From positions 1-37,138 of IMG/VR virus record IMGVR_UViG_3300012988_000026: a DNA stretch of 37,138 bases. One strand, given 5' to 3'. Every line of letters starts with the position of its first letter. The first letter of the stretch is position 1. A program made the translations under genes and the position numbers. The DNA is from a virus. Below are positions 1 through 37,138 of the stretch, one piece after another. The notes under the pieces were generated by a model that had not been told where the DNA came from, did no database searches, and saw only the letters and a list, made by a program, of their open reading frames with translations.

Positions 1-276
1 CACCGGAATGCGCTGTTCCTCGTGGCGACCCCGAACCCCGATCAGCCGTATGCACGCACCCGCGTGGTGGACGTGGTGGCGGACTACCTCGGGCGAGGCG
101 ATCAGCTCGGGCTTATCACCGATGCCGTGTCCATCATCACCGCCGCCGCAGAGTCGGCCGACCCCGCTACACGCCTGCCCGCGCAAGCGTGGCTAGGCCG
201 CGTGGCGCACTTCTACGCCGACGCCTACGCGTATGACCTCGCGGAGTACACGGGGGGTATCCATGCCGTCCGCTGA
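1..276 (+). CDS. hypothetical protein, 5' end cut off by the window edge
   Basis: The frame is open from the first base of the window (reading H-R-N-A-L-F-L-V before the first possible GTG at 22), so this is the C-terminal 91 residues of a longer gene. The visible part is Ala/Asp-rich and probably helical. I recognise no family. Strong G/C bias at third codon positions supports coding. It overlaps the next small ORF by 14 bp, which fits membership of the plus-strand early operon that continues to 6806. Function unknown. Confidence 0.6.
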   Translation, partial: HRNALFLVATPNPDQPYARTRVVDVVADYLGRGDQLGLITDAVSIITAAAESADPATRLPAQAWLGRVAHFYADAYAYDLAEYTGGIHAVR

Positions 277-409
277 CTGGTTCGACGTGGTGCGCAAGGG
301 CAACGCGTGGCATGGCCCGCGTGAGTTCCCGAAGCCCTCGCGGTGGGTCACGCATGCGCGGCCCGTGTCATGGTTCGTGCGCCTCGTGCGCCGCCTTCGG
401 GGGCAGTGA
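263..409 (+). CDS. small hypothetical protein (48 aa)
   Basis: This ORF starts at ATG 263 inside the end of the upstream gene and stops at TGA 407-409. Its last base is the A of an in-frame ATG for the exonuclease ORF (TGATG arrangement), so it is packed as expected for a translationally coupled phage operon. The product is basic (Arg-rich C-terminus, ending RLVRRLRGQ) with a Trp-containing middle. No family recognised. Support is positional and compositional only; it could be a chance ORF between two real genes. Confidence 0.4.
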   Translation: MPSADWFDVVRKGNAWHGPREFPKPSRWVTHARPVSWFVRLVRRLRGQ

Positions 410-465
410 TGGACCACCCTTTCCGCTTCGCCATCGACGCATCGACGTTCACCGAGGGGCCCACC

Positions 466-1293
466 ATGCCCGGGGTTTACTTCGACCTCGACAACGGCCT
501 TTATCACAAGGGCGAAGGGCTTTCGTCCACGGGTGTGCGGCGGTTTCTCAAGACGCCCTTTCACTACTACGCCGCCACGCTCCCGTATCCGAAGGCGAAG
601 GCCGCCGCGCCGAGCGCATCGCAGTTCAACGGCACGCTGGTGCATTGCAGCTTGCTCGAATCCGACCAGTTCGATAAGCGGTATCGGGTGGGCCCCTCAG
701 GGGTCAACAAGAATACGAACCGATGGCGCGAATACGTGGAGGAATGGGCCTCCCAGGGCGTCCAGGTCATCGGCGAGGAACAGGCCGAGGCGGCCCACGC
801 CCAGGCCCGAAACCTCCGCGCGCTTGAGCCCGTGGCCGAGCTACTGGCGGACGGCGTGTGTGAAACCTCGGGCTATTGGATTGACCCGAAAACGGGTGTC
901 CTGTGCAAGTGCCGCCCCGACTGCATCAGCCCTGTGCAGCACCGCACCGCATTGATGCCCCTCGACGTGAAGACCGCGACGGACGCGAGCGAAGACGGAT
1001 TTGCGCAGGCCGCCGGACTGCACGGATATCACTATCAGGCCGCTTGGTACTGCGACGGCTATTCCATCGCCTCGGGCCTGCCGGTGCATGAAATGTTGTT
1101 CGCCGTCGTTGAAAACGAGTACCCGTATGCAGCGGCGGTCTACATGCTCGACGAAAAGGCCATCGCCTACGCGCGCCGTCGAAATGCTTTCGCCCTGCAA
1201 CGGTTCGCCGAGTGCAAGCGCACGCAGCAATGGCCCGGATACCCGCCCGAGGTCAGAGAAATTTTTCTCCGCGATTGGCACATGCGGGATTAG
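466..1293 (+). CDS. RecE-like PD-(D/E)XK exonuclease
   Basis: This is a putative 5'-3' double-strand DNA exonuclease of the RecE/DUF3799 class, which makes 3' single strands for annealing-type recombination. The N-terminus (MPGVYFDLDNGLYHKG, then GLSSTGVRRFLKTPFHYY) is the typical start of this family. Nuclease-core candidates are the GTLVH motif (H60), the C-x-CRPD segment (D152), the DVK motif (D167/K169) and the following QAAWY helix. I chose ATG 466 because GAGG lies 8 bp upstream and the conserved region begins there. The frame is open further upstream and ATG 409 would add 19 residues with coding-like composition, so that start is also possible. It is followed by a putative annealing protein, the usual partner. 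Function inferred from motif and context. Confidence 0.8.
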   Translation: MPGVYFDLDNGLYHKGEGLSSTGVRRFLKTPFHYYAATLPYPKAKAAAPSASQFNGTLVHCSLLESDQFDKRYRVGPSGVNKNTNRWREYVEEWASQGVQVIGEEQAEAAHAQARNLRALEPVAELLADGVCETSGYWIDPKTGVLCKCRPDCISPVQHRTALMPLDVKTATDASEDGFAQAAGLHGYHYQAAWYCDGYSIASGLPVHEMLFAVVENEYPYAAAVYMLDEKAIAYARRRNAFALQRFAECKRTQQWPGYPPEVREIFLRDWHMRD

Positions 1294-1326
1294 ATGACAC
1301 ACACCATGCAAAGGAAATCACCATGA
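1294..1326 (+). CDS. possible 10-codon leader ORF coupling to the next gene
   Basis: Directly after the exonuclease TAG (1291-1293) an ATG opens a 10-codon ORF, MTHTMQRKSP, whose TGA overlaps the ATG of the next gene. Its AAAGGAA core is also the ribosome-binding site of that gene. The same start motif (ATGAC...CATGCAA) recurs at three genes on the minus strand at 9225, 9565 and 9815. It may act as a translational coupling element rather than encode a functional peptide. Speculative. Confidence 0.25.
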   Translation: MTHTMQRKSP

Positions 1327-1610
1327 ATCTAGGCATCGATGCCAGCAGCCCCACCGATCATAAATTGGTCGGCGAAGTCTGCGAAACCGTGTTCAAAACC
1401 TTCGCCAGCATGAGCGAGGAACACCAGCGGCCCGGGGTGCTGTGTAGCGCGCTTCTCCGCGTGTTCGCCGTGCTGATCGCCCGCTGCACCTCACCCGACC
1501 GGGACGCACAAACGGTCACCAGCATTCAGCAGTATTTTCCCCCTGCCATCGCCGAGGCCCGCGAGGTTTTGAAGGCGTTGGAACGCGAACACAGCGAGGC
1601 CCGCCCATGA
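1323..1610 (+). CDS. hypothetical protein (95 aa) between exonuclease and annealing protein
   Basis: The start at ATG 1323 is supported by AAAGGAAA 5 bp upstream. Longer in-frame starts exist inside the exonuclease gene but lack this signal. The product is a predicted all-helical, mildly acidic 95-residue protein with no membrane segment or signal peptide. The gene end overlaps the next start by 4 bp (ATGA at 1607), indicating coupling to the putative annealing protein. Position inside a recombination module suggests an accessory role there, but I recognise no family and assign no function. Confidence 0.75.
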   Translation: MNLGIDASSPTDHKLVGEVCETVFKTFASMSEEHQRPGVLCSALLRVFAVLIARCTSPDRDAQTVTSIQQYFPPAIAEAREVLKALEREHSEARP

Positions 1611-2656
1611 GCGAATTCGACCCCTTCGACGACAACGAAAACGGCACGGCCCTTGCGGCCCCACCGCCTCCCGTCACGTCCTCTGCCCTGGCCCTCCAGT
1701 CCCGCGAGGTGGCAGAGATTCAAGTCAAATACATGATGGCGCAGCGCTTCCCGCGCGACGAAAAAAAGTGCCTTGACCGCATCGTGAATGCCTTCTCACG
1801 AACCCGCCTCGCAGAGCTTGCACAGTACGAATATGCGAAGGGCGGGAACACCATCACGGGCGGTTCCATCCACGCGGCCCAGGCCATCGCGCAGCTATGG
1901 GGGAACATCGAATTCGGGTTCAAGGAAATGAGCCGGGGCACCGGGTCCGATGGCGTGCCGTACAGCGAAGTCCAGGCGTATGCACACGACCTCGAAAGCC
2001 GCACGCACCGCCCCGTGACCTTCATCGTGCGCCATTGGCGCGACACGAAAAAAGGGGGCTACCGCCTCCGCGATGAACGGGACATTTACGAACTAACCGC
2101 CAACATGGCGCAGCGCCGAACGCGCGGGTGCATCTTCGCTGTCATCCCTCAGGACATCATCGATACGGCCCTAGAACAGGCTGACATCACGTTGCGCACG
2201 AAGGCCGACACCTCGCCCGAGGCCCTGTCGAAAATGCTCGACGCGTTCGCCCCGTTCGGCGTCACGAAGGCCCACATTGAAACGCTCACGCAGCGCCGCC
2301 TAGAGGCCATGACCCCGGCCCAAATGGTCCGCCTGAAACGCATTTACCAGAGCCTCCGCGACGAAGTGAGCAGCCCGCGCGACTGGTTCGACATGGGCGA
2401 CCCCGAGACCCCCGAAGCGTCCGACGTTCCCGACCGTGTGCAGGCCGCGCGCGATGCCATCAAGGGCAAGCGTTCGCCACCACCGGCCGCGCCGCCGCTC
2501 GATCCCATGAGCTTCGAAAAGTTCGCCGCGTCCATCAAGAACGCCATCGACAAGGAAGCCGCCGCCGAAATCCTCGACGCCTCGCGGGGACTGCTGACAC
2601 CCGAAGAAGCGGACGACCTCGCGGGCCTGTACCACATCACATGGGTGGAGGAATGA
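1607..2656 (+). CDS. putative phage single-strand annealing protein (RecT/Erf functional class)
   Basis: This 349-aa protein follows the RecE-like exonuclease, the usual place of a single-strand annealing recombinase. Residues about 40-200 hold the conserved-looking core: a QRFPRDEKKCLDRIVNAF helix, then GGSIHAAQAIAQLWGN, then SEVQAYAHDLES and TFIVRHWRDTKKGGYRL, ending ELTANMAQRRTRGCIFAVIPQDI. I have seen this pattern in phage proteins adjacent to RecE-like nucleases. A Pro-rich linker (about 285-300) precedes a small acidic C-terminal helical region. No obvious ATP-binding Walker motif, so it is not a RecA or Sak4 type. The annealing function is inferred from context plus the basic, strand-rich core, not from a named domain that I can prove. 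Confidence 0.6.
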   Translation: MSEFDPFDDNENGTALAAPPPPVTSSALALQSREVAEIQVKYMMAQRFPRDEKKCLDRIVNAFSRTRLAELAQYEYAKGGNTITGGSIHAAQAIAQLWGNIEFGFKEMSRGTGSDGVPYSEVQAYAHDLESRTHRPVTFIVRHWRDTKKGGYRLRDERDIYELTANMAQRRTRGCIFAVIPQDIIDTALEQADITLRTKADTSPEALSKMLDAFAPFGVTKAHIETLTQRRLEAMTPAQMVRLKRIYQSLRDEVSSPRDWFDMGDPETPEASDVPDRVQAARDAIKGKRSPPPAAPPLDPMSFEKFAASIKNAIDKEAAAEILDASRGLLTPEEADDLAGLYHITWVEE

Positions 2657-2678
2657 CACCCATCATTCAATGATTTTC

Positions 2679-2757
2679 AGGGCGTGCGTTACCCGTTTTC
2701 TTTTCCCCATCCCTCCCAAGTTCAACGCCACCGGCCACGCCGGACGCCCTCTTTTTT
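2679..2757 (+). terminator. possible intrinsic terminator or attenuator after the annealing-protein gene
   Basis: The gap between 2656 and 2779 holds CCGGC-CAC-GCCGG (2731-2743), followed after 8 bases by TTTTTT (2752-2757). AGGGCGT (2679-2685) can also pair with ACGCCCT (2744-2750), which would enclose the inner hairpin directly before the T run. Either fold gives a terminator-like structure on the plus strand. The inner stem is short, so partial termination or attenuation is more likely than a full stop. Confidence 0.4.
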
Positions 2758-2778
2758 CAACCTCACCAGGGGCACACC

Positions 2779-3072
2779 ATGACCCATATCGACATCGATG
2801 GCACGTATGTATCGACCGAACGGCAACAGCGAATTTCATCGGCCACGGCGCGCGCGGTGGTGGAGTTGATCGGAAACTTCTCCGCAGAGAAAACCGATTG
2901 CGAGGCCGCTGTAAACGGACTGGTTCACGCGCTCGGGTTCATCACCGGCACTTCGTTTTGCGCCCGCTGCGAAATCGGGTGGATGGCCTTTATCAACAAG
3001 CAGATTCCCCACCTCGCAAACCAGCACCGGCAGGCATTCGGGGATATCACTCCGTGCACATGCGTGCATTAA
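2779..3072 (+). CDS. hypothetical protein (97 aa)
   Basis: The start at ATG 2779 follows CAGGGGCACACC. The product begins MTHIDIDGTYVSTERQQRIS, is predicted soluble and alpha/beta, and contains four cysteines: C-ARC in the middle (FCARCEIG) and C-TC near the C-terminus (PCTCVH). These could form a metal-binding or disulfide pair, but the spacing (C-x2-C then C-x-C) is not diagnostic. No family recognised. It is separated from the annealing-protein gene by a 122-bp gap with a possible attenuator, so it may be expressed at a different level. Confidence 0.7.
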   Translation: MTHIDIDGTYVSTERQQRISSATARAVVELIGNFSAEKTDCEAAVNGLVHALGFITGTSFCARCEIGWMAFINKQIPHLANQHRQAFGDITPCTCVH

Positions 3073-3080
3073 GGGCCGCC

Positions 3081-3638
3081 ATGTTGACGTTAAAGAACCG
3101 GACCCCCGGAACCCTCCGGAGCATCAAGCGGGACGACCGCGCGGACCCCCCATGTTTCAAAATCCGGGTGGACGTGGACGTACCCGCGCCCATGCTTGAC
3201 ACGGTGGCCCCCGGCCTAGAGGCGGCCCTTTTCAAGGAAGCGGACCAGGGCGATTTACTCGGGCTCGACCCCGTAGGCACGCGGACTGCCGTGCGGTTTC
3301 CCGACCTCGCGGCCCCGGTCGTCCTGCACGCGGAAAAGGTTGTGCAAAACCTTATTGTCCACTCGACTATTGCCGAGGCAAGCACCCCCGGGATTGCCCT
3401 CGAATGCCGGTTATTGACTGTCGGAATCCAGCCCCACGAAGGCGGGCGCGTAACGCTCGCGCTCACTCTCAGCGGCGGGGAAAACCTCCCCGTTCTGCAC
3501 GCCGGTTCGCTAACCCTGTTGATGGGTCGGGCCGTGTCCGTGGAACTGGTTCCGCTCTTTGAAAAAACGGGCAACCGGGCCGGTACTGTTGACAACAGAA
3601 CGCCCGTTCGCGTTGAATCGAGCCCGGCCCCGGACTGA
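3081..3638 (+). CDS. hypothetical protein (185 aa)
   Basis: This frame is open far upstream, but the start at ATG 3081 has AAGGG 6 bp upstream and lies 8 bp after the previous stop. The N-terminus (MLTLKNRTPGTLRSIKRDD) is basic. The rest alternates hydrophobic and polar residues as in a beta-rich soluble protein (VVLHAEKVVQNLIVHSTIAEAS, VTLALTLSGGENLPVLHAGSLTLLMGRAVSVELVPL). No signal peptide or membrane segment. I do not recognise the family. Its place between the recombination genes and a large unknown protein suggests an early DNA-metabolism role, without direct evidence. Confidence 0.75.
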   Translation: MLTLKNRTPGTLRSIKRDDRADPPCFKIRVDVDVPAPMLDTVAPGLEAALFKEADQGDLLGLDPVGTRTAVRFPDLAAPVVLHAEKVVQNLIVHSTIAEASTPGIALECRLLTVGIQPHEGGRVTLALTLSGGENLPVLHAGSLTLLMGRAVSVELVPLFEKTGNRAGTVDNRTPVRVESSPAPD

Positions 3639-3685
3639 CGCAGCGCGTACAAAGTCCGTAACCAAACTTTCAGGGAAAACACACC

Positions 3686-5143
3686 ATGTCAACGACGACC
3701 GAAACGAAGTGGACACACGAGGAATACATGGGCTCTGCCCTGCTCGGGCTTCCCTACCTTGACGCACCTGTACGCAAGGGTACAAAACGGTGCAGCCTGT
3801 CCGAGGCGATGTATCTGGGGCACCTGCAATTTTTTCCGAAGGCGCGCCACGTCAGCCGCAGCGAGATTCAAGGCCGTGACAGCAACGGGCGGTTTCGAAA
3901 AGCGTTCGATCAGGCCCGCGCCCTGGCCGCTTCTCACCCCGACACCGTGAAGGCCGCGAAGAAGCCCCCGGCAGACCTCCCGCCGTTCGATATCACGAAG
4001 CTGTCCGGGGCCGCGCTCGCCGAAATGGAAGACGAGGCCGGGGTTCGCGGCAATGCCCGATGGACGATGGACGAATGGGCCCGCATCGCGCGCGAGGAAC
4101 ACCGGCTCATTGCCCGAGGCGATACCCGTTCGCTGCCCCGCATCGTTCACGCGCTGCAATGGGAAATGTTCCCCCTGAACCGCCGCCGCCGCTTCCATGG
4201 CATCAAGCAGGGTGTGACGGGTGGAGCCCTCCGCCGATACCTCGACGAGGGCTATGCGTGGGGCCGCGAGAATATCCCGGGCTACATGCTCCCCGGCCCA
4301 CTGCCCACCGAGGCCACCAGCAGCCCCACCACGGCCTCCGCGCCGATCAGCAGCACCAATCCCCCCACCGCCCCCGCGCAAGCGCCCACAGAGGCCGCAG
4401 CGCCGCCCGTCGTCCCCGTGCTGGAAATGGTCACGCGCAGCACCCAGGCCAACGGCATCACCTCGCCGCCTCGATCCCCGATCAGCACCGCCCAGGCCGT
4501 CCACCACCGCGCCGTTTTCGCGCACGCCTCTACCGTGTTCGCCTCGACCATCACCGGGGCCGTGGACCAGCTTCTACAGGCGCACGCCGCCGCCCTCATG
4601 GGGGACATTGAAGCCCGGTTGTCGTCCATCGCCGCGAGCGTGGGCGCATCGGTCGCCCAGCAGGTAGAGAACGGCCTCCGCTCGACCGTGATGGCAACCC
4701 TTGCCCAGGAACTCGGGGGCCCCGTCGCGGAACCGGTTCCGCCCTCCCAGGCCGAGAGCCCCGCGAAGGCCCCGGAAACGCCCCAGGCGGCCCCGAAAGC
4801 CTATGGCCCCGAGCCCAGCACCCACCAGCCGGAAAAGGTCGTCCTACGGGCCGACGTGCTGGGGTTCCAGGGGAACACGGTGACCGAAATCAAAAACGCC
4901 CTGAACGGCCGGGCGGATCTGCGGTTCATCGTCCCGGAACACGTCAGCACATGGACCCCGCGCGACAAGGCGGAAGTTTTCATTGCAACCCGGTTTTCCG
5001 GGCACAACGCGGAGCGCCGCTGCTCCGCCTTCAATATCCGGCCGCATCGCGTGGACGGTGCGGGGACGAAAATGATTCTTGAACTCGAAAAGGCTTATCA
5101 CCAGCTTGTCCGCGAGGTTTCGCCCGGGGCTGTTGCCCACTGA
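3686..5143 (+). CDS. large unknown early protein (485 aa) with Pro/Ala-rich linkers
   Basis: This is the largest early gene, and I recognise no family. Residues 1-205 form a folded N-terminal part with basic segments (RRRRFHGIKQGVTGGALRRYLDEG). Residues about 205-265 are a Pro/Ala/Thr/Ser-rich linker. Residues about 270-355 look like a helical or coiled-coil segment rich in Ala and Gln (AVDQLLQAHAAALMGDIEARLSSIAASVGASVAQQV). A second Pro-rich linker precedes a C-terminal globular region (about 395-485) with mixed charge. The three-part design could suit a DNA-binding or replication protein, and no other replication candidate is visible, but this is speculation. The start at ATG 3686 follows CAGGGAAAACACACC. 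Confidence 0.8.
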   Translation: MSTTTETKWTHEEYMGSALLGLPYLDAPVRKGTKRCSLSEAMYLGHLQFFPKARHVSRSEIQGRDSNGRFRKAFDQARALAASHPDTVKAAKKPPADLPPFDITKLSGAALAEMEDEAGVRGNARWTMDEWARIAREEHRLIARGDTRSLPRIVHALQWEMFPLNRRRRFHGIKQGVTGGALRRYLDEGYAWGRENIPGYMLPGPLPTEATSSPTTASAPISSTNPPTAPAQAPTEAAAPPVVPVLEMVTRSTQANGITSPPRSPISTAQAVHHRAVFAHASTVFASTITGAVDQLLQAHAAALMGDIEARLSSIAASVGASVAQQVENGLRSTVMATLAQELGGPVAEPVPPSQAESPAKAPETPQAAPKAYGPEPSTHQPEKVVLRADVLGFQGNTVTEIKNALNGRADLRFIVPEHVSTWTPRDKAEVFIATRFSGHNAERRCSAFNIRPHRVDGAGTKMILELEKAYHQLVREVSPGAVAH

Positions 5144-5152
5144 TCGGCCACC

Positions 5153-5410
5153 ATGGAAACCGAGTATCCCCCGCCGCTGGGAACATTCGCCGTCGGCCCC
5201 ACGGAGGCCCGCGTGATGCTGGCCCTGATTACTGGCATCGGGTACGCATTCCCCCGCGCCCTGGCAGAGGTCGGCCAAACCCCGGAGGCGAGGAACGCCC
5301 TAGAGGCCGTCAAACGCATGAACGGGCCGGAATACGATGCCGTCGCAACCATGGCCGCTGTAATCGCCCTCCCGGTGATTATGGACGCCTTCGCCGATGT
5401 CCTCGGGTAA
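5153..5410 (+). CDS. hypothetical protein (85 aa)
   Basis: A short, Ala-rich protein (METEYPPPLGTFAVGPTEARVMLALITGIGYAFPRALAEVG...) beginning 10 bp after the preceding stop. It has moderately hydrophobic helices (RVMLALITGIGYAF and AVATMAAVIALPVIMDAFADVLG) that might be amphipathic or weakly membrane-associated, but there is no clear transmembrane topology. No family recognised. Its position in a tight operon and its codon bias support it as a real gene. Confidence 0.6.
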   Translation: METEYPPPLGTFAVGPTEARVMLALITGIGYAFPRALAEVGQTPEARNALEAVKRMNGPEYDAVATMAAVIALPVIMDAFADVLG

Positions 5411-5416
5411 CCCCGA

Positions 5417-5800
5417 ATGCGGATGTTTCATCAAAGCGGCCCGGCCGCGATATCCGCCATTCGGTTTCTGATCGAATCGAACGACCACCGCCGTTTAATG
5501 TGGAGTATGCGGGTCGGGCCGGAACGGTTGATTCTGTGGATTGGGCGAACGATATTGTCCGGGCCGGTGATTACCCTGGCGCTTATCGCTCACCTGTTGA
5601 CGGCGGATGATGGGCCCCTGATACCCTGGCCTTTTGGGTTCATCATCGCCAATTTTCAAATTCTGCTATTCGTCCTGCTGTTCAACGCCATCGAAAACCG
5701 CTGGAGAATCTTCCAGCAAATCGGCCGGGACTTGGCAGAGGAAGAACAAGAACTTTTGACCGCCTTGCATAAGGCGATGCAGGAAGAGGAATTATCGTGA
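5417..5800 (+). CDS. small two-helix membrane protein (127 aa)
   Basis: Two hydrophobic stretches are clear: about residues 38-62 (LILWIGRTILSGPVITLALIAHLL) and 72-91 (FGFIIANFQILLFVLLFNAI), separated by a short loop rich in D, G and P. The N-terminus is basic and the C-terminal 35 residues form a highly acidic amphipathic helix (EEEQELLTALHKAMQEEELS). The likely topology is an inner-membrane hairpin with both ends in the cytoplasm. Holin-like size and topology are possible, but its place in the early recombination operon, far from the late genes, argues against a lysis role. It overlaps the next gene by 4 bp (GTGA). No family recognised. Confidence 0.65.
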   Translation: MRMFHQSGPAAISAIRFLIESNDHRRLMWSMRVGPERLILWIGRTILSGPVITLALIAHLLTADDGPLIPWPFGFIIANFQILLFVLLFNAIENRWRIFQQIGRDLAEEEQELLTALHKAMQEEELS

Positions 5801-6396
5801 AAGTCAAAACCACCACGGATTACATTTTCATCCGCCAGCCCGGGGAGCCGGAATCCTACGCCGTCAGCGTGGAATCCCTCGACCCGAACGAGGAACGGAC
5901 GATTGATTGCGGCACCGTGACCCGCCGCGAGGGTTCCGCGACCCTGTGGGACATCCGGCACACCTCCGCCGAGGTGCACACCCTCTCTGACGTGCCGAAG
6001 GAGCTAGAAGCCGCCACGGCCGAGGAAATGCAAAAGGAGTATTGCTCCCGTTTCAGGGTGGCATTGATTAAGGCCGGGGCCGAAGATCCTTCGGAACGCG
6101 TCCGGGCTTACGAACGGGGTTTAGCCGGGCTGTTCGCCATCGCGGGGGATGAACCCATGGACCAGATGGCAATTTTTGTCGCCATGCTGCACGCCGTCGG
6201 GGATTACCTCGCCGACCAGGGCCCGGCCGAGCGGGACGAAGCCCGTTTGAATCAAACCATGGGCATTATTAAGGCTCGAATGGGTATCGCCCGCGCGAAA
6301 ACCGGTTTCGCCGATTTCATCAAGAATTTCATTTCCGAAAAACTCGGGGAAGCCGAAGGCGATACGCCGACGGACACAACCCCCACCATGCAATGA
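5797..6396 (+). CDS. hypothetical protein (199 aa)
   Basis: It starts at GTG 5797, overlapping the membrane-protein stop (GTGA), with GAGGAA upstream as ribosome-binding site. Residues 1-65 are strand-rich (TTDYIFIRQPGEPESYAVSVESL). The remainder is helical and acidic, with a Thr/Pro/Asp tail (EGDTPTDTTPTMQ). No signal peptide, membrane segment or recognised domain. Tight coupling to the upstream membrane-protein gene suggests that the two may act together. Function unknown. Confidence 0.75.
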   Translation: MKVKTTTDYIFIRQPGEPESYAVSVESLDPNEERTIDCGTVTRREGSATLWDIRHTSAEVHTLSDVPKELEAATAEEMQKEYCSRFRVALIKAGAEDPSERVRAYERGLAGLFAIAGDEPMDQMAIFVAMLHAVGDYLADQGPAERDEARLNQTMGIIKARMGIARAKTGFADFIKNFISEKLGEAEGDTPTDTTPTMQ

Positions 6397-6404
6397 GCTA
6401 GGAA

Positions 6405-6440
6405 CATCGAAACCGGCAGGGCAGGCCGGTTAGTTCGATG
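6405..6440 (+). promoter_or_regulatory. large inverted repeat upstream of the excisionase gene
   Basis: CATCGAA (6405-6411) pairs with TTCGATG (6434-6440). Directly inside, ACCGGC pairs with GCCGGT, leaving a 3-base bulge (TAG) and a short loop. The two stacked stems make about 13 bp of hairpin in the gap after the previous gene. There is no T tract, so it is not a standard intrinsic terminator. It could be an RNA processing or attenuation structure, or a protein-binding palindrome. Confidence 0.5.
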
Positions 6441-6448
6441 CAGGGATG

Positions 6449-6471
6449 GGGAATTAACGTCCGTTATTCCC
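6449..6471 (+). promoter_or_regulatory. palindromic candidate operator in the excisionase leader
   Basis: GGGAATTAACG (6449-6459) and CGTTATTCCC (6462-6471) form a 10-bp inverted repeat with a 2-base centre and a single extra T in the left arm. It ends just before the GGAG ribosome-binding site of the excisionase gene (start 6483), so it could be an operator or an mRNA hairpin that sequesters the start. The TAACG...CGTTA core resembles the half-site of the dispersed operator further right, but with much closer spacing. Confidence 0.45.
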
Positions 6472-6482
6472 GGAGTTTAAAA

Positions 6483-6806
6483 ATGATGGCCACCAAAGCC
6501 AATAAAACGCCCACCGCTAAAATCGCACTCGCTCCCAAACCTAAGCCGAAGGACACGAAAACCCCGAAGGAGGGTTATCACCAGCACCTTGAAATTGCCG
6601 AAAACCCGCGCGCGCTGCTTCGTCTAGAAACGGTTTGTGACCTCGTGGGATTGGCCCCCAAAACGATTGCGAAGTACCGCCGTCAGGGGCTTTTCCCGGA
6701 ACGCCACAAGCCGGAACTCGGGGGCCCTGTCCGCTTCCTGGCGGCCGATATTTACGCGTGGATTGAGGGCACTTGGAAACCCCGGGGCAAGCCCGGGGAC
6801 CAGTAA
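6483..6806 (+). CDS. AlpA/MerR-type HTH protein, probable excisionase
   Basis: This 107-aa basic protein has an N-terminal Lys/Pro-rich tail (KIALAPKPKPKDTKTPKEG). Residues about 50-100 hold a winged-helix AlpA-like domain: LLRLETVCDLVGLAPKTIAKYRRQGLFPERHKP, then GGPVRFLAADIYAWIEG. This is the usual layout of AlpA/Xis proteins, which bend attachment-site DNA with the integrase and can act as regulators. ATG 6483 was chosen for the GGAG 7 bp upstream. It ends against the integrase stop codon in convergent orientation, which supports the excisionase call. It may also regulate its own leader, which carries two inverted repeats. Confidence 0.75.
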   Translation: MMATKANKTPTAKIALAPKPKPKDTKTPKEGYHQHLEIAENPRALLRLETVCDLVGLAPKTIAKYRRQGLFPERHKPELGGPVRFLAADIYAWIEGTWKPRGKPGDQ

Positions 6807-8192
6807 TTAGGCGGCCCGCCGGGCCATTTCCACCACAGCACCCGAGGCGGTCAGGCGGTCGATATAGTCGGCCCAAACCTGCACCGCCTCGGTTCGTTCA
6901 GCCAACAGGGTTTCGCGGGCGTAGGCCGGGCCGAGCGGTTCGTCTGTGCCGTGGGCAAGTTGGAACTCCAGGCAGTCGCGGCCGATGCCACAGAACTCCC
7001 GGCACATGCTCCGGAACGTGGCGCGGAAGCCGTGGAGGGACTGGCGGCCCTTGAACCCCAGGCGGTCCAATTCATCGCGCACGCGGTCGGCCGAGAGGGG
7101 GAGGCCCTGGCCCGATTTCCATTCCTGATTCCCGAACACGAAAGGCGACACCGGCTCGCCCGCCGCGTCCTTTTCCACGTACTCCAGCACCTCCCGCAGC
7201 ACGGCCACCGCTTGACGGCAGAGCGGAACGATATGGTCATCACCGCTGATTTTCTTAGCCTTCGTGCCCTTCATTTCAGCGGCCGGGATGACCCATTGCG
7301 CCGCGTCCCAATCGATGTGCGCCCACTTCATCGCCTGCACGTTCACGGGCCGTTGCGCCACGTAGAGGGACACCAGCAGGGCCGCGCGGAGGGTCGGGTT
7401 CGGCGACGTGTTCAGGGCCTTGAAAAGCTCCACAAGCTCGCCCGGCTTGACGATGGCGGGGTGACCCTTCGTGTGCTTCGCGCGGCGCACCACAACACCC
7501 ACCGGGGCCACCGGGTCTTCCTTGCACAGGCCCACCACTTGAGCCAGGGAGAACGTTTGCGTAAGGTGGATGCGGACCACCTTCGACGCTTCGTGAATGC
7601 CCGCCGCATCCATGCGCTCGATAACGCCATAGATGTCGGCCGGGGTCACGTCCGCGCATTGCATGTCGCCGATAAACGGGTGAACGTGCTTATCCATCAT
7701 CCGAACCCACCGCGAGCCGTAGTGATCCGACCACTGATTTTTCTTGCCGCCCTTGACCCACCGCGAGGCGAGGAAGCGGTCCGCGATGTCGCGCACGGTG
7801 TTACGCGCTGCCTTGCCCGCTGCGATGCGCGCTGCCGCTTCCTCACGGTCGGCGATGTCACGGGCCAGGGCCTCCGCCTCGGCCTTCCGTACGGCCTTCG
7901 GGCACTGGCCCCGGGCGATGATGGCGCGAGCCTTCGCGGCCTCGGCCTCGGCCTCGACGATGGACACGGCGGGGTACTGACCCAGGCTCATGGAATCGCG
8001 CTTGCCCTTCGTCGGGTTCGGGAAATCGAAGCGCCAGGAATGCAGGCCGCCGGGGGTCCAATTGGCCTCCAGGTAAAGGCCCTTGCCAGCGTTCCAGCGC
8101 TTGACCGTGCCAGCACGGGCGCGGCGGATCTTGTCATCGGTGGCGCGGGGGGCCGTGGTGCGGGTCGAAACGGAGGCGGTAGCAGTGTTCAT
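6807..8192 (-). CDS. int: tyrosine integrase, P4/DUF4102 type
   Basis: Site-specific recombinase for integration and excision. The 461-aa length and layout match P4-type integrases: an N-terminal DUF4102 arm-binding domain (residues about 15-110, with SWRFDF and MSLGQYPAVSIVEAEAEA), a SAM-like core-binding region (about 130-240) and a catalytic domain (about 250-450). Catalytic residues can be read as R281 (AQRPVNVQAMKW), H320 region, H387 and R390 (HGFRATFRSM), H414 (QLAHG) and the nucleophile Y424 (PAYAR). All are present, so it should be active. The start ATG at 8192 has AAGGAAC upstream, and a candidate operator (8205-8219) overlaps the promoter region, suggesting control by the phage repressor. 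Confidence 0.95.
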   Translation of the reverse strand: MNTATASVSTRTTAPRATDDKIRRARAGTVKRWNAGKGLYLEANWTPGGLHSWRFDFPNPTKGKRDSMSLGQYPAVSIVEAEAEAAKARAIIARGQCPKAVRKAEAEALARDIADREEAAARIAAGKAARNTVRDIADRFLASRWVKGGKKNQWSDHYGSRWVRMMDKHVHPFIGDMQCADVTPADIYGVIERMDAAGIHEASKVVRIHLTQTFSLAQVVGLCKEDPVAPVGVVVRRAKHTKGHPAIVKPGELVELFKALNTSPNPTLRAALLVSLYVAQRPVNVQAMKWAHIDWDAAQWVIPAAEMKGTKAKKISGDDHIVPLCRQAVAVLREVLEYVEKDAAGEPVSPFVFGNQEWKSGQGLPLSADRVRDELDRLGFKGRQSLHGFRATFRSMCREFCGIGRDCLEFQLAHGTDEPLGPAYARETLLAERTEAVQVWADYIDRLTASGAVVEMARRAA

Positions 8193-8204
8193 CGGGGTTC
8201 CTTG

Positions 8205-8219
8205 TGACGCTTTGCGTTA
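8205..8219 (-). promoter_or_regulatory. candidate repressor operator in the int leader
   Basis: TGACGC-TTT-GCGTTA is a full copy of the TNACGC-N3-GCGTNA palindrome found at least nine more times in this window. It ends 13 bp upstream of the integrase start codon. Read on the minus strand it is followed by CACAAG, the same arrangement (operator, then a CACAAT-like -10) seen at the plus-strand cassettes. Binding here would be expected to repress int. Confidence 0.65.
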
Positions 8220-8246
8220 GACGGTGACCCGATTCTGAATGCTGAT

Positions 8247-8478
8247 TTTTGTGCTGTAAAGTGTGTGGCAACCGGGAGCACTCAGGAGCACTCGGGAGGA
8301 AAATCCGGAGCGTTATCCCTTGTGAATCAACAGGTTATGTCATGCCCGGAGCACTGTGGAGCACTCCAGAGCAAGTGTCCGGCGTTAGCCGGGATGATGC
8401 CGGGACATCGAAATTTCCTTTGTGAATCAACCACTTAGGTTTCGGGGTGGTCCCGTGTGCTGTATTTTGTGCTGTATT
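8247..8478. other. candidate attP region with integrase/Xis-type repeats
   Basis: The int upstream gap (8193-8486) has no gene and contains several ordered repeats. TGTGCTGTA occurs at 8250, 8456 and 8468, the last two 12 bp apart. TTGTGAATCAAC occurs at 8320 and 8420, exactly 100 bp apart. GGAGCACT occurs at 8275 and 8285 and again at 8348 and 8358, each pair with 10-bp period and each followed one turn later by a degenerate copy. Repeats phased to the DNA helix beside a P4-type int gene are what arm-type and core sites of an attachment region look like. The crossover core itself cannot be identified without the bacterial junctions. Confidence 0.55.
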
Positions 8479-8486
8479 CCCGCTTT

Positions 8487-8756
8487 TTACGGTTTCCAGC
8501 GCTCGCACCAATCATCGCATCGTTTTTCGTACTCCAAACGCCCCAGGCGATGACGTTGCGACAGGAGTTCGGCCGCCTCGGCCAGGGCCTCCGCTTGACC
8601 CATCACCAGCCGCACACCGCCCACGATGTCGGGCGCACCGTCCCGGACCCTCGGGCATGAGGCGCGCACCGCCTCGGGGAGCATGTCCCAGGCTTCGGCG
8701 ATGACCCATTGCAGCCGCTCCACGCGGAGAGTCGCCTCTTGCAGTTCGTGGTTCAC
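8487..8756 (-). CDS. hypothetical protein (89 aa)
   Basis: It starts at GTG 8756, overlapping the TGA of the preceding gene (GTGA), as is usual in this operon; the open frame further upstream is out of register with that coupling. The product begins VNHELQEATLRVERLQWVIAEAWDML and is helical, with a short Cys/Trp-rich tail (KRCDDWCERWKP). It is the last gene of the minus-strand accessory operon and ends just beside the repeat-rich attP candidate. No family recognised. Confidence 0.65.
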   Translation of the reverse strand: MNHELQEATLRVERLQWVIAEAWDMLPEAVRASCPRVRDGAPDIVGGVRLVMGQAEALAEAAELLSQRHRLGRLEYEKRCDDWCERWKP

Positions 8757-9001
8757 TTTGCCTCTATCGTGGGCACGGCCCGCAGTAGCGCCGCCACAGC
8801 AGAGGCCCCCACGTCGAAAAGCGCGTGAAGCTCGGGGGTTCGTTCGTCGGGTTGGATGCACTCCGTACGAAGGCGGCGGGTTTGGCTGTCCTCGACGTGA
8901 ACCCACACCGGGGCATTCGTCCAGCCGGGGCCGCTCACGTACTCGGGGACCACCGACACAACGCGTTCAAACGGCCCCAGGGCGATTGTTTTGGGCTTCA
9001 T
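8753..9001 (-). CDS. hypothetical protein (82 aa)
   Basis: Starts at ATG 9001, overlapping the preceding gene by 4 bp (ATGA), and overlaps the following gene by 4 bp. The N-terminal half is strand-rich (KTIALGPFERVVSVVPEYV, NAPVWVHVEDSQTRRLRTECIQPDE), followed by an amphipathic helix (LHALFDVGASAVAALLRAV). No membrane segment or known motif. It belongs to the run of eight short, overlapping minus-strand genes. Function unknown. Confidence 0.65.
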   Translation of the reverse strand: MKPKTIALGPFERVVSVVPEYVSGPGWTNAPVWVHVEDSQTRRLRTECIQPDERTPELHALFDVGASAVAALLRAVPTIEAK

Positions 9002-9225
9002 GGGGGGTCATTGTGGCCCACGGGCCGAACCCACTCCCACGCCCACCCGTAGCGGTCCAGGATGGCCCGCGCTTCCTCGGGCGACTTGCGCCGCATCCAT
9101 GACAGGATTGGGGCCGACTCCGTGCACCTCCAAACGCCGTCGCGCTTGACCCACACGGCCCCCGCACAGAACTTCGGAGAGGTCACGCGCAATAGCCGCT
9201 CGGGGCTTTGCATGTTGCCCGTCAT
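8998..9225 (-). CDS. small phage protein (75 aa), function unknown
   Basis: The core FCAGAVWVKRDGVWRCTESAPILSWMRRKSPEEARAILDRYGWAWEWV resembles a short ORF common in phage accessory operons: a beta-hairpin around a paired Cys/Trp region, then a helix ending in an aromatic cluster. ATG 9225 is used here; a second ATG four codons later (9213) begins MQSPERLL. The start region ATGACGGGCAACATGCAA is nearly repeated at the next two upstream genes. The downstream gene overlaps by 4 bp. No biochemical role is assigned. Confidence 0.7.
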   Translation of the reverse strand: MTGNMQSPERLLRVTSPKFCAGAVWVKRDGVWRCTESAPILSWMRRKSPEEARAILDRYGWAWEWVRPVGHNDPP

Positions 9226-9226
9226 G

Positions 9227-9565
9227 TCAATTGCCCTTCGTCATGGGCCCTTCAATTGCTCGACGCTTGACCTCTTCAACGATGATCCCGTGTCCCTTCG
9301 CGGCATCGGCCCGGCTCTCGTACCGGTACGTCAGGGGCGAGCCATCGGGCGGGAACACCATCGTTTCGTACAGGCCGCCGATGTGGGGCGTTCCTAGGAA
9401 GATGGTAGACACCGAGGTGTCCCCGATCCTCGTGTGAGCCACCGCCGAACGCTCCGCCGCCATCCATCGGGACCACTTGATCGGGTCGGGTTCCGGCACC
9501 GGCACGCCGTCGCATTCAATGAACGTCAGCCGCTCGCCGAACACCCTTTGCATGATGCCTGTCAT
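9227..9565 (-). CDS. conserved phage protein (112 aa), function unknown
   Basis: I recognise the pattern of this protein from many phages: a short N-terminal strand region (FIECDGVPVPEPDPIKWSRWM), then AERSAVAHTRIGDTSVSTIFLGTPHIGG, then LYETMVFPPDG, a Tyr-containing segment (YRYESRADAAKGHGIIVEEVKR) and a helical end. It is usually annotated as hypothetical. It is soluble, without a signal sequence. The start shares the repeated ATGAC..GC..CATGCAA motif. It lies 1 bp from its neighbour. No role can be assigned from sequence. Confidence 0.75.
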   Translation of the reverse strand: MTGIMQRVFGERLTFIECDGVPVPEPDPIKWSRWMAAERSAVAHTRIGDTSVSTIFLGTPHIGGLYETMVFPPDGSPLTYRYESRADAAKGHGIIVEEVKRRAIEGPMTKGN

Positions 9566-9566
9566 T

Positions 9567-9815
9567 TCATTCGTCCCGGCCCACGACTCCCGCCGCGTCC
9601 GCCGCGCCTCGAAGCGCCCCGGCCAGCATGTCCGCCAGTAGGTCCGTCAGCCGATCTTTCAGGCCCGAAGCTTCGACGAAGTGCGCGGGCATCAGGCAAA
9701 TAGGCGTGCCTTCGTCCGTGGGGTCATCGCGCCGAAAAACGTAATACACGATGCCGTCATCTTCGCGCCTGCTTTTCAGTTCGAAGAACACCCGATGTTG
9801 CATGGTGTCCGTCAT
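9567..9815 (-). CDS. hypothetical protein (82 aa)
   Basis: The start ATG 9815 overlaps the stop of the upstream gene (ATGA); an in-frame ATG at 9803 is the alternative, with AAGGA 12 bp upstream. The N-terminal half is strand-rich (HRVFFELKSRREDDGIVYYVFRRDD), and the C-terminal half is an Ala/Leu-rich helix (KDRLTDLLADMLAGALRGAADAAG) with an acidic end. No family recognised. The start region again carries the ATGAC...CATGCAA motif. Confidence 0.65.
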   Translation of the reverse strand: MTDTMQHRVFFELKSRREDDGIVYYVFRRDDPTDEGTPICLMPAHFVEASGLKDRLTDLLADMLAGALRGAADAAGVVGRDE

Positions 9816-10216
9816 TCCTTGCGCCCCTCGGCCAGGGCCTTCATTTGCTCCCAGGTCAGCGGCACGACCGAAGCGGATTCGATGGGCTTCGACCCCTTCA
9901 CCGCGCGTTGATGACCGGCCCACTTCACCCGCTGTTCGGGCGTCATGTCCTCCGGGCAGTATTCCCACATGAGGGCGTCAATGTGCGCTTGCCGCGAGTC
10001 CAGCCGCCCGCGCAGCTCGCTCACCTGTTCCTGTGCCGTGTCCCGTTGGACGCGTAGCAGCGTGACCGCGCGCGCGAGGTAGTGCCCGGCATCCCTGCTG
10101 CCGTCGTCCGTGGCCGCGATTTGCTCGCGCACCTCCAGCGGGAACGCCATCCAGGCGCGGTTAAAAATCTCGTTCCACTCGGGCGAGCCGTTAGGGGGAA
10201 GGTCTACGAAGTTCAT
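9812..10216 (-). CDS. hypothetical protein (134 aa)
   Basis: The frame is open upstream, but ATG 10216 coincides with the end of the next gene (its stop begins there), so this start is favoured. Residues about 1-35 contain SPEWNEIFNRAWMAFPLEVREQI; residues about 45-80 are a likely coiled coil (YLARAVTLLRVQRDTAQEQVSELRGRL); the end is basic then helical (TWEQMKALAEGRKE). No domain recognised. It sits in the middle of the accessory operon. Confidence 0.65.
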   Translation of the reverse strand: MNFVDLPPNGSPEWNEIFNRAWMAFPLEVREQIAATDDGSRDAGHYLARAVTLLRVQRDTAQEQVSELRGRLDSRQAHIDALMWEYCPEDMTPEQRVKWAGHQRAVKGSKPIESASVVPLTWEQMKALAEGRKE

Positions 10217-10572
10217 CAGCCCACCATGATTCGGGGAGGTGTCGGAATGGCCGCCTCGATGGGCCGCCACAGGTGCAGGCAAAAGGGGTGTTTGTTGACG
10301 TACTCCGAGGCCGCCGGGTGAAGCTGCATCACCACATCTTCGGGGCCCCAAAAAAGGCCCTTCACGTAGTGCATTTCCTCCCACGTCGGGCACCGGGTCG
10401 CGGTCGATACGGAGACATGCTCCCACCCCTCCCCACTGGCCGCCATGATGCGCAGCGCTAGGGGCCGTCTAGCGGTCGCCGGGAGAATGAACCACCCGCA
10501 CGTTTCATCGCCCGCCCACACGCCCGGGACGTGCTTGCGGTAGCGGTTCACCTCACCATCACATCGGAACAT
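10216..10572 (-). CDS. DUF7694-like phage protein (118 aa)
   Basis: The C-terminal half reads PTWEEMHYVKGLFWGPEDVVMQLHPAASEYVNKHPFCLHLWRP and ends with IPTPPRIMVG. This is the characteristic pattern of a small phage family that I recall as DUF7694, whose function is not established. The N-terminal half is strand-rich with a WFILPATARRPLALRIMAASGEGWEHVSVS segment. No signal or membrane segment. Recognition of the family is by eye; the stretch with YVN-HP-CLHLW is the most diagnostic part. It is coupled to its neighbours in the minus-strand operon. Confidence 0.75.
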   Translation of the reverse strand: MFRCDGEVNRYRKHVPGVWAGDETCGWFILPATARRPLALRIMAASGEGWEHVSVSTATRCPTWEEMHYVKGLFWGPEDVVMQLHPAASEYVNKHPFCLHLWRPIEAAIPTPPRIMVG

Positions 10573-10575
10573 CGT

Positions 10576-11004
10576 TCACCCCTTCGCCGCTTCCATGTGC
10601 GCGAACGCCTCGCCCATCCTGTCGGCCGCCTGCACCGCCGTGCGGGCCCGTAGAGGCACCGCCAGGGCCGCCGCCGCTTGTTCCTGCACGCGTGTGCCGG
10701 ACAGGTTCCCCAGGTCCGTGCGCCGCAGCGGGCCAAACCCCGAGATGGAAATTTTCGCTTTGCGCGCGGGGCATGGGGTCACCGACCCGTCCGGGTTCGC
10801 GTGGTTGCCGGTTTGGAATTGCCGGGCCTGCACGCGCTTAAGCAATCGCTCGCGCCATTCCTTCGGTTCGGCAATGAGTTCGCGCGCCACGCGCGAGGGG
10901 ATGCCTAGCGGGTACGTGTCGGTGCAGTCGCCCCATTCGTCCGGCTCGGTCACGCCCTGCACGGCGCGCGCGTTCGCTGGGTGTCCTAACAGGTGGTCAC
11001 GCAT
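10576..11004 (-). CDS. hypothetical protein (142 aa)
   Basis: Begins at ATG 11004, 3 bp after the previous stop. The sequence contains a tryptophan-bearing region (EPDEWGDCTDTYPLGIPSRVARELIAEPKEWRERLLKRVQARQF), then a Lys/Arg segment (PCPARKAKISISGFGPLRRTDLGNLSG), then an Ala-rich helix (VQEQAAAALAVPLRARTAVQAADRMGEAFAHMEAAKG). The basic C-terminal half could bind nucleic acid, but there is no recognisable domain. Function unknown. Confidence 0.65.
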   Translation of the reverse strand: MRDHLLGHPANARAVQGVTEPDEWGDCTDTYPLGIPSRVARELIAEPKEWRERLLKRVQARQFQTGNHANPDGSVTPCPARKAKISISGFGPLRRTDLGNLSGTRVQEQAAAALAVPLRARTAVQAADRMGEAFAHMEAAKG

Positions 11005-11007
11005 GGG

Positions 11008-11508
11008 TCAGTCCTTTTTGTTGGAGCGCATTTGCGCCACTTCCTTAAGCGCCCGTTCGGCCATCATCAGGCGCGCCCTTGCAATCTGTTCTTCCAGCAG
11101 CCGAACGTGTCGGTCCCTCGCATCGCCTCGCAGCGGTTCAGGCCAGGGCGGGGGAGACACCGCCCGAGGGGGTGGAAAGTCCGTCCAGTAGCGGGGCGAA
11201 GGTCGGGGCGGTGGTGCCGGGGGCGGGGGCGGTGGTGGAGGCGGTGGCGCGTACGTCGTGGGCCTCCCGGGGAAGTCCGGCACGGCCTCAACCCGCATCC
11301 TGTCCGCAGGTCCGTACGCGTAGCCGCTCCACCTCGCCGAACCCACGTCCGCACACAGCACCCCGGCGAAATCGAGGCATGCCATCAAGGCACCCACCCG
11401 CAATTCGTCCGCCTCCCACTCGTCACCCGCGAACCCGCGCCCCAAGCCCTCCACCTCCACGGGATCGGGCTCTAGGAACTCACTCACGGCGTTAGAGGTC
11501 CGGCGCAT
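11008..11508 (-). CDS. Pro-rich hypothetical protein (166 aa), first gene of the minus-strand operon
   Basis: First gene of the leftward accessory operon. ATG 11508 is the best start; the frame can be extended to a TTG at 11526. Residues about 1-80 are acidic and mixed, then come an uninterrupted run of ten prolines with a further short Pro block (about 86-102), and a basic coiled-coil C-terminus (RHVRLLEEQIARARLMMAERALKEVAQMRSNKKD). The poly-Pro run should demand elongation factor P. No family recognised. The gap upstream (11509-11657) is shared with the plus-strand cassette promoter and holds two operator copies, so both directions may be controlled together. Confidence 0.6.
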   Translation of the reverse strand: MRRTSNAVSEFLEPDPVEVEGLGRGFAGDEWEADELRVGALMACLDFAGVLCADVGSARWSGYAYGPADRMRVEAVPDFPGRPTTYAPPPPPPPPPPAPPPRPSPRYWTDFPPPRAVSPPPWPEPLRGDARDRHVRLLEEQIARARLMMAERALKEVAQMRSNKKD

Positions 11509-11570
11509 CCCGTGATTCCACCGCAAATTCCGGCCGATGGCAAATCTGGCTTAGTTTTCCGTGCGATAAC

Positions 11571-11624
11571 TAACGCTCTGCGTCACACAAACCGCTTGCG
11601 TTAACTAACGCTCTGCGTCACAAT
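11571..11624 (+). promoter_or_regulatory. operator pair and promoter of small-gene cassette 1
   Basis: Two identical TAACGC-TCT-GCGTCA palindromes lie at 11571-11585 and 11606-11620, 35 bp apart. Around the second is a promoter: -35 TTGCGT (11596-11601), 17-bp spacer, -10 CACAAT (11619-11624). The operator thus fills the spacer, where a bound repressor would block RNA polymerase. The shared gap also lies upstream of the minus-strand accessory operon (starting 11508). The same architecture is repeated at 12005 and 12602. Confidence 0.75.
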
Positions 11625-11657
11625 TCTTTCATCGAATCACGCAACAGGAAACGCACC

Positions 11658-11807
11658 ATGAACAGCAACGTTTACACCGCCATCGTCACCACCCCGAAGG
11701 GCAACGCCGACGCCGTGAAGATCCGCGCATCGAACAGCACCGAAGCATTCGCCATGCTGGTTCGCCTCGGCTACCGCAACCCCCGCAACATCACGAAGCA
11801 GAAGTAA
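11658..11807 (+). CDS. cassette 1, first small protein (49 aa)
   Basis: MNSNVYTAIVTTPKGNADAV begins after CAGGAAACGCACC. The protein has an N-terminal strand region, then IRASNSTEAFAMLVRLGYRNP, consistent with a small alpha/beta fold. It resembles the middle of the later 76-aa protein at 12366 (strand, then [A-T]-S-x-x-E-A helix), which suggests a common fold but is not proof. It has its own operator pair, promoter and leader. Function unknown; regulated like an early or lysogeny gene. Confidence 0.7.
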   Translation: MNSNVYTAIVTTPKGNADAVKIRASNSTEAFAMLVRLGYRNPRNITKQK

Positions 11808-11826
11808 GGCCCGGGGCTTCGGCCCC
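11808..11826 (+). promoter_or_regulatory. GC hairpin with TTCG loop between the two genes of cassette 1
   Basis: GGGGC (11813-11817), loop TTCG, GCCCC (11822-11826) lies directly after the first gene's stop. A closely similar hairpin sits at the matching place in cassette 2 (12328-12341). UUCG-capped stems are very stable in RNA. There is no T tract, so it may protect or attenuate the transcript rather than terminate it. Confidence 0.55.
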
Positions 11827-11849
11827 ACCTCCAAACCCTTTCAGGATTC

Positions 11850-12002
11850 ATGAAAATGGAAATCAAGGTTGTTCTCCACTTCGCCGACCACACCAAGGTG
11901 ACCACGGTCTACCCCGTCGCAAAGCTCGCGGACGCCCTGGCCCACTTCGCGCAATACGTCGCCGACGGCAAGCGCGCCACCATCGAACACACCGACCAAT
12001 GA
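11850..12002 (+). CDS. cassette 1, second small protein (50 aa)
   Basis: Reads MKMEIKVVLHFADHTKVTTVYPVAKLADALAHFAQYVADGKRATIEHTDQ: a beta-hairpin followed by a long amphipathic helix, soluble, no signal. The start follows CCTTTCAGGATTC, and the codon bias is strong. It is the second gene of a two-gene cassette under the operator pair at 11571. No family recognised. Confidence 0.65.
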   Translation: MKMEIKVVLHFADHTKVTTVYPVAKLADALAHFAQYVADGKRATIEHTDQ

Positions 12003-12004
12003 AC

Positions 12005-12058
12005 TAACGCAGAGCGTGAGATAAGTCTCTAGACGCTACTAACGCTCTGCGTCACAAT
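12005..12058 (+). promoter_or_regulatory. operator pair and promoter of small-gene cassette 2
   Basis: TAACGC-AGA-GCGTGA at 12005-12019 and TAACGC-TCT-GCGTCA at 12040-12054 are 35 bp apart. The promoter reads -35 TAGACG (12030-12035), 17-bp spacer, -10 CACAAT (12053-12058), with the second operator in the spacer. The first operator begins 2 bp after the cassette 1 stop codon. The leader after the -10 (ACTACATCGAC...) resembles that of cassettes 1 and 3. Confidence 0.75.
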
Positions 12059-12093
12059 AACTACATCGACACACCGCACACGGAGCCCACGAA

Positions 12094-12321
12094 ATGACCC
12101 ACCCCCAAGTTATCGAATTCGTCGCCATCGGCCACACCGCAAACGGTATCGCTCACGCGTGGATGGAACGCACCGAAGGCAAGGAAGACCGTTTTTTCAA
12201 GGACGTTCCGATGACGGTTTACAGCCACGCACTCGGCCGCGAAATCGGGCTGTCTAACGTGGTGGAAATCCCGGCCCGCGAGTACCACGAACTTTTCTCT
12301 ATCTTCGCCGCCGCCGCCTAA
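12094..12321 (+). CDS. cassette 2, first small protein (75 aa)
   Basis: MTHPQVIEFVAIGHTANGIAHAWMERTEGKEDRFFKDVPM... is a soluble, strand-rich, mildly acidic protein with a C-terminal helix (REYHELFSIFAAAA). The start is the first ATG after the shared leader (CGGAGCCCACGAA). No family recognised. It lies under its own operator pair and promoter, which suggests that its product is switched by the phage repressor. Confidence 0.7.
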   Translation: MTHPQVIEFVAIGHTANGIAHAWMERTEGKEDRFFKDVPMTVYSHALGREIGLSNVVEIPAREYHELFSIFAAAA

Positions 12322-12327
12322 CACCCC

Positions 12328-12341
12328 GGGGCCTCGACCCC
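12328..12341 (+). promoter_or_regulatory. GC hairpin between the two genes of cassette 2
   Basis: GGGG-CCTCGA-CCCC lies 6 bp after the first gene's stop codon. Together with its flanks it matches about 17 of 20 bases of the cassette 1 hairpin (CCCGGGGC..TCG.CCCC), so the two intergenic elements look like copies of one another. The T-run of a terminator is missing. Confidence 0.5.
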
Positions 12342-12365
12342 ATCACCGAACACACAGGACACACG

Positions 12366-12596
12366 ATGAACACCGCCACCGCCACGCTCCAAGCCTATCA
12401 AGTGATGACCTCGACGCCGATGCAGGGGCCGCGCGGGGGCAAGGCGAAGCCGCTGATTCAGTTCTACATCGTGACCGCCACCAGCCGCGAGGAAGCCCGG
12501 GAAATCTTCGTCGCCGAATCCGAGCCCCACCACCTAGAGGGCGTCGAAATCACAGCCGTGACCGCTTGCGGGTGCCGCGTGATGCCGGGCCGCTAA
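12366..12596 (+). CDS. cassette 2, second small protein (76 aa)
   Basis: Begins MNTATATLQAYQVMTSTPMQG and continues with a strand (FYIVTATSREEAREIFVAE) and a C-terminal Cys pair (TACGCRV). The first six codons encode MNTATA, as at the integrase start (8192), though the leaders differ. It sits after the hairpin in cassette 2. Soluble, no signal. No family recognised. Confidence 0.65.
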   Translation: MNTATATLQAYQVMTSTPMQGPRGGKAKPLIQFYIVTATSREEAREIFVAESEPHHLEGVEITAVTACGCRVMPGR

Positions 12597-12601
12597 ACAA
12601 C

Positions 12602-12655
12602 TAACGCAAAGCGTGAGTTTCGCCACAGACAGCGCTAACGCTCTGCGTCACACTA
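12602..12655 (+). promoter_or_regulatory. operator pair and promoter of small-gene cassette 3
   Basis: TAACGC-AAA-GCGTGA (12602-12616) and TAACGC-TCT-GCGTCA (12636-12650) are 34 bp apart, matching the 35-bp pairs of cassettes 1 and 2. A -35-like CAGACA followed by a 17-bp spacer gives CACACT as -10; the match is weaker than in cassettes 1 and 2. The downstream leader TCATCGAATCAACGAAC is almost the same as that of cassette 1 (TCATCGAATCACGCAAC). Confidence 0.7.
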
Positions 12656-12687
12656 GAGTCATCGAATCAACGAACGGAACCGACACC

Positions 12688-13230
12688 ATGACCACCGCAA
12701 AGACCACCGCCGCAAAGAAGCCCCGCGCTACCACCGCCCGCACGAAAAACAGCCTCATGGCCGCCGGGTCGGGCATCTACGAATGCCGCTGCTGTCACCG
12801 TCAAACCCGCGCCACTGGCAACGGGGATAACGAACACGTCACGCTGTGCGAACAGTGCTACAGCCTCGCGGGCAACGAAAACCACATGAACGACAACGGG
12901 GGCGCGCTGTACGACCGCCCGGAAGACATCCTCTATTGGATTCAAGTCATCGAAGACAAGCGGGGCGACGTGTCCGGGTGGGCCGACGTGAAGGCCGCCG
13001 CCCTGGCCGCCATGCTGCCCCCGGGGAGCTTCGAAGCCACGGACGCCCACGGCAAGGCCCATCCGAAGACCACCGCCGGGCACGCTGTCGCCCTCGTGAA
13101 GGCTTCGGGGTCCGGCCGGGTGGTGGAGTACCACGGCGCTACCGCGTGCCTCGTGTGGGCCCTCCAGGCGGGCCAATGGTGGCTTCTCGGCAAGGGCGGG
13201 GAACGCCTGCACCAGCAGGTTCCGAGCTAA
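12688..13230 (+). CDS. zinc-ribbon-like protein (180 aa), cassette 3
   Basis: The start at ATG 12688 follows ACGGAACCGACACC; the upstream extension of the frame runs through the operators and is rejected. Residues 1-30 are Lys/Thr/Ala-rich. Residues 33-57 hold CRCCHRQTR and CEQCYSL, giving C-x2-C and C-x2-C pairs like a zinc ribbon; an ECRCC...CEQCY core of this kind is widespread in plasmid and phage proteins. A possible acidic central region follows (DRPEDILYWIQVIEDKRGD), then a C-terminal strand region. Cytoplasmic, probably a regulator or DNA/RNA binder, but the role is unknown. Confidence 0.75.
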   Translation: MTTAKTTAAKKPRATTARTKNSLMAAGSGIYECRCCHRQTRATGNGDNEHVTLCEQCYSLAGNENHMNDNGGALYDRPEDILYWIQVIEDKRGDVSGWADVKAAALAAMLPPGSFEATDAHGKAHPKTTAGHAVALVKASGSGRVVEYHGATACLVWALQAGQWWLLGKGGERLHQQVPS

Positions 13231-13239
13231 GGCCAGGGC

Positions 13240-13266
13240 GGGAGGCGGGACGGTGGTTCCCCTCCC
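13240..13266 (+). other. GC-rich inverted repeat after the cassette 3 gene
   Basis: GGGAGG (13240-13245) and CCTCCC (13261-13266) flank a 15-base loop. A second GC-rich palindromic stretch (CCCTAGGGCCCGGGGG) follows. No T tract. It holds the place of the hairpins of cassettes 1 and 2 but is not a close copy of them. Confidence 0.35.
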
Positions 13267-13291
13267 CTAGGGCCCGGGGGTGGATTTGCGC

Positions 13292-13375
13292 TAACGCATT
13301 GCATAGCATTGAATGAACGCAAAAAGTCACGGTATTCGTTACGATGTACACCGACCGTTCTCACGCTTTGCGTTA
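13292..13375 (+). promoter_or_regulatory. triple operator upstream of the HTH gene
   Basis: Three copies are evenly spaced by 35 and 34 bp: TAACGC-ATT-GCATAG (13292-13306, right half degenerate), TCACGG-TAT-TCGTTA (13327-13341, two changes) and TCACGC-TTT-GCGTTA (13361-13375, full match). The last ends 24 bp before the HTH start at 13399 and overlaps the likely promoter. One strong and two weaker sites with the same phasing as the cassette pairs suggest cooperative binding and autoregulation. Confidence 0.65.
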
Positions 13376-13398
13376 GTATCCAACTAGAGATAACCGAT

Positions 13399-13650
13399 AT
13401 GCCGAATACGAAACCCATCCCCACCCCCGCCGAAATCGCACTCGCCCGCGAGGTTGCCGGACTCACCCAATCCCAAGCCGCAGAGCTTGTGTTTTTGGGT
13501 GCCGGGCAACGGTGGGCGGAGTATGAACGCGGACTAAGAGTGATGGACTATTCCCGCTGGGAATTGTTCGCCATCAAAACCGGGCAACACCCGGATTACA
13601 AGCCGACAAAAGCGAAATTTGTCATCACGGCAAAACCGAAGTTAACCTAA
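13399..13650 (+). CDS. small HTH regulator, candidate operator-binding repressor
   Basis: This 83-aa protein has an XRE/Cro-like helix-turn-helix: IALAREVAGLTQSQAAELVFLGAGQRWAEYERGLRVMDYSRWELFAIKTG. It is basic at the C-terminus (TKAKFVITAKPKL) and has no peptidase or dimerisation domain of the CI/LexA type. It is preceded by three phased operator copies, so it probably binds the TNACGC-N3-GCGTNA sites, represses its own promoter and controls the cassettes and int. The open frame upstream to 13309 runs through the operators and is rejected; ATG 13399 follows AGAGATAACCGAT. A similar HTH protein is encoded at 34109. Repressor, Cro-like or activator roles cannot be told apart from sequence. Confidence 0.75.
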   Translation: MPNTKPIPTPAEIALAREVAGLTQSQAAELVFLGAGQRWAEYERGLRVMDYSRWELFAIKTGQHPDYKPTKAKFVITAKPKLT

Positions 13651-13659
13651 AGCTAGACC

Positions 13660-14043
13660 ATGCTCCACACTGCAAAACCCCTCGCCCTGGCCCTTATCGC
13701 GCTGCTCGCGTCCGCAGGTAATGCCAATGCCGCAGACTCCGCCGCGCGCGAGCGCGTGAAGGCCGCCTATTCGGACGCCCAAAAGGGCAAACGGACGATC
13801 AAGGAAGCCCAGCGCGACCCGGCCTCGTTCGAATTGGTTTCGGTGTCGTGGCACCCGAACGCCGATGCGCTCTGCTATACCTACCGGTCCAAAAACGGGT
13901 TTGGAGGCGTGAACGTTTCCCGGGCCATTTACGGCCGAGCTACGGGGAAAATCGCCTACTCCGAAAAGGTCAAGGACAAGGACTTTGCATCGGTGTGGGC
14001 GGTCGGGTGCAGTGACGCGGACAAAATCCCGTTCAACCTGTGA
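13660..14043 (+). CDS. exported protein with cleavable signal peptide (127 aa)
   Basis: The N-terminus (MLHTAKPLALALIALLASAGNANA) is a clear Sec signal peptide with a predicted cut after ANA near residue 24. The mature part is a small soluble domain with two cysteines (C72 in ADALCYTYRS and C117 in WAVGCSDAD), well placed for a disulfide in the periplasm. The segment CYTYRSKNGFGGVNVSRAIY suggests a beta-rich fold. It shows no lysozyme or amidase motifs. It lies after the HTH gene, so it may be expressed in the lysogen, for example as an envelope or superinfection-exclusion factor (inference only). Confidence 0.7.
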   Translation: MLHTAKPLALALIALLASAGNANAADSAARERVKAAYSDAQKGKRTIKEAQRDPASFELVSVSWHPNADALCYTYRSKNGFGGVNVSRAIYGRATGKIAYSEKVKDKDFASVWAVGCSDADKIPFNL

Positions 14044-14276
14044 GCGACCCGGCCCGCCCCCTGGCGCTTTGGACGGTGTATGACCACCCGTCAGACCAGC
14101 CGGATTGTTTCATCGCCCGGAAATTCCTGATCGTCGCTGGCGGCCCCATCGCCACAGAGGAAACCCGGGCGGCCCGCACGCTGCAACCCCTCCGCGACTC
14201 ATTCGAGCTTGAGGGCCTGTATTGTCTGCCGCGCGAACCGAATGACGATCCAAAAATAATCGAGTCGTGGCTATGA
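14040..14276 (+). CDS. small conserved phage protein (78 aa), function unknown
   Basis: Starts at GTG 14040, overlapping the previous stop (GTGA). The pattern ALWTVYDHPSDQPDCFIARKFLIVAGGP ... LRDSFELEGLYCLPREPNDDPKIIESWL is common in phage and prophage genomes, where it is annotated as hypothetical; it looks like a small alpha/beta domain. It overlaps the next gene by 4 bp (ATGA at 14273). No function known to me. Confidence 0.75.
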   Translation: MSDPARPLALWTVYDHPSDQPDCFIARKFLIVAGGPIATEETRAARTLQPLRDSFELEGLYCLPREPNDDPKIIESWL

Positions 14277-14935
14277 ACCCGTTAACTGCCCCCGTGGCCC
14301 CGGAAGACTTCAACCCTAAATCGATGGCTGTTGCCCAAATGTGGGTTAGGGGCACTCCGGACACCCGGAAAACCATCGAAACGATGCACGCGCATTACCG
14401 GGACCAGTTCCAGCCGAACGCGGACACCACGGTGAACCCCGAGGGCGTAGCGGCCACGCTGCATATGAAGGTCGATAAGGGCATGCGGAGACTGTCCCAA
14501 ACGCCCCAATGGGCCGGGGTGTCCTGCAAAAAAGGGTGTTCGGCGTGCTGTCACCTCCCCGTGAGAATCACGCGCGAAGAAGCCATATTGATTCGCTGGC
14601 ACATGCGCAAACACGGAATGACCGTGGACGAGGGCCGCCTAGAACGGCAATCCACAGTTGACGCCGACAGCCCGAAGGCGTGGGCGAATCTCCCGCCAGG
14701 GGACCGAAAATGTGTGTTCCTGAAACAGGGGCAATGCTCGATATACGAACGTCGGCCGATGGCGTGCCGAAAATACGTGGTCAAGAACGACCCGGAATTC
14801 TGCGACACGGAAAAGCACCTCGGCCACGAGGTAGCGGTTTTGGTGGACCCCGAGGCGGAGGTTATTTACAGCGCGGCCCTGTCGGTATTCGATTCCGACC
14901 TAATGGGCGCGGCATTACTCAAAGTGAAGCCGTAA
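14273..14935 (+). CDS. YkgJ-like Cys-cluster protein (220 aa)
   Basis: A cluster of eight cysteines matches the YkgJ/zinc- or iron-chelating family: C85, C89, C92, C93 (CKKGCSACC), then C147, C155 (KQGQC), C165 and C177. The motif QCSIYERRPMACR is the family signature. The protein is about 220 aa with an N-terminal extension of about 80 residues. It probably binds a metal ion in the cytoplasm; its biological role is unknown. ATG 14273 overlaps the previous stop. It is the last plus-strand gene before the late operon comes in from the other side. Confidence 0.8.
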   Translation: MNPLTAPVAPEDFNPKSMAVAQMWVRGTPDTRKTIETMHAHYRDQFQPNADTTVNPEGVAATLHMKVDKGMRRLSQTPQWAGVSCKKGCSACCHLPVRITREEAILIRWHMRKHGMTVDEGRLERQSTVDADSPKAWANLPPGDRKCVFLKQGQCSIYERRPMACRKYVVKNDPEFCDTEKHLGHEVAVLVDPEAEVIYSAALSVFDSDLMGAALLKVKP

Positions 14936-14969
14936 AAAAGAAAACCCCCCTCAAATCCACCGAGGGAGG
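14934..14969 (-). terminator. intrinsic terminator of the late operon
   Basis: Read on the minus strand, CCTCCCTC (14969-14962), a 9-base loop and GAGGGGGG (14952-14945) form an 8-bp stem with one G-U pair, followed by TTTTCTTTTTT (14944-14934). It terminates transcription leaving the lipoprotein gene and protects the plus-strand gene ending at 14935 from convergent read-through. Confidence 0.75.
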
Positions 14970-15084
14970 CAATCCGGCCGCAAGCCCCCAGGGAGGAAGG
15001 GGGCGGGGAAGCAAAGGGAGCGACGGGTACGCCGGGAACCGTTAGCAGCTAGCCCCCGACACGGCCCGGATTGTGTCGCCCGCG

Positions 15085-15099
15085 TGACGCTATGCGTTA
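15085..15099 (+). promoter_or_regulatory. solitary operator copy between converging genes
   Basis: TGACGC-TAT-GCGTTA is a full-match copy of the dispersed operator, placed in the gap (14936-15122) between the YkgJ-like gene and the 3' end of the late operon. No gene start is nearby on either strand, and I see no partner copy 34-35 bp away. The gap otherwise holds only the terminator. Confidence 0.6.
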
Positions 15100-15122
15100 A
15101 TTCCCGACCCGCCGCGAGGGGC

Positions 15123-15320
15123 TTACTCCGCAAACGTCGGCATCCGTGGGCGCGGGCGCGCGGGCGGGAGCGTGAGGGCCGGTGCATCCTCGATGTCACC
15201 TCGCGCGGCATCGTTCCCGATCCCGAACAGCACCACCACGCGCCCGCCGTGGCACGCGCAACCGGTCAGCACCAGCACCACCAGGGCCAGCACCAGCACC
15301 AGACCGACGGAAAGCCTCAT
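15123..15320 (-). CDS. small lipoprotein (65 aa)
   Basis: MRLSVGLVLVLALVVLVLTGCACHG is a lipoprotein signal peptide with a lipobox (LTGC, lipidated C21). The remaining 44 residues are Gly/Asp- then Pro-rich (PALTLPPARPRPRMP), as in outer-membrane spanins of the Rz1 type. No Rz partner was found nearby, so a spanin role is a guess; a lipoprotein of exclusion type is also possible. It overlaps the upstream gene by 4 bp (ATGA) and is the last gene of the late operon. Confidence 0.7.
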   Translation of the reverse strand: MRLSVGLVLVLALVVLVLTGCACHGGRVVVLFGIGNDAARGDIEDAPALTLPPARPRPRMPTFAE

Positions 15321-15586
15321 GGAGGGGCCTTAGAGGCCGCTGGCGGGCCTCCAGCACCGTTCGGGGCACCAGCACCGCCACCGGCCGCCGCAATCGCCTT
15401 CAGAACCTCCGCCGGGATGGCTTGGGGTTCCTCGGGCTTGCCGCGCTGCTGCTGCCGCTGCTGCTCCATTTCCATGATGACCGGGGCCGACTCGTCAAAG
15501 GGCCGCTGTCCCAGGATGCGCCGCACGTAATCGAACCCCGCCGGGGTGTACTCGACCACGATATTTTCCGGTGCTGCCTTCGCCAT
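15317..15586 (-). CDS. hypothetical protein (89 aa)
   Basis: Starts at ATG 15586, 1 bp after the previous stop. The N-terminal half (ENIVVEYTPAGFDYVRRILGQRPFDESAPVIMEMEQQRQQQRG) is folded-looking with a Gln-rich helix. The C-terminal third is Ala/Gly/Pro-rich and probably disordered. No signal or membrane segment. It sits between the fibre-associated genes and the lipoprotein. Function unknown. Confidence 0.65.
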   Translation of the reverse strand: MAKAAPENIVVEYTPAGFDYVRRILGQRPFDESAPVIMEMEQQRQQQRGKPEEPQAIPAEVLKAIAAAGGGAGAPNGAGGPPAASKAPP

Positions 15587-15587
15587 G

Positions 15588-15998
15588 TCAGACCCCCAAT
15601 TCCCGGACCTCGATATAGTCCGGTGCGCTGAAATCAGCGGTATTCCCGGCAACTAGAACGGTGTCGTTCGTGTTATTCCCGAGGATCACGCGGAGGTCAT
15701 TCGGGCCCCGGTTGTGGATGCGAAGCCGCACCACCACGTCCACCGGGTCGCCCCGGAAGTCCTTGCCTTCATGCTCGCGCCAAAAGGTAATGATCCGTTC
15801 GAACACCGCCAGGATGTTTTTAAACGCCTCGGCCAGTTCCTCGCGGAATGATGGGTTGTCGCCCGCCGTGACCACGGTATATCCCGCGCCCGTGACCGTG
15901 TAGGGTTCGTCCGGGTTGATCGGGTCCAGGAACCCGCCGGATTTGGTGGAGCCGAGGGGGATCGGGGCATCGCCCAGGTTCGTAAAAATCGCGTCCAT
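15588..15998 (-). CDS. hypothetical protein following the fibre genes (136 aa)
   Basis: ATG 15998 follows CGAAAGGTCGAAA; the longer frame to 16082 overlaps the chaperone gene and is rejected. The product begins MDAIFTNLGDAPIPLGSTKSGGFLDPINPDEPYTV and is a beta-rich soluble protein with an amphipathic helix in the middle (REELAEAFKNILAVFERIITFWREH), then strands (VDVVVRLRIHNRGPNDLRVILGNNTND). It might be a small virion or fibre-tip component. No family recognised. Confidence 0.7.
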   Translation of the reverse strand: MDAIFTNLGDAPIPLGSTKSGGFLDPINPDEPYTVTGAGYTVVTAGDNPSFREELAEAFKNILAVFERIITFWREHEGKDFRGDPVDVVVRLRIHNRGPNDLRVILGNNTNDTVLVAGNTADFSAPDYIEVRELGV

Positions 15999-16014
15999 TT
16001 TCGACCTTTCGAAG

Positions 16015-16323
16015 TTAATCGCCCACCAAGGGCGGGGGTTCGTACGGCGGAGGGGCCACCAGCACGGGATAACCGTTTTCATCGGGCACTATCATTTGCC
16101 CGGCCGTTTGGCCGTCTAAAAGTGCCTTGTGTTCCGCTGCGGAAATCTCCACTGCATCCGCCGGAATGTCGGCACCGTGAATGCTGTCTAGGTAGAACCC
16201 TAGAGTGCTTGCAGCATACCAATGTCGATCCAATACCACGGGCGGAACAGGGGTAACAGGAGGCCAAACCGGTTCAGGGGGCGGAGCCGCTGCCTCGACG
16301 GAGGGGAGATTAATTGTCGCCAT
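16015..16323 (-). CDS. tail fibre assembly-like protein (102 aa)
   Basis: The core DRHWYAASTLGFYLDSIHGADIPADAVEISAAEHKALLDGQTAGQMIVPDENGYPVLVAPP matches the N-terminal part of phage tail fibre assembly proteins (aromatic surface, DIP.DAV.I, then a YQ-like ALLDGQ helix). It is shorter than typical TAP proteins and carries a Pro-rich front (EAAAPPPEPVWPPVTPVPPVV). It follows the fibre gene with a 3-bp gap, which supports a chaperone or fibre-linked role. Confidence 0.75.
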   Translation of the reverse strand: MATINLPSVEAAAPPPEPVWPPVTPVPPVVLDRHWYAASTLGFYLDSIHGADIPADAVEISAAEHKALLDGQTAGQMIVPDENGYPVLVAPPPYEPPPLVGD

Positions 16324-16326
16324 GAT

Positions 16327-17976
16327 TCAAAACCCAATCGCAAGGTAGTTGATAACGCGGGCAAGGCCGCCACCGGCCGTATTGTAATTGTCCGCGCCGT
16401 AGGTAAATCCGCTGGTCGTGTGATTCCAGTTCCTCGGAACCCACCCGCTACCGCCCGACAGATTATCGGAGACGATGCAGGCTAACAGGGTGGTGAATGC
16501 CGTTCCGAACGTCACCGTTCCGCCCCCGTTTGCTGTGGTGGTGACCTTGCCCCATTGGAGCCGCACGCCCCCGACAAACACTGCGCTAAACGAACTCGAA
16601 TCGGTTTCCGCCGCCGTGATGACCCGGTTTCCGGATGACACGGGGCCGACATACGCCCGGCCGTCGTTCGTCATCACAAACCGATTCGTCCCGCCGCCGA
16701 TGAAATAGAAATTCCCGTTCGCCTCATTGCTAAACAGGAAATCCCCGGTGGCATGTTGGATATAAGCGCGCCGCGTGGTAAGGGCCGCGTTATAGAACGT
16801 CATGTAACCAGTGTCGGAAACAATGCGGAAACCCTCATTCGCGGCGGAATAGCCAGCACTGATGATCCCGGAAGCCTCCAAAATGGTATTTGTCGGGGCG
16901 CGATTAATACCAACGATGCCGTCAGAGGTGACAATGACCCGCCGCGCGCCATTTGTCACAATGGCGACTTTGCCCGCCCCATCGGGGCCCAAATTCAGGT
17001 CGGATGATCCCTGGCTATACAGCCATGATTGATTGGGGCCCACCCCGCCGTAGTTATAGGCCGAACCCGTGCGGATCAATTGCAGAGCCAGATTTGACGC
17101 CGTGTCAAGAATACGCAGACTCACCGCGCCCGCCGCTGGTGCGGCTTGCTGAATATCGACCTTCGCGCCCGCAGAAACTCCGCCAAACCCGATATTCCCG
17201 TTAGGGAATGTAATGCTGTTAATGACGAGGCCCGTGCGCACCACTTCCAGCCAGTTATACGCATTAGTATTCGCGTCATTGACAATTCGGTGCGTGAGGG
17301 TTGTTGCATTCGCGTAAATATCCCAGCGCTTCGCATCCAGGCCCGCGCCCGGGTTATAGAAAACTGCCGCAGGAAAGCCGGAGATATTCCCGGCATTGAA
17401 GGACGGCAGCGCCGTAAATGTAATGATATTTCCTACGGCCGAGAATGAAGACCCGACGACGGTTCCAACCCCGGGGGAAATCGTGATTTGCCCGGTTGAC
17501 GCCAATCCAAAACGCAGCGCCCCGCCGCTGTAATTCGTGATAACCGCATCGCCCACGGCCGAGCCGTTCACGAAGTTTCCAGCGACCCCGACAACCCCCA
17601 TGTAAAGCTCGGCCCCCGTGCGCCCGGCCACCAGGGAGCCACTTGCACCGGCTGAACCGGACAAAGCCAGGATGGCGGGATTGGTCGGAAGCGTGACGGT
17701 CAGCGGCCCCGGGTTGATATTCACCGCACCAGTGACGTTACCGCCACCGCTTGAGAAGTAATTCAGGGCTCGACGGACCCACGCGGAGCCGTTCCATTCC
17801 TGAATCTCCCCGCCGCTGATCCGCTTAAAACCCGTGCGTTTGCCCGCCGGGTCCGCGCCGTCCAGCCAGGAAGCCACCGCCGCAATGTTGTCCTGAATAT
17901 AGGTGGGCCAGTCCGGCCCGCCCCCGGTCCCCGAATAGAGGTCAGTTACAACCGGGTGTGCAAAATCGACAGCCAT
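16327..17976 (-). CDS. tail fibre protein with gp53-like C-terminal domain
   Basis: This 549-aa fibre starts with a virion-attachment-like region (MAVDFAHPVVTDLYSGTGGGPDWPTYIQDNIAAVASWLDG). The middle is a long beta-repeat shaft rich in Gly, Ser, Asn and Thr. The last 75 residues (LQWGKVTTTANGGGTVTFGTAFTTLLACIVSD ... GGGLARVINYLAIGF) match the gp53-like trimeric C-terminal domain that contacts the host surface. It is placed directly after the tail-tip protein and before a fibre-chaperone-like gene. It is probably a trimer and the main receptor-binding candidate together with the tip protein. Confidence 0.85.
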   Translation of the reverse strand: MAVDFAHPVVTDLYSGTGGGPDWPTYIQDNIAAVASWLDGADPAGKRTGFKRISGGEIQEWNGSAWVRRALNYFSSGGGNVTGAVNINPGPLTVTLPTNPAILALSGSAGASGSLVAGRTGAELYMGVVGVAGNFVNGSAVGDAVITNYSGGALRFGLASTGQITISPGVGTVVGSSFSAVGNIITFTALPSFNAGNISGFPAAVFYNPGAGLDAKRWDIYANATTLTHRIVNDANTNAYNWLEVVRTGLVINSITFPNGNIGFGGVSAGAKVDIQQAAPAAGAVSLRILDTASNLALQLIRTGSAYNYGGVGPNQSWLYSQGSSDLNLGPDGAGKVAIVTNGARRVIVTSDGIVGINRAPTNTILEASGIISAGYSAANEGFRIVSDTGYMTFYNAALTTRRAYIQHATGDFLFSNEANGNFYFIGGGTNRFVMTNDGRAYVGPVSSGNRVITAAETDSSSFSAVFVGGVRLQWGKVTTTANGGGTVTFGTAFTTLLACIVSDNLSGGSGWVPRNWNHTTSGFTYGADNYNTAGGGLARVINYLAIGF

Positions 17977-17977
17977 A

Positions 17978-20900
17978 TTAAATCCCCTGTGCCCACCATG
18001 AAACCGTACCGCCTACGGGCGTCCCGGTATTGGTGAACGTGTAAACCGTCATGGATTTTTGATCCGTCGCCACTTCATATCGCGCATATGCCACGCTGGG
18101 GCTTGCACTGGTCAATTGCACCGAACGGACATCGATAAACGGCACGTTGAATGTCACCACCGCAGAGCCCCCGGCCGGGGTCGTCACGGTGCCGGAATCG
18201 TCGATATATCGCACGTCCAGGCGGTAACTAATGGCCTGCATCAAAACAACGCCCTTGCGATCCGCGCCCGTCGTCACCTCCGCATCGATCCGCACGTACC
18301 GCGTGCCCGGGGGCAACAGGGTTACCGCTGCGGTATCGTCCCGGGCAATCTCCGCCCAGGGGTCCGCCGCATTCGCGCGGGCGTATACGACCATTTCCAC
18401 GAGGGGCGATCCGGCCAAAACTGAATATGTGGCTTCCGCCGATACCCGCAAGCTCGGGAGGTTTTGCGCATAGTCATGGGACCATGAAAACACCGCCGTA
18501 TTACTCGACCCCGGCTGAATATAAATCGGGAACCCGGCCCCGACTTGATCCGAGGGCTGATCCCACGTTTCGCTTTCGAAGTGCTGCGCCCACGTTTCCG
18601 TCGTGTCGATAGGGGCTAGGTAAAGGTCCGTTGCGCCCTGCTTATATGCCCACGTTTTCGTCGTTTCCGGGAGCGGGATAACGTTCGCCACCTCGTCCAG
18701 CAGGAAGTAATTATCCGGGGCCTCGACTAGGAGGGTTACGCAATTGAAGGGCGCGGCATTCCCCGCGATATCGACGCCCGAAACGCAGTATTCCCAAAGC
18801 CCCTCTTGCTGCTCGTTAATCACCGCAAACTCTGCGGAATACTTGCCCAGCAATTGAGGTGTGCCGCCGCTGGGAGGGCTCGCGGGAGTGGTGCCGGGCG
18901 GGAAGGGCCCCGCCAGGGGCTCAGGGCCGCGCATGGCCGCGCGTGCCGCCAGGGCCGCAGGAACCGACAGCATGCCCAGGCCAGAGCCCGTGCGGGCCTT
19001 TTGGACGGTGTAATACTCGATTTGAAACGTGGTTTGCGCGCCCCATTCCCCGGGAAGCGTGGACGCCAGATTCCCCCACCGGAGGAACGCGGTATTTTGC
19101 ACCGCCGTGCCAACGATATTCACGATGCGAGGGGCCAGGATGGTAAAGGCCGCAGATACCGGGGTGGACCGAACGCCGAACGTATCCTCTTGCGTGACCA
19201 TGGCGATATATCCGCCGATCAGGAACGTAGCGGGCAAATCAATATGGTTTGCCTTGATCTTTTGTTCCGTGGCCGCTGCGGATTCCCAGGTCGCCCCCGT
19301 GGGTCCGTACCGAATCACATAGTAGGCGAGCTGGTCCGCCGTGCTGGCATCCCACTCCACAAGCACCCCGCGCGCGTGGGGCGTGGCCGTGGCATTCGTC
19401 AATACCGGGTAGGCATCGGGAACGGTTTTCGGGATGTAGATTTGAACCCGAGTTTCCGGCCCCCGAATACCCGGCCACTGCGCCGCCACGCTGTAAGTTT
19501 GCATGGTGTCCCCGTACGGGGTGGCATCGGTGGAGCCGTGCACCAGGGCGCGCGCATTGAGGTCCGTTGTCCGGGTTACCTCCGACAAACTGCCATCCAC
19601 GTTCACCACGGACACGATATAGGTTTCAGGGGGAACGGAGGTGGCGGCCGGGGGGTTCCAATGCAACAGGACATCGGCGAAGTTATACCGCCCGGTTTGA
19701 TACTGACTCAGCGCCGCCGTGAGGTTCAATACCGGGGTGGGGTTGATCTGCCCGACGGATTGCCCTTGCGGGACATACGGGGGAATCAAACCCTGTTCCG
19801 CCTGCCAGATACCCGGGGCGTATTCAATGAGGGACATTTCCGCCGTGAAGTCCGCGCCGGGTTGCACCCCCTTGACGAGATACCACCCGTTCACCGTGGA
19901 GCTTGTCCCGTAGACCACCAAATCCCCAGGCCCGACATTCGGCGGAAGCCCGGTAATCGTGTAGACCCCGCCCGCGCCCGTGTAGGCCATCGGCAGCACC
20001 GGGGTTAGCTGGGAGTCGGCCGTGCGCACGCGCGCGCCCAGGGGGGCGTTAAAGGGCTTCAATGGGGCATCGAAGGTGACCGACTCACCCCCGCGCGTGG
20101 CAATCCGGGCCGACCATCCGCCGACCTCTAGAACATCGTGGACAACGCCCACCATATCCCCGCGCACACAGATAATATTTTCGATATCCGCCTGAATGGT
20201 GAATTCTTCCTGTTGCAGTTTCCCGCGCGCGAGCGCGACCCGCCCGCTACGGTGGGCCTGTTCCCAGGATGTGACGCCGAATAAGGTCAGTTCCTCGAAT
20301 ACCGTTGTATTGTTTTCGTCCTGGCCGTCGTTATAAACGATGGCTTGGTTTTCGTTATACCCGATGGACGGATCGACCCATTTAACCCGCAGCGCTTCCG
20401 GGGCCTCGATATACTTCCGGCGGGACTTCATACCCCAGGAATTGCGAGGCGTGAACATTTGCACCGGGGTGGGGTTTTGCTGGTCAACAATTACCGAATA
20501 CTTGTTATCCCGCATGGTGGGCATTGCCCGGCCATTCGCGGCCACAGAGGCCAGCAAATCCCACAGGGTATAACCCTTGTCCACCACGAAATCGCACCGA
20601 GCCGTAGGGAATTGGAACCCCGACACGATGGCGTCGCAATATGCGCCCCATGCCTTGATTGCAGGCCAATCAATCCGGGAATCCGGCACCGGCCTTTTGT
20701 TCGCCACGCCTTGCAGAAGCTCGACGTATTCCCAGGCCGGATTACTGGTTTCCTTGACCACCCAGGCGGAACCGTTCCAGGCTTTGATTTTCGCGGAGGC
20801 CAGGGCGGACAGGTTTTGAACCACGCCCGCTAGCTGGTCCGTCGCCTTAATCCGAACCTCCATCAAGGTCAAAGGGGCATCCGGGGCAATGGGGCTTGCC

Positions 20901-22321
20901 CGCTTCATGGACCGCACGGCCGATACCTGCCGCTTTTGTTGGACGCTAATTTCCGTGGATTGAAGCTCCATTTGCGTGACGCGGAATTGCCATTGCGCCC
21001 GCTCGGGAAAACGGATCAGCATGGACACGGCAAACGGCAGCGCGCGGGCCTCTTGAATCGTCCAGATGGAATTATCCGGGGCCCAATAGCGGGCCTTAAT
21101 CATCCCCGTGCGAGGCCAAAAGCTCGTCACCTCATATGTCTGCACGATGGGCGGACTGATTTCCGCTCGATTCTCGGGCCCGGACAGGCTCACCAGGGTG
21201 TAGATATAACCGAGAATATCGATCTTCGTCCCGACGGGTGGCGGGATATTCCCGGGCCATTCAAAGTAGATATTAAATCGCGTCCCCGCCGCCAGGAAAT
21301 AACGCGCCCCTTCGTATGGCACGAAATCATCCTGAACGCCCATGGCGACATCGATTTTATTGTCTCCGCTCGAAAGCTCCCACGATGGGGCCTGTTGGAA
21401 CGGAATCCACGCCGAATCCCCCATCTTGCGATACTCCACGCGCGTGCGCGTAGGGTATGGGGAAAAGCCCATGTAAGGCTCGGTGAAACCCAGGCCCGCA
21501 TAAAAGTTCAGGTCAAACGATGCCGAATCCGTGTCCGTGCGCGTGGAGAAAATCACCGGTTCGTTATAGTTCAGGGTCAGGGCCAGGGCATCCTGCACCA
21601 CGTCGGATGTATAGATTTGCAGCTGATCCCCGGCCCGGAATTCCTCGTGAATCACAATCTCGGGGTTATACAGCTGAATCAAATCCTCGCCGATTTTGAT
21701 ATCTGAAACCCGCACCGGGCCGTACCCGAACGAATAAACCGCCGTGATGTATTGATCCTTGCCGTTCAGGGTCGTATACGGTGCGCCCACCACGTCCGGG
21801 AAAACGCGATGTTGACCCAGCACGCGAGGGATAACCCCGTAAGGCTTAACGGAATTGCTCTGACCTTGGAATGTGTAGGTGTTCGACGTGTCGCCCAGGT
21901 TCGCATTAACCTTGATCGGCGGGGGCTTGAACAGGGCCGCGAGGGCGAGGTTCCCGATCAGGGTAATCCCCGCTGCATACTGGCCCGCCGTGAGGCCGCC
22001 GAACTCCGCCGCCAGGGATGCGCCCGCGCCCTGCGAAGCCACCACAAGGACCACCACGGCGATTAATTGCAGGATCTGCTTATTACCCCCACCGCCGCCG
22101 CCGCGCATCATCAGGGCGCACATCACCTCGGCCCCAGGCTTCGGCCGCACGCGCTCCCACCATTCCCGGGGAACCATCATCCCATTCACCAGGGCGCACA
22201 CATGCTCATCCCGGCCGGGGCCCCAATCGAACGCGCGCACCATGTCCGCCAGGGATGCCCCCTCGGGCACCGGCACGCGCTCGGATTCCCTCGCACTCAG
22301 TAAGTGCGGGCGGACGATCAT
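17978..22321 (-). CDS. central tail tip / host specificity protein (lambda J-like)
   Basis: The 1447-aa protein forms the tip of the tail. Residues 1-70 look like a ubiquitin-like domain. They are followed by a glycine run (GGGGGGN) and strongly hydrophobic segments (about 85-130: QILQLIAVVVLVVASQG..., GQYAAGITLIGNLALAALF). The tail-hub region follows, including DLLASVAANGRAMPTMRDNKYSVIVDQQNP, then fibronectin-III-like strands (about 870-1130) and a beta-rich C-terminus. ATG 22321 overlaps the previous stop (ATGA); GTG 22327 is possible. It sits at the end of the M-L-K-J series with the NlpC/P60 gene upstream, as in lambda-like tails, and fits the TipJ-type family. Confidence 0.88.
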   Translation of the reverse strand: MIVRPHLLSARESERVPVPEGASLADMVRAFDWGPGRDEHVCALVNGMMVPREWWERVRPKPGAEVMCALMMRGGGGGGNKQILQLIAVVVLVVASQGAGASLAAEFGGLTAGQYAAGITLIGNLALAALFKPPPIKVNANLGDTSNTYTFQGQSNSVKPYGVIPRVLGQHRVFPDVVGAPYTTLNGKDQYITAVYSFGYGPVRVSDIKIGEDLIQLYNPEIVIHEEFRAGDQLQIYTSDVVQDALALTLNYNEPVIFSTRTDTDSASFDLNFYAGLGFTEPYMGFSPYPTRTRVEYRKMGDSAWIPFQQAPSWELSSGDNKIDVAMGVQDDFVPYEGARYFLAAGTRFNIYFEWPGNIPPPVGTKIDILGYIYTLVSLSGPENRAEISPPIVQTYEVTSFWPRTGMIKARYWAPDNSIWTIQEARALPFAVSMLIRFPERAQWQFRVTQMELQSTEISVQQKRQVSAVRSMKRASPIAPDAPLTLMEVRIKATDQLAGVVQNLSALASAKIKAWNGSAWVVKETSNPAWEYVELLQGVANKRPVPDSRIDWPAIKAWGAYCDAIVSGFQFPTARCDFVVDKGYTLWDLLASVAANGRAMPTMRDNKYSVIVDQQNPTPVQMFTPRNSWGMKSRRKYIEAPEALRVKWVDPSIGYNENQAIVYNDGQDENNTTVFEELTLFGVTSWEQAHRSGRVALARGKLQQEEFTIQADIENIICVRGDMVGVVHDVLEVGGWSARIATRGGESVTFDAPLKPFNAPLGARVRTADSQLTPVLPMAYTGAGGVYTITGLPPNVGPGDLVVYGTSSTVNGWYLVKGVQPGADFTAEMSLIEYAPGIWQAEQGLIPPYVPQGQSVGQINPTPVLNLTAALSQYQTGRYNFADVLLHWNPPAATSVPPETYIVSVVNVDGSLSEVTRTTDLNARALVHGSTDATPYGDTMQTYSVAAQWPGIRGPETRVQIYIPKTVPDAYPVLTNATATPHARGVLVEWDASTADQLAYYVIRYGPTGATWESAAATEQKIKANHIDLPATFLIGGYIAMVTQEDTFGVRSTPVSAAFTILAPRIVNIVGTAVQNTAFLRWGNLASTLPGEWGAQTTFQIEYYTVQKARTGSGLGMLSVPAALAARAAMRGPEPLAGPFPPGTTPASPPSGGTPQLLGKYSAEFAVINEQQEGLWEYCVSGVDIAGNAAPFNCVTLLVEAPDNYFLLDEVANVIPLPETTKTWAYKQGATDLYLAPIDTTETWAQHFESETWDQPSDQVGAGFPIYIQPGSSNTAVFSWSHDYAQNLPSLRVSAEATYSVLAGSPLVEMVVYARANAADPWAEIARDDTAAVTLLPPGTRYVRIDAEVTTGADRKGVVLMQAISYRLDVRYIDDSGTVTTPAGGSAVVTFNVPFIDVRSVQLTSASPSVAYARYEVATDQKSMTVYTFTNTGTPVGGTVSWWAQGI

Positions 22322-22728
22322 TTCCACCGATATACCCCCGCAATCCGTTTGTTCCAGGTCGGAGCCCGGAAGGATTCAACGACAGTTTCCCGCCCGGTCA
22401 GGCAATGCAACATTTGCGTGCTGTTCATCGCTAAACCGCAGTGAATGGGCAAACCCATCACGTTAAAGACCAGGGTATCCCCGCGCTGAATATCCGCTAG
22501 CTCGACCTCGACCCACTCCCGGGAGTGGTACAGGATCGCGCTTTGAACGTGCGACTCGTCCACCGCCGAAGGGTAGGCATCAAAATACGAAGGCACCGGC
22601 CGCCGAAGAATGAAATTATTCAGATAATAGACCAGCCCGTAACAATCCCACCCATCGGGCCCGCGCCCATGGTCCACGTAGGGCACCCCTACATAATCAG
22701 AAAATGCTTGGGAAAGTCCGTGGTTCAT
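22318..22728 (-). CDS. NlpC/P60-family tail tip peptidase (lambda K-like)
   Basis: Cysteine hydrolase that may cut host peptidoglycan during DNA entry. The catalytic Cys is in DGWDCYGLVYY (C29) and the His in LPIHCGLAM (H96), with the expected spacing; GDTLVFNV lies between them. At 136 aa it matches the size of the K-like peptidase domain alone, without an N-terminal JAB domain. It overlaps the gene upstream by 32 bp and the J-like gene by 4 bp. It is a tail component, not a free endolysin. Confidence 0.87.
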   Translation of the reverse strand: MNHGLSQAFSDYVGVPYVDHGRGPDGWDCYGLVYYLNNFILRRPVPSYFDAYPSAVDESHVQSAILYHSREWVEVELADIQRGDTLVFNVMGLPIHCGLAMNSTQMLHCLTGRETVVESFRAPTWNKRIAGVYRWK

Positions 22729-23170
22729 AAATGTGTGCCGGATAAAGCAGGTTCAGCGGGTCATCACTGATTAACTTTCCTTGAATCGTCGATTCGTCCC
22801 ATTCAACCTCGCGCAATAAAAGCTCGGTCAATTCATACTCCACGGTATCCGGGGAGATATTCAAAACCACTTCAATTTTGCAGCCGATGGGAACCGTGAT
22901 TTTTCGCAGTAGTGAAACGAGGCCGAGGTCTACGTTATCGATTGATAATGAAACCCCTTTCGGAGCTTCGTCATCATCGGGAGGCATCACGAATTCAAAA
23001 TAACAGGCCGTGAAAACCTCGCCCCGACTCGTGACATTCTCGGTATTGCAAACAACCCGGTATTCCGTCCCGTCCGTGGGGTCCGTGAGGGTCACCAGCA
23101 CGAGGAACGCGGTATTGCTTTCCAGCGCCAGGGCGGCCCGGATCGCGGCAGGGGATAGGGTGCGCGGCAT
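22697..23170 (-). CDS. DUF1833-type minor tail protein (lambda L-like)
   Basis: The start MPRTLSPAAIRAALALESNTAFLVLVTLTDPTDGTEYRVVCN and the following SRGEVFTACYFEFVMPPDDDE are typical of DUF1833 tail proteins, which occupy the gpL place in the tail tip. The C-terminal part (REVEWDESTIQGKLISDDPLNLLYPAHIYEP) fits too. It contains no visible Fe-S type Cys set. It lies upstream of the NlpC gene, as expected for tail-tip assembly order. Confidence 0.83.
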   Translation of the reverse strand: MPRTLSPAAIRAALALESNTAFLVLVTLTDPTDGTEYRVVCNTENVTSRGEVFTACYFEFVMPPDDDEAPKGVSLSIDNVDLGLVSLLRKITVPIGCKIEVVLNISPDTVEYELTELLLREVEWDESTIQGKLISDDPLNLLYPAHIYEPRTFPSIF

Positions 23171-23177
23171 ATCGGCC

Positions 23178-23528
23178 CTAGTTCATGAGTTCCCAAATCA
23201 TCGTTACCGCGACCCCCAGGGGGCCGACGTTCGAAAAATCCGGGGCCTCGACCATGCGCCACTCTTTATCCACCCCTAGCCACGGGTGCCGGAAAATAAA
23301 CCGCTCCACGCCCGCATTGAGGTCCGTGTAAAAGAAACTGTCCAGGGTGTTCCGCTGATCGATTCGAACGGTCATCCCCACCTGTCCCCGCACCACGCGC
23401 AAAGTAAAGCGCCTACGGACCTTTGCGGGGCCTTCCGCAACGTTTGTCCGCACGGTCACCGGCTCGGCCTTTTCCGAGTAGGTTTCCGCGCACGCGGGCA
23501 GGGACGCGGGCCAGGGAATTGCAGCCAT
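23178..23528 (-). CDS. minor tail protein (distal-tail / M-like position)
   Basis: This 116-aa protein reads MAAIPWPASLPACAETYSEKAEPVTVRTNVAEGPAKVRRRFTLRVVRGQ, then strands, and ends WRMVEAPDFSNVGPLGVAVTMIWELMN. Small beta-rich proteins of this pattern lie directly after the tape measure gene in lambda-like tails, in the M place. The start is coupled to the tape-measure stop: GTG 23531 or ATG 23528. The assignment rests mainly on position and pattern. Confidence 0.75.
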   Translation of the reverse strand: MAAIPWPASLPACAETYSEKAEPVTVRTNVAEGPAKVRRRFTLRVVRGQVGMTVRIDQRNTLDSFFYTDLNAGVERFIFRHPWLGVDKEWRMVEAPDFSNVGPLGVAVTMIWELMN

Positions 23529-25681
23529 CACCGACCCCTCCGAGAAACGCCGTAGGTTGTGGACATCACGCGGTCAAACCGGCCGCGCCCGATTCCTTCC
23601 TCTACAGCGGAGTCCACCAGAATGCGGATTTGCTGTTCACCCATCGAACCCCGGGATTCCTCGGTTTTGATACTCGACCCGTTGTTGTTAATCACGGTGA
23701 CGTTCACGGGGGATGCCTGTACGCCCAGGTCACCGGACGCCGTACGCTTGAGGGGAACCACCGCCTCGGGGCCCGCCTCGCCCATGAGCCCGGTCCCGCC
23801 ACCGGACATCCCGAAAAACGTAGGGCTCGATACCATCCCGCCGGACGCGAACGCCTGCACCCCGCTGTGACCGAATACATTTCCCTTCGCGCTCGTGGCG
23901 AACGAACCAATCCATTTACCAAAGTCGGCAAAGATGGGGTCAAGCTGCTTTTTAACCGCGAGCTTTGCGAGGTCCGACAGAATGGAAGTAACCATATCCT
24001 TGACCGATGATTTTCCCGTGGTGGCGAACTCCACCAGGGCGTCCGCCGCATTCTTCGAATAACCCTCGATTTCCTGTTGCAGGGTTTCGCCCAGGCTCTT
24101 TAGGGCATCCTTCATATCCTTCGCGCCGTTCTTCCCGAACATCAGAGCCGCCGTGAAATCCTGGCGCAACATAATGGACGCCTTTTGCAGGCGGGCCACG
24201 GCCTCACCATCAAAGGTTTCCGCCATTACCTCGTCCAGTTCCTTCATGCTTCGGGTAATAGCCTGTGTCGGGTCCGCCATATCCTCGAAGGCTTGGCGCA
24301 ATTGCTTGATTCGTTCAAGCTGTTTATCCCGCTCGGCCTGTTGTTCCTTCCCTAGCGCGAGGTCGGCCGCTTCCTCGGCCTGCTGCCGCTTCCGGAGGTC
24401 CAGCAAACCCGCCGCCGCCTTCGCCTCTGCAAGTAGTTTCTTTTCCTTTTCGGTGGAAACCTTGATTTGTCCGGAAGCGATTTGATAATCAAGCTGTTGC
24501 GCGGAGGTCAATTGCGATACTGCAAGGGCCGCCTCGCGGGTGGTTTTAATGAAACGCTCCAGGGCCTGCACGTCCTGATCGACTTTGGCCTTTGAGGTAT
24601 TGCCTACGATATTCGGAATGCCCGTGGGTGTTGTTGGCGGAGCCACGGGGGCTTTCATCTTTTCTTTGTTTTGCTGGAATTGACGGTCCAGGGCCGCCAT
24701 TTTCTTTCCCGCGCCATCAATAATATCTTCCACGTCCTGCGCGACGTGTTTAACCGTCTCCATCGCCCCTTTGAAATCCCGCTGTGATAGCTGGTCCAGG
24801 GCGAACAAAAGGCCCACCACGCCCCGAATAACGGCCTCGATACCGGCAGACACGCCGATGAATCCCCGCGAAAGCCAAACGATAACTTCGCCCAGGGCCT
24901 CGCCTGCCGACTTGAACAAATCGGACGCCTCACCCGTGGAGGTAAATTGCGAGGCCACAGCATTCAACGCGGGAAGCAACCCGGTTGCCAATTGAACCAT
25001 CGCCCCTTTCGACTTCTTTTGGATGATGTCCAGGGAGTCGCCAAATTCGTTCGCCGCCTTCGCCGCCTGATCCGAGAAAACGATTCCCAAATCCTCGGCC
25101 TGTTTCTTTAATTCCTCGATACCCTCGGCCCCGCCATTGAGCATCGGAATTAGTTTCATCCCGGCTTTGCCCAATAGCTCCATGGAGAGGGCCGACTTCT
25201 GCGCCCCGTCCGGGATCTTCGAAAACCCTTCCGCGATTTTGGTTAGGGCCTGATCCGTGGTATCGGTGGCCGTCACGCCAAAGGCTTTAAGCTGCTTCGT
25301 CGTTTTGGCCGTTTCATCGTCCATATTGGCGAGGTTTTTGGAGAGGCCCTTAACCCCTGCCGCGAAATCCTCCGCCGATGCGCTCGACATTTCCGCCGCG
25401 TGGTTCCATGCGGTCAATTCGGAAACGGACAAACCGAGGGCTTGCGCCGAATCCACGGCGTTATCCATTTCCGAAATAACCGACTTAAGCGCGTTCAATA
25501 CTGCGCCCGCCGAGAATGCTGCGGCAAACCCCCCGGCGAAATCCTTAACCGCATCCTTTGCGGACTGGATTTGTTTTTCCACCCGCTTTAGCGCTTCCTG
25601 CTGCGCTTTCAACGCGGCAAGGGCTTCCCCGGACGTTTTAACGTCCAGTTCGATAATTCGGCGGGTGACGGTATCAACCAT
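23528..25681 (-). CDS. tail tape measure protein
   Basis: This 717-aa protein sets tail length and probably enters the host with the DNA. It has an N-terminal coiled coil (ELDVKTSGEALAALKAQQEALKRVEKQIQ), a long Ala-rich helical region, hydrophobic segments in the middle (RGFIGVSAGIEAVIRGVVGLLFAL) and further coiled coils. Near the C-terminus is a Gly-rich region typical of lambda-like tape measures (FASGGMVSSPTFFGMSGGGTGLMGEAGPEAVVPLKR). Using about 0.15 nm per residue, it implies a tail near 105 nm. It starts at ATG 25681, which overlaps the preceding gene's stop region. Confidence 0.92.
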   Translation of the reverse strand: MVDTVTRRIIELDVKTSGEALAALKAQQEALKRVEKQIQSAKDAVKDFAGGFAAAFSAGAVLNALKSVISEMDNAVDSAQALGLSVSELTAWNHAAEMSSASAEDFAAGVKGLSKNLANMDDETAKTTKQLKAFGVTATDTTDQALTKIAEGFSKIPDGAQKSALSMELLGKAGMKLIPMLNGGAEGIEELKKQAEDLGIVFSDQAAKAANEFGDSLDIIQKKSKGAMVQLATGLLPALNAVASQFTSTGEASDLFKSAGEALGEVIVWLSRGFIGVSAGIEAVIRGVVGLLFALDQLSQRDFKGAMETVKHVAQDVEDIIDGAGKKMAALDRQFQQNKEKMKAPVAPPTTPTGIPNIVGNTSKAKVDQDVQALERFIKTTREAALAVSQLTSAQQLDYQIASGQIKVSTEKEKKLLAEAKAAAGLLDLRKRQQAEEAADLALGKEQQAERDKQLERIKQLRQAFEDMADPTQAITRSMKELDEVMAETFDGEAVARLQKASIMLRQDFTAALMFGKNGAKDMKDALKSLGETLQQEIEGYSKNAADALVEFATTGKSSVKDMVTSILSDLAKLAVKKQLDPIFADFGKWIGSFATSAKGNVFGHSGVQAFASGGMVSSPTFFGMSGGGTGLMGEAGPEAVVPLKRTASGDLGVQASPVNVTVINNNGSSIKTEESRGSMGEQQIRILVDSAVEEGIGRGRFDRVMSTTYGVSRRGR

Positions 25682-26379
25682 TAGTGCAACACCGAGTTAC
25701 GCGATGATTTAATTCGAATCGTGATGGTCGGCCAGCGCTCGCCCCGCTTCCCATCCCCATGCAATAGAGGCGTCCAGCCGTCTGAAATAATCAGGTCCGG
25801 ATATTTCCTCGCTAGAACGCGCTGCACGGCCCGATGCATTGGCTCGGTATATACGGCCCTCACGATCACCGTTTCACCGCCTCGCGTGGTGTATTTGGCC
25901 GCCTTCTTTTTGATCTTCCTGGCCTTGCCAAAGGGCCGCCAATAGAGTTTCCGACCGTAGGCCACACCCGGCCCCACCACCGAAATAAAGTCCGTGGGCT
26001 TCATCGCCTTCACGATGGTTTCTAGGGCATCGATTCCAGCAATCGGCCGTTGATTCACGTAAATAAAATAACTCTTGCGGGCCGCGCCGGACTTAATACG
26101 GGTTCGGGAAATCAGCATGTCCCACGCTTCGCGCGTGGCCGCCTTCATTCGGTCAGGGCTTGAGAAAAAGGCTTGTGCCCGCCGCTTGACGTTGAATAGC
26201 TGGGTGCGCCCGTTGTCGATTAATTCCGTGGTGGGTTTCTGCCCAATGCGTCGTTGCAATTCGAGTTCGTTCGAATAAACAATCTGAATGCTGCGCTGCA
26301 TATCCTCGGGCAAAACCGTCATGGCGAACTTTGCTAGGTCCGTGGTTACCGAGACTTTGCGGAGTTCGTATGTCGCCAT
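25681..26379 (-). CDS. unknown basic protein between chaperone and tape measure genes (232 aa)
   Basis: This protein is strongly basic (KARKIKKKAAKYTTRGGETVIVRAV, HGDGKRGERWPTITIRIKSSRNS). It begins with a strand-like region (MATYELRKVSVTTDLAKFAMTVLPEDMQRS). Its start follows GAGGTGAATAA, and the gene overlaps the frameshifted chaperone ORF by 34 bp. Most lambda-like tails have the tape measure directly after the G/GT chaperones, so this gene is an insertion in the usual order. It may be a tail assembly factor or DNA-binding protein. No family recognised. Confidence 0.7.
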   Translation of the reverse strand: MATYELRKVSVTTDLAKFAMTVLPEDMQRSIQIVYSNELELQRRIGQKPTTELIDNGRTQLFNVKRRAQAFFSSPDRMKAATREAWDMLISRTRIKSGAARKSYFIYVNQRPIAGIDALETIVKAMKPTDFISVVGPGVAYGRKLYWRPFGKARKIKKKAAKYTTRGGETVIVRAVYTEPMHRAVQRVLARKYPDLIISDGWTPLLHGDGKRGERWPTITIRIKSSRNSVLH

Positions 26380-26663
26380 TTATTCACCTCGGTATCGACT
26401 ACCTTTAGGACTTCCCAGCATTCCGGAATGTCAACCTCGAAAACCTCGGCCCACTTGGCCACCGCCGGGAATGGAATAACTCCCCGTTCGGTCCTGCTGT
26501 TCGAACAATCCAAATAGGCTCGCAAATAAATAGCCAGGTCCGGGCGATATCGGGGCATATTTTCAAGGGCGGGGACTCTTTTCCCTTTGGCCTGCATCGC
26601 CTGTAATGCCTCGACCTTTTCGCCCCACTCAATACCCCAAATAATCACCCGGGCGATACTTCC
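26346..26663 (-). CDS. tail assembly chaperone T extension, made by -1 frameshift from the G-like gene
   Basis: This frame has no good start of its own near its beginning and lies -1 relative to the upstream ORF, so it should be read by ribosomal slippage as in lambda G/GT. The likely slip is at the G run in ATGGGGGAA (26668-26660): zero-frame GGG re-pairs with GGG one base back. The A-site repairing (GAA to GGA) is imperfect, so the slip site is not canonical. The T part is about 105 aa (GSIARVIIWGIEWGEK..., PFPAVAKWAEVFEVDIPECWEVLKVVD), rich in Trp and acidic/basic helices. The fusion product would be about 237 aa. Confidence 0.65.
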   Translation of the reverse strand, partial: GSIARVIIWGIEWGEKVEALQAMQAKGKRVPALENMPRYRPDLAIYLRAYLDCSNSRTERGVIPFPAVAKWAEVFEVDIPECWEVLKVVDTEVNKWRHTNSAKSR

Positions 26664-27058
26664 CCCATTTCCTGCACCTCCGCCGTGCGGAAGTTCGAAA
26701 ACTTCCCGGATTCGTCCTGCACGATGCGCCACACCTCGGGGAACTCGACCAGCACGCGCAGGGCGTTTGCCGGGCTGTATGGGAGGGTTTCACCGTCGAT
26801 TTGCAGGGTGCCCCGCCAGCCCACTAGAACGGCCTCCGCGTACACCTTTTTCAGAACCTCCGTGGCCGTGGCCTCGTCCAGCGTTCCCGCCGAAAGCGCC
26901 CGTTTGTGCGGGGTGAAATGCTTTTTCATCGCCGCTTCGTAACGGAGATTCCCCCCGCCCGCGCGCGCGATGGACAAATACAAATCACCCCCGAGGTGAA
27001 CCTCGATCCCATGAGATTCAATCGCCGGGTCCGTGCCGAAGGTTTTACGCAAATCCAT
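26645..27058 (-). CDS. tail assembly chaperone, G-like (137 aa)
   Basis: The start at ATG 27058 follows CCAAGGACCGTT. The product begins MDLRKTFGTDPAIESHGIEVHLGGDLYLSIARAGGGNLRYEAAMKKHF and has helical segments later (EATATEVLKKVYAEAVLVGW, NALRVLVEFPEVWRIVQDE). It lies between the tail tube and tape measure genes, the usual place of the G chaperone, which coats the tape measure during tail assembly and is not kept in the virion. The C-terminal 20 residues overlap the -1 frame that gives the longer GT form. Confidence 0.78.
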   Translation of the reverse strand: MDLRKTFGTDPAIESHGIEVHLGGDLYLSIARAGGGNLRYEAAMKKHFTPHKRALSAGTLDEATATEVLKKVYAEAVLVGWRGTLQIDGETLPYSPANALRVLVEFPEVWRIVQDESGKFSNFRTAEVQEMGEVSPG

Positions 27059-27076
27059 AACGGTCCTTGGAGTTAA

Positions 27077-28081
27077 TCAGGGGAGAGGAGCGGGGGCCGG
27101 TTCCGGGCTCGGGGCCGCGATGGGGGCCGGGGGTGCCGGTACTGCGGCGGTTGCCCGCTCGATCAGCAGCGGGGTATCCGTCACGGCGTCATACAGGCCC
27201 GTCGCCACGCAGTCCGCCACCACGTCCTGCCCCGTGCCACCCGCCACGACGTTGACCTGTGTGAGCTTTGCGCGCGGGAGGGTGAAGGTGTAGGAATTCA
27301 CCGGGTCGTCCGAATCGTTCACCGTGAACGAAATGGCAACCTCGGTTTGGTTTTTCAGGTCGTCCAGCAAATCCCCGTCGGCGTAATACAGGGAGAAGGC
27401 AAGGGTTACCTCTGCCTGCCCGAGATTCATTTCCCGCGCGCCGAGGTGGCCGATACATTCCAGCGCCCGCGCGTTATTGTTCAGGGTTAGCGTAATGTTG
27501 TTGAAACACTGCGCCGCCGTGGCAATCCCCGAAATCTCGATATCCGTCACCAGGGGCGCGGTAAAGATGGGGTTAAACACCGGGTCGATATACGTTGCAC
27601 CCGCAATAATCGCCTGTGCGACGTTGTATTCCTTGGCGAGAATATCGAACGTCCCGGTAATGGGCGCATTCGGCGCGATGGTCAGGCTAAACCCGTTCAT
27701 GATCGCGCCGGGGATCACGTGGTAATCGCTCAGAACGTCATCGATGGGAAGGGTTTTTTCGATGGTGAAACTCTTTAGGAGAGTCCCCACCGTGAGGGCA
27801 TCGGTAGCCCAATCGTTCGCCATGGCCCCGGCCAGGAATTCCTCGAACCATGCTTCTTTGGCAAGCTCGAAGTTAATCGCGCCCGCGACAGAACCACCTG
27901 TCAAAATCGAATCCTCGACGGATCGATTCGGGTTCATCCCGGCGGAATTGGTGGTTGTCGGCGTGAAGCTCAGGGATTCACCCGTGAGGCGAACCACTTT
28001 GAACGCCGGGGTTGCAGGCGTGGTGCCATAGGTGGTTTCTTGAACCTCAGCAATCCGTACTTCGTCGGCGGAAATAGGCAT
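27077..28081 (-). CDS. major tail tube protein
   Basis: The subunit of the flexible tail tube (334 aa). Its beginning (MPISADEVRIAEVQETTYGTTPATPAFKVVRLTGESLSFTPTTTNSAGMNPNRSVEDSILTGGSVAGAINFEL) is the classic start of the phage tail tube family seen in siphoviruses. The rest is strand-rich (NNITLTLNNNAR, EVAISFTVNDSDDPVNSYTFTLPRAKLTQVNVVAGGTGQ). The last 25 residues are Ala/Pro-rich and probably exposed (APPAPIAAPSPEPAPAPLP). The start has AAAGGGG upstream. It lies between the tail terminator and chaperone genes. Confidence 0.9.
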   Translation of the reverse strand: MPISADEVRIAEVQETTYGTTPATPAFKVVRLTGESLSFTPTTTNSAGMNPNRSVEDSILTGGSVAGAINFELAKEAWFEEFLAGAMANDWATDALTVGTLLKSFTIEKTLPIDDVLSDYHVIPGAIMNGFSLTIAPNAPITGTFDILAKEYNVAQAIIAGATYIDPVFNPIFTAPLVTDIEISGIATAAQCFNNITLTLNNNARALECIGHLGAREMNLGQAEVTLAFSLYYADGDLLDDLKNQTEVAISFTVNDSDDPVNSYTFTLPRAKLTQVNVVAGGTGQDVVADCVATGLYDAVTDTPLLIERATAAVPAPPAPIAAPSPEPAPAPLP

Positions 28082-28093
28082 GATTACACCCCT

Positions 28094-28492
28094 TTAAATT
28101 CGGTGGTCCCACGAATAGCCGACTTGGAAAACTGCGTCCAGCCATTCGCCATCATCGGCAGGGAAAAGAAACGCGGGTTGCGTTCCGGTTAATCTCACGT
28201 CCTGCAAATAGGCCACGGAAAACGCGGGCCGCAGGGTTTCAATTAAATTCATCACGGCGTTTTCGCCCTGGCCCGACTTTCCGACGGAATGGACGATGAC
28301 CACCCCGGTATCCCGGAGGCAGGACGGCAAACCCACCGCGATGCGCTCGGAGGTGGCTTGCGGAAATTCCAGGGTTACCCACAAGTCGGCCGCCGTATTC
28401 AAATCCAGGGGAACCCCGATGGTTTCGTAATAGGGGACAGGCGAGGCCGCAGTAAGAGCGGCCCGGAATACATCCCGAACGTGCGCACTCAT
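28094..28492 (-). CDS. tail terminator (DUF4128-like)
   Basis: This 132-aa protein reads MSAHVRDVFRAALTAASPVPYYETIGVPLDLNTAADLWVTLEFPQATSERIAVGLPSCLRDTGVVIVHSVGKSGQGENAVMNLIETLRPAF. Helix, then strand pattern ADLWVTLEFP, then a helix after GQGENA are typical of tail-terminator proteins (gpU class; DUF4128 in my reading). It caps the tube at the head end. It is coupled to the preceding gene (4-bp overlap) and precedes the tube gene by 12 bp. Confidence 0.8.
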   Translation of the reverse strand: MSAHVRDVFRAALTAASPVPYYETIGVPLDLNTAADLWVTLEFPQATSERIAVGLPSCLRDTGVVIVHSVGKSGQGENAVMNLIETLRPAFSVAYLQDVRLTGTQPAFLFPADDGEWLDAVFQVGYSWDHRI

Positions 28493-28815
28493 ACCGTGCC
28501 CCCGCGAACTAATGCCTTATGCAATGTGGCCGTGGTCCCGTCATAACTAATCCGGCTTTGCTGCACGGTGTATGACTCCCCGTTTTGGGATAGGAACCGG
28601 TCGAATTTCATAAGGTACAAAATCCCCAGCGCAGTAAATGGGCGCGCATCGATAATCAAAAGCCCGTCCGCCTGCACCTCCGAATTCACAAGCTCGGCCG
28701 CCCGCAACCCCCGGAACGTGCACAGCACCGAAGGCACCAGCACCACACTCCCGCGCGTGAACGCGAAGGGCCGCCCCATGAGGCCGAGAATCCACCAGGG
28801 AGAGCCGCCCAGCAT
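28489..28815 (-). CDS. putative head closure / neck protein (108 aa)
   Basis: The start at ATG 28815 makes a TGATG junction with the connector gene; the longer frame to 29370 is a shadow of that gene. The product begins MLGGSPWWILGLMGRPFAFTRGSVV and ends with FDRFLSQNGESYTVQQSRISYDGTTATLHKALVRGGTV. The GD/GESYTV...YDG.T pattern is seen in small neck proteins that seal the portal before tail attachment. Placement between connector and tail terminator fits this role. No exact family assigned. Confidence 0.65.
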   Translation of the reverse strand: MLGGSPWWILGLMGRPFAFTRGSVVLVPSVLCTFRGLRAAELVNSEVQADGLLIIDARPFTALGILYLMKFDRFLSQNGESYTVQQSRISYDGTTATLHKALVRGGTV

Positions 28816-29465
28816 CACGGCACAATCTCCCCGAGATATTCCGAAATCTGCCCAGGCGAACAGCACGAACGGGTTGCCCCGAAATCCACCGGCACCCACG
28901 TATCGATTGCAGCCGCCAGGGTTCCCGCGAGTGAGGCCGTGGGCGAATCCCCCACCGTCGAAAACTCGACCGAACCCACGTCGGTAACCGCAACCTTTTT
29001 CGCGTTGAATCCGTAGGTGTTCCCCGCCTCCATTTGCGCCAGGGCGGCCCGGATGGCGTCCGCTGTTGCCATGGATACCCAAATGGGCGGGAGGGCCCCA
29101 TTCGCTTCGTACTCGACCGTATAGGAGGCGTCCGCGCACGCATGGGGCAAGCACCGGCATTCGAGAGAATCGAACACTAGGCGGCCCTGCAATTTGTCCA
29201 CGCTGTATTCCGTGGGTTCGAAATAACTCCCCTGGCCCCGCTCCACGCTGATAACCCGGAGGATGGGAAATTCCGTCAGGTAGACGAGGCGGGCGGGCGT
29301 GATGAACGAATCCCGGTAAGTGCCTTGCACAAAGGTCCGTCCCGTCAGCGCGAAGATTTGCCCGAGGCACATTTCCGCCAGGGCCGTGATAATTTCATCC
29401 TGCGAGGTATCCGCCTCCGGAATACCCAGGAGGGTTTTTAAATACTTCACCCATTCGGTCAGCAT
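28815..29465 (-). CDS. head-tail connector protein (gp6-like)
   Basis: The 216-aa product begins MLTEWVKYLKTLLGIPEADTSQDEIITALAEMCLGQIFALTGRTFVQGTY, then DSFITPARLVYLTEFPILRVISVERGQG, then a strand-rich region. The YL.EFPI..VISV motif and the N-terminal helix bundle are typical of HK97 gp6-like connectors, which form a ring under the portal. The C-terminal third is specific and holds a Cys pair (TRSCCSPG). It is followed at once by the small neck protein. Confidence 0.78.
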   Translation of the reverse strand: MLTEWVKYLKTLLGIPEADTSQDEIITALAEMCLGQIFALTGRTFVQGTYRDSFITPARLVYLTEFPILRVISVERGQGSYFEPTEYSVDKLQGRLVFDSLECRCLPHACADASYTVEYEANGALPPIWVSMATADAIRAALAQMEAGNTYGFNAKKVAVTDVGSVEFSTVGDSPTASLAGTLAAAIDTWVPVDFGATRSCCSPGQISEYLGEIVP

Positions 29466-29474
29466 GGCGGCCCC

Positions 29475-29828
29475 CTATTCCTGCACCGGCTCGGGTTCGG
29501 GGGTGGGCGCGGGGGCAGGCGCGGACAGGGGCGCGGGCGCGCGCGAGGGGCCCGCCAGGGCGCTAGAAACCAGGGCCCGGACCAGCTCCCCCACCTCGCG
29601 GGTTTGCGTGGCGTAGAGGGCCCGCATTAGCTCCACCTCGGCCCGCGTGATGTCCATCGCCGCCAGGGCGTCCCGGGCCGTCGTGGTCACGTCCGCTAGC
29701 TGGCGTTCAAGCTCGGCCACCTTTCCCCGCAGTTCGGCCGCCTCCGCGCGCGCGCCCGTGGCGTGCCGTGCGATGGATTCCCGAATGGACGTGAAAACCG
29801 GTTCCAGGCTTTGAATAACGTTAGGCAT
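29475..29828 (-). CDS. coiled-coil protein with Pro-rich tail (117 aa)
   Basis: Residues about 1-90 form a strong coiled coil (ARAEAAELRGKVAELERQLADVTTTARDALAAMDITRAEVELMRAL), and the last 25 are Ala/Pro-rich (SRAPAPLSAPAPAPTPEPEPVQE), probably disordered. It lies between the portal and connector genes and overlaps the portal stop by 8 bp. It may be a capsid-associated or neck-associated structural or scaffold-like protein. No family recognised. Confidence 0.65.
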   Translation of the reverse strand: MPNVIQSLEPVFTSIRESIARHATGARAEAAELRGKVAELERQLADVTTTARDALAAMDITRAEVELMRALYATQTREVGELVRALVSSALAGPSRAPAPLSAPAPAPTPEPEPVQE

Positions 29829-31215
29829 ATTCCATCCCTTCGAAGCTTTGGCGTAGGAGCCAAATCAACATGCCGGTTTCTTCGGGATCGTCGGCGGTCG
29901 GGTCATCCTCCGGGGGGTCATCCTCGGCCGGGTCAATTACGGGTGCCGGTGCCGGGGCGGGTGGGGGTTCATTTGCTTTAGAGAGCGGGACGTATTGCAT
30001 TTGAATGCGTGGCTCGTCCCCGCCTTCGACCGGTGGGAGGTTTTCATCTTTCCGGACTTCGTTAATTGATTCCCACCCACCAGCGAGGGCGGTTTGATGC
30101 ACCTTGAATCGAGTTTCCGAATCAGTTCGGAAAAGTGCATCCAAATCAAATTCCAGGAAAGTACGAGCGGTAAAACCAAAGAATTTATCGAAGACACTTT
30201 CGATTGACTCCAGATGCCATTGCAAGGTCGATTGGTAATACAGCCGGGTAAGCTGTTCGCTGTTGCGATAGGTGACCTTCGACAGGTCGCCCAGCATGAA
30301 CATCGGAACCCGGAAAACCCGGGCGATATCCTCCACGCTCCATCGCAATTGCTCGATTAATTGGGCGTCCACGGCGGTCATTACCATGGGTTCCCATTTC
30401 ATCCCGTCGCCGAGAACCGCAACCTGCCCGACATTCCCGGCGGAGAAATTCTGTTTCCACTTGGCGGCGAGGCGTTCGGCGGTTTCCTTGGAAATCTTCC
30501 CCGGGGCCGTGAGGGTTCCGGAGGCGCGCGACATATTCGCAAAAAACGCCTTGGAGTTTTGGAGGATGGAATTCCCCGCCTGTGCCGATGCGCCCGCAGC
30601 GAAAAGGGGAGATACCCCAATCAGCGGATGAAATACCGTCGCCATGCGGTCGTGCAATACATCCCGGGCCGACAAAATCACGTCGGATTTTGAAATGCCC
30701 GCGAGCTGGTTCCCGTTCGAATTGCTCACCCCGACCCGGTAATAAATATCCCCGTCAGGGGTTACCAGGGGAACCGTTGTGCGCGGGTCCAATAGGTGCA
30801 TTGCAACGGGTACGTTCCGGTCATCCTTTTCGAATACCACGAATGCAGCCCCGGCCAGGAGCTTGCCGATTACATATTGCTGAACGAATTGCAGGCCGGT
30901 TTGATAATGGTTCGGACGGCGGAAAAGGCGAACGGCCCAATGATCGGGTTTGTTCACCGCAATATCGCGGTCGTCCACTTCCTTGACCTTCATGGGTAGT
31001 TTGGAAATGTCGTCCGCAATCGTCATGACGCAGGCATACACACCCGAAAAGGCCAGGGCCGTTCCCGGGGTGCATTCCTTGTTCATTTGCCACGCGCCCG
31101 AGAATGGTTCCCGGATCAGGCCGGTAAACCCAAACCCGGAATCGCCGCTCGCGGGCGTGGCCGCAGGGGGGCGGTTTTGAATGCCCGTGGCGCGGGTTTT
31201 CGAATGGCGGCCCAT
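29821..31215 (-). CDS. HK97-family phage portal protein
   Basis: The 464-aa ring at the capsid vertex through which DNA is packaged. The core is clear: ALAFSGVYACVMTIADDISKLPMKVKE near residues 53-80, then PNHYQTGLQFVQQYVIGKLLAGAAFVVFEKDD, VLHDRMATVFHPLIGVSPLFAAGASAQ, and the long helix with SVEDIARVFRVPMFMLGDLSKVTYRNSEQLTRLYYQSTLQWHLESIE. The last 65 residues are Pro/Asp-rich then helical. It starts at ATG 31215 after AGGGGGTCAC. Unusually it lies downstream of the capsid gene rather than between TerL and the protease. Confidence 0.92.
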   Translation of the reverse strand: MGRHSKTRATGIQNRPPAATPASGDSGFGFTGLIREPFSGAWQMNKECTPGTALAFSGVYACVMTIADDISKLPMKVKEVDDRDIAVNKPDHWAVRLFRRPNHYQTGLQFVQQYVIGKLLAGAAFVVFEKDDRNVPVAMHLLDPRTTVPLVTPDGDIYYRVGVSNSNGNQLAGISKSDVILSARDVLHDRMATVFHPLIGVSPLFAAGASAQAGNSILQNSKAFFANMSRASGTLTAPGKISKETAERLAAKWKQNFSAGNVGQVAVLGDGMKWEPMVMTAVDAQLIEQLRWSVEDIARVFRVPMFMLGDLSKVTYRNSEQLTRLYYQSTLQWHLESIESVFDKFFGFTARTFLEFDLDALFRTDSETRFKVHQTALAGGWESINEVRKDENLPPVEGGDEPRIQMQYVPLSKANEPPPAPAPAPVIDPAEDDPPEDDPTADDPEETGMLIWLLRQSFEGMEYA

Positions 31216-31226
31216 GTGACCCCCTG

Positions 31227-31433
31227 TCAGGGTTTGGCGCGCATGTCGCGCCGGTCATACGTGCCGCGCTTGGGGGTCGGGGGCTGCTCCAGGGCCGCCA
31301 CGTCCGCACGCGTGGCAAACCGCACCGCGACCAGTTCCCGGGCCTCGGCATCCGTCGCCACCTCGAAGCGGTCCCCCGGCCGCAGGAGAACCCCCCGGTG
31401 CCGGTAAATCGCTTGCGCGCGCATCGGGATCAC
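31227..31433 (-). CDS. small head protein (68 aa)
   Basis: The product MIPMRAQAIYRHRGVLLRPGDRFEVATDAEARELVAVRFATRADVAALEQPPTPKRGTYDRRD has the pattern of short proteins often found near phage head genes: a basic strand region, an RPGD turn, then an AxELV helix. GTG 31433 overlaps the stop of the preceding gene (GTGA), which sets this start; ATG 31424 is the alternative. No established role. Confidence 0.65.
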   Translation of the reverse strand: MIPMRAQAIYRHRGVLLRPGDRFEVATDAEARELVAVRFATRADVAALEQPPTPKRGTYDRRDMRAKP

Positions 31434-31927
31434 GCTGCATCCCCCTCGGGCGCGGGCGCGGGCGTGGAGGCCGTTTTGCGGGCCGCTACGGCGGGTGGAG
31501 TGGGGGCCGGTGGGGGCGGTGCAGCCGTCACCGTCACGGTGAAGGTTTCCCGCTGGCCGTCCTGTGTCACGAACGTGGGCGAGTACGTGCCCGCCGCCGC
31601 GTAGGGAACGTCCTTGGTCTGCCCGTCCGCTGTCGCCGTCCAGGCCGTAGACGCCCCGGGGGATGCGGGATCGTTCGGGTAAATGGTGATATTCAGGGGA
31701 TACCGCCCCGAACCCTGCACCAGTAACGTCGCCTTACCCGCGCCGCCGGAACATTCGAAATCCGATTGGTTATATGGGACCACCGGGTAAGGCCGGAAGA
31801 TATCCGCGAGCGTGCCCGAGGGCGGAGCCGCGAAATCCCGGAGTTCCCCGAAATAGATTTGGTCGCCCTTGACCGCGCCCGCCGCGTCCGGAACAAAGGC
31901 GCTTCGAATTGCTTGATAGGTCGGCAT
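31430..31927 (-). CDS. putative capsid-associated protein with Ig/PKD-like region (165 aa)
   Basis: The start at ATG 31927 follows AAAGGGGTTAATC. The N-terminal part reads MPTYQAIRSAFVPDAAGAVKGDQIYFGELRDFAAPP. The central region (GSGRYPLNITIYPNDPASPGASTAWTATADGQTKDVPYAAAGTYSPTFVTQDGQRETFTVTVTAAPPPP) looks like an immunoglobulin or PKD domain, a fold often used in capsid or tail decoration. The tail is Pro/Ala-rich. It is separated from the capsid gene by a terminator. A decoration role is inferred, not shown. Confidence 0.65.
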   Translation of the reverse strand: MPTYQAIRSAFVPDAAGAVKGDQIYFGELRDFAAPPSGTLADIFRPYPVVPYNQSDFECSGGAGKATLLVQGSGRYPLNITIYPNDPASPGASTAWTATADGQTKDVPYAAAGTYSPTFVTQDGQRETFTVTVTAAPPPPAPTPPAVAARKTASTPAPAPEGDAA

Positions 31928-31942
31928 GATTAACCCCTTTGC

Positions 31943-31976
31943 AAAAAAGTCCCCGGCACCTTTCGGTTAACCGGGG
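31943..31976 (-). terminator. intrinsic terminator after the capsid gene
   Basis: Read on the minus strand, CCCCGG (31976-31971) and CCGGGG (31956-31951) form the outer stem. An inner ACC-GAAA-GGT stem carries a GNRA-type loop. It is followed by AC and TTTTTT (31948-31943). The structure would cut down transcription of the genes downstream of the abundant capsid message. Confidence 0.75.
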
Positions 31977-31999
31977 GGTGAATTACCACTGCAAAGAAA

Positions 32000-33340
32000 T
32001 TAGTACGTGACGCCCGTCAGGGTTTGGACCGCCGCGCCGTTGCGCAGGAGCCAGTAAATAAACCGCTCTGCACGAAGGCCGAGCATGTTTTGTTGCCACA
32101 GGGAAACCATCGTGGTCGGCGGCGAGGTCGGCGCGTCATCCAGTTGGAGCGAGGCTTCACGCGACACGTCCAGGGTCACATCACCATCGTCCGCGAGAAG
32201 AATTTCCGAGGCCGACAGGAGAACCATGATGGTTTCCCCCGTGGTGCTGTTCAGGGGCACCGCCGTGCTTTGCACGATGGGGTATCCACGGAATCGGCCC
32301 TGTGCCACTTCGGGGAACGCATACACGTCCTGTGCCGTGCGCAGCATGGAGAGGTTAATCACCGTGCGCGGGTGCATGACCCACACGAAAGGCCCGGTCA
32401 TCCCGGCCATTGCCATATTCGTAAGCAGCGTGGCAACGTCGGCCATGACCGCCGCCACGGTATCGCCCGTGGAGGGCACGGAGGTGCCCGCGTGCGTGAT
32501 GGATTCGGGCGACAGGCCCGGAGTACCCGCCACGGCCGGATCGATGAATTGTTGATTCATGAACTCGGTAATGGCCTTGCGCAAATCCGCTTGAACCAGG
32601 GCCTCGGCCGAGGGCGACGAGAAACGGGCCAGTTCCTCCGTAATCACGGCAATAACCGCGATCTTCGAAAACGGAACTTGGATGGCATCGAAGCTCAGGC
32701 GGGAAACCGGCTTGCTCTTGCCTTCACCCACCCACCCGGCGGTCGCGCCCGCAGTTTGGCGGGGGATGCGGATATTGAACGGCACGCGGCGGAAACCCGT
32801 GATTTGGCCGATGATGGTTTCCGGGCGCAGGAGTTCGATAAACTCCGAGGCCATGGTTTGATATTCCACCAGCGTACCGGCCCACACCGGATCGGTCGTG
32901 GTGCCAGCCGCCACCGCAGCGCGCAGGACTTGCGCGACCTCGGGGGTAGTGTCATTCCATCGGGCTTTTGCGAGGCGTTCGGCGTCCCCGATACTGCCCT
33001 TCGCCGCCATGAGGGCAATTGCGAAGCGGGTAAAGGCCGTGCCCTTCGGGAGGTTGCGCACCACTTGAATGCGCGGGGTCGGGTCGGTATCGCCGCCGTA
33101 GGTGCCGCCGTCCGTGGCAGGCTTGGCCGCTGCCTTTTGAACCGCCGCCATGGCTTCCAGCTTGGCGATTTGTTCATCAAGGCTTTTCACCTTGGATTGT
33201 GCATCCTCGAATTGGACATTTTCGGTATCCGTGGAGGTGCGGTTTTCGGTTTCGGCGAGGTCCAGCAGTTCGGACATGGCGTTTACCGCCTTCGTCCGTT
33301 GGGCTTGGAGGTCGGCGATTCGTTCGACGATTGAGCGCAT
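32000..33340 (-). CDS. HK97-fold major capsid protein
   Basis: The 446-aa protein starts at ATG 33340, preceded by AAAGGGGAAACCCC. Residues 1-75 are a coiled-coil delta domain (MRSIVERIADLQAQRTKAVNAM...KVKSLDEQIAKLEAMAAVQ), removed by the protease in this family. The mature part begins in the Thr/Gly-rich stretch around residue 80. Core signatures include TTDPVWAGTLVEYQTMASEFIELLRPETIIGQI, GWVGEGKSKPVSRLSFD, KIAVIAVITEELARFSSP and the final AERFIYWLLRNGAAVQTLTGV. It lies downstream of the protease with a 19-bp gap and is followed by a terminator. Confidence 0.95.
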   Translation of the reverse strand: MRSIVERIADLQAQRTKAVNAMSELLDLAETENRTSTDTENVQFEDAQSKVKSLDEQIAKLEAMAAVQKAAAKPATDGGTYGGDTDPTPRIQVVRNLPKGTAFTRFAIALMAAKGSIGDAERLAKARWNDTTPEVAQVLRAAVAAGTTTDPVWAGTLVEYQTMASEFIELLRPETIIGQITGFRRVPFNIRIPRQTAGATAGWVGEGKSKPVSRLSFDAIQVPFSKIAVIAVITEELARFSSPSAEALVQADLRKAITEFMNQQFIDPAVAGTPGLSPESITHAGTSVPSTGDTVAAVMADVATLLTNMAMAGMTGPFVWVMHPRTVINLSMLRTAQDVYAFPEVAQGRFRGYPIVQSTAVPLNSTTGETIMVLLSASEILLADDGDVTLDVSREASLQLDDAPTSPPTTMVSLWQQNMLGLRAERFIYWLLRNGAAVQTLTGVTY

Positions 33341-33359
33341 GGGGTTTCCCCTTTGAGGA

Positions 33360-33929
33360 TTAACGGGCCTTCGCCCGCAGTTGTTGGACGAGGGCGCGCC
33401 GCCTTGAGAGGAATTGCGCGGGGTCATCACCGGAGGAAATCCGGCGGGTGAATTCTTCGGAGAGGCCGACAGAGCGGGCCGTAATCAGGGCATCCGGGTT
33501 TGCCGGAATACTCACCACCGAGATTTCCAGGAGCTTGTTTTCCGAGAAACGGAAGCCCGTAAAATCACCGCCTTCATTGCGGATAACTTCGGACTTGCCC
33601 GGAATAAACCCCACGGACAGGGCGCGGAGGGCCTTTTGTTCGGCCAGTCGGCGCATGAAGTTAACCGTGGGCGAGGTATCCTCGGCATAAAGGCGAAACC
33701 GGGTAAACAGTTTCTTTTGCCGGACCTCGACAGATTCCGCTTCCCCGATAATCTCTTTCGGGTCGTGCTGAAACAGCATCACGGAGTTTTTGCGGTACTC
33801 CGACAAATCCCAATCCTGCACCACGACATCCCCGTAACGGTCACGCGTGTGCGTGGAGGCGATGGCCTCGAATACGTACGGGTCAGGGGTTTGGGAAAGC
33901 TCGGCCGCTTTGAAAATCGGTGAATCCAT
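33360..33929 (-). CDS. HK97-like prohead protease (U35)
   Basis: This serine protease cuts the capsid delta domain during maturation. The core FEAIASTHTRDRYGDVV, NSVMLFQHDPKEIIGE (H55) and KALRALSVGFIPG (S105) fits the U35 family, with a following EISVVSIPANPDA segment. ATG 33929 was chosen for its GAGG; a GTG at 33944 is possible. The length, 189 aa, is normal. It precedes the capsid gene; the portal is not upstream as usual. Confidence 0.92.
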   Translation of the reverse strand: MDSPIFKAAELSQTPDPYVFEAIASTHTRDRYGDVVVQDWDLSEYRKNSVMLFQHDPKEIIGEAESVEVRQKKLFTRFRLYAEDTSPTVNFMRRLAEQKALRALSVGFIPGKSEVIRNEGGDFTGFRFSENKLLEISVVSIPANPDALITARSVGLSEEFTRRISSGDDPAQFLSRRRALVQQLRAKAR

Positions 33930-34073
33930 GGGGCGCCTCGTCACGAGGGGCCGGGATTACCGCCACGAATGGCGCACCGTTGCCGAATTGGCGCGAAGCA
34001 TGGGCCGCCAGGGCCTCCGTTTCAAGCGGAAAAAACCCCGCGATATCCATTCGCGTCCTGTGGACACGTTGAT

Positions 34074-34102
34074 TTGTCGCGTTCGATATTCGCGTCTAGG
34101 AT
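34074..34102 (+). promoter_or_regulatory. promoter of the second HTH gene, leaderless
   Basis: -35 TTGTCG (34074-34079), 17-bp spacer, -10 TAGGAT (34097-34102). Transcription would start about 7 bases after the -10, at or next to the A of ATG 34109. There is no ribosome-binding site, so the message should be leaderless. TCGCGT occurs twice in and beside the spacer. The 179-bp gap (33930-34108) shows no other feature. Confidence 0.6.
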
Positions 34103-34108
34103 TCGTCC

Positions 34109-34375
34109 ATGGAAACCCCGAACACCTCGACGCCCCTTGACCATCCGCCCGGGTGGGAGGTGTGGCCCAAAGCCCCGCAGGCGTGCGCCATCAAGGCCGG
34201 GCGGTTATTCGCAGGGCTCACCCAGGCCGAGGCGGCCCGGCTCGTGTATGTGACCGTGCGGACGTGGCAGAAGTGGGAGCGGGGGGATAGCGCGATGCGG
34301 CCCGGCTTTTGGGCGACCTTTTGCACCAGGGCAAAGGCTCACGTGCGTGCGCGCGAGGGCGCGGGAGGCGCTTAG
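34109..34375 (+). CDS. second small HTH protein, similar to the one at 13399
   Basis: This 88-aa protein has the same HTH pattern as the 13399 gene: AGRLFAGLTQAEAARLVYVTVRTWQKWERGDSAMRPGFWATFCTRAKA. Both have AGLTQ..AA.LV, a WE/YERG stretch and an aromatic-rich end. It has no extra domain and a basic C-terminus (AHVRAREGAGGA). It lies on the plus strand inside the minus-strand late operon, with its own promoter, so it is probably expressed in the lysogen. It may be a second repressor, a Cro-like partner or a regulator of the H-NS-like gene just downstream. Confidence 0.72.
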   Translation: METPNTSTPLDHPPGWEVWPKAPQACAIKAGRLFAGLTQAEAARLVYVTVRTWQKWERGDSAMRPGFWATFCTRAKAHVRAREGAGGA

Positions 34376-34388
34376 GTATTACCCGGTT

Positions 34389-34416
34389 TTGCGTGGAATT
34401 AGTATCCGTGCATAAT
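34389..34416 (+). promoter_or_regulatory. promoter of the H-NS-family gene
   Basis: -35 TTGCGT (34389-34394), 16-bp spacer, -10 CATAAT (34111 in tens: 34411-34416, with TATAAT match 5 of 6). The leader then holds a ribosome-binding site (GGGGAAC) before ATG 34452. A clear own promoter suits a moron that is expressed independently of the late operon. Confidence 0.65.
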
Positions 34417-34451
34417 CGGGTTTCGTTTAACCACCTCGGGGAACCTAAACC

Positions 34452-34778
34452 ATGTCCACCCTAGCCGAACTCATCGCCCAGCGTGACGCCCTGCAAAACC
34501 AAATCGACGAAGCCCGGAACGAGGGCGTGCGCGCCGCGTTCGCTTCCATCCGCGAAATCCTCGACGCCAACCAAATCACCCCGGGCCAGCTCGTGGCGCA
34601 CTTCAGCGGCGGTAAGGCCAAAAAGGCGAACGGCAACGGCAGCGAGCGCGCGCCCGTGGCCGCGAAGTACCGCGACCCGGCAACCGGTGATTCTTGGTCC
34701 GGCCGGGGCCTGCAACCCCGTTGGCTCAAAGCCCACGTAGAAGCGGGCCGCTCGGTGCAGGAATTCGCCGTGCAATAA
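34452..34778 (+). CDS. H-NS family nucleoid protein
   Basis: The 108-aa protein has an N-terminal coiled coil (MSTLAELIAQRDALQNQIDEARNEGVRAAFASIREILDANQ) for oligomerisation. After a Gly/Lys/Asn-rich linker comes the H-NS DNA-binding signature at residues about 72-95 (KYRDPATGDSWSGRGLQPRWL). H-NS proteins bind AT-rich DNA and silence it. A phage-encoded copy may modify host or prophage expression. With its own promoter and terminator, opposite to the late operon, it forms a moron unit. It is shorter in the linker than many host H-NS proteins. Confidence 0.9.
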   Translation: MSTLAELIAQRDALQNQIDEARNEGVRAAFASIREILDANQITPGQLVAHFSGGKAKKANGNGSERAPVAAKYRDPATGDSWSGRGLQPRWLKAHVEAGRSVQEFAVQ

Positions 34779-34799
34779 GCCGCCCGGCTACTTACCGAC

Positions 34800-34826
34800 A
34801 GGGGGCGTTTGCCCCCTTTCCTTTTT
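34800..34826 (+). terminator. intrinsic terminator of the H-NS-like gene
   Basis: AGGGGGC (34800-34806), loop GTTT, GCCCCCT (34811-34817), then TTCCTTTTT. The T tract is on the plus strand, so it terminates transcription of the H-NS gene and protects the TerL gene ending at 34858 from antisense read-through. Confidence 0.85.
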
Positions 34827-34857
34827 GCTCGGCCGGTCCCGCTTTTTGTCTGTGGTG

Positions 34858-36474
34858 TCACATGAAACTGATGTCATACCCGTCCCCATTCGCAGCGTCA
34901 GCCGCCGCCGCATAAGAGGCCATCACTGCCGCCACCATGGCGTCAATTCGGGAGGCCGATTTAGACTTTTCGAGCTTGCGATTCCCCGCCGGGTCACTTA
35001 CTGCCGTGCACCCCATCGCCGCGTACGTCAACACCGGGTTACCCCCGTGCAACAGCAGCGCATTTAATGCGAGGTGTTCCAGGGTTTCCACGCGCGGGGA
35101 CATATCCTTATATCCCTGGCCGACTGGCACCCATTCAATCCCGTCACCGAACCCGAGTAAATCGGCGTGCCGCGTGAACTCGGTAATACGCCACCGGTCA
35201 TATTGGAGGGATACCACCTCCATTCCCTCGGTTACTTTCTTGAGGTGTTCGATTACGAAGGCGTAATCAACGACCCGCCCAGGCGTCAGAATCAAGTGAC
35301 CCTCCCGGACCCACAGGGGATAGGGAACCCGATCCGTCATGGCCCGTTCCTCGACCCCTTGCATGGGCGCGTACGCGAAGACCTTGAGGCCCACGGCCCC
35401 GGTTTCCGGGTCGTATACGGCCAGGACGGCGGCGGTAAGGTCCGTGCGCGAGGAAAGGTCTAGACCGATGTGAACCGGGTACTTATGGAACCATTCGGCC
35501 GGGGGCACGCGGGCATTCTCCCGCCACACCTCCGGGCTAATGAGGTTCGCCATCATCGACACCCGCTGATTCAGGTACAGATTCCGAAACCGGTTTTCAG
35601 TCTCGGGCATGCGCTTCGCCTTTTCGGCCATGGAGCGCATTTCATTCAGGGACCGATATTTCCCCAGGGCATAATTAGAGAGATACCAATTCGCCTCATC
35701 GTAAATATCCGCGTCCTTTGGGACGGTGAATAGTTGCGCGAAGATGGTTTCATCGCCCGAGGCAATCGCATCATCGATGATTTTCGATAATAGGTCCGCA
35801 TCCGTGGCCGCCTGTGTCGAAAGAATAATCGAGAGAGGTTCAGCCTGCGCGCCGAACGCGGTTTCGAGTGCGTCAAAGAATGGGTCAACCGGGCCGACAA
35901 CCTGGCCTAATTCGTCATGGAGTATCAGGGCGGGGTTTAACCCGTGGGCGGTTTTGGCCTCGGCAGATAATGCCTTGAAGGTCACGCCAGTAATCAGGCC
36001 CCGAATGATTTTCACCGAGTCCGAGATTTGAACGATGCCCTCTAGGTGGGGATTCATTCGAATGGACTTCGCCGCATAGTCGAAAATGAGGGCCGCCTGA
36101 TCCCGCGAGCGCGCGGCGGAATAAACCTGCGAATTGGGTTTAGCCTCGGGCCCGTAAACGTGGCATTGCAGCAGGCCGGAATTAAACGCCGTCTTTCCGT
36201 TTTTGCGTCCGCATGAATGAATTGCCGTCCGGGTCATCATCGTGCCGTCAGGGCGAAGCCGCCCATATACCCCGCGCACAAAATCATCCTGTTCCGGCAG
36301 GAGCTTGAGGGGTTGCCCGATGGATGGCCCGTCGGTGACGTAGACGTGACGTTGCAGGAAGTCCCGCACGTTGCGATACCGCCAGCGCCCGCGCCTCGAA
36401 AGCTCGGCCTCGGTAGGGGCCACGCTCCCGGTTCGGCAAACCAGGGGCGCGGAGGGGGCTAGAACGGCCGACAC
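34858..36474 (-). CDS. terminase large subunit (HK97-like)
   Basis: The packaging motor and nuclease (538 aa). The ATPase domain has Walker A at residues 89-96 (GRKNGKTA) and Walker B at 182-188 (ALILHDE). The nuclease domain starts near 335 with HIGLDLSSRTDLTAAV (catalytic Asp D339), followed later by DYAFVIEHLKKVTE and YDRWRITEFTRHADLLG. The length and motifs fit terminases linked to HK97-like capsids. It follows TerS by 5 bp. The next genes downstream, on the other strand, are the two morons. Confidence 0.95.
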   Translation of the reverse strand: MSAVLAPSAPLVCRTGSVAPTEAELSRRGRWRYRNVRDFLQRHVYVTDGPSIGQPLKLLPEQDDFVRGVYGRLRPDGTMMTRTAIHSCGRKNGKTAFNSGLLQCHVYGPEAKPNSQVYSAARSRDQAALIFDYAAKSIRMNPHLEGIVQISDSVKIIRGLITGVTFKALSAEAKTAHGLNPALILHDELGQVVGPVDPFFDALETAFGAQAEPLSIILSTQAATDADLLSKIIDDAIASGDETIFAQLFTVPKDADIYDEANWYLSNYALGKYRSLNEMRSMAEKAKRMPETENRFRNLYLNQRVSMMANLISPEVWRENARVPPAEWFHKYPVHIGLDLSSRTDLTAAVLAVYDPETGAVGLKVFAYAPMQGVEERAMTDRVPYPLWVREGHLILTPGRVVDYAFVIEHLKKVTEGMEVVSLQYDRWRITEFTRHADLLGFGDGIEWVPVGQGYKDMSPRVETLEHLALNALLLHGGNPVLTYAAMGCTAVSDPAGNRKLEKSKSASRIDAMVAAVMASYAAAADAANGDGYDISFM

Positions 36475-36479
36475 GGCGT

Positions 36480-37010
36480 TTATTCCGCCTCGGGGTCGTC
36501 CAGGTCGTCAGGGGGCGGGCCGTAGCCCTGCAACAGCGGGTCAGCAGCGTTTTCGGTGGCCCGTTGCGCAAGCTGGTCCGTTTTGGTGACCGCGACGGCA
36601 TTCCGCCCACGCTTCGCCACGTCCAGGCGCTGCGATACCGTCAGGCCCAGCATGGAGGCGTAATTCATCATTTGCCGGTGCGCGCGCCTCCACCGCTGTT
36701 CGATGTGGGCCGGGCAGGTTGCCACGCCGAGAAAAGGCCGCAGCATGTGGAGTTCGCTGCACGTCCGGCAATATTCCTCTAGTGCAATGGTATCGATGGG
36801 TTTTAGCCACTGAACCCCGCGAGATTCCACCGCCCGCCGCCAGATAAACGCCTCGCGTTCGGTCAGGTATGGGGGAGCTTCCAACCACAGGGGAACGGGT
36901 GGGTTTTCCTCCGCGTGGAGGCGTTCGGCCTCGTGTTCCGCCAGGGCGGCGAATACTTGCGCGGAGAATGCTTGCCGGGGTTTTCCCCGCAATGAAAAGG
37001 TGCCTGCCAT
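36480..37010 (-). CDS. terminase small subunit (P27-like)
   Basis: This 176-aa protein recognises the packaging site and loads the large subunit. LTEREAFIWRRAVESRGVQWLKPIDTIALEEYCRTCSELHMLRP is characteristic of P27-type small terminases, and RRAHRQMMNYASMLGLTVSQRLDVAKRG is the C-terminal helical region. The acidic end (PPPDDLDDPEAE) may contact the large subunit. The start at ATG 37010 follows GAGGGGGTTTTGAT. It is the first gene of the late operon in the window. Confidence 0.85.
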   Translation of the reverse strand: MAGTFSLRGKPRQAFSAQVFAALAEHEAERLHAEENPPVPLWLEAPPYLTEREAFIWRRAVESRGVQWLKPIDTIALEEYCRTCSELHMLRPFLGVATCPAHIEQRWRRAHRQMMNYASMLGLTVSQRLDVAKRGRNAVAVTKTDQLAQRATENAADPLLQGYGPPPDDLDDPEAE

Positions 37011-37030
37011 ATCAAAACCCCCTCACACGG

Positions 37031-37111
37031 TTAACCCACGTCAGGGTTTATTAATCAGGGGATGATTCGGGGTTATTGATGGTCAAGCGGGGGACCGGGG
37101 AGGTTATTTAG
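37031..37111. repeat. repeat cluster upstream of terS
   Basis: Three imperfect direct repeats with the shared core G-GTTATT lie at 37044-37055 (GGGTTTATTAAT), 37069-37080 (GGGGTTATTGAT) and 37100-37111 (GAGGTTATTTAG). TTAACCC (37031-37037) and GGGTTTA (37044-37050) also make an inverted repeat. This could be a packaging (cos/pac) site or a late regulatory region for terS. No clear promoter can be named. Confidence 0.35.
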
Positions 37112-37138
37112 GGGCCGTTGGGGTTCACACTAAATGCC

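Follow-up and report, generated by a model that had tools for sequence, protein, structure and literature searches.

The DNA analysed here, referred to below as the window (the whole IMG/VR viral record IMGVR_UViG_3300012988_000026; 37,138 bases, host not stated in the record), raises the question of what purpose is served by a short palindrome repeated in the gaps between its genes, and which protein recognises it. The window encodes an HK97-like terminase (48% identity) and a tyrosine integrase, a predicted gene content that is that of a temperate phage, and it has a distant relative in the phage record G006, with which it has an exonuclease-like gene and others in common. As the two ends of the window fall where G006 carries cro-like and replication-type genes, the window may be incomplete, its immunity region possibly being absent. 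A tRNA-linked origin was considered and found to be unsupported, there being no tRNA in the window.

A preliminary description of this DNA had listed eleven copies of the palindrome, and all eleven coordinates proved correct: nine are exact matches to TNACGC-N3-GCGTNA (starting at 8205, 11571, 11606, 12005, 12040, 12602, 12636, 13361 and 15085), and two are degenerate. No tenth exact match is present across the 37 kb of the window, positions 1 to 8204 and those beyond 15099 being free of such sites. Dinucleotide shuffling of the window (1000 rounds) left an average of 0.05 exact matches and at most one, against nine observed, by which a chance origin was ruled out; furthermore, other 4-bp cores placed in the same T-N-core-N3-core-N-A frame each occur at most once in the window. 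Equal frequency inside coding regions had been put forward as an observation that would speak against operators, and it was not encountered: all nine exact sites lie outside likely genes. Upstream of cassettes 1, 2 and 3 the sites form pairs spaced by 35, 35 and 34 bp, respectively, while three sites in a row precede the helix-turn-helix (HTH) gene at 13399, and single sites are found at int and at 15085. The two degenerate copies, TAACGCATTGCATAG at 13292 and TCACGGTATTCGTTA at 13327 (together 13292..13341, + strand), carry two mismatches each; since two-mismatch matches are near chance in the window overall (28 found versus 19 expected), these copies are assigned by their 35- and 34-bp phasing with the 13361 site ahead of the HTH promoter, and not by sequence in isolation. 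The placement of all sites but one upstream of genes was confirmed, the exception being the exact match at 15085..15099 (no strand assigned), which lies between the ends of the convergent genes 14935 (+) and 15123 (-) and for which neither a neighbouring target gene nor a convincing promoter was found. An exact scan of viral contigs for TAACGCTCTGCGTCACA gave zero matches.

The positions of the sites within promoters are particularly informative. As had been claimed, the proximal copy lies between the -35 and -10 hexamers, and it does so in the same register in four promoters: at 11606, 12040, 12636 and 13361 the layout is -35, NNNC, operator and -10, with a spacer of 17 bp and with an identical offset between operator and -10 hexamer. 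These promoters, all on the + strand, are those of cassette 1 (11596..11624; -35 TTGCGT, operator 11606-11620, -10 CACAAT), cassette 2 (12030..12058; -35 TAGACG, operator 12040-12054, -10 CACAAT), cassette 3 (12626..12654; -35 CAGACA, operator 12636-12650, -10 CACACT) and the HTH gene (13351..13379; -35 CCGACC, operator 13361-13375, -10 TAGTAT). Each cassette promoter is additionally preceded by an exactly matching distal operator (11571..11585, 12005..12019 and 12602..12616, respectively; all +). Because the leaders of the cassettes are alike (TCATCGAATCA-like), as is their promoter layout, the data suggest that a promoter unit was duplicated. The hexamers of the window are weak relative to consensus and were missed by a stricter promoter scan; near-consensus promoters surround the sites of relatives (TTGACA-17-TATATT in L041 and TTGACA-17-AATAAT in G408). 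Across the window and its relatives, 21 of 33 sites reached a promoter score in register of at least 7 of 12, compared to 6.6% of random positions, a control that is imperfect in that the operator's own GCGTTA supplies letters to the -10 hexamer. An inverted repeat within the core promoter of the operon that holds the HTH gene, which is a hallmark of Aca systems, is present at 13361 and likewise in the operons of L031, L037 and L038.

The situation at the integrase gene (int, 6807..8192, - strand; Pfam and PHROGs) is different in its details. A single exact operator, TAACGCAAAGCGTCA (8205..8219, -), precedes the int ATG by 12 bp, and its flanks equal those of the cassette operators (CTAACGC..GCGTCACAA). 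A promoter-like TTTACA-17-CAGAAT element (8232..8260, -) precedes the operator in turn, again by 12 bp; it is a weak match, with one found where 1.1 would be expected by chance. The viral scan returned no close relative of int that could be used for a conservation test. The interpretation given in the preliminary description was upheld in part: that the repressor switches integration is plausible, with a site at the start of int and a promoter-like element upstream, but the case is weaker than that for the cassettes; int is a probable member of the regulon.

The best candidate for a protein reading these sites is the product of the HTH gene itself (13399..13650, +; 83 aa, helix RWAEYE), identified as Aca10-like by profile, by Foldseek and by operator linkage in other records. 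Over 54 residues, this protein and Pseudomonas citronellolis Aca10 are 46% identical, and a PDB search with the HTH profile ranked the Aca10 structure 7XI5 first (E 1.6e-19). The AlphaFold model (mean pLDDT 83) likewise returned 7XI5 at rank 1 in Foldseek (target TM 0.93, rmsd 0.8 Å), with an E value of 0.005 that is modest but in line with the small size of the domain (57 residues); the HTH domain therefore agrees with Aca10 in both sequence and fold. Aca10 is a dimer with the minimal site 5'-ATACGCTCATTGAGCGTAT-3', its operator being ATACGC-N7-GCGTAT, and the residues shown to matter are R44, which is critical for DNA, and E52, K57 and G49 (dimer) (PMC9410881). In the alignment, R44, E52 and K57 correspond to R47, E55 and K60 of the 13399 protein, while G49 is not kept (S52). 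The measured Aca10 site was found at the expected place in L052; ACGC-N7-GCGT is absent from the window, and for this reason the protein is termed Aca10-like rather than Aca10 proper. The two operator types have the ACGC half-site in common and differ in their spacer, N7 in Aca10 and N3 here, so that the half-site, which had earlier been listed as not recognised from a described phage repressor, is essentially that of Aca10, ATACGC, at a different spacing (PMC9410881).

Records other than the window were searched from both directions, i.e. by site and by protein. A scan of viral contigs for operator pairs, using DNA only, yielded 21 records, among which L014/L031 carry an operator pair followed by three small ORFs and then an HTH gene whose product is 51% identical to the 13399 protein (59% over the best stretch), and L026 carries a distant HTH protein of this type. 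Whole-record searches found the HTH family in three of the 21, many of the rest being short fragments. A direct scan for the HTH family gave 104 candidate loci in 2.9 million contigs, and a search with the L031 protein led to L037 and L038, each with an operator, small ORFs and the HTH gene; in L031, L037 and L038 the HTH gene is the last of a single operator-controlled operon. The spacing of the site pairs is 33 bp in L031 and 34 bp in L038. In bacterial genomes, the search identified L041, which has two cassettes; at the head of each is a strong promoter with ATACGC-N3-GCGTAT inside it. Among 20 phage records encoding a 13399-type protein or one closely similar to it, eight have exact N3 sites, and the 20 records contain 16 N3 sites in total versus three for a reversed control pattern, and the nine exact sites of the window are the highest count among these phage records. 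The 72-kb record G409 has three genes with the promoter layout seen in the window, in which the operator runs into TATATA and is followed by a leader, a ribosome binding site and a small gene; they are located some 40 kb from its own HTH gene, and a fourth site is also present; G408 and G406 have two and three sites, respectively. The operon of G006 has a site pair with one mismatch per copy, and another exact site precedes, by 9 bp, a phrog_1524 gene of unassigned function near the cro-like gene. As judged from these records, phages with 13399-type proteins have either a single site-controlled operon with the HTH gene at its end, or several dispersed genes that appear to be site-driven (G409, G408 and G406). 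Searches by tblastn of GenBank phages with the 13399 protein and with its L031 relative gave zero matches, and a viral scan with the G006 gene returned only itself. L011-L013 were rejected as relatives, as none has an operator and L012, examined closely, encodes an ordinary XRE-type repressor.

Among deduplicated homologs, the class of recognition helix and the operator spacing go together. Loci of the RW[AS]EYE class have N3 sites in 11 of 28 cases and N7 sites in none, while those of the Aca10-type class have N7 sites in 11 of 39 cases and an N3 site in one (p-values of 1.4e-4 and 1.7e-3, which are optimistic because the sequences are related). The remaining 17 of the 28 RW[AS]EYE loci have no exact match to the N3 pattern within about 2.6 kb, and for homologs with other helices (e.g. 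L043-L049 and L054) no matching site was found. In the alignment, the RW[AS]EYE class has an insertion of one residue immediately ahead of the recognition helix, and we infer from the correlation that this insertion may set the operator spacing.

Taken together, the palindromes are very likely bound by the 13399 protein. The earlier proposal of one repressor acting on several accessory promoters is well supported by comparison: whether records are searched by site or by protein, the operator is encountered together with this HTH type in other phages, and its position is within the core promoter. We interpret the locus as a predicted regulon of several promoters governed by an Aca10-like repressor, to which int probably belongs, and consider with good confidence that the palindromes are operators through which this repressor, as a dimer, would shut down the cassettes, its own gene and probably int. 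DNA binding and repression would proceed as follows. The protein would bind the operators as a dimer, and at the proximal operator, between -35 and -10, it would exclude RNA polymerase, while the distal copy, located upstream at a distance of about 3.3 helical turns, probably increases occupancy or tightens shut-off. Incoming phage DNA would be free of repressor, allowing the cassette promoters to fire at once, after which the 13399 protein, made from its own operator-controlled promoter, would shut off the cassettes, itself and probably int, so that early expression would come as a pulse; through the int site, integrase may be reduced as the repressor builds up. Single-operon shut-off logic is established for Aca proteins (PMC9410906), and the window would extend that logic from one operon to several.

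The cassette genes predicted to be under this control, all on the + strand, are mostly small. Cassette 1 consists of a 49-aa gene read from the sequence as an ORF (11658..11807; no family in Pfam or PHROGs) and a 50-aa gene (11850..12002), and cassette 2 of a 75-aa gene (12094..12321), neither of the latter two having an assigned family in Pfam or PHROGs, followed by a 76-aa gene of unassigned function (12366..12596; weak phrog_10718 match, E 0.002). Cassette 3 has one gene of 180 aa with a Cys-rich N-terminal part (12688..13230; phrog_3633, E 4e-19), the product of which has a relative in Delftia phage PhiW-14 and none in a viral contig scan. Since the fetched loci of relatives yielded no convincing counterparts of the cassette proteins, the cassette contents are not common to these phages. 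No known anti-CRISPR family was detected among them by Pfam or PHROGs, and they are candidate anti-defence genes through guilt by association. It is possible, and is offered tentatively, that the RW[AS]EYE branch as a whole runs phage-wide early regulons of dispersed, separately promoted and unrelated anti-defence cassettes, integration included, its shift from N7 to N3 having occurred together with the insertion before the recognition helix.

The sites might instead belong to a lysogeny (immunity) repressor in the manner of L5 or SPbeta, with the 13399 protein either as the master regulator or only as one of the targets of a repressor whose gene lies on missing DNA. Many dispersed sites per repressor are typical of such phages (PMC9283540; PMC10516654), the sites at int and before the G006 gene near the cro-like gene go beyond accessory genes, and the window may lack its immunity region. 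However, neither the recombination operon (22-6396) nor the structural and packaging genes have an exact site, so that no early lytic or structural promoter was found covered in this possibly incomplete record; the HTH gene ends a single operator-controlled operon in L031, L037 and L038, as in acr-aca operons; and the top relative is Aca10 rather than a CI-type protein. We regard this reading as unlikely.

Two further explanations were considered. The int and G006 sites, lying 9-12 bp upstream of the ATG and with low in-register promoter scores (6 of 12), could act mainly in the mRNA as a hairpin by the ribosome binding site, translation being lowered by the repressor or by folding itself; another Aca protein, Aca2, binds RNA. 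Such a role is quite improbable, as TTTACA-17-CAGAAT ends just before the int operator and ordinary blocking of DNA would thus be enough, there are just two known sites of this kind, and the stem formed in the RNA would be short, at 4-5 pairs. That the palindrome is a host-factor site or a general repeat, with the HTH gene a passenger, would accommodate the paired copies in viral records without the 13399-type family, yet it is disfavoured and highly improbable given the linkage between helix class and spacing, the operator at the head of HTH operons in several unrelated records, and a half-site that agrees with one measured for Aca10. An Aca10-like repressor acting on dispersed DNA operators remains the preferred reading.

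Genes for anti-CRISPR and other anti-defence proteins are difficult to spot, being small and mutually dissimilar. Here a short, near-exact DNA word marks the promoters of small genes, even where the regulator gene is some 40 kb away (G409), and the operator could serve as bait for candidate anti-defence genes in bacterial phages, as a regulatory sequence already has in archaeal viruses (PMC11065993). Single-operon Aca control, archaeal Aca8 gene sets (PMC11065993) and plasmid establishment regulons (PMC8708921) are already known; the open-licence literature yielded no description of a bacterial-phage regulon under an Aca10-type repressor, of the N3 class, or of an earlier Aca regulon with several promoters or an integrase.

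The closest known systems resemble the locus in part. The DNA-binding domains of the antitoxins MqsA and HigA2 (3FMY, 5J9I) have a related HTH, but their operators differ in sequence and no toxin partner is seen in the window. Mycobacteriophage L5 stoperators (PMC9283540) and the SPbeta MrpR/SPBRE system (PMC10516654) similarly combine one phage repressor with many dispersed intergenic sites; these repressors, however, keep lysogeny, the L5 type binding asymmetric sites as a monomer (PMC9283540) and MrpR having a tyrosine-recombinase fold (PMC10516654). The establishment regulons of pLS20-family plasmids resemble the window in having several variable early-gene operons under one common regulatory sequence, but serve conjugation and are regulated differently (PMC8708921). 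Similar in organisation are the Aca8-associated genes of archaeal rudiviruses, i.e. many single small early genes with a common promoter/regulatory sequence and a small putative repressor bearing the same sequence, although there the promoters are of the archaeal TATA/BRE kind and the regulator is unrelated (PMC11065993). The acrIC7-acrIC6-aca10 operon of Pseudomonas citronellolis (PDB 7XI5; PMC9410881) has the same HTH fold, A/T-flanked ACGC half-sites and an operator between -35 and -10, and in it, as in L031, L037 and L038, small genes are followed by the HTH gene. In contrast to that operon, the window has several separately promoted cassettes and int, no known acr gene, an N3 rather than N7 spacer and one more residue before the recognition helix, the last two differences representing a testable case of a small repressor family that changes its operator geometry while keeping the half-site.

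The window carries a second HTH gene resembling that of Aca10 (the Pseudomonas citronellolis regulator), with the recognition helix RTWQKWE, beside an H-NS-like gene (PF00816, E 5e-15); the two features lie at 34109-34375 and 34452-34778 on the plus strand, as an insert flanked by packaging genes. No ACGC-N7-GCGT site was found in the whole window. Downstream of the HTH gene at 13399, a CxxCxxCC putative metal-binding protein is encoded at 14267-14935 (plus strand; PF03692, E 4e-10). Upstream of the integrase gene, GGAGCACT- and TTGTGAATCAAC-type words recur between 8270 and 8440, and these repeats possibly represent the integrase arm sites of attP. Position 1 falls at an early operon and position 37138 at the terminase small subunit; immunity and replication genes of the kind that adjoin the exonuclease-like gene in the distant relative G006 appear to be absent from the record.

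Pairs of the TNACGC-N3-GCGTNA site together with a third copy were observed in the gap preceding terminase-type genes in seven loci of a phage group other than that of the window (L016, L021, L022, L025, L030, L024 and L027). No HTH of the 13399 family was detected in their available records, and the word may be used by a different regulator in this group. Additionally, a lone N3 site in each of the records G409 and G411 (L158:12068 and L161:1398) lies near a stretch, GGAAT-CAGCTTCA...GGGAGAAGCC, common to the two.

Aca10-type HTH domains were also observed fused to C5 cytosine DNA methyltransferases (L045:4033-4971, L050:245-1450 and L051:2185-3390), the methyltransferase part of the L045 fusion belonging to PF00145. 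Furthermore, an HTH match was obtained in 62 Klebsiella plasmid records. In the one plasmid among these from which operator and gene order were taken (L077, NZ_CP132707.1, 1946-2698), the exact Aca10 operator AATACGCTCATTGAGCGTATT is followed by a 148-aa gene of unassigned function (WP_046664216.1), a candidate anti-defence gene, and then by an Aca10-like HTH gene.
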